DNA of 64,000 bases from Chloroherpetonaceae bacterium. Lineage in GTDB: Bacteria; Bacteroidota; Chlorobiia; Chlorobiales; Thermochlorobacteraceae. Below are positions 1-64,000 of the stretch, piece by piece. How positions within the stretch are numbered: the stretch's first letter is position 1; every line of letters begins with the position of its first letter. The stretch covers positions 748,146-812,145 of the forward strand of contig JANRJQ010000010.1 of NCBI GenBank assembly GCA_033763895.1, written 5' to 3'. The notes under the pieces are model-generated. The model had not been told where the DNA came from. It made no database searches and worked only from the letters and a program-made list of their open reading frames with translations. The position numbers and the translations under genes were made by a program.

Positions 1-23
1 TAATGATTTGATATCATCTAAAC

Positions 24-2144
24 ATGAGGGTTTATCAGCAATTTTTTCGCAGTTCACTGCGCTTATTTTTTATTTTATTCACAGGGTGGACTAATGCAAT
101 TTCAACCAATGCTCAACCAACCGAAAAAGCTACCTCGAAAAGTTCACCACTTCTTGAGATCATCAGAAAAACAGATCAGCGCGACGCTTTAGCCTTACAA
201 AAGCTCTTGGGAAAAAACGCTGAGCTTGATGAAGCGATCTTCCTTGGTTTAGGAAGCATTCAAGCGGACACGGCCTATGCTGCAATCATGAAAGGGCTAC
301 AACACTCGGCTAAGAAAGTCAGGCTTGCTGCGGCCTTTGCTTTAGGTCAATCGCTATCCGATAATTCCTATACCGATGGGCGTATGAAGGAAATCATAGC
401 TAAGTTTCAAGCTGAAAGGGATGAAGATGTGAAATCTTCGATTCTCATTGCCCTCGGAAAAGTTGGGAGAGAAAAGGAATTAGAATGGCTTTCACAATTA
501 CGTTTTTCTAAGTCTCAGATTAAACTTGTTAGAGCCCAAGCCGAAAGTTTTGCTCGCTTTGCGATTCGAGGTGTTTCTTCCGAAGTTGCAGTACGAGTTA
601 TTGGCGGCATTTTAGCAGCGGCACCTGTGACGGATACCACCAAGCTCGATTTTGCGGCGTATGCGCTTGCACGAACACCCGACCCGCTTATAGCACCGGC
701 AGAGTCTTTACTTTTCGTGGCCTCGCGATTTCGTAACCCAAATACAAGGATGTATGCGGTGAACGCACTTTCGAAAATTCAAACCCAACTTTCACTAATT
801 GCAATCTTTGAGCGAACTGCCGATTCGGATTGGCGTGTTCAGGTCAATGCCTTTCGTGCGTTAGTGCCTTTTATTAAAAGAATAGATTCGGTAGGGCTTT
901 CCACACTATCAAATCGATATTCGTCTATTCTCAAAACGGCAAATTATCATGTTAAAAAGTCGATTCTTGAAAGTTTTCAAACGGCTAAAATTCAAAGCCC
1001 TGAAATCTATGATGCCGTAGCTCTGCTTCTTTCCGACCCTTCCGTTGATATACAGCGTACAACTTTGCAAACATTGGCTTCGCTTGATCGAGATCGGGCG
1101 ATTTCGTTGCTTAAAGATTTAATGGAGCAAAAAAAACCTTCCGTTGGGGCTTTTCAAGGCATTGATGTTTTGATAAAAACCCCGCAAGGCGTGCCGACCG
1201 AATTAGTGGTTTGGGCACAACGAAACGTGACTCATCCCCAAAAAGATATCGGTGTTGCAGCACTTCGAGCATTCGGTTCTGCGTGGATTTCAAATGCCAA
1301 AACAAGCCGCTATGCACCGCTGACCAACGATGTGTTTCAAACCAATATGCTGGCGTGGCTAAGCGAATTCTCAAATGCCAACCCGCAAAATGCCGGCGCG
1401 GTTCAGGAGATTTTATCAGTTCTCTCTATACCTGAGATGAAAAATGTCAAATACGCTGCGCCCGTTGCTAAAGCAATGACTCTCTTCAAATCAAATGATA
1501 ACTCAGAAACTTTGATTGAGTTCTTTAAAACCTTAGAATTGATTGGTGGTCAAGATGAAATTCCAAAACTTGCTCAGTACTTAAATGACGAAAATCCACA
1601 AGTTAGACGCAAAGCAGGCGAAGCTTACCAAAAAATAACCGGAGCACTCGCCGAGATTCAATTGAAGCCTTACCCTGAGCCATCGATAAAACTTTCGGAA
1701 GTATTTTTGAAATCAAAACCGGTGATTGTCCTTAAAACCACACGCGGCGAAATTGAGGCAGAGCTATTTCCGAAGGTTGCACCTTACACGGTGGCATCAA
1801 TATTAAATTTGGTTGAAGAGCGATTTTTTGATGGGTTGTTATTTCACCGCGTGGTTTCAAATTTTGTGGTTCAAGGCGGTGACCCAAAAGGCGATGGAAC
1901 AGGTGGGCCGCCTTATACCATTCGCTCCGAATTTTCGCCACTTTCGTATGAACGCGGGACACTTGGTATGGCCTCGGCAGGGAAGGATACTGAGGGCTCG
2001 CAATTCTTTTTTATGCATAGCCCACAGCCACATCTTGATGGTCGTTATTCAATTTTTGGAAAAATCGTAAAAGGATTGCCAGTGCTTGATCTAATTGAAC
2101 AAGGTGATCGAATTGTTTCAATTCGAGTAAAGAAGAACAAGTAA
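24..2144 (+). CDS. HEAT-repeat protein fused to cyclophilin-type peptidyl-prolyl isomerase
   Basis: The 706-aa product opens with a hydrophobic signal-like segment (about residues 10-28), so it is probably exported or membrane-anchored. Residues about 40-540 are alpha-helical HEAT-like repeats. The last 160 residues are a cyclophilin domain that should catalyse cis-trans isomerisation of X-Pro bonds, with the family landmarks FHRVV, FVVQGGDP, GSQFFF and LDGRYSIFGK in order. The start is the ATG at 24; nothing upstream is visible. murI follows after 13 bp, so the two are probably co-transcribed. The HEAT part presumably recruits client proteins (inference). The isomerase assignment is firm; the client is unknown. 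Confidence 0.9.
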   Translation: MRVYQQFFRSSLRLFFILFTGWTNAISTNAQPTEKATSKSSPLLEIIRKTDQRDALALQKLLGKNAELDEAIFLGLGSIQADTAYAAIMKGLQHSAKKVRLAAAFALGQSLSDNSYTDGRMKEIIAKFQAERDEDVKSSILIALGKVGREKELEWLSQLRFSKSQIKLVRAQAESFARFAIRGVSSEVAVRVIGGILAAAPVTDTTKLDFAAYALARTPDPLIAPAESLLFVASRFRNPNTRMYAVNALSKIQTQLSLIAIFERTADSDWRVQVNAFRALVPFIKRIDSVGLSTLSNRYSSILKTANYHVKKSILESFQTAKIQSPEIYDAVALLLSDPSVDIQRTTLQTLASLDRDRAISLLKDLMEQKKPSVGAFQGIDVLIKTPQGVPTELVVWAQRNVTHPQKDIGVAALRAFGSAWISNAKTSRYAPLTNDVFQTNMLAWLSEFSNANPQNAGAVQEILSVLSIPEMKNVKYAAPVAKAMTLFKSNDNSETLIEFFKTLELIGGQDEIPKLAQYLNDENPQVRRKAGEAYQKITGALAEIQLKPYPEPSIKLSEVFLKSKPVIVLKTTRGEIEAELFPKVAPYTVASILNLVEERFFDGLLFHRVVSNFVVQGGDPKGDGTGGPPYTIRSEFSPLSYERGTLGMASAGKDTEGSQFFFMHSPQPHLDGRYSIFGKIVKGLPVLDLIEQGDRIVSIRVKKNK

Positions 2145-2157
2145 ACCTTTCGCATTT

Positions 2158-2991
2158 GTGAACTACAATCAAGAGAAGAATTCCCCGATTGGTATTTTCG
2201 ATTCAGGTGTTGGCGGTTTGACTGTATTACGAAAAATTAAGGAACACCTTCCCAATGAAAACCTTGTCTATTTCGGCGATACCGCTCGCGTGCCTTATGG
2301 CTCGAAGTCAGAATCGACAGTCAAGCGATATGCCGAAGAAGATGTAAGGGTATTGTTGAAATATCACCCAAAGCTGATTGTGGTGGCCTGCAATACGGTA
2401 TCAGCACTTGCTTTGCATGAAGCGCGCGCGGCCGCCGGGCTTGAGATTCCTTTAATTGGAGTGATTGAAGCAGGAGCGAAGCTCGCCTCTGAAAAGACCC
2501 AAAACGGGAAAATTGGGGTAATTGGAACAGAAGCGACAGTGAATTCCCAAGCCTATCCGATCGAGATTCACCGAGTGAATAAACGGATTGAGGTATATTC
2601 TAAAGCTTGTCCTCTTTTTGTACCGCTTGCAGAAGAAGGCTTTGAGGGACATCAAGCCACGAAGCTTATCGCTCAAGATTATTTGGCGGAGTTGATTGAA
2701 AAAAAAATTGATACCCTCGTTTTGGGATGTACTCACTATCCGATCTTAAAAAGGCCGATTGCTGAAGTAATGCGAGAGAATCTTTCGCAGGTAGAAATTA
2801 TCGACTCCGCCGAAGCCATTGCGAGTGAGGTTCAACGGCTTTTAACATTGAAACCGTTGATGAGAGAGGACTCTGAGGGTCAATCAAATTTAACCTTTTT
2901 GGTGAGTGATGTCCCGCAAAAATTTTCACTCATTGCCGAGCGATTCTTGGGCGTTAAGGCGCCACAAGTCGAAGTAGTGAAAATACTTTAA
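2158..2991 (+). CDS. murI: Glutamate racemase
   Basis: This 277-aa enzyme interconverts L- and D-glutamate in the cytoplasm, supplying D-Glu for peptidoglycan. Visible family marks are the N-terminal IGIFDSGVGGLTVL, YFGDTARVPYG, and the two catalytic cysteine motifs ACNTVSA and LGCTHYPIL. Length matches the family. The start used is GTG at 2158, giving MNYNQEKNSPIGIFDSG; no ATG lies nearer the conserved core. It follows the HEAT-cyclophilin gene by 13 bp on the same strand and converges on the minus-strand operon that ends at 3036. Confidence 0.97.
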   Translation: MNYNQEKNSPIGIFDSGVGGLTVLRKIKEHLPNENLVYFGDTARVPYGSKSESTVKRYAEEDVRVLLKYHPKLIVVACNTVSALALHEARAAAGLEIPLIGVIEAGAKLASEKTQNGKIGVIGTEATVNSQAYPIEIHRVNKRIEVYSKACPLFVPLAEEGFEGHQATKLIAQDYLAELIEKKIDTLVLGCTHYPILKRPIAEVMRENLSQVEIIDSAEAIASEVQRLLTLKPLMREDSEGQSNLTFLVSDVPQKFSLIAERFLGVKAPQVEVVKIL

Positions 2992-3035
2992 ATTGATTCG
3001 TTACTTCTTCCCAATAATCCCTGACCAATTATTGC

Positions 3036-4115
3036 TCAAGGGTCATCGTCAAAAATTTCATTTTCAGCACCGAACCGAATGAAACCTTGAGGAAGTTGTA
3101 TGATCAAGACCTTTTTATCAATCCGACTAATTTTCAGATTTTCAATTTCCTTTAAGTTTGGTCGTTCATTGATAATTGTGTTTGTAGAAGCATTGTAGCT
3201 CCACTTTCCAAAATCCAAAAGGCCTATTGAAGTGATGCTAAATGAAAGGCTATCAGCATTGAAAAAGCGGAGTTCACCTTCAAATTGTTGAATGAATTGA
3301 GGGTTCGGATTCCCGTCAAAATCCACAAATGATTCTACACGCCAAGCTCTGCTGGTCAAGATTTGAAGTGTATCATCATCCTTTGGTGTTACCTTTAAGT
3401 ATGCTTTTTCATAGGCAGTCTTCATATTGCTTTTTTGCAAAATAGGCTGAAACAGCTTTGTAAAATAAAGGGCGAAGAAAAGCATAGCCCCTAAAGCAGC
3501 AAAAATGGTAATGAAACCCAATAAATAACGCATCCCATAAGGAAATTTACTTCGAAGCCAACGCGTATTTGTCGCTGAAGCCATAAAGCCAAGTATTCCC
3601 CCCATTGCGCCAAAATAGCTGCCAAAGACTACCGGAATGAAAATTGGGATGTACTCATACCATTTGAAACTTGGTACAAGCCTTACGGTTTCACCTTCCC
3701 AAATAAAAAAAGGAATCGGATCATAAGGATAGTAACGGATAATAATCGAGCGCTTTTGATCGTTGTTATCCTTCGCGAACAATTCATACTCAAGCTTAAA
3801 AAGATTTTTAAGTTTGGGTTTAATTCGTTGATTATCCAAATAAATATGGCCACTCGTCCAGAATTTCGGGCGGAGGTGGAAGTCTCTTCCTTCGAAACCC
3901 TTGAGTTGAATCGGAAGCCAAAATTGAGACTCACTTTCTTGAACCGGTCGAAATCGCTCTCTTTGTGACCGAGAATCCTCGATTTCCTTTGTGAGAATTG
4001 GTGAAGCGTTTTGACTTCGATAGGAGGCACGGCAAATTTTATCGCAAAAAACTTTATGCCCTTCATAAACTTCAATCCCCTTTTTAACGGGCTTATGGCA
4101 ATAGTCGCAATGCAT
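3036..4115 (-). CDS. Zinc-finger-headed membrane protein of unknown function
   Basis: The 359-aa product begins with a compact cysteine cluster (CDYC at 3-6, then FCDKIC around 28-33) resembling a small treble-clef zinc site. A soluble segment follows, then about two or three hydrophobic helices (roughly residues 155-225), and a C-terminal beta-rich domain that looks like a lipocalin-type or DUF4923-like tail (SRAWRVESFVDFDG). I do not recognise the family. It is the last gene of a minus-strand run pcm, VTT-family membrane gene, methyltransferase, this gene, with a 12-bp gap, so it is likely part of that operon. Function is not inferred. Confidence 0.75.
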   Translation of the reverse strand: MHCDYCHKPVKKGIEVYEGHKVFCDKICRASYRSQNASPILTKEIEDSRSQRERFRPVQESESQFWLPIQLKGFEGRDFHLRPKFWTSGHIYLDNQRIKPKLKNLFKLEYELFAKDNNDQKRSIIIRYYPYDPIPFFIWEGETVRLVPSFKWYEYIPIFIPVVFGSYFGAMGGILGFMASATNTRWLRSKFPYGMRYLLGFITIFAALGAMLFFALYFTKLFQPILQKSNMKTAYEKAYLKVTPKDDDTLQILTSRAWRVESFVDFDGNPNPQFIQQFEGELRFFNADSLSFSITSIGLLDFGKWSYNASTNTIINERPNLKEIENLKISRIDKKVLIIQLPQGFIRFGAENEIFDDDP

Positions 4116-4127
4116 AAATGCGTGAAA

Positions 4128-5042
4128 TTAATATTTGGGTTGCTTCGTAATTACCAATCCAATGTGAAGTGGTTTATTAAAAATAACATTTGCGATGCGA
4201 TCGAAAATCTTCCAAAGTGGGAATGGAAAAAAACCAAGTAAAGGATGAGTTCTTAAAAAAATTAACAGCTTATTTCCGAAACGTGTTGAGTCAATAAAAA
4301 TTTGAAAATCAGTTTCTTCCGGAGAGGTAAAAAGTGGAAAGAGATTTTTTTCAGAAAACGAGTGGAGATGACCATTGGCGGGTGTTTTTTGGTTGCAATG
4401 AATACAGAGGTAATACTTCAAAACTTCTTTGTAAGGTGTGGTAACGATGAGTTTACCGCCGGGTTTAATTTTTTTTAGAATTGATTGAATAAAGGGTTTG
4501 GGTTCAGCAATATGTTCGATGACTTCCGAAAGAATAACACAGGGAAGTGAATTGTTGGCAAAAGGAAGGGCGTGGGCATCAGCAACAAGACCAAAGTGGT
4601 TGGGATGAGGAAATATTTCAAGCGCCTTTTTGATATTGATTGGGGTTACATCTAAAGAGATGACGGTTTTCCCTTTTGAACAAAGCGACTCCGCCACCCA
4701 TCCACGCCCGGAACCAATATCAACAATAAGGGAATCGGCAGTCGTAATTTTTGAGAGAATAAATTCACGAACTCGCCTTTCGTCGTGCGCTGTCGCCCCG
4801 CTTCGCTCTTCAAAGTAATCAAAAACCTCTGCATCTTTTTGGTAATGCTTTAGGAGGGGATTTAATTCTTCTGATTTTGGCAAGAGTATTGGAACTCCAT
4901 CCAAAACCTGAAACACTTCTTGATTCTCCGAAAGAAATTCAATTTCAATGGTCTGAAGGCTTCGTTTGGATAAATGCAATGGCGAATTTGTGAGAGGAGA
5001 ATAGAGTTTAAGCGGGAATTGGTCAAGCAATTGGGACATCAA
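4128..5042 (-). CDS. Class I SAM-dependent methyltransferase with Trm112-like N-terminus
   Basis: In this 304-aa protein residues about 10-55 resemble a Trm112-like module (LYSPLTNSPL, then VLDGVPILLP) without its zinc cysteines. A Rossmann methyltransferase follows: motif I VDIGSGRGWVAESL, acidic VISLDVTP, LPFANNSLPCVILSEVIEHI, and PGGKLIVTTPY. These match the UbiE/Methyltransf_11 fold; the acceptor substrate cannot be read. The context of a membrane protein and Pcm gives no firm clue. Its start overlaps the stop of the upstream membrane-protein gene by 4 bp (ATGA), indicating translational coupling. Confidence 0.85.
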   Translation of the reverse strand: MMSQLLDQFPLKLYSPLTNSPLHLSKRSLQTIEIEFLSENQEVFQVLDGVPILLPKSEELNPLLKHYQKDAEVFDYFEERSGATAHDERRVREFILSKITTADSLIVDIGSGRGWVAESLCSKGKTVISLDVTPINIKKALEIFPHPNHFGLVADAHALPFANNSLPCVILSEVIEHIAEPKPFIQSILKKIKPGGKLIVTTPYKEVLKYYLCIHCNQKTPANGHLHSFSEKNLFPLFTSPEETDFQIFIDSTRFGNKLLIFLRTHPLLGFFPFPLWKIFDRIANVIFNKPLHIGLVITKQPKY

Positions 5043-5686
5043 AATATAATCCAGTTCGTTATAACAAACATCACAAAAAGCAACACGCCAAACCCAATCA
5101 GGAACTTTGAGAAATATTTTTCTAATGCAGGTGAAATTCGCTCCCCAAAAAAATAAACAAGAAGAGAAATCGGCAAAAATTTTATCACGCGGCTAAACCA
5201 AAGGGCAACGGCGTAACTTTCAATATCAAGCCAATTCAGTGAATTAAGACTTGCTCCTGCAAGGTAATTAAAAAGGCAAAAGGGAACCGGCATAAAACCC
5301 GAGAACAGAAGTATTGAAAACCCTTTGGTTTGATATTTTTCAATTGTTTCAACTGTTAAGCCAGCCCAACCAATCGGTTCTATAACTTTTTCCAAAACAA
5401 AAGGCCAAGCTGAATGTCCTATTCCAAAGGCAATGAACCCGCCGAGAACTGAGCCGAATACTGCCATTGTCATATACCGAAAAGAACGCTTTGGGTTAAT
5501 GACTGAAAGAGCAATTAAGCTTTCATCAATTGGCATTGGGAAAATAAACCCTTCAACCGTGCCTAAAACAAACAAAACAAGATTGGCAGATGTGCTTTCC
5601 GATATCACTCTTGCGAATCGAAAGAGTGAGCGAGACTGTTGATCATTTTCCAAAGTCAATGCCGAGTAAAGTTTGGGTGAATTCAA
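5039..5686 (-). CDS. YqaA/DedA-like (VTT domain) membrane protein
   Basis: This 215-aa integral membrane protein has about four to five hydrophobic helices. The pattern PMPIDESLIALSVINP, then FGSVLGGFIAFGIG, and FSGFMPVPFCLFNYLAGAS fits the YqaA branch of the VTT/DedA family, whose better-known members act in lipid scrambling and membrane homeostasis. The role here is inference by family only. It lies 9 bp downstream of pcm and overlaps the methyltransferase gene by 4 bp, in the middle of a four-gene minus-strand operon. Confidence 0.8.
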   Translation of the reverse strand: MNSPKLYSALTLENDQQSRSLFRFARVISESTSANLVLFVLGTVEGFIFPMPIDESLIALSVINPKRSFRYMTMAVFGSVLGGFIAFGIGHSAWPFVLEKVIEPIGWAGLTVETIEKYQTKGFSILLFSGFMPVPFCLFNYLAGASLNSLNWLDIESYAVALWFSRVIKFLPISLLVYFFGERISPALEKYFSKFLIGFGVLLFVMFVITNWIIF

Positions 5687-5695
5687 TTTTATTCA

Positions 5696-6313
5696 TCAAG
5701 ACTGTTTCCAACCGGCTTCTCCAATCAGTGGAACAAAGGTAAAACTATGGGTAACGGTTTCTGAAACGGTATCACCGATACGGTGAAAGACGCTCATCTT
5801 CTGTTGCTTCTGATTCCCAATTGGAACAACCAACCGACCGTTTTCTGCTAATTGTTCTAATAAAGGATGTGGAACATCAGGCGAACCGGCGGTAACCAAA
5901 ATCGCGTCGAAAGGAGCGGCTTCAGGCCAGCCAACGGTGCCATCACCCAATTTTCGCTCAATCGAGATTCCTAATTTTTTTAAGAGATAGCCGGTATTTT
6001 CAAAAAGCAACTCGACCCTTTCGATTGTCCAAACTTTATAACCCAATTCCACCAAAATTGCGGCTTGATACCCCGAGCCTGTTCCGATTTCTAAAACTTT
6101 GGATCCCGCGGCATAATTATCTGCGACAAACTCCGTCATAAAGGCAACAGTATAAGGTTGAGAGATGGTTTGACGTGAAGCAAGCGGAAGAGCAGAATCC
6201 TCATAAGCTCTATCCCAAAGTCCGGAATCAATGAAAAGATGTCGCTTCACGGTTCGAAAGGCCTCTAACACACGGGCATTTTTTATGCCGTATTCTTTCA
6301 AGGTCGCAACCAT
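5696..6313 (-). CDS. pcm: Protein-L-isoaspartate O-methyltransferase
   Basis: This 205-aa enzyme methylates L-isoaspartyl residues to start repair of aged proteins, using SAM. Visible motifs are SQPYTVAFMTE, VLEIGTGSGYQAAIL (motif I), VWTIER, FDAILVTAGSPDVPHPLLEQL and LVVPIG. The reading frame stays open some 35 codons upstream of the ATG at 6313 (with family-like FKYREKREA just before it) but contains only ATT-type starts, so the true N-terminus could be slightly longer. First gene of the minus-strand operon running to 3036. Confidence 0.95.
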   Translation of the reverse strand: MVATLKEYGIKNARVLEAFRTVKRHLFIDSGLWDRAYEDSALPLASRQTISQPYTVAFMTEFVADNYAAGSKVLEIGTGSGYQAAILVELGYKVWTIERVELLFENTGYLLKKLGISIERKLGDGTVGWPEAAPFDAILVTAGSPDVPHPLLEQLAENGRLVVPIGNQKQQKMSVFHRIGDTVSETVTHSFTFVPLIGEAGWKQS

Positions 6314-6463
6314 CGCTTCACGCTTTTCGCGATACTTAAAATCTTGTGGATTAATGGCAGTAAATGGTTTGATTGTTGAATCGGCGAAGATAGCAATTGA
6401 ATATTGGATAATTCAAAAGGAGGATAACTTATTTATCGGAAGGGAGAAAAGGGGGATAAAGAT

Positions 6464-8221
6464 TTAGTACTTTCTCTCTTTAGGCTTAAAGCGTGGATCG
6501 GTTTCGGCGAGGCTTAAATCTACCGGTTTGTAATCGATTTTAACCTGACCGGAATCTTCATCGAGCCAGCAAAGGGTATGCTTGAGCCAATTGGCGTCAT
6601 CGCGTTGCTTATAATCTTCTCGGGCGTGTGCACCACGTGATTCTTTACGGTTTGCTGCGCTTTCAACCAAAGTAATTGAAAAGTCAACCAAATATTCCAA
6701 TTCGACGGCATCTAATAAATCAGTATTAAATTCCTTGCCTTTATCTTGAACAGCGACATTGCGTGAGCGTTCACGAAGCGTTTGGATTTCACGGCGAGCG
6801 CGTTCAAGTCCTTCTTCCGTTCTGAAAACAGAAACATGATCCATCATCAGTTGTTGCAAATCGTCACGAACTTTTCCAACACTCTCACCGCTGGTACGAG
6901 AAAGGATGTTATCAAAACGTTCGCGGGTTTCTTTGTCGGAATCTTTTGCAATTGGCATTCTGCCTTTCGTTTCTTGAACAAACTTCAGCATATCTTTTCC
7001 GGCTCTGCGCCCAAACACAATGAGATCGAGTAAGGAATTCGTGCCTAATCGATTAGCGCCGTGAACTGAAACGCAAGCCGCTTCGCCAGCTGCCCAGAAG
7101 CCAACCTTCACGGTGTTCTTCGAATCCGATACCACACGGCCGTTGATGTTTGTTGGAATTCCGCCCATCGCATAATGGCATGTGGGTTGAACAGGAATTG
7201 GATTTTTTGAAGGATCAACACCAAGATAAATTTTTGAGAAGGTTGAAATCTCGGGAAGTTTGGTTTCAATCTGCTTCAATGAAAGGTGGGTGAGATCAAG
7301 ATTGATATAATCTTTGCTTGGCCCAACGCCGCGCCCCTCACGAACCTCGAGATACATACAGCGTGAAATCATATCGCGTGGCGCAAGGTCTTTCACCGTT
7401 GGAGCATACCGCTCCATAAAGCGCTCACCGGAACCATTGCGTAAAATACCGCCTTCGCCGCGCGCGCCCTCGGTGACTAAAATGCCCAAGCGATAAAGGC
7501 CTGTTGGGTGAAACTGCACGAATTCCATATCCTCAAGCGGGATTCCGTGGCGAAGGGCAATTGAAAATCCATCGCCGGTGTTGGCGTGCGCATTCGAAGT
7601 GGTTTTATAAGCCCTTCCGTAGCCGCCGGTCGCGAACATTAATGCTTTCGAATTGAAAAGGTGAATGTCGCCGGTTCGGATTTCATAAGCGACGCAACCT
7701 GACACAACACCATCGGTTTCAATAATATCAATTACCTGCATTTCGTTGTAGAATCTTACATTGCGGCGAGTGCATTGCTCATAAAGCGTATGAAGGCAAA
7801 CATGACCGGTGCGATCGGCAGCATAGCAGGCGCGTCGGACGGCCGCTTCACCAAAATTGCGTGTGTGACCACCAAACGGCCGTTGCGCAATTTTGCCTTC
7901 TTTGGTGCGTGAAAATGGAACGCCAAAGTGCTCCATTTCAATAATGGCTCGCGGTGCATCTTCACACATAATTTGAATCGCATCTTGATCGCCTAAGTAA
8001 TCTGACCCTTTCACGGTGTCGAAGGCATGCCAAATCGGATAATCTTCTTCTTCATTTCCTAAAGCAGCGCAAATGCCTCCTTGTGCAGCACCGGAGTGCG
8101 AGCGAAGCGGGTGTAATTTAGAAATCACAGCGACATCCACCTGACCGGCTGCTTCTACAGCTGCACGAAGCCCGGCCAATCCTGCGCCTACAATAACGAT
8201 ATCATGAGTAAATACTGCCAT
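6464..8221 (-). CDS. sdhA: Succinate dehydrogenase/fumarate reductase flavoprotein subunit
   Basis: The 585-aa flavoprotein oxidises succinate to fumarate (or the reverse) in complex II on the inner face of the membrane. It shows the FAD dinucleotide site [15 protein letters not shown], the covalent-flavin region [15 protein letters not shown], the active-site stretch FHPTGLY and GARGEGG, and the C-terminal histidine/arginine motif [13 protein letters not shown]. Length is normal. It is the last gene of sdhC-sdhD-sdhA, 46 bp after sdhD. The expected iron-sulfur subunit gene sdhB does not follow: the next gene is pcm. Confidence 0.97.
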
Positions 8222-8267
8222 ACTGATTTAATTATTTCGTTAATCTTTATTCATCTAACAAAAGGGA

Positions 8268-8786
8268 CTATTTCATTGAAACCGAAGAAAAGAACTCCGT
8301 AATTCCCATTGGCGGTTGATAAACACCAGCGGTTAATACGGTTTGCGCACCGAGTAGAAAAAGCGAAATTCCAAGAATCCAGCACGAGGCCACAAGGGTG
8401 AGTCTTAAGCCCGTTTTCTTGACATAATCATCGATAATATTTAATAAACCATTGAACCCGTGATATAACCCAAACACAAGGAAAAGCAAATCAAAGATTT
8501 TCCAAAGTGGATTAGAAAGGCGCGAAGTCACTTTTTCATATGTAATGACATGTTCATATTTCCGCGCATCGGAGATGGTGCCTGCTTCAACGGCTGCTTT
8601 GTACTCCGGCGATTTCTCCATATAGGCCTCGCGGATTTTGCGGAACTCTTCAGGATTTGAAAGATAATCGGTGGGCATATGTTGAACCCAAAAGTGTCCG
8701 ATCAGGGTTGCAAGAAGCAAAACGCCTGAAACGCGTTGCATAAACCATCCGAAAGCACCGCTTTTTTTTGCACTACGATTTTGCAT
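8268..8786 (-). CDS. sdhD: Succinate dehydrogenase membrane anchor subunit (SdhD-like)
   Basis: This 172-aa protein with three hydrophobic helices lies between sdhC and sdhA. The haem/quinone-type features are WFMQRVSGVLLLATLIGHFW in the first helix and YHGFNGLLNIIDDY in the second. A charged insert of about 40 residues (NPEEFRKIREAYMEK onward) separates helices one and two, longer than in many SdhD proteins. It should anchor the catalytic subunits and help pass electrons to quinone. Assignment to D rather than a second C subunit rests on gene order. Confidence 0.87.
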   Translation of the reverse strand: MQNRSAKKSGAFGWFMQRVSGVLLLATLIGHFWVQHMPTDYLSNPEEFRKIREAYMEKSPEYKAAVEAGTISDARKYEHVITYEKVTSRLSNPLWKIFDLLFLVFGLYHGFNGLLNIIDDYVKKTGLRLTLVASCWILGISLFLLGAQTVLTAGVYQPPMGITEFFSSVSMK

Positions 8787-8808
8787 AACTCTAATACTTC
8801 AAAAGTTG

Positions 8809-9249
8809 TTAATTAAATAGTGAAAAAACGACGGGTGCCATTATCGGGTAGCCGCCAAGTAAAATGATAAGAACCGAGAGAACCACGGTGGCATAAAACA
8901 TTTTTTTTTGCTTCGGTGACCATCCCAAAAAATCAACCATTACAATTCTGAACCCGTTAATCGAGTGATAAGTCACAATGGCAAGCAACGCCAATTCTCC
9001 AATTTTAAAGAGCGGACTTCGGTAAGTGCTGATGAGTTGGTCAAATTTCAAAGGGTCGTAAAGTGACCGGAGCCCAATAATGTGGAGCACCAAATAAATC
9101 ACCATCCCAACGCCACTGAGCCGATGCAAAAGCCAAGCCCACATTCCCGGATTCCACTTGTACCCGAGTATTGACGAAATTGCGTTTGAAAAATTTGGGA
9201 GGTAGGGAATTTTTGCCGCTGTTTTAGGAGTGTTTTGTTCTACGGCCAT
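8809..9249 (-). CDS. sdhC: Succinate dehydrogenase cytochrome b subunit (SdhC)
   Basis: This 146-aa membrane protein has three helices. AWLLHRLSGVGMVIYLVLH and the second-helix histidine in TYHSINGFRIVM are the usual haem b and quinone-site residues. It is the first gene of the sdhC-sdhD-sdhA operon, with a 22-bp gap to sdhD. A 180-bp AT-rich region separates it from the divergent gene at 9430 and should hold the promoters of both, although no consensus is clear to me. Confidence 0.92.
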   Translation of the reverse strand: MAVEQNTPKTAAKIPYLPNFSNAISSILGYKWNPGMWAWLLHRLSGVGMVIYLVLHIIGLRSLYDPLKFDQLISTYRSPLFKIGELALLAIVTYHSINGFRIVMVDFLGWSPKQKKMFYATVVLSVLIILLGGYPIMAPVVFSLFN

Positions 9250-9429
9250 ACTGCGTTCCTTTCTAATTCTTTGCTTTGCAAAGCGTTACTTCAAAATTAT
9301 ATTAAAACGAGCTCAAGATAACACAATCGATATTTCTTACAATCAATTTGAATTGAAATTCTATTTGGTGAAATTCAAAAAGATATTATCTCGAAACTTC
9401 AAAGCGCAAATTATAACTAAGGAACCGTC

Positions 9430-10431
9430 ATGAAAATTTCATTTCCAAAAGGAATTTGGTCATTTATTGCAAGTGCATTCATTGGGGCGGTTTATGGGCT
9501 TTTGGCACGGGTGGTTTTTCAATATCGCGGTGAGGGTTTCGCCGGAGATATTTTTGGGGTTATGACGGTTGGGTTTATGTTTTTTGTGCCACTTGCTTTA
9601 GGCTTTCTTACGATTTGGTTTTTGGATTCGGTGAAGAAGTCGCTTTTTTTGGTAGAGATTTTTCTCCCTTGGGCGTCGATTCTTGTGCTCTTATTCATGA
9701 CATTTATTACCGGGTTAGAGGGATCAATCTGCATTCTTATGGCTACGCCTGTTTTACTTGTTATGTCAAGTATTGGCGGGGTTTTGGCAGGCGTTGTCAG
9801 GCGGATGATTGACAAAAGAAATGCGCGAAATGGAAATTCAATTTTAGGGTTTATGCCATTTGCGATGCTTCTTTTGCCGGTTTTCGTTTCAGGGATTGAA
9901 AGTCAGGTGAATGCCCCACTTGAAATGAGAACGGTTGATACTGAAATAGAAATTTCTGCATCGCCGGAAACGATTTGGAATGAAATAATCCGAGTTCGCA
10001 AAATTGAAAATGAAGAATTGGAATCAACTTTTTTTCATTCAATTGGATTTCCAAAACCCTTGGAGGCAACACTAACCCACGAGGGAATCGGCGGGGTTCG
10101 ACATGCAACATTCGATGGGGGTGTCTTGTTTGTGGAAACCGTGACCCTTTGGGAAGAAAAGAAAAAACTTGGGTTTACCATCAAAGCCGATAAAATTCCG
10201 CCCGGCACGCTTGATGAACATGTTACCATTGGCGGGGAATACTTTGATGTGTTATATGGCGAATATGAAATTGTTCCGAACAGCAATGGAAAAGCAACCC
10301 TAAAACTTTTAAGCCGTGAGCGTGTTTCAACTCGATTTAATTTCTACGCGGGGTTTTGGACAGATTGGGTCATGCGCGATATTCAAGAATCCATCTTAAA
10401 AGTCATCAAAAAGCGTTGTGAAGACAAGTAA
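9430..10431 (+). CDS. Membrane protein with C-terminal SRPBCC (START-like) domain
   Basis: This 333-aa protein has four to five hydrophobic helices in residues about 8-158. A soluble C-terminal domain follows from about residue 168 (TEIEISASPETIWNEI), the characteristic first strand and helix of SRPBCC/polyketide-cyclase-like ligand-binding folds. The ligand is unknown. It is transcribed divergently from sdhC and converges on the thioredoxin-like gene ending at 10456. No operon partner is visible. Confidence 0.8.
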   Translation: MKISFPKGIWSFIASAFIGAVYGLLARVVFQYRGEGFAGDIFGVMTVGFMFFVPLALGFLTIWFLDSVKKSLFLVEIFLPWASILVLLFMTFITGLEGSICILMATPVLLVMSSIGGVLAGVVRRMIDKRNARNGNSILGFMPFAMLLLPVFVSGIESQVNAPLEMRTVDTEIEISASPETIWNEIIRVRKIENEELESTFFHSIGFPKPLEATLTHEGIGGVRHATFDGGVLFVETVTLWEEKKKLGFTIKADKIPPGTLDEHVTIGGEYFDVLYGEYEIVPNSNGKATLKLLSRERVSTRFNFYAGFWTDWVMRDIQESILKVIKKRCEDK

Positions 10432-10455
10432 ATTCAATCATGAATAGGTTCTTTC

Positions 10456-11004
10456 TTACGGCTTGTTGATGATTTCAAGTAAATCCGTTTCCCAATTATT
10501 TGTAGGTGTTTCGACGATTCGCCCAATTTCTGAGCCATTCCAAAGTACGACCAAAGTCGGGACACGCTCAATTTTATACTTTTGAGATTCACCTTCAAAG
10601 TCCTGTTTCTCTCTTGTGACCCCTTTGACTTGAACCAAAGAATCCGGAACGCCAAGTGAGGCGAAAACCTTGAACACGATTGGTACTTGCTCTTTGCTAT
10701 CTCCACACCAGCTTCCGGCAAAGAGTACCCAACCAAGTTCAGCGCGTTTTTCAGAAATGAGTTTGCTTAATGCTTGTAGGACAGAGTCTTTCGGTGCGTA
10801 ATCTGCAGCATCATAATGATTCCATTTGGCTTCCTGTTGCCAAGCTTTCCAAGAGCCTGTTCCTAAAAGCACCACTTGTTCCGATTTCTTTGGGTCAGGA
10901 AGAACTTTGTAGGTTGTGCTTGTTGGTTTTTCTTTTTGCGGCTGTATAGATGAACAGGCAGAAAGAAGTAAAAGGAGAGTAAGTAGTATGAATCGATATG
11001 GCAT
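10456..11004 (-). CDS. Thioredoxin-like lipoprotein
   Basis: The 182-aa precursor has a lipoprotein signal (LLLLLSACSS, with Cys about residue 17), so it should be lipid-anchored in the envelope. The mature part has a thioredoxin fold: LGWVLFAGSWCGDSKEQVPI and IERVPTLVVLWNGSEIGR. The active-site motif is WCGDS, with one cysteine instead of CXXC, as in many Bacteroidota thioredoxin-family proteins, so dithiol oxidoreductase activity is not assured. It lies 18 bp after nadK on the same strand. Confidence 0.85.
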   Translation of the reverse strand: MPYRFILLTLLLLLSACSSIQPQKEKPTSTTYKVLPDPKKSEQVVLLGTGSWKAWQQEAKWNHYDAADYAPKDSVLQALSKLISEKRAELGWVLFAGSWCGDSKEQVPIVFKVFASLGVPDSLVQVKGVTREKQDFEGESQKYKIERVPTLVVLWNGSEIGRIVETPTNNWETDLLEIINKP

Positions 11005-11022
11005 AGATTTTTTTGGTTTGAC

Positions 11023-11895
11023 TTAACGTGTGTATTCTCTTCCCCAAAGAAACTTCGAGCGAAGGACATCATAATAATTTCGTTGCTCATTTTTAATAAG
11101 CAACACTTGTTGCTCCGATTTATAAACTCGAAGCCGATCTTTCGGAGAAATTTTAAGCTGAATGTTCCCATCACAATTGAGCACGAAATTTGGCGCGGGC
11201 GTTTCAACCATTATTTCAATTTCTTTTTCGTCGTTAATCACAATCGGACGAACCGTGAGCATGTGAGGGCATATTGGGGTAATAACAAAAACGCGCGACT
11301 TTGGAATGATGATCGGCCCACCGGCCGACATTGAATAAGCCGTTGAACCCGTGGAAGTGGCGATAATAATGCCATCAGCTTTGTAATCAGCAAGCAAATG
11401 ACCATCTATTCGAAGTGAAATCAAAGGCAGGCGGGGGTAGCCACCCTTTTCGATAATGACATCATTTAGAGCGGTAAAAACTTTTTCTCGTTTCTCTTGC
11501 GAAACCGCTACTTCCAATAGCGTTCGGGTTTCCGTTTGAAATTGGTTTTGAACAATTCGCTCCAATGCCGGAAACAACTCTTCATCTGAAAATTCGGCCA
11601 AGAATCCTAAGCGACCAAAATTGATTCCTAAAATCGGTTTTCCTTGGGCAACACGAGAAACCCCAAGCAATGTCCCATCTCCGCCAAGTGAAATGAAAAT
11701 GTCGCAGGCTTTATGCATTTCTTCCTTGGCCAGAAGATATTTTTGCAAAGCTTTTGAAAGATGAAGTGGGGTATTGCTTTCTTTATCAATAAAAAAGGGA
11801 ATCTTCCTTTTTTGAAGCCAAGTTACAAGCGATTTTCCGCAAGAAATTGCAGGCTCACGATCGGTATTAATAACGATTCCGAAGGATATTGACAT
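11023..11895 (-). CDS. nadK: NAD kinase
   Basis: This 290-aa cytosolic enzyme phosphorylates NAD to NADP with ATP or polyphosphate. Signature motifs are all present: ISLGGDGTLLGVSR (GGDG phosphate-binding), LGINFGRLGFLAEF, LNDVIIEKGG and TGSTAYSMSAGGPII. Length is normal for bacteria. The gene is the first of a probable two-gene unit with the thioredoxin-like lipoprotein downstream. The region 11896-12062 upstream is AT-rich and shared with the divergent methyltransferase gene. Confidence 0.97.
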   Translation of the reverse strand: MSISFGIVINTDREPAISCGKSLVTWLQKRKIPFFIDKESNTPLHLSKALQKYLLAKEEMHKACDIFISLGGDGTLLGVSRVAQGKPILGINFGRLGFLAEFSDEELFPALERIVQNQFQTETRTLLEVAVSQEKREKVFTALNDVIIEKGGYPRLPLISLRIDGHLLADYKADGIIIATSTGSTAYSMSAGGPIIIPKSRVFVITPICPHMLTVRPIVINDEKEIEIMVETPAPNFVLNCDGNIQLKISPKDRLRVYKSEQQVLLIKNEQRNYYDVLRSKFLWGREYTR

Positions 11896-12062
11896 GAAGT
11901 TAACTTGTAATCAAAAACGACAGAAGACTATGAAATAAAACCAACTGAAGACGAAAAAGGAATTATATTTGCGGCTTGTTTGAAAATAACAATCGAATTC
12001 TAACCAGCAAATTCTCACAAAAGAATTCTTCACAAACTTTTAAGTGATTTCCAAAACGACCA

Positions 12063-12842
12063 TTGACTATCAATCAAGAAAAAGAGACAGAAAAAAAATG
12101 GTTTCAAACTTGGTTTGAAAGCCCGTATTACCTAAAGCTTTATGGCCATCGCGATACCAATGAAGCACAGCAAACCGTGCGCTTAATTCTTACTTGTCTT
12201 GAAGAATTAAGGGGGAAGGGAGCTGAAAAACCGAAGTTGCTTGATGTGGCTTGCGGCGCAGGGCGTCATGCGGTGCAATTTGCTAAAGAAGGGCTGAGCA
12301 TAACGGCCAACGATCTCTCTGAGTTTTTACTCACTGAAGCACGGCGGCTTTCAATTGAGCATAGTGCAAAATTGCGATTTACACAGAATGATATGCGGCG
12401 GTTGCCTTTTCGCGATGAATTCGATGCAGCGGTTCAACTCTTTACCAGCTTTGGCTACTTTGAAGACCCCTTGGATGATGAACGAACGCTCATTTCAGTA
12501 TCACGCTCATTAAAGCAAAAGGGAATTTATGTGCTTGATTACTTAAATCCGGCGGTACTTCGAAGCAAACTCACCCCAAAAAATGAGAAGTTAATTGACG
12601 GTGTGCGGTATGTCGAAACCCGTTACATTCAAGGCGATCAAGTGGTTAAGCATATTGATATTTATGACAAAGACATGATTCATAATTTTACCGAATCGGT
12701 CAGGCTCTATGAGCCCTATGATTTGAAAATGCTGATTACATCCAGTGGATTTCAGGTTCGGAAATTGCTCGGTGATTATGAGGGAAACCCCTTTAACGAA
12801 TCGAGTTCTCCTCGTTTAATCATTTTTGCGCAAAAAGTATAA
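12063..12842 (+). CDS. Class I SAM-dependent methyltransferase
   Basis: In this 259-aa protein motif I is LLDVACGAGRHAVQFA, followed by ITANDLSEFLLTEA and a post-I region FDAAVQLFTSFGYFEDP, placing it with Methyltransf_25/11-type enzymes. C-terminal residues match those of small-molecule or cyclopropane-synthase-like relatives, so the substrate is open. The start is a TTG at 12063; no in-frame ATG precedes motif I closely enough to be better. The helicase gene begins 25 bp after its stop, so the two are likely co-transcribed. Confidence 0.82.
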   Translation: MTINQEKETEKKWFQTWFESPYYLKLYGHRDTNEAQQTVRLILTCLEELRGKGAEKPKLLDVACGAGRHAVQFAKEGLSITANDLSEFLLTEARRLSIEHSAKLRFTQNDMRRLPFRDEFDAAVQLFTSFGYFEDPLDDERTLISVSRSLKQKGIYVLDYLNPAVLRSKLTPKNEKLIDGVRYVETRYIQGDQVVKHIDIYDKDMIHNFTESVRLYEPYDLKMLITSSGFQVRKLLGDYEGNPFNESSSPRLIIFAQKV

Positions 12843-12867
12843 CGAAGTTGGAAAAGATAAATTCAGC

Positions 12868-15183
12868 ATGTTACCGTCAGTAGAAAAATTTTTATCGAAC
12901 CTTAATGAACCGCAAGCGAAGGCGGTTTCTTCGACAAATGGGCCGGTGATGATTATTGCCGGCGCCGGTTCAGGGAAAACTCGCGTGATTACTTTTCGAA
13001 CCGCGTATATCATTCAATATTTACATACCCCGCCCGGAAACATCCTTTCCTTAACCTTTACCAATAAAGCGGCTAGGGAAATGAAAGACCGCATCGATTC
13101 CGTATTAGGGCAAGGCGCCTCGCGGGGTCTTTGGATTGGAACCTTTCACTCTAACTTTGCAAAGCTTCTTCGTCAGCACGCCTCGCTTCTGAATTTTACC
13201 AATTCTTTTTCCATTTACGACTCGGAAGACTCTCAACGCGTGATTAAAGAAATCATGAACGATTTGGGAATCAATCCCCAACTGCTTACACCCAATACGG
13301 TACAGTCAATGATTAGCCGAGCAAAAAACAGATTCGTTTTGCCCCATCAGATGTTAGAATCAAAAGGGTCTGTGGGAAGTGATTATGCAACAGAAAAGGC
13401 TGCAATGGTTTATCAACGCTATGCTGAAAAGCTTCGCTCCAACAATGCAATGGATTTTGATGATTTGCTTATCAAACCCATTGAGCTATTTATGCAAGAG
13501 CCAAGAATTTTGGAATTTTATCAAGAGCGGTTTGAATACTTGATGATTGATGAATATCAGGATACCAATTATGCGCAATATCTCGTGGCAAAATTGCTCT
13601 CTCAAAAGCACCGGAATATTTGTGTGGTTGGTGATGATGCCCAATCGATTTACTCTTGGCGGGGTGCAGATATTACGAATATCCTCAGCTTCCAAAATGA
13701 CTACACCGATTCCACCGTCGTGAGGCTCGAAGAAAACTACCGCTCAACCAAAACCATTTTAGCCATTGCTAATTCGGTCATCAAGCAAAACCGCGGCCAA
13801 CTTGAAAAAAATCTTTTTACCCGAAACGATTCCGGCGAGCGCGTAACTTTTATTGAAGCATTTGATGAAAAAAATGAAGCGTCAAAAATCATTAATGCCA
13901 TTCGTGATCAAAAGTTGCTCAAAGGTTACTCCAACAAAGATTTTGCAATCTTTTACCGAACCAACTCCCAAAGCCGCGTGCTTGAAGATGCCCTGCGGCA
14001 AAACGGGATTAGTTATCAGGTTTTTGGAAACGTCTCTTTTTATAAGCGCAAGGAAATAAAAGATGTGGTGGCCTATTTGCGGCTTCTCAATAACCCGGCG
14101 GATGAAGAATCACTCTTGCGTATTATCAACTATCCAACCCGCGGCATTGGCGATACAAGCCTTGATAAGCTGCGTCAATTGGCGTATGATGAAGGTATTT
14201 CGCTCTTTGATTTAATTCGCCGCGCGTCGATGTATGACATTCAACCACGACTTGCATCTGCATTAAGGGATTTTTACAAGCTCATTCAATCGCTGCAAAA
14301 AACGGCTGAAAAGTATGATGCCTTCGAGGTTGTGCGAGAACTTTATGAAGAAACCCGCATTCTTGAAATCCTCAAAAATGATAATACTACTGATTCAAGC
14401 ACACGTTTTGATAACCTCCAAGAATTTCTTTCACTCGCCAAAAGCTATTGCGAGAAGCACGCTGAGCAAAACAAACTGCCCGACTTCTTGCAAGATGTCG
14501 CGCTTTTGACCGACGCTCAAGATGATGATGAAGATGCCTCAAATAAAGTGGCTTTAATGACGGTTCACTCCGCCAAAGGTTTGGAATTTCCGATTGTATT
14601 TGTGACAGGTTTGGAGGAAAAACTCTTTCCGCTTAATCCGGAAACAAACGAGGAATTGGAAGAAGAGCGTCGGCTATTTTATGTTGCCCTCACAAGAGCA
14701 AGGAAAAAACTGTACCTCTCGTATGCAAAAAACAGATTTCGATTTGGATTCACCCAGCCTTCGTTGAAATCACGATTTTTAGATGAAATCGATGGCGATG
14801 TGGTCGAAACCGAAGGCGGCAAGCTTCTTTCCGATTTGCGAATTGAAAAGCGAGAAAACACTCGAATCACACGAGATTACAGCGATGGAGAGGAATATCG
14901 TGGCGGTGGCACGTGGAACCGCAAGCCAAAAAAGGAAATGGATTACGACGATTATGTCGCGAGTGGAAAAATGGCCTCACGCCAAACAAAGCCAAAAGCG
15001 GAAATTGAAGGACCGGCTTTAGCCATAGGAATGAAAGTAAGCCACAAAATTTTTGGGGTTGGAAAAATTACTTCTCTTGAAGGAAACGGCGATGGTGCAA
15101 AAGCAAAAATCTTCTTTCGATCCGCCGGCGAAAAAACACTTGTCGTGAAGTTTGCCAACCTGACGATCGTTGAACCGAACTAA
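12868..15183 (+). CDS. pcrA: UvrD/PcrA-type superfamily 1 DNA helicase
   Basis: This is a 3'-5' helicase of DNA repair and replication-conflict resolution. Visible motifs are Walker A IIAGAGSGKTRVIT, motif II DEYQDTNYAQ, motif III GDDAQSIYSWRGAD, motif IV EENYRST, motif V TVHSAKGLEFPIVF and motif VI EEERRLFYVALTRA. A Tudor-like C-terminal module (MKVSHKIFGVGKI) is typical of PcrA. An open frame extends to a TTG at 12826 inside the previous gene, but the ATG at 12868 (MLPSVEKFLSNLNEPQ) fits the family start and avoids overlap; it gives 771 residues. Confidence 0.95.
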   Translation: MLPSVEKFLSNLNEPQAKAVSSTNGPVMIIAGAGSGKTRVITFRTAYIIQYLHTPPGNILSLTFTNKAAREMKDRIDSVLGQGASRGLWIGTFHSNFAKLLRQHASLLNFTNSFSIYDSEDSQRVIKEIMNDLGINPQLLTPNTVQSMISRAKNRFVLPHQMLESKGSVGSDYATEKAAMVYQRYAEKLRSNNAMDFDDLLIKPIELFMQEPRILEFYQERFEYLMIDEYQDTNYAQYLVAKLLSQKHRNICVVGDDAQSIYSWRGADITNILSFQNDYTDSTVVRLEENYRSTKTILAIANSVIKQNRGQLEKNLFTRNDSGERVTFIEAFDEKNEASKIINAIRDQKLLKGYSNKDFAIFYRTNSQSRVLEDALRQNGISYQVFGNVSFYKRKEIKDVVAYLRLLNNPADEESLLRIINYPTRGIGDTSLDKLRQLAYDEGISLFDLIRRASMYDIQPRLASALRDFYKLIQSLQKTAEKYDAFEVVRELYEETRILEILKNDNTTDSSTRFDNLQEFLSLAKSYCEKHAEQNKLPDFLQDVALLTDAQDDDEDASNKVALMTVHSAKGLEFPIVFVTGLEEKLFPLNPETNEELEEERRLFYVALTRARKKLYLSYAKNRFRFGFTQPSLKSRFLDEIDGDVVETEGGKLLSDLRIEKRENTRITRDYSDGEEYRGGGTWNRKPKKEMDYDDYVASGKMASRQTKPKAEIEGPALAIGMKVSHKIFGVGKITSLEGNGDGAKAKIFFRSAGEKTLVVKFANLTIVEPN

Positions 15184-15726
15184 AACAGAATTTCATCGTG
15201 ACGAGAAAGTGAGGTGGTTGAGCCTGCGCCGAACTGAGCCTGTCGAAGTGTCGAAACCACCGTGTCGCTTCCCACAAAACCTAAAGAAGTCATTTCGAGG
15301 CTTTAATATGCTCGTCAAGCTCGCAGCGAGAAATCTCCGACTTTCCGCAAGCACCAAAACACTGTCTGAATCAGGATTTTCAGGATGAAGGGATGAAGGG
15401 ATGAAGAGGATTAAAAACTTAAAAAGCGAGGTGGTTGAGCTTGTCGAAACCACCGTGTCGTGCGCCACTCAACTTCACCCAGTCATTCCGGCTTGTCCGG
15501 AATCTTGCACGCCCCAAAACCCCGTCTGAACCTTAATTTTCAGGATTCAAGGATGAACATGATTTAATCCATTCCTCACTCATCATTGAACTCTCCCCCA
15601 CGTCCAAAACGGCTTTAGAAAAGAAAGAATAAACCATTTTATTATCGCAAAAAAGATAACAAGGCGCGTAACTTTACCACAAGCACTGAACATTCATTAC
15701 TCATAACTCTTCACTGAACAAGAAGT
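15184..15726. repeat. Intergenic cluster of palindromic interspersed repeats
   Basis: This 543-bp stretch has no credible gene. It holds imperfect copies of a palindromic element whose arms are GGTGGTT and AACCACC around TCGACAGGCTC-like loops (near 15210-15265 and 15429-15463). It also holds a partial copy of the TCATTTCGAGGC...GAGAAATCTC element, a GTCATTCCGGCTTGTCCGGAATC palindrome near 15482, and a short GGATGAA tandem near 15384-15407. The same families recur at 16.8-17.8, 33.9-34.3, 38.05-38.24 and 49.4-49.85 kb. Confidence 0.75.
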
Positions 15727-16806
15727 ATGAAAACCCATCCGCTTGCGCATTGCCTTTTTCTTTGTGCGCTCATGCTGCTCTTTTGGGGCGTAAGCTGCAA
15801 AGAAGTAACCGGCCCGGGAGAAGAATTGCCCCAAACGCCCGACACCACCTCGCACGATTGGCAATGGACCATAACCACTTTAGGCGACGGCGGAAGCTCT
15901 GCCTTATATGATGTGGCCATTATCAACGATAGCCTCGCTTACGCCGTGGGTGAAATTTACCTGCGCGATAGCATCACCGGGCAGTTAGACCCTATAAAGT
16001 ATAATGTTGCAAAATGGGACGGGAAGGGGTGGACATTACAGCGAGTATTCTATGTAGCAAGTAGGGATAATATTTCAGCACCTGTATTTCGCTCAATTTT
16101 AGCTTTTGGAGAGAATGATGTTTGGGCATTTTCTGCTGATGTCGCCAACCGTTGGAATGGAGCAGAATGGATTTCTACATTTAATTCTCCAGTAATGTTT
16201 GGATTTGGATGGATTAATAAAGCGTGGGGGACGAGTTCTAGTAATTTTTATGTGGTAGGCAACAACGGCAATTTAGCGCATTACGACGGGAGCGTGTGGC
16301 GGCGGCTCAATAGCGGGACGGGGTTCCATATTGCTGATATTTATGGGGATTCCTCAAATGGCAGCTATGAAATTTTAGCCGTTGCCTTAAATGGCTTCAA
16401 TAGCTATGATCGATTAATTTTATCAATCAAAGGAAGTAAAGTCGATAGTATCCCTGCTTTTCCAATCCAATATGAATTAACCGGAATTTGGTTTCAAAAA
16501 GACAAGCATTATTGGATAACCGGAGCCGGAGTTCATCATAAAAACAAACTTGAAGAATTGGCTTGGAAAGAGCGAACGAGAGGGAGTTATTTTACTTCTC
16601 AGATTCATGCCAATAATTGGAATGATATTCTTACAGCAGGGTCAGGCGGCGAAGTAATGCATTACAATGGAAGTACTTGGAAAAACTACGAGGCGCAAAT
16701 TGGTCTGTATGGAAACTATTATGGTTTGCGAATGAAAGGAGAATTAGCAATTGGAGTGGGTCAGATGCCTGTCAAGGCAATTATTTTAATAGGTAAACGA
16801 AAATAA
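15727..16806 (+). CDS. Predicted lipoprotein with propeller-like repeats
   Basis: The 359-aa precursor has a signal peptide ending in the lipobox WGVSC (Cys about residue 24). The mature protein contains recurring short strands such as DVWAFSADVANRWNGAEW, NFYVVGNNGNLAHYDGSVWR and GSGGEVMHYNGSTWKNY, typical of surface beta-propeller-like proteins of Bacteroidota and Chlorobiota. Enzymatic residues are not evident. It stands alone between two repeat clusters, so it may be a relatively mobile or strain-specific gene (inference). Confidence 0.8.
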   Translation: MKTHPLAHCLFLCALMLLFWGVSCKEVTGPGEELPQTPDTTSHDWQWTITTLGDGGSSALYDVAIINDSLAYAVGEIYLRDSITGQLDPIKYNVAKWDGKGWTLQRVFYVASRDNISAPVFRSILAFGENDVWAFSADVANRWNGAEWISTFNSPVMFGFGWINKAWGTSSSNFYVVGNNGNLAHYDGSVWRRLNSGTGFHIADIYGDSSNGSYEILAVALNGFNSYDRLILSIKGSKVDSIPAFPIQYELTGIWFQKDKHYWITGAGVHHKNKLEELAWKERTRGSYFTSQIHANNWNDILTAGSGGEVMHYNGSTWKNYEAQIGLYGNYYGLRMKGELAIGVGQMPVKAIILIGKRK

Positions 16807-17853
16807 GATGAATAAAAATGGTGATTATGGTTACAAAATTTTAAGACCTTACATTTATAATTCCCAAAAAATGAAAGTAGAATACCGAGGCGAGCTTGAC
16901 GAGCCACATAAAGCCTCGGAATGACGATGTGAAGGGGGTCATTGAGCCTGTCGAAATGACATCCTTCACGATACGGTGGTTTCGACAAGCCGCGGCCACC
17001 TCGTTTAGGTGCATGCAGGATTCCGGACGCGCTTTGCTTGCCGGAATGACCTCGTTTAGACTCTGTGCCCTCTGCGATATTCCTTTGTGGCCTTTGTGGT
17101 TGCCTTTGCAAAAGCACTTGTCCGCGACACGGTGGTTTCGACAGGCTCAACCACCTCTCGTTTGTCTTAATTTTCAGTCATTTCGAACGGAGCCAAGCGA
17201 AGTGAGAAATCTCGGGCGTGCTGAAAGTCGGAGATTTCTCGCTGCGCTCGAAATGACTCATTCAAATGAAGGACGTGCAGGATTCCGGACGCGCTTTGCT
17301 TGCCGGAATGACATGCTGAGGGTGAGTGGTTCACGATACGGTGGTTTCGAGAGGCTCAACCACCTCGAAGTGAGGCGTGCTGAGAGTCTGAGATTTCTCG
17401 CTGCGCTAAAAATGACTCATTCAAATGAAGGGCGTGCAGGATTCCGGACGCGCTTCGCTTGCCGGAATGACATGCAGAGGGTGAGTGGTTCACGATACGG
17501 TGGTTTCGACAGGCTCAACCACCTCGAAGTGAGGCGTGCTGAGAGTCTGAGATTTCTCGCTGCGCTCGAAATGACAAGGTGAAGGGGGTCATTGAGCCTG
17601 TCGAAATGACATCCTTCACGATACGGTGGTTTCGACAAGCCGCGGCCACCTCTCGTTTGTCTTAATTTTCAGTCATTTCGAACGGAGCCAAGCGAAGTGA
17701 GAAATCTCGGGCGTGCTGAAAGTCGGAGATTTCTCGCTGCGCTCGAAATGACTCCTTCAAAAGAAGGGCGTGCAGGATTCCGGACAAGCCGGAATGACTA
17801 TGTGAGAGGTAATCGACAAGATGGTTTCAAGGGGCCAAGGTCACCCTAATTCG
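16807..17853. repeat. Intergenic block of duplicated palindromic repeats
   Basis: This 1-kb stretch consists of mosaic repeats and no real gene. A 74-bp unit occurs identically at 16929-17002 and 17579-17652. A unit of about 108 bp occurs at 17152-17259 and 17647-17754. A tandem unit of about 159 bp occupies 17260-17577. All are built from the same palindromes: GGTGGTTTCGACAGGCTC with its complement, TTTCGAGC...GAGAAATCTC, and a GGATTCCGG...CCGGAAT hairpin. Open frames crossing it are repeat translations. Confidence 0.85.
17260..17577. repeat. Two tandem copies of a 159-bp repeat
   Basis: The copies start at 17260 and 17419 with ATTCAAATGAAGG and run through GATTCCGGACGCGCTT, GGTTCACGATACGGTGG and GAGGCGTGCTGAGAGTC. 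They differ at only a few bases (for example GAGAGGCTC against GACAGGCTC), so the duplication is recent or kept homogeneous by recombination. Each copy contains at least three hairpin-forming palindromes. Confidence 0.85.
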
Positions 17854-17928
17854 TAGCGTGTACTGGATTCGAACCGAGTGTCTCCGCGCTCCAAAGCACA
17901 GCGTCCTTAGCCTCTAGACGAACACGCC
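17854..17928 (-). tRNA. tRNA-like gene, isotype unclear, possibly degenerate
   Basis: The minus strand gives a 7-bp acceptor stem (GGCGTGT with ACACGCT, first pair G-U), a D-arm TCGTCTAGAGGCTAAGGAC like tRNA-Glu or -Gln, and a T-loop GGTTCGAATCC. Two irregularities stand out. The anticodon stem CTGTG/CGCGG (two G-U pairs) encloses an 8-base loop CTTTGGAG. The T-stem pairs fully as ACTGG/CCAGT only if one extra C is bulged out. Read conventionally the anticodon would be TTG (Gln) or TGG (Pro). No CCA is encoded. It may be a decaying or unusual tRNA. Confidence 0.55.
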
Positions 17929-17977
17929 ATCTCGGGGAATTTCACCCCAAAATAGTTAATCAAAATCTCTCAAGACT

Positions 17978-19414
17978 TCACTTCATTCCAATTCGGCTGA
18001 CTTTAATTGTATCAGTGGTTCCGTGCTTCAACACCGGGATTCCCATCGTAAAGACAACCTTATCGCCCTCTTTCACCAAGTTATTTTTAATGAGAAGCTG
18101 CTCAATAACTGCAAAGCTTTCATCGGTAGAGGTTAAGGTTTCGGTCAGAATGGTTTCAACCCCCCAAACCATCGACATCAATCGTTCTACGAGATCGTTA
18201 TCGGTAATCGCAAAAATCGGGCAGTTGGGTTTTTGCTTTGCGACTTTAATGGCTGTTGAACCCGAATGGGTCATCACCACAATTGCGGAGGCGTTGATGT
18301 TTTGCGCAACTTGAACTGCCGAGATTGCAACGGCTTCTCCCAAATCAATATTAACATAATCGGCTCTTCGGAAACTGCGGCGCGAGTGCAGCAAGCTGCG
18401 GTTTTCTTGATCCTCAACCCGTCTGATTATCTGCGACATCGTAGTTACGGCTTCAATTGGATATTTGCCCGAGGCGGTTTCACCGGAAAGCATTACGGCA
18501 TCGGTGCCATCGAATACCGCATTCGCGACATCGCTCGCTTCGGCACGGGTTGGGCGGGGGTTTTCAATCATCGATTCCAACATCTGCGTGGCAATAATGA
18601 CTGGCTTATACCGCTCATTGCACTTTTGCACGATAATTTTTTGAACGATGGGAACATCGCTAGTATTGAGCTCGATTCCCAAGTCACCCCGTGCGACCAT
18701 AATGGCATTGGCTTTATCGATAATTTCATCGATGTATTGAATGGCTTGCGGTTTTTCAATTTTCGCCACAATCCAAGTATCCCGGCCTTCGGCTTTAATC
18801 ATTGTTCGGAGGTAATCGATATCCCACGGGCTTTGAACAAAAGAGAGTGCCACGAAATCAACGCCTTGAGCAAGCCCAAACTTCAAATCCGCGATGTCCT
18901 TTTCCGTCATTGCCGGAATTGAGACTCGCACTTCGGGGAGGTTAAAGCCTTTCTTAGGTTTTAGAAATCCACCCACGATAACTTCTGTAACAATTTCCGT
19001 CGCGGATTTATCAATGACTTTAATCTCAATAAGTCCATCATCAATGAGGATACGATTTCCAATTTGAACATCTTTCACAATTGCCCGATAAGAAGTAGAA
19101 ACCACCTCTTTTGTTCCCAAAACGGGCTCTGTGGTGATGCGGAGATGATCGCCTTTGGTGAGCGGGAAACCGCCATTTTCGAGATCGCCAATTCGGATTT
19201 TCGGGCCTTGCAAATCCATCAGAATTCCCACGGTTTTGCCTGTTTTTGCGGCGGCTTCGCGCACCATTTGCATCCGTGCTAAGTGATCTTCGTGTGTGCC
19301 GTGAGAGAAGTTTAGCCGCGCGATGTTCATTCCCGCTTCAATCAGTTGAGATATTTTTTCGACGCTATTCGTCGATGGACCGAGGGTGCATAATATTTTT
19401 GTGTGCTTAGACAT
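17978..19414 (-). CDS. pyk: Pyruvate kinase
   Basis: The 478-aa enzyme converts phosphoenolpyruvate and ADP to pyruvate and ATP, the last step of glycolysis. Motifs seen are KILCTLGPSTNS, ARLNFSHGTHEDH, DLQGPKIRIG, the active-site IVAKIEKPQAI and IMVARGDLGIEL, the catalytic region QMLESMIENPRPTRAEASDVANAV and GETASGKYPIEAV. A complete C-terminal allosteric domain follows. The start ATG at 19414 fits the family (MSKHTKILCTLGPS). The nearest upstream feature is an AT-rich intergenic region. Confidence 0.97.
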   Translation of the reverse strand: MSKHTKILCTLGPSTNSVEKISQLIEAGMNIARLNFSHGTHEDHLARMQMVREAAAKTGKTVGILMDLQGPKIRIGDLENGGFPLTKGDHLRITTEPVLGTKEVVSTSYRAIVKDVQIGNRILIDDGLIEIKVIDKSATEIVTEVIVGGFLKPKKGFNLPEVRVSIPAMTEKDIADLKFGLAQGVDFVALSFVQSPWDIDYLRTMIKAEGRDTWIVAKIEKPQAIQYIDEIIDKANAIMVARGDLGIELNTSDVPIVQKIIVQKCNERYKPVIIATQMLESMIENPRPTRAEASDVANAVFDGTDAVMLSGETASGKYPIEAVTTMSQIIRRVEDQENRSLLHSRRSFRRADYVNIDLGEAVAISAVQVAQNINASAIVVMTHSGSTAIKVAKQKPNCPIFAITDNDLVERLMSMVWGVETILTETLTSTDESFAVIEQLLIKNNLVKEGDKVVFTMGIPVLKHGTTDTIKVSRIGMK

Positions 19415-19854
19415 TGATGGTTTTTTGAAAAGTGATTGAGCGACAGAATTTTATGAATAGGTACTTAAATGTGCTCTTGAATTGCGTCTTGTAAGTGAGC
19501 CGCCTCCGAAAAAGGCAGCTTGAAAGCAGAAGAAGCCTTGTGAACAAGTGATGAACCAAAGGATTGCAGCCAATCGATTCTGAATAAATACAGGTGATGA
19601 ATTTTTAGAATTGCGTCGGTTTCGTTTTCAACCGTAAGAAATTTTAGAAACGGTTTGCAATTTAAGAAAGAAACACTAATTTTGCAGCCCAATTCATAAA
19701 GTGAAAGCCGAGCTCGGGTTATTTAATATGGCGAATGTAAGAATTGCTTAGCCATTTGATGAATCTCGTTAGTGGCAATGATATTATATGAATTGAAAAG
19801 AAAATTTTATTCGATTAACTATCGATGAATTAAATATCCCAAACAGGGTTCTTT
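19415..19854. other. Intergenic region between pyk and secG
   Basis: 440 bp between divergent genes. It is AT-rich near secG and presumably holds both promoters. A 75-codon minus-strand frame (19465-19692, TTG start) is the only open stretch. It has no recognisable motif, no good start and no partner, so I do not call it. No RNA gene or hairpin of note is seen. Confidence 0.5.
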
Positions 19855-20196
19855 ATGCATACTTTTGTTATAGTTCTTACGATGATAGTCTCGGTGTTGC
19901 TCGTTGCGGTTGTGCTCCTGCAAGCGAGTAAAGGGATGGGTTTAGCCGGCGGATTGAGCGGGCTTGGAACGGCGCAAGTGCTTGGCGTTCGTCGCACAGC
20001 TGATGTCCTCAGTAAAACAACCACATATTTAGCTGCCGCCTTTTTAATTCTGTGCATTGTCGCGGAATTCACCACGGCAAGCACCAACAAAGCGAAGGAA
20101 ACTGAAGAAAGCGTGATTCAGCGAAATGCACCGGCTGCACCGGCAAAGCCGCTTCCGGCTCCGGGCGGTTCGCTCCCAAGTGGGCTTGGGAATTAA
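19855..20196 (+). CDS. secG: Preprotein translocase subunit SecG
   Basis: This 113-aa inner-membrane protein has two hydrophobic helices (about residues 2-23 and 55-75) around the family loop KGMGLAGGLSGLGTAQVLGVRRTADVLSKTT. SecG stabilises the SecYEG channel and assists SecA-driven export. A Pro/Ala-rich tail ends the protein. The ATG at 19855 begins directly with the first helix. The gene precedes tRNA-Lys by 57 bp on the same strand. Confidence 0.93.
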   Translation: MHTFVIVLTMIVSVLLVAVVLLQASKGMGLAGGLSGLGTAQVLGVRRTADVLSKTTTYLAAAFLILCIVAEFTTASTNKAKETEESVIQRNAPAAPAKPLPAPGGSLPSGLGN

Positions 20197-20253
20197 TCTC
20201 AGAATGAGATTATGATTTTTGAGTTGTTTTTGATTTAAGTTAGATAGAATGAT

Positions 20254-20326
20254 GCATCCGTAGCTCAGCTGGTAGAGCAAGTGACTCTTAATCACTGGGT
20301 CCTAGGTTCGAGCCCTAGCGGATGCA
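20254..20326 (+). tRNA. tRNA-Lys (anticodon CTT)
   Basis: 73 nt with full cloverleaf: acceptor GCATCCG/CGGATGC, D-arm TAGCTCAGCTGGTAGAGCA, anticodon arm GTGACTCTTAATCAC with CTT in a 7-base loop, T-arm CCTAGGTTCGAGCCCTAGG-type stem, and discriminator A. CCA is not encoded. The gene sits at the left edge of the AT-rich accessory region and is followed at once by a strong terminator. tRNA-Lys 3' ends are common integration targets, but I found no second copy of its 3' end in the window. Confidence 0.97.
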
Positions 20327-20330
20327 CAAC

Positions 20331-20356
20331 AAAGCCACCGAAAGGTGGCTTTTGTG
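20331..20356 (+). terminator. Rho-independent terminator after tRNA-Lys
   Basis: A nine-base-pair stem AAAGCCACC/GGTGGCTTT (20331-20339 with 20344-20352) closes a GAAA tetraloop and is followed by TGTGTTT. It should end the secG/tRNA-Lys transcript. Its symmetry may also serve minus-strand transcripts. Confidence 0.85.
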
Positions 20357-20700
20357 TTTATAAACCGGTTTTGAAGGTGAATGGCTTTGGCGGCTTACGA
20401 CTCATTTTAGGCGTGACTTACATGTTAGTAAGAAAAAATGGGGTGGATAAGTAAGTCTAAATTTTACACAGATTGTCGAACTTTCTATAACAACTCATTT
20501 TCATTACCAACCCTAAAATAGAGCCAATTTTTTTGTCATACCAGCTATACTTGTCTTGGAAGCACACCAAAATTGTAATACATGCACGTGAATTATAAAA
20601 AGCATTTAAAGGGGGTGAAGATTTGATAAAAAGAGAAAAAATTTGCAAAAAGGTATTTTCCATAAAGTTTATTTGCGTGGCTTGTGGAAAACACATTGCA
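20357..20700. other. AT-rich intergenic stretch at the left edge of the accessory island
   Basis: The DNA becomes clearly more AT-rich here. A 7-bp inverted pair GACTTAC/GTAAGTC spans about 20416-20457. A 79-codon minus-strand frame (20457-20696) lies directly after the following gene's stop, but it has poor composition and no motif. I see no convincing gene. Confidence 0.4.
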
Positions 20701-21468
20701 TCATTTCGAAATGCTATCTTTTATACTTTTGTTAAAAAGTCCACTAAATAGGATTATTTGATAAGTGCAATACTCTCTTGTTATAAAAACAGATAACCTA
20801 TAATAATTTTTCATAACACTGATAAAGGAATTAAATTTTGCAGTATTAGTAGTTTCAATTTTAGAATCATGTGTGATATAATAAGGAATTACATTGCTTG
20901 CATTCATATCTCTTTGTAAATGAAATGAAATAATGCAATTTTCTAGAAAATAGGGATCTTGTATCCATTGATTGAAACTTGATTCATAGAAAAACCAAAA
21001 AATACCATTATAAAAAATTACATAATCAAAATTCTGTTGAAATATAAGGAATTTCGTAAAACCACTTTCTTGTTTATAAAAATCTTTATTTGTTCCGAAA
21101 AAGAATTCAAAATCGAAAAGAGAATCAAGTTTGGAAATTTCGAATTTTTTAGATTGTCTGATGTTCATTCGGGTTGGGGATATTAGAGCAATATTAAGAG
21201 TTGCTGGAAACTGTTTGAGCCAGCTAAAATAATTGGAAGAATAAGGAGAATAATCCTCGTAATTGTCATGTTTAATAATAAAATATTCTGCTAGAAAAGA
21301 ACTATTATTCTTCAAATATTCATCAATTTCTTTTAATTTTCCTTGAAAAATAGGGATTTCCATTTGGTATTTATTGTTACTTAAGTCATTTCTAAATCGA
21401 TACTCCAATCCAAACTCATTAAATGATTGATTCGCATCATTATCGATTGGTGCAATTAATGAATCGAG
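20701..21468 (-). pseudogene. Distal half of an interrupted ORF, unknown function
   Basis: This frame is exactly the continuation of the upstream ORF (21469-22278): after that ORF's TAA the next codons run on in the same frame without another stop for 255 codons. It has no good start of its own; TTG at 21408 and ATG at 21363 are possible. The sequence is rich in Phe, Tyr and Asn (for example FNYGIFWFF-like stretches) and matches nothing I know. It could be the C-terminal half of a protein broken by one nonsense codon, or a separate gene. Confidence 0.5.
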
Positions 21469-22278
21469 TTAAATAAAGGAGTTTTTAATCTCATTAATAT
21501 TAAATTGATTTAATTTTGGGATATTTTTAATATAATATTCATCTAATGGTGATAAACTCTTGAAGAATACCTTTTGATCGGCTCCATCAGTAGATTTTAT
21601 ATAATCATATTTAGTATAACCTTGATAAAAGATCAATAAAGAAAGTACAATAATTGAAAAAAAGAGAAACTGAGAAAATGAACTTGAATTAATATCTGAG
21701 AATGGCGTTAAAGAAGCGTTTTGAATGGTGCTTACATCGGCAGTGTCATTTTCATCGAATGTAGGAGTTGGCTCAGTTCGACAAACAATAATAATAGGTT
21801 CGGATTTGATTGAGATCTCAGTTAATTTTCCAAAGTTTGTATTAGAGCTTGATTTATAAATTTGATTTTCAAAAGTCTTTATTGACACACGATAACAATT
21901 AAGTGTGTCAATCATACCATACTTGGGAATAATAAAAAATGTGGAAATATGTTCCTTTTTGTATGTTTTTCCATTAATTATTACAGTCTTAGTTTTTTCA
22001 ATTTTACCTCCTTTAAGAAAGCCAAACCCATAAGCATATTTTTCAAGTGAAACCCGCTTTGATTGTAAAGATGCATAAATACTTTTATAAAGAAACATTT
22101 TAACGAATAAGGTATCGCCGGGTTTTAAGGTGTCTTTTGAATATTCAGCTTTAATAAATATTGGGGCCTTACCATAAGCAACTTGTAATGAGCAGTGTGA
22201 TACTATTATAAAAAGGAGCGCGAAACCATTGAGGCGATGACTTTTCATTTTGCTGTGTAATTTGAAGGTTAAGTGCAA
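21469..22278 (-). CDS. Exported, membrane-anchored protein of unknown function (ends at in-frame TAA)
   Basis: The 269-aa product has an N-terminal signal segment (GFALLFIIVSHCSLQVAYG) and a beta-rich periplasmic part beginning IFIKAEYSKDTLKPGDTLFV, reminiscent of BatD-like immunoglobulin-fold openings. A transmembrane helix lies near residues 205-225 (FSQFLFFSIIVLSLLIFY), then a short cytosolic tail ends at TAA. The same frame continues past that TAA. No enzyme motif is seen. It is upstream of nothing recognisable and downstream of the PP2C gene by about 160 bp. Confidence 0.7.
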   Translation of the reverse strand: MHLTFKLHSKMKSHRLNGFALLFIIVSHCSLQVAYGKAPIFIKAEYSKDTLKPGDTLFVKMFLYKSIYASLQSKRVSLEKYAYGFGFLKGGKIEKTKTVIINGKTYKKEHISTFFIIPKYGMIDTLNCYRVSIKTFENQIYKSSSNTNFGKLTEISIKSEPIIIVCRTEPTPTFDENDTADVSTIQNASLTPFSDINSSSFSQFLFFSIIVLSLLIFYQGYTKYDYIKSTDGADQKVFFKSLSPLDEYYIKNIPKLNQFNINEIKNSFI

Positions 22279-22438
22279 AAGGAACGATTGTGAATCCTTA
22301 AATATAGTGTTTGGGTATTTTTTACGATTTGCATTTTGTGAAAGAAATGCAATCCATCACATGATGTGAGAAAACGTCCAAAGGGATTCACTTATTAGGT
22401 ATAGATAAAAGATGTTAGTTATCCTTATTCTAAAGGGC

Positions 22439-23155
22439 TTATAACGGTTTAAGAGATTTGGGGAGGAATAGAATCATTGAAGCATCATCGTTATATTCTG
22501 CAGTATGTATTTGATCCTTGAAATCTGAATTGTTTAGCTTTCCACAAGTTAAATCAAAGCAAAGGCTCATTGCGAACGAAGATTTATAAAACCCATCTGT
22601 CGCAAGAAGAATACTTCCTTCTATGACTTTAGGCAATATTGAAGGCTTAAAGGAAAGAGATCCAAGGGATTGGCTCAAAACTTCACGAACAATAAGCCCA
22701 CCTTTACCGTCCTTTTTGGTTGTAATTGCTGAGTGATCTTTCGTTAGTTGTTTAATTCCTTCGGAATTGACTTGGTAAACGCGACTATCTCCACTATTGA
22801 GGATGAAGAAAAAGGGAAGTTGGGTATGCCAAACAACTGCAGTTAAGGTAGAGTAAAGTGGTTTTTTATCATTCAAATACAGCGACAAATGAGCTTGTTG
22901 AGCGGACTTTAACAATCTTTTTTCTAAACTTTTCTCATCATTTAAGGTCTCAAAAGACTCGAAAAGCGTATTTATTGCTATTGAAGAGGATAATGTATCA
23001 GAGTAAGAATTGGATACGCCATCGGCAACAGCACAGAGAAATAAATTTTCATTTTCAATAAATACATAATTAATGGAGTCTCCATTTACAGATTTATTCG
23101 GATCGGAAAAAGAGGCACTGAAAAATGAAAAATATGAATTTTCAAAATGTGTCAT
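22439..23155 (-). CDS. PP2C-family protein serine/threonine phosphatase
   Basis: The 238-aa soluble protein carries the metal-binding and catalytic motifs of the PPM/PP2C family: NGDSINYVF near the N-terminus, CAVADGVSNSYSD, LNSGDSRVYQV, LLATDGFYKS and the C-terminal DDAS aspartates. It should remove phosphate from Ser/Thr residues. No partner kinase is visible in the window. Its ATG is only 4 bp from the stop of the preceding gene (23160-23600), so it is probably expressed with the two tandem paralogues upstream. Confidence 0.88.
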   Translation of the reverse strand: MTHFENSYFSFFSASFSDPNKSVNGDSINYVFIENENLFLCAVADGVSNSYSDTLSSSIAINTLFESFETLNDEKSLEKRLLKSAQQAHLSLYLNDKKPLYSTLTAVVWHTQLPFFFILNSGDSRVYQVNSEGIKQLTKDHSAITTKKDGKGGLIVREVLSQSLGSLSFKPSILPKVIEGSILLATDGFYKSSFAMSLCFDLTCGKLNNSDFKDQIHTAEYNDDASMILFLPKSLKPL

Positions 23156-23159
23156 ATTA

Positions 23160-23600
23160 TTAAATATCTATATCATAAGAAATTAAGAATAGTTTTCTAA
23201 TGCCAATAAGCTCTAAATTTGCCTTTTTTAAAGCCTCATAATTTGAATATGGTAATGTCAGGAAATTGATGATATTTTTGATATGAAAATATTCTACCTC
23301 TCGTTGAATGGTCATTTCGATTGCAGAGATATACTCTTCAAATAAATATCTATTGTGATAATACCCAAGATAAAGTTCATAAAGCTCATTGGGATGATAT
23401 TCTCTGTAAATAATATCCTCATAACCCGGAACAACAACGCCAACGATGAGGTTGTTTCTCGAAAACCCATTGTTATCAATAATTTCTTCCCATTCTTGAT
23501 ACTTTTTATTCTTAAGATTTAAAAATACTTTCTCAGTATTTGACCCACCAAAAGCACTTTCAAGTTGATCATCATTTACGTTGTAACAAATATTTGTCAT
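23160..23600 (-). CDS. Hypothetical protein, paralogue 2 of a tandem pair
   Basis: This 146-aa protein has no family known to me. It shares most of its length with the next upstream gene: NNGFSRNN, IVGVVVPGY, IIYREY, a Glu-Tyr helix (EYISA), then EVEYFH, NIINFL and LPYSNYEAL. The strict conservation of the GFSRNN-IVGVVVPGY core suggests a structural or binding site. It lies 4 bp before the PP2C gene and 21 bp after its paralogue. Confidence 0.75.
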   Translation of the reverse strand: MTNICYNVNDDQLESAFGGSNTEKVFLNLKNKKYQEWEEIIDNNGFSRNNLIVGVVVPGYEDIIYREYHPNELYELYLGYYHNRYLFEEYISAIEMTIQREVEYFHIKNIINFLTLPYSNYEALKKANLELIGIRKLFLISYDIDI

Positions 23601-23621
23601 ATTTATTGAAATAAATTTTGA

Positions 23622-24065
23622 TTAATAATTAATTTGTTGAATTTCTTTTGAATTTAATAAGCGATGTCTTAGATAAATAAAATCTTCATAGAGTGATTTC
23701 ATATTCTCATACCTTGTGTATGGTAAGGCTAAAAAATTGATGATATTAAGTGTATGATAGTATTCGGTTTCACGTTCTATTGGCATTTTATTTGCACTAA
23801 TGTACTCCATATATTCATACTTTGATTGGTAAAAGCCAAGAAGGAGATCATAGAGTTCTAGCGGTTGATATTCCCGATAAATTACTTCATTATAACCCGG
23901 CACGACAACTCCAACGATCATATTGTTTCTTGAAAAACCATTGTCATCGATAATCTTTTCCCAATCATCTTCTTTATGATAATTAAGCTCTAATACTGCT
24001 TTCTGAAAACTTGAATCCGCCAATGCTCTTTGAATCCTGTCGTGATAATCTTGATGCGAAATCAT
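23622..24065 (-). CDS. Hypothetical protein, paralogue 1 of a tandem pair
   Basis: This 147-aa protein is homologous to its downstream neighbour (DDNGFSRNNMIVGVVVPGY, VIYREY, LLLGFY, EYISANKM, ETEYYH, NIINFLALPY). It is acidic and mostly helical after residue 60, with no signal peptide. The 205-aa protein at 26142-26759 shows a faintly similar helical layout but no clear sequence match. Function unknown; small duplicated soluble proteins in such islands are often immunity or specificity factors, which is speculation here. Confidence 0.75.
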   Translation of the reverse strand: MISHQDYHDRIQRALADSSFQKAVLELNYHKEDDWEKIIDDNGFSRNNMIVGVVVPGYNEVIYREYQPLELYDLLLGFYQSKYEYMEYISANKMPIERETEYYHTLNIINFLALPYTRYENMKSLYEDFIYLRHRLLNSKEIQQINY

Positions 24066-24096
24066 AGCCGTATTGGTTTAAGTGATGGAGTTAAAT

Positions 24097-26043
24097 TTAC
24101 TTTACAAGAGTCATTTTCTTTATTTGACGATTCAAAACTTGATTTGATGGGTTTTGGAAGATGACTTCATAAAAATATACCCCTGAGCTTAATCCTAAGC
24201 GAGATGCGTTAATTGAATAGGAATGGAATCCTTCAGTTTTGGTTCCTAATAACTCCTTTGAAATGATTCTGCCGGTTGGGTCATAAAGTTGAATCGTTAC
24301 TTGACCTGAGGTTGGTAGTTGATATTGAATGGTAGTTTCAGGATTAAATGGATTAGGATAATTCTGAGATAAAACGAAATTTTTGCTATTAATTTCTTCA
24401 ACTTGTTTGGGTGTATTTAAAATAGAAACATCAAATTGATTCCGGAATTCAATATCATCAAAGTACATCAGCATTGAAGAATTTAGCTCATCTTGAGAAT
24501 TTCCTAAACCAATCAATAATTGTTCAAAGTCACCATAATATTGATAGAAAAGTTGATCATCAACCAAGATATTATTTGCATAAACTTTGATTCTTGTAGA
24601 AATGGAAGTTTGAATGGATGTCATTCGAATATTTATCCATTTATCTTTTTGAATAATAAAATTTTTAAGTCGAGTATAATTACCTTGATTATTCCTTATG
24701 GTTGGAACAAGAGAAACGGTGGAACTTGAAGAATTCGTCTGTTCAGTTGATAGATAAACCGCCCAAGTATCGGCATCAAAATGAGAATTGTTCTTTGACC
24801 GCCTTAGAATCATAATATCGGAGGTGGGTCTGATTTGAGTAAATGAAAGAGGAATGTTGATATTCATTTGAACGGTAACTTCCCGCGTAGGTGTCAGATT
24901 TCGAACTAAATAAGCATGTGAACCGCTTCCATTGAGTAAGACCGAAAGGCATTGACCACGAGAAGCAGGAGGAAATTGGGTGTTAAATTGACCATTAAAT
25001 CGTATATTTGACCAAGCGGGATGAATGCCATTATCAAACGGTTCCGTGAAAAATTCAGGAATAAATGGGGCCTTAAATAAATCTGTTCTCTTCCATATGC
25101 CTTGTGAAGTTCCTAAATACAATGTGTTTTGATAGCATCGAATGGCAGTTATCCCAAATTGAGAGGGAAGACCGGTATTATAATTAAACCAAGTCTGACC
25201 AAAATTCACTGAGGCAAAAATCCCATCCGTACAAGCGGCATAAATTGTACCATTGGCATCATTGGTGAAACTAATCGCATCCCGACCGTCTAACCCAATA
25301 TTGACGAATGTTTGCCCATTATCATTCGAACGGAAAACGCCAAACCCTAATGTCATTGCATAAACAATTCCGGCATATTCATTCATTTCCATAATGGTGC
25401 GAGTAAAATTCGGAACTTCTGTCCAAGATGTGCCACCGTTTGTGGATCGAAAGAGACCGCCACTCGAACGCATCGCAAAAAGTACCCCATTCGCATTTTC
25501 ATAAAAACGAAATATAGGGCGCACTGAACCCGTCATAGAAAGAACGGTCGTCCAAGTACCACCCCCATCGGTTGACCGCAGAATTTGATTATTAAACGCT
25601 AAAAGCATTGCACCGCCGGTTGTACCATAAAACGCACACGCACCGGATTGATCGGGAAATACTCTTCGCACAAAATCCCAAGTGACGCCCCGATTGGTGC
25701 TTTTATAAAAGCCAAGCTCTAAACGAGGTAAAAGAGTTGCCGTATGATATTCAGATATATAAAGGGTTTGTGTGCGGTCAATGAGTAAACGAAATACTGC
25801 CGCAGGGGTAATGGCACCCGGAATACGAAAAATGAAATAGGAATTTCCACCATTTGTTGAGCGCAGAACGGTATCGGAATAGGAGGCATGAAGAGTTCCG
25901 ACATTATCAACCTCAAACCCGGTTATCCCTTTCGTTTGATATCCAATCGGTTGCCATTGTGATAATGCAGTAGCATTAACTAAAATTAATAAAAGAGTGG
26001 TAAAAATAAGAGTTTTCATGTGTGTTCTTGTTGTGGGTTTCAT
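24097..26043 (-). CDS. Type IX-secreted protein with BNR/YCF48-like propeller repeats
   Basis: The 648-aa precursor has a signal peptide (MKTLIFTTLLLILVNATALS; the ATG at 26019 fits better than 26043). At least six propeller-type repeats follow, with TNGGNSYF, TNRGVTWDF, TDGGGTWTT, TNGGTSWTE, NDNGQTF and NFGQTWF. A jelly-roll-like middle comes next. The last ~85 residues are a Por/T9SS sorting tail (LSQNYPNPFNPETTIQYQLP, SGVYFYEVIF). It should cross the outer membrane by type IX secretion and be exposed or released. Confidence 0.9.
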   Translation of the reverse strand: MKPTTRTHMKTLIFTTLLLILVNATALSQWQPIGYQTKGITGFEVDNVGTLHASYSDTVLRSTNGGNSYFIFRIPGAITPAAVFRLLIDRTQTLYISEYHTATLLPRLELGFYKSTNRGVTWDFVRRVFPDQSGACAFYGTTGGAMLLAFNNQILRSTDGGGTWTTVLSMTGSVRPIFRFYENANGVLFAMRSSGGLFRSTNGGTSWTEVPNFTRTIMEMNEYAGIVYAMTLGFGVFRSNDNGQTFVNIGLDGRDAISFTNDANGTIYAACTDGIFASVNFGQTWFNYNTGLPSQFGITAIRCYQNTLYLGTSQGIWKRTDLFKAPFIPEFFTEPFDNGIHPAWSNIRFNGQFNTQFPPASRGQCLSVLLNGSGSHAYLVRNLTPTREVTVQMNINIPLSFTQIRPTSDIMILRRSKNNSHFDADTWAVYLSTEQTNSSSSTVSLVPTIRNNQGNYTRLKNFIIQKDKWINIRMTSIQTSISTRIKVYANNILVDDQLFYQYYGDFEQLLIGLGNSQDELNSSMLMYFDDIEFRNQFDVSILNTPKQVEEINSKNFVLSQNYPNPFNPETTIQYQLPTSGQVTIQLYDPTGRIISKELLGTKTEGFHSYSINASRLGLSSGVYFYEVIFQNPSNQVLNRQIKKMTLVK

Positions 26044-26141
26044 AAGGGGTTTTAATTTATGTTAAGAGACTAATTTTAATTAAATATTATTTTATCAAGA
26101 TGAACTTTGAAATCTAATTAATTTGTAAGATTATAATTAAA

Positions 26142-26759
26142 TTAAAAATAATAACTATTAAATATTTGATTGTAAAAGGGTTTTATTTCATCAATTAATT
26201 CATTGGCTTCTTTGATTCCATAGATATGCGCTAAACACCATTCATACGAATCCCAAATTTTTGTTAAATAGTATTTATTTATTTCTTTTGAATGCATAAT
26301 TTCAATTAAAAACCCGTTCTTATGAGCGTCTATAAATTTTTCAATAATTTCTTTTATATCAACGCTCTCCATCTTGTAAGGATAACCTTTTAATTTTTCA
26401 TAATACACTAATACAGGTTTTTGTTTGTCAAAGTTAAGCATATCAAAATAGTATTCCGCTTCCTCCTGAAATACGTCTACAACCTTCCTCATCCAAATAT
26501 ATTGCTGTTCTTTCAACTCTTGATCATTTAACCTTGACATCACATTCGCAAAATGATTTGAATCTTTCATAAGATTTAATGCTGTAATTTGAGCGACATT
26601 CCACCGATAACTTTCTTCATCATTTTGTGTGGCATCGGGATGGAGATATACTCCCCAGTCATTTTCAAAGAGTTCCATCAAATAAAACTTCGGATCGTCG
26701 AGAAAGACTTCAATCGTATGATTTTCGAAGGTTTTGAGATGATATTTGGTAAGGATCAT
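26142..26759 (-). CDS. Hypothetical soluble protein
   Basis: This 205-aa product is acidic and predicted mostly helical, without signal peptide or membrane helix. Aromatic-rich segments include WDSYEWCLAHIYG and EEAEYYFDMLNF. I recognise no family. It is one of a series of small minus-strand genes with generous AT-rich spacers, typical of recently assembled islands. Confidence 0.65.
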   Translation of the reverse strand: MILTKYHLKTFENHTIEVFLDDPKFYLMELFENDWGVYLHPDATQNDEESYRWNVAQITALNLMKDSNHFANVMSRLNDQELKEQQYIWMRKVVDVFQEEAEYYFDMLNFDKQKPVLVYYEKLKGYPYKMESVDIKEIIEKFIDAHKNGFLIEIMHSKEINKYYLTKIWDSYEWCLAHIYGIKEANELIDEIKPFYNQIFNSYYF

Positions 26760-26810
26760 AATCGACTTATAAAGGGTTTAATGAAATCTTTTCTATAAAA
26801 ATTAGTTTTA

Positions 26811-27452
26811 TTAAGAAGTTATTTTTCGCTTAATTCTGTTTATCTGTAATCGCATTTTTTCCGGTATTGACCATTTTTCCGGTAGATGATAGAATTCTTC
26901 AATAGTGAGCATTTCAGCCATTTTTTCGATATCGCTATATTTAACATGATTAGAAAATACTTCCACATTATGATGATTTGTACTTGATAATGTATGCCCC
27001 CAAATTACCCCCTGCTTATCCTTGATAAATTTTGCTTCAAGGCAGTTTGTAAAAAAGGTTTTGAATGCTAATAAATTAAGTCGAATTTTGCCAGTTCCAT
27101 CCGATGAAATATCAATTACTTTTTTGTTAGAATTTGCTAATAATGCGCACGCAAAAGGACAATCGTTTGTCCTGAATTTACCTGAAGCTGAATTTACATT
27201 AATTGAAAAGTTCCTAAATATTTTCGAAAGAGTTCTGTAAACTGACCCATAATCATTATTATATATTCTAATTTCATACTTGCGAATGGGGTATATCGAT
27301 TGCCGGATATAATCAAACGCATTTTTCTCATTTTGTATGACAATATCATCAATGATAATCTCGTAAACCGGTGTATTACTTGCAGATTTATACCACCGAT
27401 CAAGATCATCCATCTCTTCAAAATCACTATCATCTTCATCATACCAAAACAT
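26811..27452 (-). CDS. Hypothetical soluble protein
   Basis: The 213-aa product starts with a very acidic stretch (FWYDEDDSDFEEMDDLDRWY), followed by an alpha/beta part and a basic C-terminal tail (KMRLQINRIKRKITS). No enzyme motif or membrane segment is seen and I do not recognise the family. It lies 51 bp upstream of the 205-aa gene on the same strand. Confidence 0.65.
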   Translation of the reverse strand: MFWYDEDDSDFEEMDDLDRWYKSASNTPVYEIIIDDIVIQNEKNAFDYIRQSIYPIRKYEIRIYNNDYGSVYRTLSKIFRNFSINVNSASGKFRTNDCPFACALLANSNKKVIDISSDGTGKIRLNLLAFKTFFTNCLEAKFIKDKQGVIWGHTLSSTNHHNVEVFSNHVKYSDIEKMAEMLTIEEFYHLPEKWSIPEKMRLQINRIKRKITS

Positions 27453-27961
27453 AATTTTGTCTCCTTTTTTAGCTAGGGTTAAGAAAGAACTGTTATTCCA
27501 ATTCGCGAAGTGCTTACGAGTCGATTAGAGGTTGCCCGTTCAGAAGTTGAAAGAGCAATCCGAATAATCTCTTCCGACGAATCACGCGCTCCCTTTGCAG
27601 CGTACTTGGTGTATTAATCATGCTGATCGTTTTGGTAACACGGTCACTCAAGGATTATTGTATTTGGGTCATAAGCTCACGAATCCGGGTAATCTTTTCA
27701 AAGCTGAATAACATAGTGCTTCTTTTAGTTTGGGTTGAAAAAGCAATGGAAAGAACAGGGTGTGTGAAAGTGAGTACAATTTGTTTCAATAATAATAAAC
27801 ACTTCTATGCCATCTCAGCAGTGAACTTATAATGATGAATTGTGAACTGTAATCATTTCCTTTTTTACTATCTTTCACTTAATTATTTACTAAATCCTAT
27901 TCTTCATAGTGCAGCACATTAAAAGTTTTGTATTAGTAAAAATTTATGATTAAGGTATTAG
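27453..27961. other. Intergenic stretch with possible gene remnants
   Basis: No intact gene is visible in 509 bp. On the plus strand a 44-codon frame from about 27487 to 27618 reads like coding sequence (VLTSRLEVARSEVERAI) but lacks a start and ends at TAA. The overlapping minus strand has a 35-codon ATG frame. The remainder, from about 27830, is very AT-rich and probably noncoding. These look like debris of a deleted gene. Confidence 0.4.
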
Positions 27962-28855
27962 TTAATTACTTTTTAATACGTTTCTTATTATTTCAATAAT
28001 TTGTTCAGGTTTGAGAATGCTTCTCGAGCCATTATTGTACCTTGGTGCTCCTCCTATAGTTGAACCACCACCCCAACCCGGTTCTAATTTATTCAATGTG
28101 TATAGAATGGTTCCTTCTTCGCTTACTGGACCGATAGGGAAATTAGAAACGAATTCCGACTTTTTCCCAATCGTATATGCAATTGATCCATCAGCTAAAT
28201 ATTTGTAACAAACCGCTCGATTGAAACCATTTTTATAAAGCTCGTCAAAAATAAAATCATCTGAAAGGGCCATTACAAATAAATCATTTTTATAAGTAAT
28301 TTGATAAGATTTTACGGATTCCTCTTCAGTTGAATTAAAATCGGTATTTTGGGAAATTAGTGCAGATATTCCTTCTAAGCAATCATCAAGTAGCTTATTT
28401 AAATCGGCAGATTGGTATAATTTATTTCTTTTAGATTCATATTCCGATTTCATTGCTTCCTTTCGAAAATATGTAAGAAGTTCATAATTACTTGTAGGAT
28501 AAGCAGGACCGTATGCATCTGCTTTGCCAACTACCTCCACCAATTCTCGAACTCTTTTTTCAAAAATATGCGTAGGGTTTAACAAAAGCCATACAGTTAA
28601 AGCAGTGTCCCCATCAATATCATTGATATAAATATTAAATTCCTGAGGGTCGAAACCCAATAAAAGTGCGTCTAAAACCTGCTCACAACTGGAACGCGTA
28701 GCATGACGAATACAAAGGTCATGATGGTCAAAGGAGTAACGGTTATTTTTGTTATCAATCCAAGGCCCTTGAACATAGCCATCCAGTGCAATTGAATAAT
28801 TTGGTAATTCTTGAAACTCAATTGTTCTTCCGCGTTCAATAATGATTTTTGGCAT
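27962..28855 (-). CDS. DHH-motif protein, possible phosphoesterase
   Basis: The 297-aa soluble protein shows SFDHHD at residues about 41-46, NDIDGDTALTVWLL at about 78-91 and a glycine-rich C-terminal GWGGGSTIGGAPR. These recall the DHH, D-x-DG and DHHA1 GGGH-type elements of DHH/MYG1-like phosphoesterases, which hydrolyse oligonucleotides or cyclic dinucleotides using Mn2+. The motif order (DHH before DIDG) is unusual, so function is tentative. It is the last gene of a tight operon with the vWA-like lipoprotein (13 bp upstream) and the membrane protein. Confidence 0.6.
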   Translation of the reverse strand: MPKIIIERGRTIEFQELPNYSIALDGYVQGPWIDNKNNRYSFDHHDLCIRHATRSSCEQVLDALLLGFDPQEFNIYINDIDGDTALTVWLLLNPTHIFEKRVRELVEVVGKADAYGPAYPTSNYELLTYFRKEAMKSEYESKRNKLYQSADLNKLLDDCLEGISALISQNTDFNSTEEESVKSYQITYKNDLFVMALSDDFIFDELYKNGFNRAVCYKYLADGSIAYTIGKKSEFVSNFPIGPVSEEGTILYTLNKLEPGWGGGSTIGGAPRYNNGSRSILKPEQIIEIIRNVLKSN

Positions 28856-28868
28856 TTGTATTTACTAA

Positions 28869-29789
28869 TTAGGGTTGCTGGTTATCAATAAATTTTACTA
28901 ACTGTGCAATACTTTGTTCAGGTAATTCTTTAGAAAAAATGATTTTATGTCTTTTTATATTCATACTTTCGAACCACTTACTCCAATAAAGAGTCAAAAT
29001 TTCAAGCTCCTTTGTATTGGCTTCAAGTGCCGGAGTTACTTCCATCACGATAACCTCCCATTCTGAAAAATTACCTGCGGGGAGAAGCCCGCCATCCTTT
29101 TCGAAAGCAGGTTTCCAATTTTTTAATGATCTGTATTTTGCAACATTCATCGAGGTTCGAGAATCTCTTTTACTGGAATATCTATTTTCAAATTGTAAAT
29201 ATCCGTCTGTTAGAATAATTAATACATTTCTAAAATTAGAGTTTTTTGGTGCCGTATACCCTTGAAGTTCATGAGCAAAAAAACTCCAAATATCTGCTCC
29301 CGCATAAGTCGGGCTCGTTTGAGCGAGAGTATAGAGAAGATCAACTTGGCGAGAAAGCACTTTCCCAAAGCCCGGTACGTAATCGCGCCGATCAGAAAGT
29401 GAAATTGATTCAACATTGATGTTAAGGCTATCATTCATCAAGAGTATTTGAGAAGAATAAGCGTTTTCGGGTTGTGAAAAGAAAAGTAATCGAAATCTGT
29501 CTTTTGAAAGAATGAAGTACTTTTTTTGGACTTCCATTAAAAAACATTGATACGATGCATTAATCAAAGATTTATCAATAACGGCTTGTTCAGAATTCTT
29601 TTTAGGTGAAATACGATCAGAAAGATCAAGGGCAACAACCATATTGACATGCTTTTGAGTAAGTGAATCAGTATTCATTTGATTATCCGAATCCTGCTTT
29701 TCACTTTCCCCGCAAGCGCTTAATAAAATAATTGAAAGTCCTGACACTAACATTGCGAGGTAATTCTTTGTAATAGATGTCATTTTCAT
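28869..29789 (-). CDS. vWA-like lipoprotein
   Basis: The 306-aa precursor has a lipobox LLSACGES (Cys about residue 26), so it should be anchored in the envelope. The mature protein begins like a von Willebrand A domain: NMVVALDLSDRIS with an incomplete MIDAS (DxSxS would need Ser where Arg stands), later NVLIILTDGYLQF. vWA domains usually mediate metal-dependent protein contacts. It is the middle gene of a three-gene unit, 32 bp after the 430-aa membrane protein. Confidence 0.75.
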   Translation of the reverse strand: MKMTSITKNYLAMLVSGLSIILLSACGESEKQDSDNQMNTDSLTQKHVNMVVALDLSDRISPKKNSEQAVIDKSLINASYQCFLMEVQKKYFILSKDRFRLLFFSQPENAYSSQILLMNDSLNINVESISLSDRRDYVPGFGKVLSRQVDLLYTLAQTSPTYAGADIWSFFAHELQGYTAPKNSNFRNVLIILTDGYLQFENRYSSKRDSRTSMNVAKYRSLKNWKPAFEKDGGLLPAGNFSEWEVIVMEVTPALEANTKELEILTLYWSKWFESMNIKRHKIIFSKELPEQSIAQLVKFIDNQQP

Positions 29790-29821
29790 TTTCGTATATA
29801 TTTATATTGAAGAGATTATCG

Positions 29822-31114
29822 TTAATTAGAGAATTGCGATGAAATATAATCGGTATCGGTAAGGCGTTTATTGAGATACGACTTATATTTCAGTATCAAT
29901 TCATTTAACCTATCTAAGTCGGGCTTTGCAGTTTTACTGTCCGAGTATTTAGAATTAATATAACTTGTCCAGCCGGTGATATAGCTGTCTAAAAAAGCAT
30001 TCAATTCTGAAATGTTTATTAATACAGCACCTTCTTCATAACCAAGCTTCTTAATCATAAACTCGTCTTTCAATATACCTGTATTAAGTTCTGCTACTTC
30101 ATCTAATTTAGATGCTAAATCCTTCTCAAATTCTAATAATTGAGCTGCGCGCTTTTCTTTTGCAAATCTTAAGTGACGGAAAAGGGTTGATTGATGATGC
30201 AATTCACCTACAGCAAATCCCCATACATAATAAACAGCAAAGCCGGCGCAAAGAACCAAATAAAAATTAGAATCACTAAATATCATTGTCCAAATCCATT
30301 TATCTTTTACTAACCCCATCAAATATTTAATTGTGTAAGCATTCTCGGTTATTTTGAGAGCAAGAAAAAAATCAACTATAAGGGCTATAATTAATAAGGA
30401 ATACTTTCTAAATCCGTTTGATCTTGAAAAGTAAGGTGAGGCAGCCATTAACATCATTACAAACGGAAAAAAGCAAACAAAAAATAAAGCACCTCCACCG
30501 GATTTATTTGCCTCAATAAAAGTTTTGGGATTAAACACTTGATTATTTAGTGCTATTAATGCAGTTTCGGTATTGGTTGTTAACATTGAGGAAATATCCA
30601 TCAAAAACGCCATATATATGGCTGAAGCATAAAATGTAAATAGGTATGAGGTAACAAAAATAAACATAAAGAGAATAAAGCCCGTCTTAACCGGGTCAAA
30701 GGAAGATTCTAAGTCAAATTTCTTTGGGTTAATTTCAATATCACTTAATTCACCTTTAAGATTAGCGATTTTGTCTTTTGCTACGGGTATAACATCTTTT
30801 TCAAGATAAGAAATGCGAGAGCGTTTTGTAGAAATGGTTGTTTGAAGCTCTGAAATACGACTTTTAACATCGTTGGCAAGGGTGGTGAGTTTTTTGCAAA
30901 ACAAATCATACATCACAGATAAATACTTTTGAATAACCTCAGGATTTCCGTTTTCTTTACCACAATCTTGAAAACCTTTTGAACGTAGTTCTTCTTGTTC
31001 TGATACCGATAAAGCATTAGGGGTAAATGAGTTGTTTAGCATTGTTGGATTGGTTTTTGATTCTGAAGAAGAAGTGTGATTACCGTTGCCGTTGATGTGA
31101 GAGGTGCTGTTCAT
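29822..31114 (-). CDS. Multi-pass membrane protein with coiled coils, unknown function
   Basis: This 430-aa protein has a Ser/Asn-rich N-terminus, then a coiled coil (about residues 75-130, KLTTLANDVKSRISELQTT). About four to five transmembrane helices follow between 143 and 305, and a second coiled coil after that (FEKDLASKLDEVAELNTG). No GMN motif, so it is not CorA; I do not recognise the family. It heads the unit with the vWA-like and DHH-motif genes. A perfect 14-bp palindrome lies 73 bp before its ATG and is repeated before the Card1-like gene. Confidence 0.75.
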   Translation of the reverse strand: MNSTSHINGNGNHTSSSESKTNPTMLNNSFTPNALSVSEQEELRSKGFQDCGKENGNPEVIQKYLSVMYDLFCKKLTTLANDVKSRISELQTTISTKRSRISYLEKDVIPVAKDKIANLKGELSDIEINPKKFDLESSFDPVKTGFILFMFIFVTSYLFTFYASAIYMAFLMDISSMLTTNTETALIALNNQVFNPKTFIEANKSGGGALFFVCFFPFVMMLMAASPYFSRSNGFRKYSLLIIALIVDFFLALKITENAYTIKYLMGLVKDKWIWTMIFSDSNFYLVLCAGFAVYYVWGFAVGELHHQSTLFRHLRFAKEKRAAQLLEFEKDLASKLDEVAELNTGILKDEFMIKKLGYEEGAVLINISELNAFLDSYITGWTSYINSKYSDSKTAKPDLDRLNELILKYKSYLNKRLTDTDYISSQFSN

Positions 31115-31186
31115 AATTTTACCTGTGAATGAATGTTACTTTGAAAGTGATGCGAATTTATCCCAGTTATAATAGATAGAGGAAAA

Positions 31187-31200
31187 AAGAAATATTTCTT
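31187..31200. promoter_or_regulatory. 14-bp perfect palindrome, candidate operator copy 1
   Basis: AAGAAATATTTCTT is its own reverse complement. It lies 73 bp upstream of the 430-aa membrane-protein start (minus strand) and just past the stop of the 70-aa gene. An identical 16-bp context (AAAAGAAATATTTCTT) recurs at 31484-31499. Confidence 0.5.
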
Positions 31201-31205
31201 GGCCA

Positions 31206-31418
31206 CTACGTATAAACTATAACACGACCCGATATGCGCCCTTTATACTGCTCGCGGCCATCTATATAAACTTTCCCTTGTCCACTGTCGTGATCAAAAT
31301 GTGCATCGCCAGCGTTGTCGGTTCGGGAATCTTGCATACCCCACGCCCAACCAATCGTTACTTTTATCCCTTTGCGCGGTTTTCCGCTACTCTTTTCAAA
31401 AACTGAAATCGTTACCAT
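31206..31418 (-). CDS. Small transthyretin/carboxypeptidase-regulatory-like protein
   Basis: This 70-aa protein reads as a single small beta-sandwich: TISVFEKSSGKPRKGIKVTI, then RTDNAGDAHFDHDSGQGKVYI and GRISGRVIVYT, the pattern of transthyretin-like or CarboxypepD_reg extension domains. No signal peptide. It stands between the two 14-bp palindromes, divergent from the Card1-like gene (81 bp) and 91 bp upstream of the membrane-protein gene, so it may share their control. Confidence 0.7.
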   Translation of the reverse strand: MVTISVFEKSSGKPRKGIKVTIGWAWGMQDSRTDNAGDAHFDHDSGQGKVYIDGREQYKGRISGRVIVYT

Positions 31419-31485
31419 ATATTACTAATATAAAATTGAAGAATTTGTTTTCAATAATACGCACTCTCTTATAAAACGGCATTAA

Positions 31486-31499
31486 AAGAAATATTTCTT
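31486..31499. promoter_or_regulatory. 14-bp perfect palindrome, candidate operator copy 2
   Basis: The second AAGAAATATTTCTT ends one base before the ATG of the Card1-like gene, covering the place where a ribosome-binding site would sit, and lies 67 bp upstream of the divergent 70-aa gene. A protein bound here could block transcription or translation initiation of the effector nuclease. Confidence 0.5.
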
Positions 31500-32639
31500 A
31501 TGAAGATTGTCATTAGTCTTGTTGGCGGTCAACTCGACCCAAATTTGCTTACACCCTTGCAATTGGAAGCTACGCGCTCAGTTTTATTTCGAACACCGGA
31601 TACCAATCGCGAAGCAAAAAATTTAATAGACGCGCTTGGCGTCAATGGTATTTCGGCAAGTGTACAAGAAACCCCCGCCTTTGATTTTGCTCAAACTCGA
31701 GAAGACATTAGAAAGAAAGTTGAAACCTTAAGGGATGAACATCAGGGTTCAGAAATTTGGATAAACTATACAGGTGGAACGAAAATTATGAGCCTTGCCG
31801 CATTTGAAGTTGCTCGCGAATTAGATTTAAGAACTGCTTATTTAGAACCCCGATCATCATCCCTCCTTACAACGTTAGGTACATTGCCTCAGCCTTCAAT
31901 ACCTATTTCGGTGAAGTTTACGATTGAGGCATTTTTTGCCCTTAAAGGATTTAGTGTTCAAAGAAACAAGTCTTTGGAAACCAATGCACAAACTCGAAAG
32001 GCGTTTACAGAATTTGTTTATGAAAACATTAGAAATTCCGCAATTTTTCATAATAAGTTATTTTCAAAAGTATTTCAATTTAGAATAAAGAATTCTACTG
32101 CGAACAATTATGAAAAGTTGATCGGTACATTTATTACAGAAAATTTTTGGAATAGTATGGTCTCTAAAAATATGTCGGGTTTTCAAGTAAAACTTAATTC
32201 CCAGAGTGCAAATTTTAATACAGGCGCCCAATTAATAGAATATTTCAGCGGAGGCTGGCTCGAAGAATATGTTTTTAATAAATTTTATGATTCTCGCTGC
32301 GCCGATGATGTTACTATCGGGTTGCGGTTTCTGAGTTCCGAAAATGATGTAATGAATGAATGTGATGTCGTGGCGATTAATAAAGGGCAGTCCACCTTTG
32401 TTGAATGTAAGTCGGGTAATTTTAACTCAACCGATATTGATAAATTTCATTCGGTTGCAAAGATGTATGGCGGCGATTATGCAAAAGGGGTTTGGCTTTC
32501 ATATTACCCTATTCCTATTTCTGGAAAAAGTTCTAAAATGAGAAAATTTTCTATGAATAAAATCAATTTAATAGAAGGAATGAAACAGATAAAAAATAGT
32601 CTAAATAATCCTTGCCAATTAGGTGATATCCAGCGGTAA
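31500..32639 (+). CDS. can2: CARF-PD-(D/E)XK nuclease, Card1/Can2-like type III CRISPR effector
   Basis: In this 379-aa protein the N-terminal CARF domain has the ligand-binding signature WINYTGGTKIMSLAAF near residue 90, as in Csm6/Can1/Card1 proteins that bind cyclic oligoadenylate. The C-terminal half is a restriction-like nuclease: GGWLEEYVF, then NECDVVAINKGQSTFVECKSG, giving the acidic and ECK catalytic residues near 285-303. Characterised relatives nick or cut DNA (and some RNA) when cA4 binds. It is the only plus-strand gene of the locus; its stop abuts the convergent NE0113-family gene with no gap. Confidence 0.88.
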   Translation: MKIVISLVGGQLDPNLLTPLQLEATRSVLFRTPDTNREAKNLIDALGVNGISASVQETPAFDFAQTREDIRKKVETLRDEHQGSEIWINYTGGTKIMSLAAFEVARELDLRTAYLEPRSSSLLTTLGTLPQPSIPISVKFTIEAFFALKGFSVQRNKSLETNAQTRKAFTEFVYENIRNSAIFHNKLFSKVFQFRIKNSTANNYEKLIGTFITENFWNSMVSKNMSGFQVKLNSQSANFNTGAQLIEYFSGGWLEEYVFNKFYDSRCADDVTIGLRFLSSENDVMNECDVVAINKGQSTFVECKSGNFNSTDIDKFHSVAKMYGGDYAKGVWLSYYPIPISGKSSKMRKFSMNKINLIEGMKQIKNSLNNPCQLGDIQR

Positions 32640-33845
32640 TCAAATAAATTTTATTTTTCCCGGAGGTAAAGAAATCGTAAAAATTAATCCTTTTCCTTTA
32701 GCGTTATAAGGAACATATTTTGACGATAAAAGGGCAGGAGAGATAATACGGCCAACTTTTGTTTTTATTTTAGAAATCAAAGATCGTACTGTTGCCGGTG
32801 TTAAACTATGAGTGGTTAATTTGGTAATAAAAGGATCTTTAGTGTCATATTTAAGTTCAGAGATACACCAATTTTTGATTTCTTCAGCAGTATCGTCCTT
32901 AATCTTATTTTTATGCGTTGAATGTGTAAAATCAACCTCTTTTAATCCTTTTTTGATTTGACTGGCAATAAACGCAAATAAAATAAATTCTAAACGGGCT
33001 AATTTTAAATCCTTTCCGGCAATATGAGCTTTAGGAATTTTGTGGGCGTTTTTTTTATCGAAATCAAAGAAAAATTCGGGCAAACCCGAATCTTCGCCAA
33101 TGAGCAATTGAGCGGTATTAAATAAATCGTGATAGCTCATTGTGCTGAAGTTGTACCCACCGTTTTCTAAAATCGGCCGTAAACGAACAAAAGGTAACTC
33201 CGCCAATTCGAGTTTTACTTTCTGGGCATCAATCGAATTTCCTGAACTGTCTTTAATCTCATAAGTTTCGGTTCCTCTCTTACCTGTAACTAAATGTGGA
33301 TTTTTGGTAGGGTAATAAAAATCATTATTACTTTCCAACTGCGGGTGTTCAACTAAAATATGTGAAAGTCTGTCGCCCGCTCGACCAAAGACATTTAGTG
33401 CCATCATCATAAAAGAACTCATCGTTTTTCTTCCGCCTGCAAGAGAACAATAAACCGGAGGCATGTTTTGAGAAGTGTGTTCTCTTATAAAATGAAACAA
33501 AAAATCGGCGAAAATCTCGTTTTCCGTAGAATTTCGAATATCCTCCATTTCACTATTTTCGGAATTCTTCACCGCGTGAACCCAAACATGACTCGGCTCT
33601 AAGGTCAAACTGTACTCATTTTTCATTTTCATGAGCATCCCTAATTCGCCAAGAAGTGCCGCTTCCACTGTCCCTTTTCCTCTTGCTGTTGTAAGAATAT
33701 GCAACTCCGAAAATTGAACATTTTGAAGAACGGAATAAACATAAAGCGTCTCGGTGATGACTTGTGGCGAAGTCCCCGCAAGACAAATGAGTTTTGGCTG
33801 AACTGATTCTAACTGTTGAACCGAGGGTGCTTTCTTCTTTTTCAT
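32640..33845 (-). CDS. NE0113-family CARF protein (type III CRISPR accessory)
   Basis: This 401-aa protein has N-terminal LICLAGTSPQVITETLY and LTTARGKGTV, and the hallmark SLAGGRKTMSSFMMMALNVF followed by GRAGDRLSHILVEH and DFYYPT. These match the CRISPR-associated NE0113 family of CARF proteins. The C-terminal ~150 residues (from about 250) are basic and helical and could be a winged-helix-like module (inference). Relatives are thought to sense or degrade cyclic oligoadenylates. It converges on the Card1-like gene with directly abutting stop codons. Confidence 0.85.
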   Translation of the reverse strand: MKKKKAPSVQQLESVQPKLICLAGTSPQVITETLYVYSVLQNVQFSELHILTTARGKGTVEAALLGELGMLMKMKNEYSLTLEPSHVWVHAVKNSENSEMEDIRNSTENEIFADFLFHFIREHTSQNMPPVYCSLAGGRKTMSSFMMMALNVFGRAGDRLSHILVEHPQLESNNDFYYPTKNPHLVTGKRGTETYEIKDSSGNSIDAQKVKLELAELPFVRLRPILENGGYNFSTMSYHDLFNTAQLLIGEDSGLPEFFFDFDKKNAHKIPKAHIAGKDLKLARLEFILFAFIASQIKKGLKEVDFTHSTHKNKIKDDTAEEIKNWCISELKYDTKDPFITKLTTHSLTPATVRSLISKIKTKVGRIISPALLSSKYVPYNAKGKGLIFTISLPPGKIKFI

Positions 33846-34270
33846 AAGGGTTAGGTTTACTGATAAAGAAAAGCAAAGTTAGTAAAACAACAGTACAAAT
33901 TGAAACCTTCCAATTTGCATACAGTTCTCTCGGTGCTTTGACCCCTCGGCATTTCGACGCCTTGATATTTCGGCGCCCCGACTCCGCTCGGCGACCTTAG
34001 TTCTGCAGGACGGCGCCTCGACTCCGCTCGGCGACCTTAAACAAACTCCGCTCGGCGACCAAAGAAGGGAGGTGGGTGAGCGAAGCATTGAGCCTGTCGA
34101 AATGTCGAACCCCCTCTCTTCACTTCGACCCTTCGACTTCGCTCAGGGATCTCCGTGTCGGAGCGATAAAATTGGTTCTCGAATCGTTTTGAATTAAGGT
34201 TCTCGAATTGTTTTGAATTAAGGTTCTCGAATCATTTTTGAATTAAGGTTCTCGAGCGTAGTCGAGAGAA
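33846..34270. repeat. Repeat-rich spacer left of the CRISPR array
   Basis: No gene is seen. The stretch contains copies of a CTCGACTCCGCTCGGCGACC-type element (about 33985-34061), a TCGACCCTTCGACTTCGCTC...GGAGCGATAAAA element (about 34122-34172) and three GGTTCTCGAAT tandem units. Closely similar pieces, in changed order, lie at 38.05-38.24 kb on the other side of the array-RT-Cas1-Cas2-Cas6 block. Confidence 0.7.
34174..34246. repeat. Three tandem 24-25-bp repeats
   Basis: Units GGTTCTCGAATCGTTTTGAA-TTAA start at 34174, 34198 and 34222 and differ at one to three bases; a truncated fourth unit at 34247 becomes GGTTCTCGAGCGTAGTCGAG. There are no spacers between units, so this is a direct tandem repeat and separate from the CRISPR array that follows. 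Confidence 0.8.
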
Positions 34271-34453
34271 ACCGCAATACTCAAAGAGTTCAATGAATGT
34301 GGGGAGTTGCGGGGCTGAGCTCTTGCAAAGACTTGTTCCCGACCGAGTCGCAATACTCAAAGAGTTCAATGAATGTGGGGAGCTTGGACTTAGATATGAG
34401 CACATTTCAGTTCAAGAGTCGCAATTCTCAAAGAGTTCAATGAATGTGGGGAG
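34271..34453 (-). CRISPR. Mini CRISPR array: three 36-nt repeats, two spacers
   Basis: Repeats lie at 34271-34306, 34347-34382 and 34418-34453; spacers are 40 nt (34307-34346) and 35 nt (34383-34417). The repeats share CTCAAAGAGTTCAATGAATG and the end GTGGGGAG. Read on the minus strand, repeats 2 and 3 end in ATTGCGAC, the 8-nt crRNA 5' tag known from Thermus type III systems. The repeat at 34271 is altered at that end (GCGGT), as expected for the leader-distal repeat. So transcription is probably minus, with the leader on the higher-coordinate side. Confidence 0.88.
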
Positions 34454-34662
34454 AGCCCCACGCTCAACCCCAATAAAATTAAGCCCTTACAGGCAGTTTT
34501 CCAAAGCAAAACAAAAAAAAGGCTTTTTTCATAAAGCAACTCGGTGTATAGGTCATTTTTCTTATCGTTAAATAGCGTTTTTCCCGAGCATTCATTGGCT
34601 TCCAATCCGAAACACTTTAAGCAATTTTAGTTAACTCCCGATAAATTCAACCGTTAGTTTTT
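34454..34662 (-). promoter_or_regulatory. Probable CRISPR leader region
   Basis: This AT-rich 209 bp lies between the array and the RT-Cas1 stop codon, with homopolymer tracts around 34506-34530 and 34653-34662. It adjoins the least degenerate array end in the inferred transcription direction. No consensus promoter can be assigned, so the role rests on position only. Confidence 0.4.
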
Positions 34663-36873
34663 TTAGAAGGGAAGGCTGTAAGGTTCATAAAACGGACGCT
34701 TTCCAGCAATCACCGCTTTTACCTGTTTTACCTGTGCTTCCATTATCCGCCTAAAGTTTAATTTTACCGAGGCGATTTTGTACACCGATTCTTCTGCCAT
34801 TCGGTTTTCAAAAATTTCTAAATACCGCTTTCGGCCTTCATTACTTAAAAAACACCCTGACCCATCTTTTTGATAATAAAAATCCGAGTTTTTTATCAAC
34901 CCGCGGTTCAAAGTATAAATCACAAGTGAATCCATCACACACCGAAATTCTTCAATTAAATCATTAATCAAGGCAGGGTTTCCCCGCTCCTCGGTATGAA
35001 AGAATCCAAAATACGGAGAAAGCCCGTGAATTTTACAAAGCGAATATAAATTGGAATGAAGCAAAGTATAAGAAAAGCTAAGCAATGAATTTACCGGGTC
35101 GGTGGGTGGGCGTTTGACACGGCGAAAATTAGGCTGAAAGAACACCGATTCTCGCTTAAAGTGAAGCCCGAATATATCGAAATAGACCGCAGCGGCTTTG
35201 CCTTCATACCCACGTAAAGAATCAAAAGAATCCGTTCGTTCAGCTTTATGTGCCAATTCATTTAGCAAAACAAGTGATGTTTCAATGTGCTCGCGGTATT
35301 CAGGTAAGTTTCCCCAACCATTTGTTTTACGGCGCTGAATCATTGTGCGGGAATTTGAGATTTTGGTGGAAATCATTCGGCGAGCGAGATCGAAACAAAA
35401 TTCTTCGTCAAGTGAACGAAGATATTGGTCTCTCTCAAATAAGGTGTTATCGGCAGTTGTTGCTTCAAGCCGGCCAAAGTAATATCCATTTTGCGATAAA
35501 TACGCAATCGGGATATGATTTTGAAGGCAATGTTGAATTGCCGGAGTTGTAAGAGTGACATTCCCTAAAACAATAATTTGCTCCACTTTGCGCGCGTGCA
35601 GTTCGGTTAGCTTCATGCTACTTTTTTCAACCAAAAAGCGTTCCCCTTCTTTCCGCAAAAGGCTGCCTTGCTCTTGAAGGTAGAGCGTTCTTAAGAATGG
35701 AGAATACAGTTTTTTTAATTCATTCAGTTTTGTTTCTTCGAGTTCATCCTCACGCTTTTGCAAGTTGGAGAGGAAATCATCGAGCTGTAGAGGTTTTCCT
35801 TTGAAGTTTTCCAATAACTTTTGGCCAAATTCGGTTTGCAGGAGTGTGGCCTCGGTTACTTCAATTTTTTTTCCGTCGTCAGTTTCAAGGTTAAAGAAAT
35901 GACTTTCAGGGTGGTTGTATTCATCGGGAATATCGGCTTCGGGGTATGGCGGTTTTGGAATAACTTTACGCAGTTTTAATCGGCCTAATTTATCATACCA
36001 TTTTTCGCCGTGCATTTTGGTTGGCAAAACCAACGAACGAATAAAGAGATACCCGAGGTATTTGAACCCTTCTGAAAAGTGCGTGATTCGCGTTTTTTCG
36101 GGGTGAAGATTGAGTTTCAATTCCGCTAAAACCGATTCCGTCAGTTTGAGGGCTTCTTCAGCTTGGGGCTTTGATTTGCAGAGTACGAGAAAGTCATCGG
36201 CATATCGAATAATTTTGAAATTTTCCGCTTCAAGGCGTTTATCAAGTTTATCTAAATACAAGTTTGCCAAAAGTGGTGAAATGGGTGCGCCTTGAGGAAG
36301 TCCAATCGGATTAGGAATGCGTTTTTCGCTGCCGTAAACAATATCGGCTTTAAGCCACTCACTTATCAGTTTGAAAAGCAGGTCATCATCGGGGAAGAAT
36401 TCTTGAAATCGAGCGAGAATTAAGTCGTGCTCAACCGAATCAAAAAAGCGCGTGATGTCGGCATCCAAAGCCCAAAGGTATCCTTCGTTGCGCAGTTTTT
36501 CGATTTCATCGGCGGCATTGAGCCGCGAAAGACCGGGTCGGTAAGCAAACGACGATTTTGAAAGTTGTTCTTCAAGAATCGGGTTTAAGACAATCGTGGC
36601 CGCGGTTTGAACAATTCTATCCGGAACGGTTGGAATAAGGAGAATCCGCTCTTTTCCATCGGGTTTTTGAAACACCATTTTTAGGAGTGCTTGCGCTTTG
36701 TACCTACCGGTTTGAAGCAGGTGGTGTAACTCGCGCAAGCTCTCCGGCATTTTTTCCGAAAATTGATCGATCGAAAACCCGCCGACACCCGGCCGGCCGT
36801 CGTTGGAAGACACTTTTTGCCAAGCCTTGGAAAGTGTTTCTTCTAAAATAATTTGCGAATAAAGCCAACCCAT
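34663..36873 (-). CDS. cas1: Reverse transcriptase-Cas1 fusion
   Basis: The 736-aa protein joins a group-II-intron-like reverse transcriptase to the integrase Cas1. RT motifs are ALDADITRFFDSV (about 135-147), GLPQGAPISPLLANLYLD (191-208), catalytic YADD (224-227) and HPEKTRI. Cas1 starts near residue 395 with LTTPAIQHCL; its metal-binding residues appear intact: Glu in RGYEGKAAAVYF (about 557), His in FFHTEERGNPA (about 626) and acidic LINDLIEEFR. There is no N-terminal Cas6 domain. With Cas2 it should integrate spacers, some copied from RNA. cas2 ends 12 bp upstream. Confidence 0.96.
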   Translation of the reverse strand: MGWLYSQIILEETLSKAWQKVSSNDGRPGVGGFSIDQFSEKMPESLRELHHLLQTGRYKAQALLKMVFQKPDGKERILLIPTVPDRIVQTAATIVLNPILEEQLSKSSFAYRPGLSRLNAADEIEKLRNEGYLWALDADITRFFDSVEHDLILARFQEFFPDDDLLFKLISEWLKADIVYGSEKRIPNPIGLPQGAPISPLLANLYLDKLDKRLEAENFKIIRYADDFLVLCKSKPQAEEALKLTESVLAELKLNLHPEKTRITHFSEGFKYLGYLFIRSLVLPTKMHGEKWYDKLGRLKLRKVIPKPPYPEADIPDEYNHPESHFFNLETDDGKKIEVTEATLLQTEFGQKLLENFKGKPLQLDDFLSNLQKREDELEETKLNELKKLYSPFLRTLYLQEQGSLLRKEGERFLVEKSSMKLTELHARKVEQIIVLGNVTLTTPAIQHCLQNHIPIAYLSQNGYYFGRLEATTADNTLFERDQYLRSLDEEFCFDLARRMISTKISNSRTMIQRRKTNGWGNLPEYREHIETSLVLLNELAHKAERTDSFDSLRGYEGKAAAVYFDIFGLHFKRESVFFQPNFRRVKRPPTDPVNSLLSFSYTLLHSNLYSLCKIHGLSPYFGFFHTEERGNPALINDLIEEFRCVMDSLVIYTLNRGLIKNSDFYYQKDGSGCFLSNEGRKRYLEIFENRMAEESVYKIASVKLNFRRIMEAQVKQVKAVIAGKRPFYEPYSLPF

Positions 36874-36885
36874 TTCTTTTTTCTT

Positions 36886-37182
36886 TTAAGAAATAAAAAA
36901 GGGAGAATCGGGTTTAAATGTGTGATTTGCTCCCTCCGGCGTATCAATAATTACCGAAGCCACGCATTTTTCACAAAAGGAATAATAGCGTATCGAATCG
37001 TTTTTTCCGCCTCTGCTCAAAAGTTTGGTGAGTTTCGAACGAAGCTGTTGAAACGCGAGATAGGGAATAAAACACTCGAAAACACTTTTCTGCACGGGCG
37101 TTCCAAAATCTTTTAAGGTTTTAAAGATTCGGTTTCGAATGGGATTGGATTCGATATCGTAACTAATCACATAAAAGTTCAT
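36886..37182 (-). CDS. cas2: CRISPR-associated endonuclease-like Cas2
   Basis: This 98-aa protein has the ferredoxin-fold Cas2 pattern: NFYVISYDIESNPIRNRIFKTLK, then FGTPVQKSVFECFI and RGGKNDSIRYYSFCEKC. It bridges Cas1 dimers in the spacer-integration complex. It lies between cas6 (30 bp upstream) and RT-cas1 (12 bp downstream) on the same strand, one adaptation operon. Confidence 0.94.
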   Translation of the reverse strand: MNFYVISYDIESNPIRNRIFKTLKDFGTPVQKSVFECFIPYLAFQQLRSKLTKLLSRGGKNDSIRYYSFCEKCVASVIIDTPEGANHTFKPDSPFFIS

Positions 37183-37212
37183 ACGTGGTTTCGTTTTTTG
37201 TCTCCTAAATAT

Positions 37213-38001
37213 TTACTCCGAACTTCCTTTAACTGCCACCATTCCAAAGCCCTGCGAGCACTTCACCCCAAACCCTGATTCATACCCGATTTGAATTAAC
37301 TCTGTGGGTGCGTGAAGCTCAAAGGGCGTAAAGGTGCATCGATTATGAATCGGCGCAGCGTGTTCAGTCTTGAGCGTAACCAACCGCACAATCGACTTCG
37401 GACGCTTTTCGGGAAGCACAAAGCGAAGCGAGGTTTTTGTGTCCGAATTCACCTTTAAGAAGGGGCGGTTCAACAGAGATTCATATTTGCGAATCAAACT
37501 AAGAAGCAAAGCTTGTTCAAAATTGGCGCTTTCGGGCGTGAGGTGTGTTTGATGTTTTGCTCCATTCAGCCGCTCGGAGAGAAAGAGAGGGGAAAGCATC
37601 GTAAAGCTCATCCGCTCTTGAAACACAGGTGGGTCAATGACTTGAACCGTATCCAATCCAAAGAAAACACCGGCAAGTTCCATTTTGGAATGACTCAAAA
37701 ATCCTGTGATAAGAGTGGTGATGAATTCTTCATTCGGAGACGAAATGTAAAAGCCGATTTGACGTGAAGTGGTTCTGATGCTGCCGCGCTCTTTATCTAA
37801 AACCCAGCGGTGATTGGGGTCAAGCGATTGGAGCATTGAAAAAGTAAAGTGCTTGAACTCCCCGCTTTGATGAAGTTCGGCGGAAAAGGTGGGTGAGCCT
37901 TTTTCGAGGGTGTGGTAAATATAGCCGAGCAGAAAGGTATTCATATCAATGGGGAGTTGGAGCGTGCGGTATCGGTGCGTGAGTTTAATGAGTAAGCGCA
38001 T
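37213..38001 (-). CDS. cas6: CRISPR RNA-processing endoribonuclease Cas6
   Basis: The 262-aa protein ends with the glycine-rich loop GYESGFGVKCSQGFGMVAV diagnostic of Cas6 RAMP proteins. The N-terminus (LLIKLTHRYRTLQLPIDMNT) and FYISSPNEEFITTLITGF fit a tandem ferredoxin-like fold. It should cut the repeat RNA to leave the 8-nt 5' tag. First gene of the cas6-cas2-RT-cas1 unit. Catalytic residues vary in this family; a His near residue 37 is one candidate. Confidence 0.88.
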   Translation of the reverse strand: MRLLIKLTHRYRTLQLPIDMNTFLLGYIYHTLEKGSPTFSAELHQSGEFKHFTFSMLQSLDPNHRWVLDKERGSIRTTSRQIGFYISSPNEEFITTLITGFLSHSKMELAGVFFGLDTVQVIDPPVFQERMSFTMLSPLFLSERLNGAKHQTHLTPESANFEQALLLSLIRKYESLLNRPFLKVNSDTKTSLRFVLPEKRPKSIVRLVTLKTEHAAPIHNRCTFTPFELHAPTELIQIGYESGFGVKCSQGFGMVAVKGSSE

Positions 38002-38245
38002 TGGAGAGAATGGATGAATATTGATAGTGTTTTTGAGGGTTAAAAATAAGAAATGTTAAGAGTCTTTCGTCACTTCGGCCCTTCGACTACGCTCTGGGAT
38101 CTCCGTGACGGAGCGATAAAATAAGGTTCTCGAGCGGAGTCGAGAGAACCGTAAAGAGCCTCGATACTTCGGCGCCTCGACTTCGCTCGGCGGCCTTAAA
38201 CAAACTTCGCTCGGCGACCTTGGTTCTGCACTTTGACCCTTCTGC
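38002..38245. repeat. Repeat-rich spacer right of the adaptation module
   Basis: It contains TTCGGCCCTTCGACTACGCTC...GGAGCGATAAAATAAGG (about 38069-38125), GGTTCTCGAGCGGAGTCGAG followed by its complement, and CTCGACTTCGCTCGGCGGCC with TTCGCTCGGCGACC (about 38174-38220). These are the same families as at 33.98-34.27 kb, in the same orientation but with the order of blocks exchanged. No gene is seen. Confidence 0.7.
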
Positions 38246-38569
38246 ATTTCGCCCTCAATTAAAGAATATTTTGATATTGCCAAGAACATTACCAATAGTT
38301 TAGTGAAGACGGGCGATATCGGTCAGATTTCAGGTGAGGAGTTGAAATTCAAACTCGAAAACCCCAATGAGGGCATATTCTATATGCCGCCAACGGCACC
38401 GAAACCAAAGTCACGAGCATCGCACGACGGACGGAAGGGCTTCTGCTCTTTAATAATCCGGCGAGTCTCACGGCGGGAAATTATTCGTTGGAAGTGCGGC
38501 GGCTTAAACGCTGATAAAGAAGCGATTTATGGGTTTGCTACGATGATTACAGTCTCGATGCTGAATTAA
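38246..38569 (+). pseudogene. Frameshifted remnant of a DUF4469-like (HU-Ig) C-terminal domain
   Basis: Read in pieces, the plus strand gives a continuous domain: SIKEYFDIAKNITNSLVKTG and GEELKFKLENPNEGIFY in one frame, then after a shift near 38383 TETKVTSIARRTEGLLLFNN and LTAGNYSLEVRR in a second frame, then DKEAIYGFATMITVSMLN back in the first, ending at TAA. The pattern matches the immunoglobulin-like tail of DNA-binding HU-related proteins of Bacteroidota. The N-terminal part is missing, so it is a dead gene. Confidence 0.75.
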
Positions 38570-38576
38570 GTATGAA

Positions 38577-38714
38577 AGGACTTACGCAAAACACGAATTT
38601 TGTCATTGTCATTCTGTCCCGACGCAGCCTGTGCCGATACTTCGGCATCGGGAGAAGAATCCACAATAGAAATGGATTCTTAGCTACGCTCAGAATGACA
38701 TCTGCGTAAGTCCT
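38577..38714. mobile_element. Small inverted-repeat element (MITE-like)
   Basis: A 12-bp perfect inverted repeat AGGACTTACGCA (38577-38588) / TGCGTAAGTCCT (38703-38714) bounds 138 bp of noncoding DNA containing a second imperfect hairpin (GTCATTCTG...CAGAATGAC). No target-site duplication is obvious. It lies directly between the dead DUF4469-like gene and the toxin gene, so insertion may have accompanied gene loss. Confidence 0.6.
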
Positions 38715-38721
38715 AATACTA

Positions 38722-39132
38722 TTAAACCGCCGCAATAAAAAAGCGCGTAAATCCTTTTTCGGAAAGATGTTTTTTTAATTTCTTATCTCCCGTCCAAAGT
38801 ATGCCGTTCAATTCAAGTGTGAGTGCAACAAACAGCGTATCTTTTACATCTGCCTCACGGCACAGGTCATACGCTTTTTGGCGGTTCTCAGTGGAAATAA
38901 GTTCAATTTGGACGAACTGAATTTTTTCAATTAGTCCGTTAAATGCATCATAAAAATCGGTGTCGGACAATTTTCCGAATTTCAAAATTTTCTCTTTGTA
39001 ACGAAACAGTTCGATAAATAAATAATTCGGCGCGTAAAAGGATATGCCTTTCTCGAAGAAAGCATCTCGCAATCGTGATTTTTCTTTGAGCAGTGCTGAA
39101 AATAAAATATTTGTATCAACAATCACCGTCAC
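38722..39132 (-). CDS. PIN-domain toxin (VapC-like)
   Basis: This 136-aa protein has a PIN nuclease fold: VIVDTNILFSALL near the N-terminus supplies the first Asp, followed by Glu in IELFRYKEKI, Asp in READVKDTLFVALTLEL and Asp in LWTGDKKLKKHL. PIN toxins cut RNA unless bound by an antitoxin. Its ATG overlaps the stop of the small upstream gene by 4 bp, the usual antitoxin-toxin order. It lies inside the CRISPR locus between cas6 and the csm genes. Confidence 0.85.
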   Translation of the reverse strand: MTVIVDTNILFSALLKEKSRLRDAFFEKGISFYAPNYLFIELFRYKEKILKFGKLSDTDFYDAFNGLIEKIQFVQIELISTENRQKAYDLCREADVKDTLFVALTLELNGILWTGDKKLKKHLSEKGFTRFFIAAV

Positions 39133-39356
39133 TTTTTAATGTTTTTTAGGAAATTCTCGCCGTTTTTCTGCCACCATTCCTCATCAATTTCATCGGCGAT
39201 GCGCTGAACCGATTCGGGGGTGAGTTCTGATTTTTGCGCTACATACTCCAAACGAAGCCGAGTTAAGATATTTATCATTTCCATAACGGGAATTTCCGTT
39301 TTATTCAAGCGAATGATGATTTCTTTGTCGGTAGATTGAACATCGAATGCATCCAT
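39129..39356 (-). CDS. Probable antitoxin of the PIN toxin
   Basis: This 75-aa acidic protein has a short N-terminal beta strand and two helices (KEIIIRLNKTEIPVMEMINI, ESVQRIADEIDEEWW). Size, position and the 4-bp overlap with the PIN-toxin gene support an antitoxin role. I cannot assign a DNA-binding family from sequence alone. Confidence 0.65.
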   Translation of the reverse strand: MDAFDVQSTDKEIIIRLNKTEIPVMEMINILTRLRLEYVAQKSELTPESVQRIADEIDEEWWQKNGENFLKNIKK

Positions 39357-39403
39357 AGTTAGGTTGGTTAATTATTTTCCAAGTATAGTCAAAAAAATTA
39401 AGA

Positions 39404-39517
39404 TTACAATCTTTCCGATTCAACCGTTATCGTCAGGTTGCTCTCTTCGGCAACGACGGCGTGCGGTTCAAGAATTTGGTTCAGAGCAAAATAATTTTTG
39501 TTGCGTTGAGAATCATT
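39404..39517 (-). other. Possible C-terminal gene remnant
   Basis: A 38-codon open frame without a start codon lies just past the Csm6-like gene and ends at 39404: NYFALNQILEPHAVVAEESN, then LTITVESERL and stop. Composition looks protein-like, which suggests the tail of a deleted gene. The family is not recognised. Confidence 0.3.
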
Positions 39518-40919
39518 TTAATGTTCCATCTATATTAAATTCTTTAGGAAATGAAAATTTAATTAAATCATCATCTATTTTATTCCTAGGAAATTCAAAT
39601 TTTAAAACTGATATGCACGTTTTATAAAATTCATCGGCAGCTTTTTTTCCAATAGGGTTTGTTTTATGAACCATAGAATTTCGCCTTATTCTGAGATTAT
39701 GTAATTTATTAATTAAATCTGGTTGATATATTTCTTTTTTTGCATTGATATAATCACAGAATGATGGATCATTGTTGTTTTCTATAACAGTAGTTAACAA
39801 ATGCTCCATTGATTGTGTAAGTCTGATAGTAGCATCATTGTAACGAGCCTGTTCAATATACCTTCGAGCATCAATAATTAAATTTAATGCAAAATAATAA
39901 GGATCATCATTGAGAATAGATTTAAGCAAAGATATTAAATCGCCAGAGAGAAATTCAGTATGTTCTTTAATATTATCAAAATTAAGTGCGTCCCAAAGTT
40001 GTAAGCATTTGGAAATCGAATACATTTTTTCAATCGCTTCTAATTCCGAAGTAAGTCCAAACTGTTTGGCTTTTGATTCAAGATTATTTTTCGCCTTTTC
40101 AAAAAGCTGTTGAGCGGCGGCGTAGTTACCATTCTTGAATAGTTCTTTTGCTTGTGTGATAAGGTCAATATTGTAAAGGTCGTAGGGGTTTTCAAGTTTA
40201 TTGAGAAATTCTGTCCCGCATTTGGGTTTCCCGTCTGCATATTCTTCAAAATCCACATAAAAAATATCAATGTCTTTTTCAATCGCTACGGTTAAAAACG
40301 CCGAAGCATCTGCCGATTTTTTCCCGCCCGTAATATCAAGCGCGATTCTGGCATCTGATTTTTCTTTTCTGATTTCTGCAATGATTTCTCGAACACGCTT
40401 GAAGGTATCTATTGAACCGATTGATTCAACCGCACGAGATATTGGTTTAACCGTAATGTTTTGTGAGGGGTCTTTGTATAATTCAAAAATTTTTTCAAAA
40501 CATTGTAAAGGTGTATTGGGTTGAATATTCATTACCTTGTAATGTGCGGCGCTTTCTTTTGTAACGATTGGATAGACGGAATTTGGAGAAAGTGCGAGAA
40601 TTGTGTGTAAAAGCGGTTCGGGAGAAAAGCCCACAATCGTTATGAGGGCATCAAAACTGTTGGCAAGACTCAATACTGGTAAGCCACTTGCATTATTTGC
40701 TTTTTGCCGGGAAAGAACGGTTTTGAATAAAGAAAGAGATTTCTTAAAGTAAGCATTGTTATTTTGCTCATCTTTCTCATATCTAATTCCCGTTAATTTT
40801 ATGCCGAAGTAAATTGAAAAATCAGTTGATTTATCCGCCTCTTTCGTCCATTTATCTAACCCATCATTTTCAGATTCAGGTAGCCACTGTTTGCGTTTAT
40901 TGAGAATATCCGCTTTCAT
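39513..40919 (-). CDS. Csm6-like CARF-HEPN ribonuclease
   Basis: The 468-aa protein has an N-terminal CARF-type domain with ALDITGGKKSADASAFLTV (about residues 193-211) for cyclic oligoadenylate binding. A helical region follows (EQARYNDATIRLTQSMEHLL), then a HEPN-type R-X4-H motif in RRNSMVHKTNP (about 425). Family resemblance is to the TIGR02710-type Csx proteins. It should cut RNA when the Cas10-made second messenger binds. Its ATG overlaps the csm5 stop by 4 bp, so it is the last gene of the csm operon. Confidence 0.85.
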   Translation of the reverse strand: MKADILNKRKQWLPESENDGLDKWTKEADKSTDFSIYFGIKLTGIRYEKDEQNNNAYFKKSLSLFKTVLSRQKANNASGLPVLSLANSFDALITIVGFSPEPLLHTILALSPNSVYPIVTKESAAHYKVMNIQPNTPLQCFEKIFELYKDPSQNITVKPISRAVESIGSIDTFKRVREIIAEIRKEKSDARIALDITGGKKSADASAFLTVAIEKDIDIFYVDFEEYADGKPKCGTEFLNKLENPYDLYNIDLITQAKELFKNGNYAAAQQLFEKAKNNLESKAKQFGLTSELEAIEKMYSISKCLQLWDALNFDNIKEHTEFLSGDLISLLKSILNDDPYYFALNLIIDARRYIEQARYNDATIRLTQSMEHLLTTVIENNNDPSFCDYINAKKEIYQPDLINKLHNLRIRRNSMVHKTNPIGKKAADEFYKTCISVLKFEFPRNKIDDDLIKFSFPKEFNIDGTLK

Positions 40920-42763
40920 AAAATCTTTACTTTTGTGATTTTTCCATCTTTAACCTCTAAAATTTCAACTGCCACTATTTCACCCTCCCTCTTCATTTTA
41001 TTAGTTTCTACGAAGAGCGAATTTCCTTCATACTCCAAAGTAGTTGGCTTATAGTTAACTGTTTTAATTACCTTCATTTCAATTTTATCACCTTTTTTAT
41101 AAGAAACAATTCTTGGCTTTGATTTTTCGGCGTGTTTCAAAATTTTGTTTGCTTCTGCTTTTGATTGAGCAATTTCTTTTTCGGTTGCAGGCTTAGGTTG
41201 AAAACCACCACGATGAAATGAAGTATTTTCCCTTTTTTCATTGCCATCTGGGAGTGGGGTATTCGTAACTGCAATTTTTGCCTGATTGATATCAGGTAGT
41301 TCTCCGTTTGGCAGAATGGTGATTTTGCACCAACCAAGCGGCGCAATTGCATTCTGCCCTTCAACAATCAGACAGCGTGATTTGGGTGCGATTGGCGACC
41401 CGTTGTGTCTCACTAAGTCTCTTATCCTTACTCGCTGTGGCATTGTGAGATGGAGAAATTGCGTTTTGCTCATAAAGCCGCCGCCCCAACCGGTGCGGAA
41501 TAAGACACTTTCAGGTGTTAAGCCAAATCTATTTTGGTAAAGTGAATAAATTTGATTTGTATAAACTTTCAATTTCGCGGTGCGTTTATCGTTTGGATTA
41601 ACATCGTTTGGTATTGTTGTTAGCCCCAGATAAAAGTCTTTTTCCTCAAAGTCCGCAACGGCTCTGAAAAACTCATCAACAGTTTTCAGGAGATTCAGAA
41701 CAGACTGCAAATAAAAAGGAACACCGGTTGGAAAGAATTCTGAGGCAAGTTGAAGGTCTATAGAAATTTTGAATCGCGCTTTTGTTTTTGCAGGAGCGCA
41801 TTGAAGATTTATATCAAATTTTTTTTGATAAGATTGGTTGTTAGGTGGTGTCCCGTTTGCATCTTTACAAACTGCTCTCGCTTTTTCATTTTTCAAAATT
41901 ACATTACCATCAAAATTTGCATCGCTTATCTTAACGATGCGGAAGAAATCGCGTAACGTTTCGTTCGCCGACTGCCAGCGTTGATTAAATTCTCCTAAAT
42001 AAGTTTGTTCTTCTGAAGTAGCATTTTTAGGTATTATTTTATTCGGCTTGATTTCCGTAAAGCTTTTAGTATCGACTTTCTCGTCAAGATTGTTAGGCTG
42101 TTTTGAGAAATGCTCCTTGTATTTTTTTTTATCGCTATCACGTAATCTTGAAGCGGCAGTCAAATTGTAAGTTACAAATCCATTTAGCCAAGTATTTTTT
42201 GTAGCATCGGATAAAATTTTCCAAAGAACTGCGTTTCGTATTGCGCCCTTTATTGAACTGCCGGGAATAAAGTGTTTGCCGTTTCCATTTTGTACAAATT
42301 TATTTCCATCGGAAATGTAGGTTATTCCTTTGGCAATATTTTTTGCAATCTCTTTTTTTTGTTCAATGCTGCCTTTTAGAAGTCCGACATTTTCCAAAAA
42401 GAATTGAAGGGACATTTCCTTGAAGAGAGAAAATTCTTTGGTATCTCTATCGCGATTGACTTTTTCATTATAATTGAGTCCAAAAGTATTGCAAAAATTG
42501 CCAAACACTTGCGAGTTATCAAATGAATTACCCCTTGCAAAGTATTTCTCATACCATTCTACATAGTCATAGCTTAGCTTTTTATTTCCTGTTTCGTCAA
42601 ATGTGGATTCATAAATAAATTTACAAAGTTCATCATTATTCACTGAATACAAAGTATCGTCTACTTTCAAGAAACCTTCCCCATAGTTCACATCTTTGCC
42701 TTTAATAAAAAGAGGCGTCAGGGTTTCAAGTTCAATTATTGCAGATTCCACATTGTAGGCCAT
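40916..42763 (-). CDS. csm5: Type III-A RAMP protein Csm5
   Basis: This 615-aa RAMP protein opens with IIELETLTPLFIKGKD and has the family's loop FIPGSSIKGAIRNAVLWKIL (about residues 165-184), a feature of Csm5, the subunit capping the crRNA 3' end. It is longer than typical Csm5 (about 350-400 aa). The extra C-terminal part (from about 540, IVSYKKGDKIEMKVIKTVNY) could be an OB/S1-like RNA-binding extension. It lies 3 bp after csm4 and overlaps the Csm6-like gene. Confidence 0.85.
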   Translation of the reverse strand: MAYNVESAIIELETLTPLFIKGKDVNYGEGFLKVDDTLYSVNNDELCKFIYESTFDETGNKKLSYDYVEWYEKYFARGNSFDNSQVFGNFCNTFGLNYNEKVNRDRDTKEFSLFKEMSLQFFLENVGLLKGSIEQKKEIAKNIAKGITYISDGNKFVQNGNGKHFIPGSSIKGAIRNAVLWKILSDATKNTWLNGFVTYNLTAASRLRDSDKKKYKEHFSKQPNNLDEKVDTKSFTEIKPNKIIPKNATSEEQTYLGEFNQRWQSANETLRDFFRIVKISDANFDGNVILKNEKARAVCKDANGTPPNNQSYQKKFDINLQCAPAKTKARFKISIDLQLASEFFPTGVPFYLQSVLNLLKTVDEFFRAVADFEEKDFYLGLTTIPNDVNPNDKRTAKLKVYTNQIYSLYQNRFGLTPESVLFRTGWGGGFMSKTQFLHLTMPQRVRIRDLVRHNGSPIAPKSRCLIVEGQNAIAPLGWCKITILPNGELPDINQAKIAVTNTPLPDGNEKRENTSFHRGGFQPKPATEKEIAQSKAEANKILKHAEKSKPRIVSYKKGDKIEMKVIKTVNYKPTTLEYEGNSLFVETNKMKREGEIVAVEILEVKDGKITKVKIL

Positions 42764-42766
42764 AAT

Positions 42767-43804
42767 TTAATCCTCCAAATTGAGTTTGAGCGGCACGGAA
42801 AAAGCGTAGCCATAACGATAAACCTTATGAAAGCCTTCCCATTTTGGCGTGTTTTGTGGTGTAATGTCAACCAATTTTCCAATCAGTTCTTTTTGAAATA
42901 CGCTCCCTTCGGAAAGCATTGAAACGGTTTGGCGTTTCACTTGCGCGCCAACGGAAAGCGAGCCTGTCCAGCCTTTTCTCAAAATGAGGTTGTGAGCAAC
43001 GGAGGTTTGATAGGGTTCATCAGGTTTTGGACAGCATAGCGAGAGCAAGCAATACGCATTTGATTCAGGTACGCCGTTTAATAAATTCCATTCAGGCGGT
43101 ACTTGGTTTAAACCAACCAAAATCGGCTTCTCCGAAAGTCCGCCCAAACCGATATTTCGGTTTCCACCGATTGCGCCTGTTTCAAAGATGATTTCAAAAA
43201 TCTTTTCGAGTGCTTTTTTTGTCTGTTCATCGGCCTTTAGGAAAAAGTATAAACCGGCTTTATCTTTTCCGTGAGTTTCAAAGTAAGTAATCCCTGAATA
43301 AAAAAGTTGCGAAGCCATCGAGATTCTATCGAGCGTATTGTGCGGACGAATTGCACCACTTGAAATTCCTTTTGGCTTTTCGCCTATATCGCTTACATTA
43401 TCTGCATTGAATTCTATCCAATTTTTGAATGCTTCAAGTGTAATAAAACGGGTTTTTTTCACGGTTTTCCCGTATTGTTCAATTTCGATGGTTCTATTTG
43501 GGTTGATTTTAGTAAAGGAATATGGGACAGAAAGCGGCTTTGGAAGCCAATACTCTGACCCTGATTTGGTTAAGGGAAAAGCCGATGAGATTTTGAATAG
43601 AGGATTTCCATTAGTAAATGACTTAAGAAAAGTATCAAAAGAAATTCCCTCTACTTCTCCTAAAATCGCCCAGTGATTACAAATCGCCGCCCAAAGCGTA
43701 TCGGAATGGATAAAATCTTGCGTTTCTTCAATACCTATAGCCGCATTCGCTGCACCAATGTGCAGTGCGTGCTTGAAATAGAGCGGAACAAAGTAGGTGT
43801 TCAT
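42767..43804 (-). CDS. csm4: Type III-A RAMP protein Csm4
   Basis: The 345-aa RAMP subunit binds the crRNA 5' tag and Cas10. LYFKHALHIGAANAAIG near the N-terminus and FIHSDTLWAAICNHW are the usual Csm4 signature; GGNRNIGLGGLSEKP is the glycine-rich loop. It lies 12 bp after csm3 and 3 bp before csm5 on the same strand. Confidence 0.92.
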   Translation of the reverse strand: MNTYFVPLYFKHALHIGAANAAIGIEETQDFIHSDTLWAAICNHWAILGEVEGISFDTFLKSFTNGNPLFKISSAFPLTKSGSEYWLPKPLSVPYSFTKINPNRTIEIEQYGKTVKKTRFITLEAFKNWIEFNADNVSDIGEKPKGISSGAIRPHNTLDRISMASQLFYSGITYFETHGKDKAGLYFFLKADEQTKKALEKIFEIIFETGAIGGNRNIGLGGLSEKPILVGLNQVPPEWNLLNGVPESNAYCLLSLCCPKPDEPYQTSVAHNLILRKGWTGSLSVGAQVKRQTVSMLSEGSVFQKELIGKLVDITPQNTPKWEGFHKVYRYGYAFSVPLKLNLED

Positions 43805-43816
43805 AGCAAATCAAGG

Positions 43817-44767
43817 TTAAGCAGCTTTTTTATCTTTTCCTTCATCTTTCTTTAAAGATGAAGGAATTTGAATTTGTTTTATGACAATATCAATTGTAGT
43901 CGATTTTCCTTGTTCTTTTGAATCACTTGGCGTATTTATTTTTTCTTCATCTGGTTTCTTGTTTATCTCGTCCTCCGATTCTTGAATTTCTTTGATAGCC
44001 CCAAAAGTCTCTGATTTTAATGGGTTAAGTGCAAATTTCACTTGACCGTGCCCGCGTGAAGTGTTTCCGCCAAGTCCTTCATGCTCTTGAATTTGTTCTA
44101 ATGCCCATAAAATATTTTCAATATCTTTTTTTATTGAAGATTGACTTGGCTTAAATATTTGGTATGATGTTTTTTTTTCATCAGTTGCAAATGTCATTTC
44201 TTGTATTTTGTAAATGATTTCAAAGCCGAATTCCGCCCCTGCGGGTACGCGCTCAATCGTGCGGGGTAAGGCATGTGCGGTAATACGGTCAACGGCAATT
44301 TCCATTTTTGCTTCGGTTTTTGGCAAATTGTTTTCCATAAATGATTTTCTCGTTGTATCCGTGTAAAGTGCGTCGCGCACGACCAAAACGGAGGGTACAC
44401 TTTCATAAGAGGCAGAATTTCCAAACACGCGACAGACTTCTGAACTCATCGCGTCAATTGTGGATTGCGCTTTATTCTGATTATAGTTTTTATCATCATA
44501 CATCTCCATCCAAATTTCATTTGTCATTGGAGAAAAGACTTTTGTAGTTTTCTTCTCTAAGAGAGAGCGCATTTTCCCTCGTAACGAACTTCCCGGAATG
44601 TAGGGTTCGTTGGTAACAGGATTTTTTATTACAGGATTATCAATTCCTCCTTTGTCAATTGAATCGGCTGTTCCGCCGATATGCAAGCCAGTAATAGCTT
44701 TAATTGTACCTGAAATTTTGATATAGCCGAGTAATTTGATTTGGCGAGTTGTATTTGTATTGGACAT
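43817..44767 (-). CDS. csm3: Type III-A backbone RAMP ribonuclease Csm3
   Basis: The 316-aa subunit forms the crRNA-guided filament and cuts target RNA every six bases. ITGLHIGGTADSIDKGGIDN contains the aspartate (about Asp43) corresponding to the catalytic one, followed by YIPGSSLRGKMRSLLEKK; GLGGNTSRGHGQVKF is the glycine loop. It is about 80 residues longer than common Csm3: the last ~75 residues are a charged Lys/Glu-rich tail (INKKPDEEKINTPSDSKEQG) likely disordered. It lies 14 bp after csm2. Confidence 0.93.
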   Translation of the reverse strand: MSNTNTTRQIKLLGYIKISGTIKAITGLHIGGTADSIDKGGIDNPVIKNPVTNEPYIPGSSLRGKMRSLLEKKTTKVFSPMTNEIWMEMYDDKNYNQNKAQSTIDAMSSEVCRVFGNSASYESVPSVLVVRDALYTDTTRKSFMENNLPKTEAKMEIAVDRITAHALPRTIERVPAGAEFGFEIIYKIQEMTFATDEKKTSYQIFKPSQSSIKKDIENILWALEQIQEHEGLGGNTSRGHGQVKFALNPLKSETFGAIKEIQESEDEINKKPDEEKINTPSDSKEQGKSTTIDIVIKQIQIPSSLKKDEGKDKKAA

Positions 44768-44781
44768 AATGGTCTCCTTTT

Positions 44782-45240
44782 TTATTTATCTTTCTTTTTG
44801 GTGTCAAATGTGCTGTGGTAGTCAAGAATCGCTTCAAAAAATTCAACGAATGTTCTTAAATCTGAAACCGTTTTAATTTTAGGCGTAGAGACGGCAAAAA
44901 TTTCATAGAGTTCCTTCAGACTGTCTCGCTCAGAACTGCCTGCTATCTTTGGTAATAGGAATTTCAATTTGTGCTTATCAATAAATCCATCGTTGGCAGT
45001 TGTTGCATCAGGGTTGCTCATACGATTGGCCTGTTCAATACTTTTGACATATCTGTAAAAACGATTTAGTTGAGTAGATGTAACTTTTATCGTTTTAGCG
45101 ACAGTAGCCGCATAGTTCGGCAACAAATCTGAATCATTGAGTTCGCTAAATTTTTGACAATTCTGGATTGCATTTTTCACATCATCTAACTTGGGTAATG
45201 TCCCAAATACAGCGGTGAAATCAAATGATTCATTTGACAT
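44782..45240 (-). CDS. csm2: Type III-A small subunit Csm2
   Basis: This 152-aa helical protein carries the Csm2 pattern: KITSTQLNRFYRYV-like segment (TKVTSTQLNRFYRYV region), then KLKFLLPKIA, and VSDLRTFVEFFEAILDYH at the C-terminus. The small subunit lines the complex and helps position target RNA. Its ATG shares a base with the cas10 stop (TAATG), indicating coupling. Confidence 0.9.
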   Translation of the reverse strand: MSNESFDFTAVFGTLPKLDDVKNAIQNCQKFSELNDSDLLPNYAATVAKTIKVTSTQLNRFYRYVKSIEQANRMSNPDATTANDGFIDKHKLKFLLPKIAGSSERDSLKELYEIFAVSTPKIKTVSDLRTFVEFFEAILDYHSTFDTKKKDK

Positions 45241-47429
45241 TATTTAGTCCTCCTTAAGTATGAAAGCCAGTTAAGAGCAATGTGGAAATGAGACATCCAA
45301 TTTTGTTTGGCTGGATCATTGGCATAAATGTATGTGGTTAAATCCGTGAAAAGCTTTGGATGAGTTTCAGAGTATTTTGAAATTTGAGTTTCAACTTGTT
45401 TGAGAACCCGTGCCATAGTAGGCAAGTGCATTTTTCCCGTTTCTTGATGCTTTTCGATAATTGCGAACCATTTTTCAATGGTTGAGTAACTGAATTTATT
45501 TACTTCAAATACGATTCTTCCATTTGCATTTTTGGTTTCACCACACTTGGCATAAACTTTCATCAGCTGTAGCAGAAATTGGTTTGCAAGTTGCCATTTC
45601 ATTGAGAGCATATATCTTTCTTTTTTGAGTAGGCGGTTTTGGCGTTGGGCTTTGTTATCATCAAAAAATAAACCTATTCTGTTTTTATGGGGATTACTTT
45701 CGCCTTTATCTTTATCATTCTTCGCTACGCCTTCCGCCTCGCCCGATTTCTTCGCCATTTGGTAAAGTGGGAATTTTGGATGATGAAGCGTTAGTCCGCC
45801 GGAAATTCCCAGACGATTTGAAATTTGATTGGCATCGCCTCCCGTGAAGCGGTGAAAACATTTTTGAATATCAAAGGCAAGTTCAGCGGTTTCGTCCCAC
45901 GCCCCAATGATAAAAAGGTCATCGCCGCCCGCGTAAATCACAGAAACATTTCGCCCGTTTGAATAATCTTTACCGAGAATGTTGGTTTGTTCAACCCCGT
46001 TGAAAGTTCCATTGCAGATTTGATTCAAATAACCTTTGAAGAAAAGATTAAGAAGCCGTGATTTTTGTGAAAGCTCTTGCGGGGTTTCGATGTCTTGAAA
46101 GTTTTTTCCAAGATTATCCACATCCATTCGTAAAGCTCCGATGAGTTCCGCACCGCAAGAACTTGCAGCTAAGCCTTCAAATGTGGCGGTATCATATTCG
46201 ATTTCGTCACTTTGTTCTATTTTTCTAACATCATCGTGAATTGCTTTCAGTTCAGTGGATTTAGCATTTTCGGAAAGGTCGCCGTGCTTTCTGACATAAT
46301 TTGCATAGAAAAGTGGATAACAGCCTTCTTCAAAGCCGTTGATTTTCCAGCGAGGACTTTGGGTCGACTTACCGTCTATGTAATAATAAGCTGATGAGGA
46401 ATCTTTTTTCGGAAATTCAAAATAATTTTTATTTGAATCAGGTGTGACATCTGAGCGATAGATATACTTGGCTGTAATCAAATTATCCCCGATATGAAAT
46501 TGATGGTAGCAACTTTCAGATGCCCAAGTATAGTCCTCAAGTGATTTTCGTTTTTCTTTTTTATTAAGCACATCCTGCATTGATATTTTTTCTGATGGCT
46601 TTACAACATCGTCAGGAAGAGCAAACATTTCTGTAGGAGGTAAGTCATCCCGCCTCGTGATTTGGCATTCCGTTTGAACGGTTGTTTGCTTCGGCATTTG
46701 CGGCGTAAAGAAACCACCCAATTGATTCAAAAACTTTCGGCGTTTTTGTTTATCCAAGTTTTCGGATTGCGCTTTTCGTGCCTCCGCAAATTTTGAAATG
46801 TCTGAAAACGGATGTGCATCAAGCGCGATAAAAAACTTGCCTGAAAATTCCTGCTTTGCCCATTTATTTAATACTTCACGGAAATTATTAACAGTATCAC
46901 GATGGGATTGCATATTGGGCATGAGCAAACTGAACCCGCCGCCGCCTGAATAAATGATTTGATAACGGTTGTCGCCAACAAGTTCATAAATGATATGCTC
47001 CGTAAGCAGTTCGAGCATAAATGAGCGGGCGCGAAGCGTTTTGAGAGCGCCCTTTGAGGAAATGGTATAAACCGTGTCTTGAATGCCTGAAAAATCCGCG
47101 CTGACAAGCAGGAAGGGGTTATTTTTTTCTCCTTCTTCCTTACAGTCGTTTATGGCGGCTTCGGTTTTCAGCGCATCATACAGCGACACTGTCGGTCTTT
47201 TTTCGCTGGCGATAAACGACCCATATTGTTCAACATCTTGTAATGTGTTGATTTGGTCGTTCGGAAGCTGCGACTTTGTCGGAATGGGCTTTGGAAAGTT
47301 GATTGTTTTGAAATCAAGCTGAACGGGTTCAAAAGATGTTTCTCCTCCAAACGGATTTTTCAACGGCTTAAGTTGAGCCTTGTTCTCAAAAATTTCATTT
47401 GCTTTTTTTATCAATTCGTTCAGGTTCAT
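45240..47429 (-). CDS. csm1: Type III-A Cas10 (Csm1) lacking the HD nuclease domain
   Basis: About 730 aa. Palm 1 starts near residue 107 (FLLVSADFSGIQDTVY) and has LRARSFMLELL and YSGGGGFSLL. Palm 2 (GALRMDVDNLGKNF, about 433) carries the cyclase motif YAGGDDLFII (GGDD about 503-506). It should make cyclic oligoadenylate on target binding. The first ~100 residues contain no HD motif, so the usual single-stranded DNase is absent. The start is taken as ATG 47429, which overlaps the TGA of the upstream Cas10 fragment (ATGA); a GTG lies at 47435. Confidence 0.93.
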   Translation of the reverse strand: MNLNELIKKANEIFENKAQLKPLKNPFGGETSFEPVQLDFKTINFPKPIPTKSQLPNDQINTLQDVEQYGSFIASEKRPTVSLYDALKTEAAINDCKEEGEKNNPFLLVSADFSGIQDTVYTISSKGALKTLRARSFMLELLTEHIIYELVGDNRYQIIYSGGGGFSLLMPNMQSHRDTVNNFREVLNKWAKQEFSGKFFIALDAHPFSDISKFAEARKAQSENLDKQKRRKFLNQLGGFFTPQMPKQTTVQTECQITRRDDLPPTEMFALPDDVVKPSEKISMQDVLNKKEKRKSLEDYTWASESCYHQFHIGDNLITAKYIYRSDVTPDSNKNYFEFPKKDSSSAYYYIDGKSTQSPRWKINGFEEGCYPLFYANYVRKHGDLSENAKSTELKAIHDDVRKIEQSDEIEYDTATFEGLAASSCGAELIGALRMDVDNLGKNFQDIETPQELSQKSRLLNLFFKGYLNQICNGTFNGVEQTNILGKDYSNGRNVSVIYAGGDDLFIIGAWDETAELAFDIQKCFHRFTGGDANQISNRLGISGGLTLHHPKFPLYQMAKKSGEAEGVAKNDKDKGESNPHKNRIGLFFDDNKAQRQNRLLKKERYMLSMKWQLANQFLLQLMKVYAKCGETKNANGRIVFEVNKFSYSTIEKWFAIIEKHQETGKMHLPTMARVLKQVETQISKYSETHPKLFTDLTTYIYANDPAKQNWMSHFHIALNWLSYLRRTK

Positions 47430-47725
47430 TTGCACCGTCCTTTCAGCGAGCGCGCGACCTTCGGGTCGGTTGCAATGTTGAAGATAAAATCTTGAATCCC
47501 CGACATATCGCCCGATAAGACAAAAAACTCATGTATTGAGCCGTTTTGAGTATGGGAATTCTCGTTATTGAATTGGTGAAAAATCGGGAAATCCGAAATT
47601 GATGTATTGAAAGTTAGGAAATGCTGATTGCTCATCGGGGCATCACATTTAATGTTGAAACAAAGTGGTTTTTGTTGACCGTATTTTAAGTTTAAAATTT
47701 TACAATTGCAAGAAAAAAAATTCAT
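47426..47725 (-). pseudogene. Truncated second Cas10 N-terminal fragment
   Basis: The 99-codon frame ends with FFVLSGDMSGIQDFIFNI and KVARSLKGRCK, clearly the start of a Cas10 palm domain (SGIQxFIF and the LKGRS motif). It then stops by TGA where a complete Cas10 would continue with the second KGRS helix. Nothing like an HD domain precedes it. It is distinct from the complete Cas10 downstream (which reads FSGIQDTVYTI and LRARSF). It may be left over from an older Cas10 or still be translated and coupled to cas10. Confidence 0.8.
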
Positions 47726-47792
47726 TGTGCGTTAAAAAGATGTGAATTCTCTTCTACAATGATAACTTGCACCCTTACTATTTATCATCATT

Positions 47793-48308
47793 ATGAAAAT
47801 CAAATTCTTTACAACCGGCGGGACGATTGACAAGGTGTATTTCGATGCCAAAAGCGAATTCCAAGTCGGGCAGCCGCAAGTGGTCGAAGTGCTCGAACAA
47901 GCACATGTGGCGTTTCACTACGAAGTTGTGCCAATCCTGAAAAAAGACAGCCTCGAAATCACGCCCGGCGACCGGGAACTCATTCGCAAAACTGTGGAAG
48001 TTGACCCTTGCGAGCGCATCATCATCACCCACGGCACCGATACAATGGCCGAAACCGCGCATCTTTTGCTTGGTATTCCCAAGAAAACGATTGTGCTGAC
48101 AGGCGCAATGGAACCCGCGATTTCCCGCCACAGTGATGCCGATTTTAATATTGGCACGGCGGTCGCTGCGGTTCAAGCCTTGCCAAATGGGGTGTATATC
48201 GTGATGAACGGCAGAATCTTCCACGCAGAAAATGTCCGCAAAAACCGAGCGGAGCGAAAGTTTGAAGTCATTCAATCCGGCGATGCCTTTGCCGCCTCTA
48301 AAGGATAA
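47793..48308 (+). CDS. Short asparaginase/glutaminase-domain protein
   Basis: This 171-aa protein corresponds to the N-terminal catalytic domain of L-asparaginase: KFFTTGGTIDKVYF with the catalytic Thr, and IIITHGTDTMAETA with the second Thr-Asp-Thr site. The C-terminal domain of full-length enzymes (about 330 aa) is missing, as in a known group of small asparaginase-like proteins; activity is not certain. It is divergent from the Cas10 fragment and lies 5 bp before metX. Confidence 0.85.
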   Translation: MKIKFFTTGGTIDKVYFDAKSEFQVGQPQVVEVLEQAHVAFHYEVVPILKKDSLEITPGDRELIRKTVEVDPCERIIITHGTDTMAETAHLLLGIPKKTIVLTGAMEPAISRHSDADFNIGTAVAAVQALPNGVYIVMNGRIFHAENVRKNRAERKFEVIQSGDAFAASKG

Positions 48309-48313
48309 AATCG

Positions 48314-49369
48314 ATGGATTTTAGTCGCCATATTTCTCCGCAAACAAAATTTTTTACCCTTCAACATCCGCTGATGTTAGAATCGGGAGAAGTTCTGCCT
48401 GCGCCAACGGTTGCCTTTCGCACTTGGGGCAAACTTTCGGCTTCCAAAGACAATGCCATACTCTTGTGCCACGGCCTCACCGGCTCAGCCGACGCCGATG
48501 ATTGGTGGAAGCCGCTCATTGCTGAAAACGCGGCATTCAATCCTGTGCATGATTTTATCATTGCCACCAATGTGCTTGGAAGCTGCTACGGAACCACCGG
48601 TCCGTGTTCCTTAAACCCAAAAACGCAAAAGCGATACCAAGCCGATTTTCCCAGAATTACAATTCGTGATATGGTTGCACTTCAAGCCCGGCTTTTAGAT
48701 GAATTGGGGATTAAATCGCTGAAAATGGTTGTGGGCGGTTCGCTCGGTGGAATGCAGGTTTTAGAGTGGGGCGCGATGTTTCCTAATCGCGTTCGTGCCT
48801 TGATTCCGATTGCTACTTCAGGCAGGCACTCCGCGTGGTGCATCGGTATTGGAGAAGCCGAGCGAGCCGCAATCATTCGCGATCCAAAATGGAACAATGG
48901 CTTTTATGATGAACGTCATCCGCCAACGGATGGACTTTCAACCGCGCGAATGATTGCAATGATTACCTATAGAACCTCCGAGAGCTTTACCAAACGATTT
49001 GGAAGAGAAATGCAAGATAGCGACCGGTTTAGGGTGGAAAGTTATTTGCACTATCAAGGCGAAAAGCTCAATCAGCGCTTTGATGCCAATACATACATCA
49101 CCCTCACGAAGGCAATGGATACGCACGATCTCGGGCGAGGTCGAGCAAGTTACGAAGCCGCACTTGGGGCGATATCGCATCCGGCATTGGTCGTGAGCAT
49201 TACTTCCGATATTCTCTATGTTCCTTCCGAGCAAGCCGAATTGGCACGCCTCATGCCCAACGCCGAACTCCGCCACCTTGAAAGCGACAACGGTCACGAT
49301 GCTTTTCTCATTGATATGATTCCACTGAGTGATATGATTCGAGAATTTCGAGCGAAATACGGGATTTGA
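48314..49369 (+). CDS. metX: Homoserine O-acetyltransferase
   Basis: This 351-aa alpha/beta hydrolase acylates homoserine, the first committed step of methionine synthesis. The nucleophile motif is VGGSLGGMQVLEW; FAVRTWGKL-type entry, CHGLTGSADADDWW, LGSCYGTTGP, SDILYVPSEQ (catalytic Asp) and DNGHDAFLID (catalytic His) are in order. Acetyl and succinyl specificity cannot be separated by eye; most members with this architecture use acetyl-CoA. Probably co-transcribed with the preceding gene. Confidence 0.95.
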   Translation: MDFSRHISPQTKFFTLQHPLMLESGEVLPAPTVAFRTWGKLSASKDNAILLCHGLTGSADADDWWKPLIAENAAFNPVHDFIIATNVLGSCYGTTGPCSLNPKTQKRYQADFPRITIRDMVALQARLLDELGIKSLKMVVGGSLGGMQVLEWGAMFPNRVRALIPIATSGRHSAWCIGIGEAERAAIIRDPKWNNGFYDERHPPTDGLSTARMIAMITYRTSESFTKRFGREMQDSDRFRVESYLHYQGEKLNQRFDANTYITLTKAMDTHDLGRGRASYEAALGAISHPALVVSITSDILYVPSEQAELARLMPNAELRHLESDNGHDAFLIDMIPLSDMIREFRAKYGI

Positions 49370-49938
49370 TTGAGTTATAAGGGATCAGTTAAGAGTTAAG
49401 AGTTAAGAGTTAAGAGTGAAACTTCGATTGTATGTCATTCCGGCTTGTCCGGAATCCCACACGCCACTCATTAAAAGAGTCATTTCGAGCGCAGCGAGAA
49501 ATCTCAGATTCTCCCCAAGTCGGAGATTTCTCACTCCGCGTTGCTCCATTCGAAATGACATGCCTTTTGGTCTGTCATTCCGGCTTGTCCGGAATCCCAC
49601 ACGCCACTCATTAAAAGAGTCATTTCGAGCGCAGCGAGAAATCTCAGATTCTCCACAAGCCGGAGATTTCTCACTCCGCGTTGCTCCATTCGAAATGACA
49701 TGCCTTTTGGTCTGTCATTCCGGGTTGTCCGGAATCCCACACGCCACTTATTAAAAGAGTCATTTCGAGCGCAGCGAGAAATCTCAGATTCTCCACAAGC
49801 CGGAGATTTCTCACTCCGCGTTGCTCCGTTCGAAATGACTTTTCTTTATTCATTCTTTGAAAGAAAAAGAATGAGATGAAAGTGAATAAACGCATCCCTC
49901 GTTCTTTCTGTTAGCCTTCCAAATAAATAAATGAACTC
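49370..49938. repeat. Repeat block with three tandem 140-bp units
   Basis: Units begin GTCATTCCGGCTTGTCCGGAA at 49434, 49574 and 49714 and end near 49840. Each contains the GGAATCC palindrome, TCATTTCGAGCGCAGCGAGAAATCTC and CGGAGATTTCTCACTCCGCG. They differ at few positions (for example CGGG for CGGC in copy 3). A short AAGAGTT tandem precedes them (about 49391-49417). Frames crossing the block are repeat translations. The rest, to 49938, is unremarkable spacer. Confidence 0.9.
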
Positions 49939-50868
49939 ATGTCTATTTTTTCACTCTTCAAAAAAAAGCTTTCGCCCAAGTGGGCCTTTAAGAAAGACGG
50001 ATTTATCTGGAAAGCCCTCTTTTTAGATTCAGGCTTTATCGCGATTGAACATCGCGCGAAAAGCGAACGCAAAACCACCTTTCTTTTGCTTGATGCAGAA
50101 ACAGGCAAAGCGATTTGGCAAGATTATACCCTGCTCGTTCCAAATGGTCCGAAAAAAGGGGAACCCATCGGTGAAGGTTGGTGGGTTGGCCTTGAAGCGG
50201 TAAAAGGTGAACTCATTTATCTCCATAGTTACTTCAACCCAAGTTCGCCTGAACACTTAGGAATTTGGGCAATGCAAGCACGCACGAAGGAACTCAAATG
50301 GGCGCTACCCGATTTCTCCTTTCTATGTTTTACACAAGGAAAAATGATGGCTTATCGCGAAAGCGGCGATGCTGAGGGTTTCGCCGATCGTAATTTTTTT
50401 ATGATTAACCCTGAAACGGGTGAAATTGTAGAATCCCTTGGAAAGGATTCGCTGATTACCAATCGCATTCGTGAAGATGCTGAGAGCGAGGCCGAAATGC
50501 AGGGCGTTGAACTGCCTGTTCCTTGTGCGCCGGAGGCGAAGCAGTATCAAGATATTTTATCGGTACTAAAACCGTATATGAGCGATAAACCAATAACCGG
50601 AGGATTTGAACTATTGCGTTCAAGCGGAAAGCTGTTCTTTGGCTATCATGAACAGACGGAGAGAACCGTTGTCACACAAGTGGGTTTACCGGTGAAAGCA
50701 CTAAATTATCGCTTGAAAGTGCTCGATGAAGCGAGCGAGAAAATTCAATTTGATGATATCATCAGTACCTTAATGAGTGGCTTTTTGGTGGATGGTTTTT
50801 TTGTTCGAAAAGGTGTGCTTTACTTTGTGCGTGAACGCGATACCGTATGCGCGTATCCTTTGGAATAA
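49939..50868 (+). CDS. DUF4905-like protein
   Basis: This 309-aa soluble protein has strand-rich repeats (LLDAETGKAIWQDYTLL, IWAMQARTKELKWALPDF, FFMINPETGEIVESLG), with the tone of a beta-propeller-like Bacteroidota family, DUF4905. No enzymatic motif. It stands alone between a repeat block and a toxin-antitoxin pair. Function unknown. Confidence 0.75.
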   Translation: MSIFSLFKKKLSPKWAFKKDGFIWKALFLDSGFIAIEHRAKSERKTTFLLLDAETGKAIWQDYTLLVPNGPKKGEPIGEGWWVGLEAVKGELIYLHSYFNPSSPEHLGIWAMQARTKELKWALPDFSFLCFTQGKMMAYRESGDAEGFADRNFFMINPETGEIVESLGKDSLITNRIREDAESEAEMQGVELPVPCAPEAKQYQDILSVLKPYMSDKPITGGFELLRSSGKLFFGYHEQTERTVVTQVGLPVKALNYRLKVLDEASEKIQFDDIISTLMSGFLVDGFFVRKGVLYFVRERDTVCAYPLE

Positions 50869-50910
50869 TTAAAACGGACTTATAGATTAAATAAAATTCG
50901 AAACAAAGAT

Positions 50911-51120
50911 ATGAGTTTTAATGGCATTATTGAGGAAGTTCAAAAACTAAGCCTTCATGAAAAAATTGAGTTGGAGAGCCTGATTCAAAAATATATCATA
51001 GAAGAAAAAAGAAAAGAGATTCAAAGAAATTATGAATTGGCGAAGTTGGAAGAAGCGGAAGGAAAGTTGAAAAAGTATCAAGATGTCAAATCTTTTCTAA
51101 AGGGTATAAATGAAGAATGA
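50911..51120 (+). CDS. Probable antitoxin of a RelE-type pair
   Basis: The 69-aa product is highly charged and helical (SLHEKIELESLIQKYIIEEK, KLEEAEGKLKKYQDVKSFL). Its stop overlaps the next gene's ATG by 4 bp. The arrangement and size are those of a type II antitoxin; no DNA-binding family is recognisable. Confidence 0.75.
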   Translation: MSFNGIIEEVQKLSLHEKIELESLIQKYIIEEKRKEIQRNYELAKLEEAEGKLKKYQDVKSFLKGINEE

Positions 51121-51386
51121 TATCAATTTGTTTTTCTTCATCTTTTCAAAGAGCCTATAAAAAACGAATAAAAGGGAATCTACTACTACAAAAAAGATTC
51201 GAGGATAAGTTAGAGATATTCAAAAAAAATCCGTTTGAAAAATCTTTTTTTACTCATAAACTGAGTGGAGATTTGAAAGATTTGATGAGTTTTTCAATTG
51301 ATTATGATGTTCGTGTAGTTTTTTACTTTAATTCGCAAGGGGATGCAGTTTTTGTTGATATAGGGTCACATGATGCTGTTTATTAA
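51117..51386 (+). CDS. RelE/YafQ-type mRNA interferase toxin
   Basis: This 89-aa basic protein has the RelE/ParE fold pattern: FSSSFQRAYKKRIKGN, a helix, FTHKLSGDLKDLMSFSIDYD, VRVVFYF and VFVDIGSHDAVY. The terminal G-x-HDAVY with its histidine is typical of ribosome-dependent YafQ-like RNases. It is coupled to the upstream antitoxin gene and followed after 11 bp by the Xer recombinase gene. Confidence 0.87.
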   Translation: MISICFSSSFQRAYKKRIKGNLLLQKRFEDKLEIFKKNPFEKSFFTHKLSGDLKDLMSFSIDYDVRVVFYFNSQGDAVFVDIGSHDAVY

Positions 51387-51397
51387 CGACCATTGGA

Positions 51398-52372
51398 ATG
51401 AGTAACAAAACGGAATTATTTTTTGTATCAAAGTTTCTCAATTTCCTCGAAGAAGAGAAACAATTTTCACCTCACACCCTCGAGGCGTACAAGACTGACC
51501 TTAGTCACTTTTATCAGTTTCTTCAAAAGCATTTTGAAGTGAAAAACTCCGATGATATTAATCTCAAAGAAATAGATGCCATTACCATTCGCTTGTACTT
51601 AGGCGATTTGCTTGATACCGGCTATGAAACCAAATCAATCGGGCGGAAACTTGCCTCAGTGAAAAGTTTCTTTAAATACCTCATCACTTCCAAGGTGCTT
51701 GAATCTTCACCGGCAGCCGGAGTCTCGACCCCGAAGGTTTCTAAAAAGCTTCCATCATTTCTGAACGAATCGCAAACAGAAACACTCTTCCAACAGCTTG
51801 AAGAAGTGGGTCGTGATGGCGATTTCGAGGGCGTCCGCGACCGTGCGATACTTGAACTGCTTTACAGTTCGGGGCTTCGTTTAAGCGAGTTGGTCGGGTT
51901 AAATACCTCCGATATTGACTTGCAAACCGGACTTGTGAAAGTGTTAGGAAAAGGAAAAAAGCACCGAATTGTGCCGATTGGGAATAAAGCGATTTCAAGC
52001 CTAAAAAACTACTTTGATGTAAAAAATAAGTTCTTTAATATTTCACCATCAAAGTTCTTTGACATTACTGAATCTCACGGTGAGAGACATGATAAAGAGC
52101 CGCTATTTATGACTGAAAAAGGAAAGCGTATTTATCCCGTATTGGTGCAGCGTTTAACAGAGCGAGTGCTTTTACCAGTAACGGAAATGAAAAAAAAGAG
52201 TCCGCATGTACTTCGTCATACATTTGCCACGCACTTACTCAATAAGGGTGCTGATTTGAGAAGTGTCAGTGAGATGCTTGGGCATAGCAGCCTTTCAACG
52301 ACTGAAATTTACACGCATGTAACTTTTGAGCGCTTAAAAGAAGTTTACAGCAAAGCGCATCCAAAAGCATAA
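51398..52372 (+). CDS. xerD: Tyrosine recombinase XerC/XerD-like
   Basis: This 324-aa site-specific recombinase has an N-terminal SAM-like core-binding domain (FLEEEKQFSPHTLEAYKTDL). The catalytic domain carries Arg in LYSSGLRLSELVGL, Lys in GKGKKHR, HVLRHTFATHLL (His-x-x-Arg), GHSSLSTTEIYTH and the nucleophile Tyr in that motif. It may resolve chromosome dimers with a partner. An insert of about 25 residues (NKFFNISPSKFFDITESHGE) is unusual. Xer proteins are also used by mobile elements; the locus is near a toxin-antitoxin pair. Confidence 0.9.
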   Translation: MSNKTELFFVSKFLNFLEEEKQFSPHTLEAYKTDLSHFYQFLQKHFEVKNSDDINLKEIDAITIRLYLGDLLDTGYETKSIGRKLASVKSFFKYLITSKVLESSPAAGVSTPKVSKKLPSFLNESQTETLFQQLEEVGRDGDFEGVRDRAILELLYSSGLRLSELVGLNTSDIDLQTGLVKVLGKGKKHRIVPIGNKAISSLKNYFDVKNKFFNISPSKFFDITESHGERHDKEPLFMTEKGKRIYPVLVQRLTERVLLPVTEMKKKSPHVLRHTFATHLLNKGADLRSVSEMLGHSSLSTTEIYTHVTFERLKEVYSKAHPKA

Positions 52373-52494
52373 AGCTTCGTCAAAAGATTAAGTACATTCA
52401 TACAAAAGGAAATCCAATTATTTTTTGGTTCATAGTGCTTTCGTTAACCTTAAAACATCACTTACCGGAGAACACAGATACGATTTTGAACTTT

Positions 52495-52539
52495 TCCGCA
52501 AAGCAATTCTCTGCGGAGTTAAGCCAAGCAAATGCTTGG
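52495..52539 (+). promoter_or_regulatory. Hairpin pair in the hpf leader
   Basis: In the 201-bp gap before hpf, TCCGCA/TGCGGA (52495-52500 with 52512-52517) and CCAAGC/GCTTGG (52524-52529 with 52534-52539) form two hairpins; the second precedes a GTTTGTTT run. They could end the recombinase transcript or act in the leader of hpf. Position only; no known riboswitch. Confidence 0.4.
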
Positions 52540-52573
52540 GTTTGTTTCATAATCTAAACGAAAGGGGAATGGA

Positions 52574-52975
52574 ATGAGAAGCATTCACAACAACCGGAAA
52601 CTTCAAGCGCAGTTTGAAGGGGCAGCAGCAGACCAAATGATGGGCGGCTCTGCCAAAAGAATTGAACCTGATGACATGCAGTTTCAATTTACGCTAAGGC
52701 ATGCGAATTCTTCTCCACAACTTGAAGAGTATGCGTTAAATGCCGTTCAGGAATTTAAGAAGTACTTTAACGGCGTTTCCACCGTTCATGTGGTTCTTGA
52801 TCATCAAAAAAATGATTATGTCAAGAACAAATTCGCTGAAATAAAAGTCACGGCAATTGGAAATTCTTTCATCTCGAAAGAATTCGCAGAAACTTACGAG
52901 AAGGCAATTGAGAGTTGTGTGGAATCGATTAAGCGTCAACTTATCAAATACAAAGAAAAGATTAGACAGATTTGA
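52574..52975 (+). CDS. hpf: Ribosome hibernation promoting factor
   Basis: The product is 133 aa (99 if it starts at ATG 52676). The conserved part is MQFQFTLRHANSSPQLEEYA, VHVVLDHQKNDYVKNKFAEI and the C-terminal helix YEKAIESCVESIKRQLIKYK, a short HPF. It binds the 30S subunit and silences ribosomes under stress. The upstream ATG at 52574 has a good AGGGG site 8-9 bp before it, so the 34-residue extension may be real. A strong terminator follows. Confidence 0.9.
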   Translation: MRSIHNNRKLQAQFEGAAADQMMGGSAKRIEPDDMQFQFTLRHANSSPQLEEYALNAVQEFKKYFNGVSTVHVVLDHQKNDYVKNKFAEIKVTAIGNSFISKEFAETYEKAIESCVESIKRQLIKYKEKIRQI

Positions 52976-52996
52976 ACAAGCGTTTAGTATCATCAC

Positions 52997-53033
52997 AGCC
53001 GAATCGCGGTAACACGAGATTCGGCTTTTTTTA
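52997..53033 (+). terminator. Rho-independent terminator after hpf
   Basis: AGCCGAATC (52997-53005) pairs perfectly with GATTCGGCT (53018-53026) around a 12-nt loop, followed by a run of seven T. It should end the hpf transcript before the hprK gene, whose own promoter then lies in the short gap to 53071. Confidence 0.95.
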
Positions 53034-53070
53034 TTTAGCTTCACAAAATTGAACCATATCAAAACCAAGT

Positions 53071-54102
53071 ATGATAGATTTTGAAAAGAAACCCTTAACT
53101 CGTGGCGAACTTTCAGTTGCAGATTTGTATGAGCACCTCACGGGGCGTTTGAATGTGGATGTTCAGCGGCTAAATGATGTGCCAATGAAGCGAATGATTA
53201 AAGAACGCGACATACACCGCCCCGGCTTGGCTTTGGCAGGATTCACAAATCTCTTTACACATTGGCGCGTTCAAATTTTTGGAAATACCGAAGTTCAGTT
53301 TATTGAACATTTGCCTTTAGAAGCAAGGCAAATGGCCTTTTCAAATATCTTCCACTACGAAATGCCGTGCATTTTTATTACGGATGGCAATAAGGTAGAA
53401 CCAAAGCTTATTGAGATGGCAACCGATAAAAGCGTTCCCATTTTTTTAACAACCCTTACAACAACGAAACTCATTTATCTCATCAGTGATTTTTTAGATG
53501 ATCAATTTTCACCTTATCAAAGCTATCACGGCTCGATGATGGATGTTTATGGAATTGGAATTTTATTTGTTGGTCGAAGCGGAATCGGTAAATCAGAAAT
53601 AGCCCTTGACCTCATCGAGCGAGGACATCGATTAGTTTCGGATGATCGAGTGATGATTACTCGGAAGGGGGAATCGGTTTTAATGGCCGCCGGTGAGGCA
53701 GGATTCAAACACTTTATGGAGATTCGAGGATTAGGCATTATTGATGTTCGAGCAATGTTTGGCGTCAGGGCAATTCGTTACCAAAAAAGGGTTGAAGTGG
53801 TTGTAGAATTAATGGAATGGGACTCACAAAAATCTTATGAGCGATTAGGGCTTGATACAAAAACGGTGGATATTCTGGGCGTCGCGGTTCCACATGTTTT
53901 ACTGCCAATTTATCCCGGAAAAAATATCACCGTAATCGCAGAAGTGGTTGCTCTTAATTATTTGCTCAAGCATTATGGTTATGATTCTGCTAAAGCATTT
54001 GAAAAGAACCTTTCTGAAATGATCGCCCGAAAGACAATGAAACCAAAAAAGCGCTCTCAAGATGAACCCGCAATTCGATATTTTGAGCACGACTTTGAAT
54101 AA
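53071..54102 (+). CDS. hprK: HPr kinase/phosphorylase
   Basis: The 343-aa protein phosphorylates HPr at Ser46 and can reverse it, linking sugar state to regulation. The C-terminal domain has the P-loop GRSGIGKSEIALDLIERGH, HRLVSDDRVMI, then MEIRGLGIIDVRAMFG (the family's second signature). The N-terminal domain is normal. PTS transporters are not visible in this window, so the target could be another process; HprK without a PTS is known in several phyla. Confidence 0.95.
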   Translation: MIDFEKKPLTRGELSVADLYEHLTGRLNVDVQRLNDVPMKRMIKERDIHRPGLALAGFTNLFTHWRVQIFGNTEVQFIEHLPLEARQMAFSNIFHYEMPCIFITDGNKVEPKLIEMATDKSVPIFLTTLTTTKLIYLISDFLDDQFSPYQSYHGSMMDVYGIGILFVGRSGIGKSEIALDLIERGHRLVSDDRVMITRKGESVLMAAGEAGFKHFMEIRGLGIIDVRAMFGVRAIRYQKRVEVVVELMEWDSQKSYERLGLDTKTVDILGVAVPHVLLPIYPGKNITVIAEVVALNYLLKHYGYDSAKAFEKNLSEMIARKTMKPKKRSQDEPAIRYFEHDFE

Positions 54103-54175
54103 TATTTTTTTGCTACGATGGTTAAGTTACTCACATCAGGGTTTTGCCATTTTAAAATAAACTCACCAAATCAAA

Positions 54176-55897
54176 ATGAACCGTATCGTTAAATCAATTT
54201 CGATTGCCTGCATTGGGATTATATTTCTTTCTGTTGGTTGCAAAAAAAATGAAGGAATCTCGCGATCAAAAACCCTTGTGACCTCGATTCTTGCAGATGC
54301 CAATTTTCTCAACCCCGTGATAGCAAGTTCATTTGAAACGGCATTGATTCTCGAACAACTTTATCCGACATTGCTCATTACCGATTTTGATACAGCGAAA
54401 GGCGTATTAGAATTTCGTGTTGATGAAGGTTCGCTCGCGGAGTCGTTTTCAATAGCTGAAGATTCCAAATCAATCACCTACAAACTTCGCCCAACAGCCA
54501 AATGGAATGATGGCACGCCGATTACACCCGCAGATTTTCGCTTCTCCTATGAACTCTATGGCGATACCGCCGTTAAGAGCCTCAGGCAGCAGTATCTTTC
54601 CGATTTTGTTCGAAAAGAATCCGGTGAAATTGATATTGAAAAAGCGATTGAAATTACAGATTCAAAGACCGTTACCTTTCATTTTGCAAAACCACTCCCC
54701 AAAAATTTACTTTTCTTCCGAAGCAACTTGCCGCCAATCCCAAAACACGTTTGGGAAAATGTTGAACGAAGCACAATGCGCCAGAGCCCGTTCAATCAAA
54801 ATCCGGTGACAGCACGATGGTACAAATTGGAGAAGTGGAGTCGAAATTCAGAACTTTCTCTTGTTCCTGACAAAGCCAATACGAATGGACCTGCAGGCAC
54901 ATTAGATCGCGTTGTTTATCGTGTGATTCCCGATTACACCGCAAGGCTTACGCAGATTCAAACCGGCGATTTGGATATTGTTGAAACCGTTAAGCCGGAG
55001 GATATAAAGCCGCTTCTTGAAAAAAATCCTAACATTGAAATAAAAGTAGTTCCACCACGTGCAATTGACCATATCACTTATCCGGCAATAGATTTAGAGG
55101 CGTATCAAAAAGGGAAACTCGTGCCTCATCCGATATTTGGAAGTAAGAAAGTTCGTCAAGCGTTTACACTTGCCATCAATCGGCAATCTATCATTGAAGG
55201 CTATCTTGGATCGTATGGAATGATTGCCAATTCTGACATCTCTCCCATTTTTAAGTGGGCATACAACAAAAATATTGTTCCGCATCCTTATGACCCAAAA
55301 GAAGCCGCGAGACTCTTAGATGAAGAAGGGTGGAAAATTGGAAACGATGGAATCCGAGAGAAAAAAGGAGTCAAAATGAGAATTAAACTTTACTTAAACT
55401 CAGGAAACGCCCGTAGAGCTTATGCAAGTAATATCGTGCAAGCAAATTGGAAGGATATCGGAGTTGCGTGTGAACTTGTAGAAGTCGAAAGTAACACCTT
55501 CTTTTCGGAGATTACAAATAGAAAGTACAACCACCCTGTATTCGCAGGAACTGCAGTAGGGTTAGAAATTGATCCAAAAGATAATTGGAGTAGTGACTTC
55601 AAAAAAGCTCGGTTTAATTGGGCGGGTTATCAAATCCCAAGACTTGATACTTTAATGCAGTTGGCGAGCAGCGAACCAAATCTTGAGCAAGCAGCAAAGT
55701 ATTGGATGGAATTTCAAGTAATATTGCACGATGAGCAGCCACGAACCTTTATGTATTGGGTTTTACAAACACATGCATTTTCAAAGAACATCCAGAATTC
55801 AGAGGTTTCTGTGACAACCACTTACGAAAAAATGTATCGCTGGAAAATGAATGCAGGAGGAAATCTCAGCACCGCAAGTTTTTTTACTGTTGAATAA
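54176..55897 (+). CDS. Oligopeptide/dipeptide ABC transporter substrate-binding lipoprotein
   Basis: The 573-aa precursor has a lipobox (FLSVGCKKN). Body motifs fit the SBP_bac_5 family: ADANFLNPVIASSFET, KLRPTAKWNDGTPITPADFRFSYELY, FQILHDEQPRTF-like. It should capture peptides or related solutes and present them to the permease encoded 3 bp downstream. Solute identity cannot be read. Confidence 0.9.
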   Translation: MNRIVKSISIACIGIIFLSVGCKKNEGISRSKTLVTSILADANFLNPVIASSFETALILEQLYPTLLITDFDTAKGVLEFRVDEGSLAESFSIAEDSKSITYKLRPTAKWNDGTPITPADFRFSYELYGDTAVKSLRQQYLSDFVRKESGEIDIEKAIEITDSKTVTFHFAKPLPKNLLFFRSNLPPIPKHVWENVERSTMRQSPFNQNPVTARWYKLEKWSRNSELSLVPDKANTNGPAGTLDRVVYRVIPDYTARLTQIQTGDLDIVETVKPEDIKPLLEKNPNIEIKVVPPRAIDHITYPAIDLEAYQKGKLVPHPIFGSKKVRQAFTLAINRQSIIEGYLGSYGMIANSDISPIFKWAYNKNIVPHPYDPKEAARLLDEEGWKIGNDGIREKKGVKMRIKLYLNSGNARRAYASNIVQANWKDIGVACELVEVESNTFFSEITNRKYNHPVFAGTAVGLEIDPKDNWSSDFKKARFNWAGYQIPRLDTLMQLASSEPNLEQAAKYWMEFQVILHDEQPRTFMYWVLQTHAFSKNIQNSEVSVTTTYEKMYRWKMNAGGNLSTASFFTVE

Positions 55898-55900
55898 ACA

Positions 55901-56866
55901 ATGTTCGGTTACATTATAAGAAGATTTTTGATAGCTGTTCCACTCATTTTTGGTGTTCTCACAGTCACATTTTTCATCATTCGTCTTGCGCCCGGCGATC
56001 CCGCTGCATTTTTTATTCAACCCGGCATCAGCCCTAAAGTCGCGGAGCAAATGAGGGAACAGTACGGTCTCAATGACCCGCTCCCCATTCAATATGCGAA
56101 ATGGCTTGGCAATGTTATACAAGGCGATTTCGGGAAGAGCTTTAGCCGGCAACAGCCCGTTTTTGATATTATTTCCGAAGCCGTACCCGTAACCCTTTCA
56201 TTTGCGGTCATCGCGATTGTTCTGCAATTTCTTATTGGCATTTGTATTGGTGTTGTATCGGCTGTCCGCCAAGGAAGCAAACTCGATAAATCACTAACAA
56301 TTTCAGCACTATTTATTTATTCAATGCCGGAGTTTTGGCTTTCATTAATGCTGATCATTTTTTTCTCATTAAAATTGGGTTGGCTTCCAGCCTCAAATCT
56401 TAATAGTGTTGGGGCAGAAGGATTTTCTGATTGGGATTATTTTCTCGATAGATTAAAACACATGATTCTACCTGTATTTGTATTGAGTTTAAGCAGCGCG
56501 GCAGGAATAGCACGTTATGTTCGTGGGAGTATGCTTGAAGTTATACGACAAGATTACATTCGAACAGCTAAGGCGAAGGGGCTTTCGGAGCGCGCAATTA
56601 TCCTTAAACATGCTTTGCGAAATGCACTTCTTCCAGTCATTACTATTTTAGGAAACTCACTCCCATTTCTTTTAAGCGGTGCACTCTTCGTTGAAGTCAT
56701 ATTTGCCATTCCGGGTATGGGCAGAATTACGGTTGATGCAATATTCGCTCGTGATTATCCACTCATCATTGCCAATACTTTTATTTCAGCAAGCTTGATT
56801 GTACTAGGAAATTTAGTTGCAGATGTGCTTTATGCAGTTGTCGATCCGAGAATAAAACTAAGTTGA
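55901..56866 (+). CDS. dppB: ABC transporter permease (DppB/OppB-like)
   Basis: This 321-aa permease has six hydrophobic helices. It opens FGYIIRRFLIAVPLIFGVLTVTF and ends with the EAA-type loop ARYVRGSMLEVIRQDYIRTAKAKGLSERAIILKHALRNAL and PGMGRITVDAIFARDYPLI, the DppB type. It forms half of a heterodimeric channel. No DppC-type permease or ATPase follows; the next gene is thrA on the opposite strand, with only 3 bp between stop codons, so the rest of the transporter lies elsewhere. Confidence 0.93.
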   Translation: MFGYIIRRFLIAVPLIFGVLTVTFFIIRLAPGDPAAFFIQPGISPKVAEQMREQYGLNDPLPIQYAKWLGNVIQGDFGKSFSRQQPVFDIISEAVPVTLSFAVIAIVLQFLIGICIGVVSAVRQGSKLDKSLTISALFIYSMPEFWLSLMLIIFFSLKLGWLPASNLNSVGAEGFSDWDYFLDRLKHMILPVFVLSLSSAAGIARYVRGSMLEVIRQDYIRTAKAKGLSERAIILKHALRNALLPVITILGNSLPFLLSGALFVEVIFAIPGMGRITVDAIFARDYPLIIANTFISASLIVLGNLVADVLYAVVDPRIKLS

Positions 56867-56869
56867 CTT

Positions 56870-59356
56870 TTAGGAGAGATAAGAGCTAATCGAAATCACA
56901 TTTGCGAAAACCCCCGCCGCTGTTACCTCTGCACCAGCTCCCGGCCCTTTAATTACGAGAGGTCTCTCCTTGTAGCGTAAGGTTGTGTATGAAATAATAT
57001 TGTCACTTCCTGAAAGCAAATAAAAAGGATGCGACATATCAACGGATTGTAAAGAAACACTGGCTCTTCCATTTTCGAAGGCGGCGATAAATCGTAGCTT
57101 CTCACCCTTCTTTTCCGAATCAGAAACCATCAATTCGAACTCACCATCAAGTTTTTCAAGCTCCTTGAAAAAAGAATCGACAGATTCAGCATCAAAACAT
57201 TCTTTTGGTAGAAATGGATTCACCGATACATCACTCAGTTCAAGCGGCGCTCCCGCCACGCGAGAAAGAATGAGGATTTTACGCGCGACATCCGTACCAC
57301 TTAAATCATCCCTTGGGTCAGGCTCAGTATAACCTTGCTCTTTGGCAAGCTTAACCACTTCACTAAACTTCATCCCGGGCTTAAATGTATTAAAGATAAA
57401 GGAGAGTGAACCCGAAAGTACGGCTTCGATTTTGATAATCTGATCGCCGCTCGCAAGCAAATCATTTAAGGTGTTGATCACCGGTAAACCTGCACCAACG
57501 TTGGTTTCATACAAAAACTTCACGTCGTTTTTTATTGCATTAAGATGCATTTCACGAAATGCAGAAAAGCTTCCGGAATTTGCCCGCTTATTCGGAGTCA
57601 CAACAGAAATTGAGGATGAGAGAACATCATTGTAAACCGAAGCAACCGTATCATTTGATGTGCAATCAATAAAAATGCTGTTGGGCATATTGAGCCGCTT
57701 CATTTCATCAATAAACCCACTGAGGCTCATTGGTATATTGCTTTTCTCCAATTCCGATTTCCAATTTTCAAGACGGATTCCGTTCTTTTCAAATATCATT
57801 TTTTTACTTCTTGCAAGCCCGACAACGCGGAGCTCCAAAGCTTGATTTTCCCTCAGAATCGTGGTGTGTGCTTGAAGTTGTTTAAGAAAGGTTCCGCCAA
57901 TGAGTCCTGTTCCAATCATAAAGAGATTCACAACCTTTTTATTCGAGAGAAAGAAGACTTCATGCAAAACATTTAGCGCCTTGGATTCGTCAACTTTTCG
58001 AATCACAATTGAAATATTGCGTTCGGCAGAGCCTTGCGCAATTGCAATGATATTGATCCCGTTTTTGCCAAGCGTTTGAAATAGCCACCCGGAAATCCCT
58101 GTTCGGCTTCTCATGTTTTCTCCAACAGCAGCCACAATGCATAAGTCATTTTCTAAAGTTACCTCTTCGATAACGCCATTTTGGATTTCGGATTTAAACG
58201 CTTCAGTAACGGCCAGTTTTGCCTTATTGGCTTCGCTTGGAGAAATTGCCACGCAAATCGAGTGTTCCGAAGAAGCTTGAGAAATAAGAATGACATTAAT
58301 CCCAGCCTCAGAGAGAGCTGTAAACATCCTTCGCGCTGTTCCAACAACTCTTACCAAACCGGTGCCTTGAAGCCTCAGCAACGAAACGCCATCAAGTGAG
58401 GAAATCCCGCACACCGGACTTTCAGGGTTAGAAGGTTTTGTTGAAATGACGGTGCCTTCAAAAGAAGGGTTAAAAGTGTTGCAAATTCGAATTGGAATTT
58501 TCTTAAGCATCGCAGGTTGAACTGTCGGTGGATACAATACTTTTGCTCCAGAATTCGACATTTCCAATGCTTCTTCATAGCTCATGAAAGGAATAGGAAA
58601 GGCAGTGCTCACTTTTCGCGGGTCGGCCGTCATAAACCCGTCAACATCGGTCCAAATCTGAATTTCATCTGAATTAAGCGCGGCGCCAAAAATAGAAGCA
58701 GTGTAATCAGAGCCACCACGACCTAAGGTTGTTGAATGGCCACTTTCGGTTGATCCAATAAAGCCTGTGATAATTGGGAAAAGCGGCTCTTCGGGGTGAA
58801 GCATTTTTTCCTTTAATGGTGCTATAAGTATAGTTGTTGCTTCAAAATCAACTTGTGCCGAGCCATATTGATTATTGGTGCGAATGAATTTTCTTGCATC
58901 TAAAAATTCGGGGCAATAGTAATCAGGTAAAATACCGGGTTCTTGAAATGCTTCACTAATGATATAAGCAGAAAGTCTCTCGCCGAAACCTGCAATAAAA
59001 TCCATTGTTTTGGGAGAAAGATCGCGAAGTAAAAATGTACCGTGCAAAACATCTTCCAATTCATTCATCATCACCTTGACACCGGCTAATACGCCACTTT
59101 GCCGGCGAACATCGATCAAACTTCTCACTGCTTCGAAATGCCTTGTTTCGAGGTCAGAGAGCAGCTTTTTATACTCGGCTTTTCCTGAAGAAGACAAATT
59201 ACCAAGCGTAAAGAGTGAATCAGTGACACCCGAAAAAGCAGAAACCACAATTCCAAGTCCTTTGTGTTTGCGCGCAATGTCTCCAGAAATTTTTGTTATT
59301 GCTTTAATGCGATCAGGCGTTCCTACTGAAGTCCCGCCAAATTTTAATATGAGCAT
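56870..59356 (-). CDS. thrA: Bifunctional aspartokinase/homoserine dehydrogenase
   Basis: The 828-aa protein starts LKFGGTSVGTPDRIKAI (aspartokinase) and includes GRGGSDYTASIFGAALNSDE, two ACT domains (GISSLDGVSLLRLQGTG and LCIVAAVGENMRSRTGI), and homoserine dehydrogenase from about residue 475 (MIGTGLIGGTFLKQL), with GANVGAGLPVINTL and SFIFNTFKPG. It catalyses the first and third steps from aspartate to threonine and methionine and is likely feedback-regulated through the ACT domains. The PAP2 gene lies just upstream on the same strand. Confidence 0.97.
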   Translation of the reverse strand: MLILKFGGTSVGTPDRIKAITKISGDIARKHKGLGIVVSAFSGVTDSLFTLGNLSSSGKAEYKKLLSDLETRHFEAVRSLIDVRRQSGVLAGVKVMMNELEDVLHGTFLLRDLSPKTMDFIAGFGERLSAYIISEAFQEPGILPDYYCPEFLDARKFIRTNNQYGSAQVDFEATTILIAPLKEKMLHPEEPLFPIITGFIGSTESGHSTTLGRGGSDYTASIFGAALNSDEIQIWTDVDGFMTADPRKVSTAFPIPFMSYEEALEMSNSGAKVLYPPTVQPAMLKKIPIRICNTFNPSFEGTVISTKPSNPESPVCGISSLDGVSLLRLQGTGLVRVVGTARRMFTALSEAGINVILISQASSEHSICVAISPSEANKAKLAVTEAFKSEIQNGVIEEVTLENDLCIVAAVGENMRSRTGISGWLFQTLGKNGINIIAIAQGSAERNISIVIRKVDESKALNVLHEVFFLSNKKVVNLFMIGTGLIGGTFLKQLQAHTTILRENQALELRVVGLARSKKMIFEKNGIRLENWKSELEKSNIPMSLSGFIDEMKRLNMPNSIFIDCTSNDTVASVYNDVLSSSISVVTPNKRANSGSFSAFREMHLNAIKNDVKFLYETNVGAGLPVINTLNDLLASGDQIIKIEAVLSGSLSFIFNTFKPGMKFSEVVKLAKEQGYTEPDPRDDLSGTDVARKILILSRVAGAPLELSDVSVNPFLPKECFDAESVDSFFKELEKLDGEFELMVSDSEKKGEKLRFIAAFENGRASVSLQSVDMSHPFYLLSGSDNIISYTTLRYKERPLVIKGPGAGAEVTAAGVFANVISISSYLS

Positions 59357-59365
59357 AAGTGAAAA

Positions 59366-60241
59366 TTAAAAACGCAATTGAAATTGATAGATGGGAATTG
59401 GTTCAATCATGATCACGGATTGTCCAAATAAAACGGGTTCATTCGGTTTTGTTTCCGAATGAATGAATGAAGCAACTGCAAGTCCAATTGTGGTTCCAAT
59501 CGCTGCTCCAATCATTGTGTCTGAAAACCAATGCTTATCATCATAAACCCGATTAAATGCCGTCCACAGAGCTAAGCCGTACAAAGCAATTCCCGCGTAA
59601 GTATTTCCAATTCTTGCACTTAATGTAGAGGATGTTGCAAACGCAATTGCAGAGTGCCCCGAAGGAAAAGACCATTCCGAATCATGAAATTCAAACCAAG
59701 AAAATTTTTCATTCCCCTCGTTCAAAAAAGGGCGAGACCGTGAAAAAATAATCTTCATTACCGAAGTAAAGAAAGTGGCATAGATTGCCGATTCCAAAAC
59801 CGCCCTGCCCGTTAAACGCAGTTCTGCATTGTTATTTGCATACCCAGCGAAATATAACACACTCCCAATTGTAAGTGGGGTATAGGGCATTCCGTAGTAA
59901 TCGCCTAATGTAGCTGCGTCACTTAAAAAAGGCGTGTGAATGCCTTGTACCCAATCGCGAAGCGGTTCATCAATAAAAAAGTACGAAGCAATCCCACTCC
60001 CAACGATAATTGCTACAGTAGTAAATTGATTTTTCTGATACCCAAAAGGAGAACGAAGAAGGGAGGAAAAAGACCGTGAAGATGAAGAGAAATCATTTGA
60101 AATCAATCTAAAAAAACGACGCTCTGTTAGCAGGGTTTGGGCATTTTCAGAATTACTTTGTCCCTTTAGAATCCCATATTCTTTATTTATGGAAAGGAAT
60201 AAAACAACGAGTTGAATTAAAGTGAAAATGCCCTTCATCAA
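59366..60241 (-). CDS. PAP2-family membrane phosphatase
   Basis: This 291-aa protein has a signal segment and several hydrophobic helices. Three PAP2 motifs are visible: KIIFSRSRPF, WSFPSGHSAIAFATS and YDDKHWFSDTMIG, with the catalytic His residues. It should remove phosphate from a lipid or isoprenoid carrier in the envelope. It sits 0-9 bp from glyS and thrA on the same strand, so the three may be one transcript. Confidence 0.9.
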   Translation of the reverse strand: MMKGIFTLIQLVVLFLSINKEYGILKGQSNSENAQTLLTERRFFRLISNDFSSSSRSFSSLLRSPFGYQKNQFTTVAIIVGSGIASYFFIDEPLRDWVQGIHTPFLSDAATLGDYYGMPYTPLTIGSVLYFAGYANNNAELRLTGRAVLESAIYATFFTSVMKIIFSRSRPFLNEGNEKFSWFEFHDSEWSFPSGHSAIAFATSSTLSARIGNTYAGIALYGLALWTAFNRVYDDKHWFSDTMIGAAIGTTIGLAVASFIHSETKPNEPVLFGQSVIMIEPIPIYQFQLRF

Positions 60242-61756
60242 TCATGTCCTCAAAAGCTTTTCGTTCAGAAAGTCTAAGGCTTTTGAAATGGATATCCGCT
60301 CTTGATTCATTTCATCGCGGTAGCGAACCGTGATGCTATCGTCGCTCAAGGTTTGGTGATCAACTGTAAAGCAAAAAGGCGTACCGATTTCATCTTGTCT
60401 CCGATAACGTTTTCCAATCGAGACACCGGTATCATCAATTTGAGTGACATGATTTTTGCGAAGTTCTTTATAAAGTTTCTCGGCAAGTTCAGGCAGTCCT
60501 TCTTTTTTGATGAGAGGTAAAACAGCTGCCTTGACCGGAGCAATGGAAGGCTTAAGCTTCAAGTAAGCGCGGCTTTCTCCTTCGACATTGTCTTCGCCAT
60601 ATGCGTCAGAAAGAACCGCTAAAAAGGCACGGTCGCAGCCGACGGAAGTTTCTACCACATAAGGAAGATACTTTTCCTTTGTTTCAGTATCTGTATAGTG
60701 CATATTTTTACCCGAAAACTCTTCATGCCTACGCAAATCATAATCGGTGCGAGAGTGAATTCCCTCAATTTCTTCTGTGCCGAAAGGAAATTCATATTTG
60801 ATATCAAAAGCAGCATCGGCATAATGCGCGAGCTTATCGTGCTTATACCAAATCAATTTTTGTGGATTCAATCCCAAAGTACTCACATGCCAATTCCAAC
60901 GAGTTTCTCGCCATTCTTCAAAAGCCTGTAACTGTGCGCCCGGCTTAAGGAAATATTGCATTTCCATTTGCTCGAATTCAATCATCCGAAAAATGAAATT
61001 GCCTTTGGTGATTTCATTTCGAAATGCTTTACCAATTTGAGCAATTCCAAAAGGAATTTTTAATCGACTGGATTCCCGCACAGTATGAAAATTGACGAAA
61101 ATCCCTTGCGCCGTTTCAGGTCTTAAATAAATAACGGCTGCTTCATCGGCTACAGCGCCTAATTTGGCTTCAAACATTAAATTGAATTGACGAACTTCAG
61201 TCCAATTAAACGCGCCTGAATCCGGTGATTTGATTTGTTCATTGAGGATTAAATCATAAAGTGCTTTTGGAACATTCTCAGCTGACCCGGCTTTCACATA
61301 AGTATCTGAAACCCGTTTCGCATCGTCAAGTTTGCCTTTCCGCTCGAGTGTTTTGATATAGTTTTCGATAAGGTGATCGGCGCGATATCGAATCTTACTC
61401 GTTTTATCGTCAATCATTGGGTCATTAAAACTTTCGGTATGGCCCGAGGCATCCCAAGTTCTTGGGTGCATCATTATTGAGGCATCAATTCCTACAATAT
61501 TATCGTGCTCGCGTGTCATCGCGTTCCACCACGCCTCTTTGATATTTTTCTTTAATTCGGCGCCTAAAGGTCCGTAATCATAAGACGCGCCGAGCCCACC
61601 GTAAATCTCAGAAGATTGAAAAACAAACCCGCGCCGTTTGCAAAGCGAAACGAGTTTTTCCATCAATTTTTCAATGGATTGACCCGAGTTTTCTTTTGAT
61701 TTTTGCGATTTTTGGGAATCAGATGACATAAAAGGTATATGAAAAGTGATGTGCAA
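60242..61756 (-). CDS. glyS: Glycyl-tRNA synthetase (alpha2, eukaryote-like type)
   Basis: The 504-aa class II synthetase charges tRNA-Gly. It shows KLVSLCKRRGFVFQSSEIYGG, PLGAELKKNIKEAWW, motif 2 around FRNEITKGNFIFRMIEFEQME, the anticodon-binding domain with PVKAAVLPL and DDTGVSIGKRYRRQDEIGTP. The start at 61756 adds a short Ser/Lys-rich segment; the ATG at 61732 (MSSDSQKSQ) is a possible alternative. The gene is monocistronic in direction with PAP2 downstream. Confidence 0.96.
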   Translation of the reverse strand: MHITFHIPFMSSDSQKSQKSKENSGQSIEKLMEKLVSLCKRRGFVFQSSEIYGGLGASYDYGPLGAELKKNIKEAWWNAMTREHDNIVGIDASIMMHPRTWDASGHTESFNDPMIDDKTSKIRYRADHLIENYIKTLERKGKLDDAKRVSDTYVKAGSAENVPKALYDLILNEQIKSPDSGAFNWTEVRQFNLMFEAKLGAVADEAAVIYLRPETAQGIFVNFHTVRESSRLKIPFGIAQIGKAFRNEITKGNFIFRMIEFEQMEMQYFLKPGAQLQAFEEWRETRWNWHVSTLGLNPQKLIWYKHDKLAHYADAAFDIKYEFPFGTEEIEGIHSRTDYDLRRHEEFSGKNMHYTDTETKEKYLPYVVETSVGCDRAFLAVLSDAYGEDNVEGESRAYLKLKPSIAPVKAAVLPLIKKEGLPELAEKLYKELRKNHVTQIDDTGVSIGKRYRRQDEIGTPFCFTVDHQTLSDDSITVRYRDEMNQERISISKALDFLNEKLLRT

Positions 61757-61891
61757 CTATGGTTTTGATTAAAACCTCAAATATAAAGAAAGTCGTTGAA
61801 TTGAGATGAAAGAGCTTCTTACAGTTCAAAAATTAAGGTGTTAAATATCCGTTATACGATTTTTCAGAATCGGAATTTTGAAGGTGAAGTG

Positions 61892-61899
61892 TATCTTTG
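61892..61899 (+). promoter_or_regulatory. Possible Bacteroidota-type -7 element
   Basis: TATCTTTG at 61892-61899 fits the TAnnTTTG -7 box used by Bacteroidota sigma factors and would place the transcription start about 30 bp before the transketolase ATG at 61936. No clear -33 TTTG at the right spacing, so this is tentative. Confidence 0.3.
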
Positions 61900-61935
61900 C
61901 AATATTTTGCATGCTTAACCACATTTTTTGTTGAA

Positions 61936-62790
61936 ATGAAAGACGAAAGACAAAAAGAATTGAAAGAACTTGCCTTGCGAGTTCGTGAACACATCGTGAG
62001 AATGTCAACCGACGGCGGTTGTTTTATCGGTGCATCCCTCTCTTGCGCCGATTTAATTGTTTATATGTATTCCGAAGTTTTGGGCTTAAAGCCCGAATCA
62101 TTAAACGACCCCAACAGAAATTATTTCTTGCTATCAAAAGGTCATGATGTACCAGCTCTTTACGGCACTTTAGCTGAACTTGGTTTTATTGAAAGGTCTC
62201 GAATAAAAAACCATCTTCATACCAATGATTCGGTTTATTGGCATCCCAACCGCGCGATTCCCGGTGTGGAATTTCACTCAGGTTCACTTGGGCATTTGCT
62301 TTCGGTCTCGATGGGAATTGCTTATGATATAAAGCTTCGCGGTGGAAATAATAAAGTCTATGTCGTTTTGGGCGACGGCGAACTCAATGAAGGCTCAATT
62401 TGGGAAGGGCTGCTTGTTGCAAAAGCAATGAAATTAGATAATCTCGTTGCGATTGTTGACCGAAACGAATTTCAAGCCAATTTACGCACTGAAGATTTGA
62501 TTCCGATTGAACCCTTAGAACCTAAGTTTGAAGCGTTTGGTTGGAATGTAAAACGGGTGAATGGTCACGATTACAATGCCCTTGAATCAGCTTTTCAATG
62601 GCTGCCCACCAATGAGTCACCTTCGGTCATTATCGCGGATACGGTACGCGGAAAAGGGTTGCCAAGCATCGAAAAGCGCGCCGACCGATGGTTCGTTAAT
62701 TTCAAGCCCGAAGAAGTTGAACAACTTCTTAAAGAGCTTTATGGCGAAGCGCAAGCCGAGTTGACATCTGAAACATTAATGGTGAGGTAG
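61936..62790 (+). CDS. Transketolase, N-terminal (TPP-binding) subunit
   Basis: The product is about 284 aa starting at ATG 61936 (MKDERQKELKELALRVRE); a TTG start at 61897 would add 13 residues of poor quality. It holds LSKGHDVPALYGTLAEL, HSGSLGHLLSVSMGIAYD and the thiamine-diphosphate motif GDGELNEGSIWEGLLVAKAM...LVAIVDRNEFQAN. With its downstream partner it transfers ketol units in the pentose-phosphate pathway. Split transketolases of this kind occur in many anaerobes and phototrophs. Confidence 0.93.
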   Translation: MKDERQKELKELALRVREHIVRMSTDGGCFIGASLSCADLIVYMYSEVLGLKPESLNDPNRNYFLLSKGHDVPALYGTLAELGFIERSRIKNHLHTNDSVYWHPNRAIPGVEFHSGSLGHLLSVSMGIAYDIKLRGGNNKVYVVLGDGELNEGSIWEGLLVAKAMKLDNLVAIVDRNEFQANLRTEDLIPIEPLEPKFEAFGWNVKRVNGHDYNALESAFQWLPTNESPSVIIADTVRGKGLPSIEKRADRWFVNFKPEEVEQLLKELYGEAQAELTSETLMVR

Positions 62791-62854
62791 TTTTTTTTCA
62801 AGAATCAACAATTACCTAATCAACCAATTTTAAAATCTCAATCTACATTCGATA

Positions 62855-63757
62855 ATGACTTACGAAGAGGTACTCAAAGATTTTGCTCAAAAAAGTGACA
62901 AGTTAGTTGTAATGACTGCCGAAAATCGAGCAGCGATTCGAAACCTGCCCCCTCATTTAGGCAAAAGATTTATTGATGTTGGCATTTCAGAACAAACATT
63001 GATTGGAATGGCCGCGGGACTTGCACTGCGAGGCAGATTTCCAATCACGCATGCTCTTGCTACCTTTCTAATTTTCCGTGCCTATGAATTTATTCGCGAC
63101 GATGTTGCAATCGCAAATCTGCCGGTGAAAATGGTTGGCGGCGTTCCGGGATTTCTTTCCGACGCAAACGGGCCTACCCACCAAGCAATCGAAGATGTTG
63201 CTTTAATGAGAGGACTGCCCAATTTGATGGTCTTTTGCCCTAGCGACGCCGAGGAACTTGCCGAAGGAATCAAAGTCCTAGCAGAGTATCCTGCGCCGTG
63301 CTATATCCGTCATAACCCGCATCCGGCACCAATTCAGCATACCGCGAAGTTTGAAATCGGCAGGGCTGAAATACTTTCTGAAGGAACTGATGTCGCAATA
63401 TTAGTTTACGGTTTCTTACTCCGCGAAGCTGTTAAGGCGAAAGAAATCTTAGAGGCTCAAGGCAAAACCGTTCGATTAATAAACGTCCGGATGCCAAAGC
63501 CTATCGATGAGGAGGCTGTCTTAAAAGCGGTGAACGAATGTAAAGTGGTTGTTACGCTCGAAGATCATTTTATTACCGGTGGGTTGTACTCTATTGTTGC
63601 AGAGTTGCTTTTGAAAAATAAAAGGACTGGAAATGTGCTACCAATCGCATTAGAACACAAATGGTTTAAACCTGCATTGTTAGATAGAGTTCTCGAGTAT
63701 GAGGGATTTACGGGTAAGCAAATTGCCGATAAAATCTTGAAAACATTTAACCAATAA
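62855..63757 (+). CDS. Transketolase, C-terminal (pyrimidine-binding) subunit
   Basis: This 300-aa subunit has ENRAAIRNLPPHLGKRFIDV, GISEQTLIGMAAGLALRGR and the C-terminal domain VRLINVRMPKPIDEEAVLKA and ITGGLYSIVAEL. It completes the two-chain enzyme. It lies 64 bp after the N-terminal subunit gene on the same strand. The next ORF starts 10 bp after its stop. Confidence 0.93.
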   Translation: MTYEEVLKDFAQKSDKLVVMTAENRAAIRNLPPHLGKRFIDVGISEQTLIGMAAGLALRGRFPITHALATFLIFRAYEFIRDDVAIANLPVKMVGGVPGFLSDANGPTHQAIEDVALMRGLPNLMVFCPSDAEELAEGIKVLAEYPAPCYIRHNPHPAPIQHTAKFEIGRAEILSEGTDVAILVYGFLLREAVKAKEILEAQGKTVRLINVRMPKPIDEEAVLKAVNECKVVVTLEDHFITGGLYSIVAELLLKNKRTGNVLPIALEHKWFKPALLDRVLEYEGFTGKQIADKILKTFNQ

Positions 63758-63767
63758 TAGATTCCGA

Positions 63768-64000
63768 ATGGCTACACTCGAAGAAGACATAAGTAATGCA
63801 AAAGCTGAAATCGCAGAGATACGAGCGATTATCAAGGACATTGCTTTGGCTCAACTTCGAAATGAAGGCGAATTAAGAAAGCAATCTGAGGAAAACCGCG
63901 CGTTCAAAGAATATGTGTTAGCGTCTCAACAAAATTTTGAGGCTCGGTGGGCAAAGCTTGAATTGGAAAGAAGAGAAGAAACTCGTGAACGTGAAAAAGA
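63768..64000 (+). CDS. Partial coiled-coil protein, cut by the window end
   Basis: An open frame starts at ATG 63768 and runs off the end (77 codons visible). The sequence is charged and heptad-like (ISNAKAEIAEIRAIIKDIAL, ASQQNFEARWAKLELERR), so it is probably a coiled-coil protein. No family can be named from this fragment. Confidence 0.6.
   Translation, partial: MATLEEDISNAKAEIAEIRAIIKDIALAQLRNEGELRKQSEENRAFKEYVLASQQNFEARWAKLELERREETREREK

What the first reader, a model, noticed from the sequence alone, without database searches (positions are those of the whole stretch)
27962..31418. Candidate undescribed module: membrane coiled-coil protein, vWA-like lipoprotein, DHH-motif protein and a small TTR-like protein
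Three genes are packed with gaps of 32 and 13 bp, and a fourth small gene lies next to them under shared palindromes, immediately beside type III CRISPR effectors. Known parallel: some type III systems pair a membrane effector (CorA) with a DHH phosphodiesterase (NrnA) that clears the SAM-AMP signal. Here the membrane protein is not CorA and the DHH motif order is odd, so it could be a different membrane effector plus signal-clearing pair. This is speculation that is cheap to test.
Basis: inference. Interest (0 to 1): 0.6.

Follow-up and report, generated by a model that had tools for sequence, protein, structure and literature searches.

The report
Membrane–vWA module recruited by CRISPR
Two neighbouring genes, one for a stalked inner-membrane protein and one for a lipid-anchored adhesion-type protein, form a widespread but unnamed bacterial pair that sits inside type III CRISPR immune systems in several lineages, so it may be an unrecognised way for these systems to act on the cell envelope.

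Summary
The four genes and their gaps are real. Only two form a conserved module: the 430-aa membrane protein (TMCC) and the vWA lipoprotein. They are adjacent in 99 of 99 surveyed loci that have both and are fused in a Runella type III-B locus. None of the four proteins has a significant Pfam, NCBIfam or PADLOC match. TMCC is modelled as a 4-helix membrane bundle on a long cytoplasmic coiled-coil stalk with an invariant Asp in TM3. The partner has a true vWA fold (Z 14) with an invariant MIDAS-like site. Most copies (60 of the 80 closest) sit behind a TerB gene, usually with a histidine kinase and response regulator. A second set lies inside or against type III CRISPR loci: this window, Runella, four Ignavibacteria, Geobacteraceae and one unclassified bacterium. 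In this genome a 14-bp palindrome occurs exactly twice, before Card1 and before TMCC, suggesting co-regulation. The DHH gene is not part of the module: its only relatives found are in phage contigs, and it does not match NrnA or RecJ profiles. The TTR-like gene is an orphan. Best reading: an envelope output module plugged onto different sensors, including type III signalling. The effector role is inferred, not shown.

The parts
29822..31114 (-). TMCC: 430-aa inner-membrane protein, 4 TM helices with a long cytoplasmic antiparallel coiled-coil stalk; core of the module
   Evidence: ORF; AlphaFold2 model pLDDT 87; homologues next to vWA in 99 loci; Asp248 in TM3 and Gly381 invariant in 61 of 61
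28869..29789 (-). vWA-domain lipoprotein, 306 aa; core of the module
   Evidence: Lipobox Cys26 (54 of 59 homologues); vWA fold Z 14.0, integrin I domain Z 12.9; DLSDR and TDGY invariant
31187..31200 (.). Palindrome AAGAAATATTTCTT, 72 bp upstream of the TMCC start codon; candidate operator
   Evidence: One of only two exact copies in the whole genome
31486..31499 (.). Palindrome AAGAAATATTTCTT, abutting the Card1 start codon; candidate operator
   Evidence: Second of the two genome copies
31500..32639 (+). Card1-type CARF-PDDEXK nuclease (type III effector), divergent neighbour that shares the palindrome
   Evidence: Pfam CARF_Card1 1e-10 and Card1_endonuc 5e-10; PADLOC CARF4--CARF_PDDEXK 2e-48
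32640..33845 (-). NE0113/Csm6-family CARF protein; also near TMCC-vWA in Ignavibacteria loci
   Evidence: TIGR02584 6e-46; PADLOC CARF5 7e-69; L056, L065, L066, L075
34269..34453 (.). Short CRISPR array, 3 repeats of 38 bp
   Evidence: the repeat finder
34663..36873 (-). RT-Cas1 fusion; cas2 follows at 36886-37182 and a cas6-like gene at 37213-38001
   Evidence: PADLOC RT 4e-86 and Cas1; cas2 and cas6 by sequence and position
39513..47435 (-). CARF-HEPN effector and Csm/Cas10 operon; Cas10 (45240-47435) has an intact GGDD motif
   Evidence: PADLOC CARF1--CARF_HEPN 4e-113; Cas10 palm PF22335 3e-33; ORFs
27962..28855 (-). DHH-motif protein, probably co-transcribed here (13-bp gap) but not part of the conserved module
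   Evidence: No relative in 393 other genomes of the phylum or in 21 genomes/records with the pair; relatives only in phage contigs
31204..31418 (-). 70-aa small beta-rich (TTR-like by eye) orphan ORF between the two palindromes
   Evidence: No family match; no relative in 197 other genomes or in plasmids

Best explanation
The TMCC and vWA genes encode a two-part trans-envelope output module. Shown: they are an obligate gene pair, sometimes fused; TMCC models as a 4-TM bundle with a long cytoplasmic coiled-coil stalk; the partner is a lipobox vWA protein with conserved MIDAS-like residues; the pair is attached to different signalling genes in different lineages, one of which is type III CRISPR. 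Inferred: in the type III loci, target RNA recognition makes Cas10 produce a nucleotide messenger; a CARF protein beside the pair (NE0113- or Card1-type), or TMCC itself, passes the signal to the stalk; the change crosses the TM bundle, whose invariant Asp could sit in an ion path, and reaches the vWA lipoprotein outside. The outcome would be a disturbed envelope (depolarisation or wall/outer-membrane damage) and slowed or dead infected cells. In this genome the pair is probably co-regulated with Card1 through a palindromic operator found nowhere else. The DHH gene downstream is a local addition.
For: Pair adjacent and on one strand in 99 of 99 loci, median gap 2 bp; TMCC-vWA fusion inside a Runella type III-B locus. 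Type III context: L056 Cas10-Csm-Csx2-Csx20-Card1-NE0113-TMCC-vWA-cas1-cas2; L065 the same block; L075 the same block behind a Cmr operon, so the interference module changes while the accessory block stays; L066 Card1-NE0113-TMCC-vWA; L055 beside Cas1/Cas2; L104 CARF-RelE, Cas6, TMCC, vWA; L074 Csx20 beside TMCC-vWA, with Cas10-Csm-Card1 at the edge of another contig. Eight of about 80 near a type III locus against about one expected (rough binomial 6e-6). Unique shared palindrome. Structures. TM helices are the best conserved part and Asp248 is invariant in 61 of 61.
Against: No CARF, SAVED or other messenger-binding domain was found in TMCC or vWA, so the trigger is unknown. Most family members have no CRISPR nearby and sit with TerB and usually a two-component system, so defence is not the general role. 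Some non-TerB relatives (L036, L069, L143) have no cas gene within about 10 kb. The TMCC fold gave no specific match, so a channel is a guess. The type III loci of Ignavibacteria share ancestry, so independent cases number about five. No experiment exists.
Confidence: 0.45

Rival explanations
1. Envelope sensor rather than effector. The vWA lipoprotein and TMCC detect damage or phage attachment outside and signal inward, tuning type III expression or a two-component response.
For: In 60 of the 80 closest loci the pair lies behind a TerB gene, mostly with a TPR-histidine kinase and a response regulator; vWA domains commonly bind ligands; a long stalk can transmit either way.
Against: In three type III loci the pair sits among output genes between CARF effectors and cas1-cas2 rather than beside a regulator. 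The histidine kinase already provides a sensor in the larger clade.
Confidence: 0.25
2. Passenger: a stress or envelope-maintenance pair that travels in defence islands and is physically but not functionally linked to type III loci.
For: Most relatives are unlinked to CRISPR; mobile defence islands collect unrelated genes; the TMCC-vWA family is absent from the 97 other genomes of the window's order, so it was acquired.
Against: Recurrence in about five lineages, conserved position in a block whose interference module is swapped, a fusion within one locus and a two-copy palindrome shared with Card1.
Confidence: 0.2
3. One reading: a membrane effector plus a DHH phosphodiesterase that clears the signal, like CorA-NrN.
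For: 13-bp gap to the vWA gene; conserved Asp/His residues in a 4-member family.
Against: No co-occurrence elsewhere; no NrnA/RecJ profile match; the phage relative L136 has NHH in place of DHH.
Confidence: 0.05

Closest known systems
Type III membrane effectors Cam1, Csx23 and CorA (PMC10808066, PMC11014256, PMC10600005)
   Same: Membrane protein encoded with type III systems and expected to disturb the membrane after Cas10 signalling
   Different: Those carry a CARF, a dedicated messenger-binding domain or a CorA fold; TMCC shows none of these and has an obligate vWA lipoprotein partner
CRISPR-linked vWA clusters of the deep-clustering survey (PMC10910872)
   Same: That paper reports vWA-related systems near CRISPR with transmembrane proteins, among others; this pair may be among its unnamed clusters
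   Different: The named vWA cases there are MoxR-VMAP ternary systems; the supplement could not be opened here, so overlap is undecided
CorA-NrN SAM-AMP system (PMC10600005)
   Same: Membrane gene beside a gene with a DHH motif in a type III locus
   Different: No CorA homology; the DHH-motif gene is not conserved with the pair and does not match DHH phosphodiesterase profiles
TerB/TerY stress systems (from general knowledge)
   Same: The larger clade has a TerB gene directly before TMCC, and the pair has a vWA protein
   Different: No TerD/TerC found in the neighbourhoods; the vWA part here is a lipoprotein; type III members lack TerB
Bacteroidota T6SS membrane complex TssN/TssR (PMC10781749)
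   Same: A multi-TM inner-membrane protein with a cytoplasmic part paired with a lipoprotein
   Different: TssN has five TM helices and a globular EccD-like domain; no T6SS genes were recognised at the loci examined

Membership tests
vWA domain | vWA (Rossmann-like) fold | tested here: met
   VIA-align Z 14.0 to 9pd4_E (rmsd 3.1, 179 aligned), Z 12.9 to integrin I domain 1n3y (rmsd 3.2, 175 aligned); Foldseek E 8e-5
vWA domain | Canonical MIDAS DxSxS...T...D | tested here: inconclusive
   DLSDR and LTDG invariant; third Ser of DxSxS is Arg. The search patterns came from these motifs, so their invariance is partly circular
Bacterial lipoprotein | Signal peptide with lipobox Cys | tested here: met
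   LLSAC at residues 22-26; Cys26 aligned in 54 of 59 homologues
Type III CRISPR accessory | Recurrent location inside or against type III loci | tested here: met
   Window, L003, L055, L056, L065, L066, L075, L104
CARF/SAVED effector | Own messenger-binding domain | tested here: not met
   No CARF or SAVED model hit for TMCC or vWA in PADLOC, Pfam or NCBIfam at E up to 1
Type III effector | Messenger-triggered toxicity or immunity | not testable with these tools
   Needs biochemistry and phage assays
CorA-NrN SAM-AMP system | CorA-family membrane protein | tested here: not met
   No CorA match; 4 TM helices with an N- and C-terminal stalk
CorA-NrN SAM-AMP system | Conserved DHH phosphodiesterase partner | tested here: not met
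   Absent from every surveyed relative of the pair
DHH phosphoesterase superfamily | Sequence-profile match to NrnA or RecJ | tested here: not met
   hhalign probability 0.05% and 0.66% against 11 NrnA-like and 19 RecJ proteins; thin 4-row profile
DHH phosphoesterase superfamily | DHH fold and metal site | not tested

The most novel reading that the evidence does not exclude
A single trans-envelope output device, with a stalked 4-TM protein driving an outside vWA lipoprotein, is exchanged between a two-component/TerB system, a sigma-factor-like cassette and type III CRISPR, giving CRISPR an effector that acts on the periplasm or outer envelope rather than on nucleic acid or the inner membrane alone.
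Probability: 0.3. Interest if true: 0.8.

Novelty: new variant of a known kind. Interest (0 to 1): 0.6.

Why it matters
Known type III outputs cut nucleic acids or proteins or permeabilise the inner membrane. A recurrent TM plus vWA-lipoprotein pair would extend that to a device reaching the outer face of the envelope. The same pair occurs in hundreds of Bacteroidota species under a TerB/two-component context with no known function, so working out one would explain the other. It also offers a candidate for type III loci that have a ring nuclease but no recognised effector (31 such loci in PMC12409355).

Tried and rejected
DHH as module member: rejected. TTR-like gene as member: orphan. CorA identity: no hit. 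A known fold for TMCC: only generic coiled-coil matches, best Z 12.0, under the level that means something for helical models. PDB sequence search with TMCC and vWA profiles: coiled-coil noise or nothing. AU test of one type III clade: it rejected a single clade, but this is uninformative because L059, a near copy of L055 on a truncated contig, was left unlabelled. Conserved palindromes upstream of TMCC in other type III loci: none stood out. Literature searches found no paper that describes this pair, within the open-access library only. The paper listing 39 new cas families was not held.

Full report
Observation. None has a significant match in Pfam, NCBIfam, PADLOC or PHROGs. The neighbours are a Card1-type CARF-PDDEXK gene, a NE0113-family CARF gene, a 3-repeat CRISPR array, RT-Cas1, Cas2, a Cas6-like gene, a CARF-HEPN gene and a Csm operon with a Cas10 that keeps GGDD.

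Which genes belong together. TMCC and vWA both matched one protein on a Runella plasmid: a 704-aa fusion, 22% and 27% identical to the two window proteins, lying in a type III-B locus next to a CRISPR-associated primase-polymerase, Cas2 and Cas1. A concatenated profile then found the adjacent pair in 18 further genomes among 394 of the phylum. A scan of 84,980 species genomes with the vWA alignment gave 373 relatives, of which the 80 closest were fetched. In 79 of those 80 TMCC lies directly upstream; the other contig begins at the vWA gene. Over all loci with both as separate genes the pair is same-strand in 99 of 99, median gap 2 bp. The DHH and TTR genes have no relative in any of these loci; the DHH gene has none in 393 other genomes of the phylum (where the window's own genome served as positive control).

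Contexts. In 60 of the 80 fetched loci a TerB-like gene precedes TMCC, usually with a TPR-histidine kinase, a response regulator and small genes further up. None of these 60 has type III genes within the fetched flank; one (L089) has a Cas1-like gene that looks like type II. A second context is type III CRISPR: Stygiobacter L056, Melioribacter L065, Ignavibacterium L066, Melioribacteraceae L075, Geobacteraceae L055, unclassified L104, Runella and the window. L056/L065 (Csm) and L075 (Cmr) carry the same block Csx20-Card1-NE0113-TMCC-vWA-cas1-cas2 behind different interference genes. A third context (L046, L053, L057, L061) has a small family (F18), a sigma-like gene and a Lon-C-like gene; an F18 relative is also found four genes upstream of cas10 in Melioribacter, whose TMCC-vWA sits beside Csx20 at a contig edge. 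Of 19 genomes checked, nearly all from the non-TerB group, 12 encode Cas10 somewhere.

Phylogeny. In a concatenated tree of 83 pairs the TerB/two-component copies fall in one side together (SH-aLRT 90) and all type III copies fall outside it; the label needs 5 changes against a shuffled mean of 8.7, 0 of 500 as low. Long branches join several type III rows, so the number of recruitments is not settled; the AU test is not informative.

Chance. If a type III locus and its flanks fill about 1.2% of a genome, 8 of 80 has a probability near 6e-6. This is rough: the 80 were chosen for similarity to a type III-linked query, and four of the loci share ancestry.

Structure. TMCC (61 sequences) is predicted at mean pLDDT 87: TM helices at about 141-171, 207-229, 235-265 and 282-305, with helices 58-128 and 282-363 forming a long stalk and a tip that holds invariant Gly47 and Gly381. 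The stalk is placed in the cytoplasm because the fusion carries a further hydrophobic segment before its vWA part and the vWA gene encodes a lipoprotein; this topology is inference. The TM helices are the most conserved region and Asp248 in TM3 is invariant in 61 of 61. PDB comparison gave only coiled coils. The vWA model (pLDDT 86.5) matches vWA domains at Z up to 14. DLSDR and TDGY are invariant, but the search patterns came from those motifs, so that is partly circular.

Regulation. AAGAAATATTTCTT occurs exactly twice in the 3.55 Mb genome, 299 bp apart: one copy abuts the Card1 start codon, the other lies 72 bp before the TMCC start codon; the reversed control pattern has no copy. A shared operator is the simplest reading; a 16-bp direct repeat flanking an inserted small gene is the alternative.

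DHH gene. Relatives: a 485-kb uncultured phage genome (28%) and two more viral contigs. They share LDG[YF], [FM][DN]HH, NDxDxD and WGGxxxIxGxPR, so a metal site is plausible, but one member has NHH and hhalign finds no NrnA or RecJ similarity.

Mechanism. Shown: an obligate, sometimes fused pair, with modelled structures, in several contexts. Inferred: output of a signalling chain, triggered in type III loci by a nucleotide messenger through a CARF neighbour and acting on the envelope. Confidence in a real type III-linked module is about 0.85; in the effector mechanism about 0.45.

Novelty. Membrane effectors of type III are a known kind; a vWA-lipoprotein-coupled one was not found described, but PMC10910872 reports unnamed vWA plus transmembrane clusters near CRISPR, so priority is open.

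Noticed in passing
window 34269-34453: CRISPR array of only three 38-bp repeats between the NE0113 gene and RT-Cas1, despite a complete adaptation set and Cas10
   Followed up: no
window 34663-36873: Reverse transcriptase-Cas1 fusion, which suggests spacer capture from RNA; L055 of Geobacteraceae has a Cas1 most similar to it beside its TMCC-vWA pair
   Followed up: partly
L132:3938-4858, L133:5983-6918, L136:4932-5855: Unnamed phage protein family with LDGY, FDHH (NHH in one) and WGGSNTIGGSPR motifs, shared by a 485-kb phage and the window gene
   Followed up: partly
L046, L053, L057, L061 and L144:8404-11929: Cassette of a small protein (F18), a sigma-like protein and a Lon-C-like protein that lies next to TMCC-vWA in some genomes; a similar set lies upstream of cas10 in Melioribacter. 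Possibly an undescribed type III accessory set
   Followed up: partly
L043:2076-8815: Conserved Flavobacteriia operon: TPR-histidine kinase, response regulator, DUF1508, HSDR_N-like, SH3, DUF6804, TerB, TMCC, vWA; function unknown
   Followed up: partly
window 20254-20327: tRNA-Lys about 7.6 kb from the module; possible edge of an acquired island
   Followed up: no
window 23160-24065: Two adjacent, clearly related genes of 146 and 147 aa: a tandem duplication of an unknown family
   Followed up: no
window 22439-23155: Protein that looks like a PP2C-type phosphatase (by eye: AVADGVSNS and ATDGF motifs)
   Followed up: no
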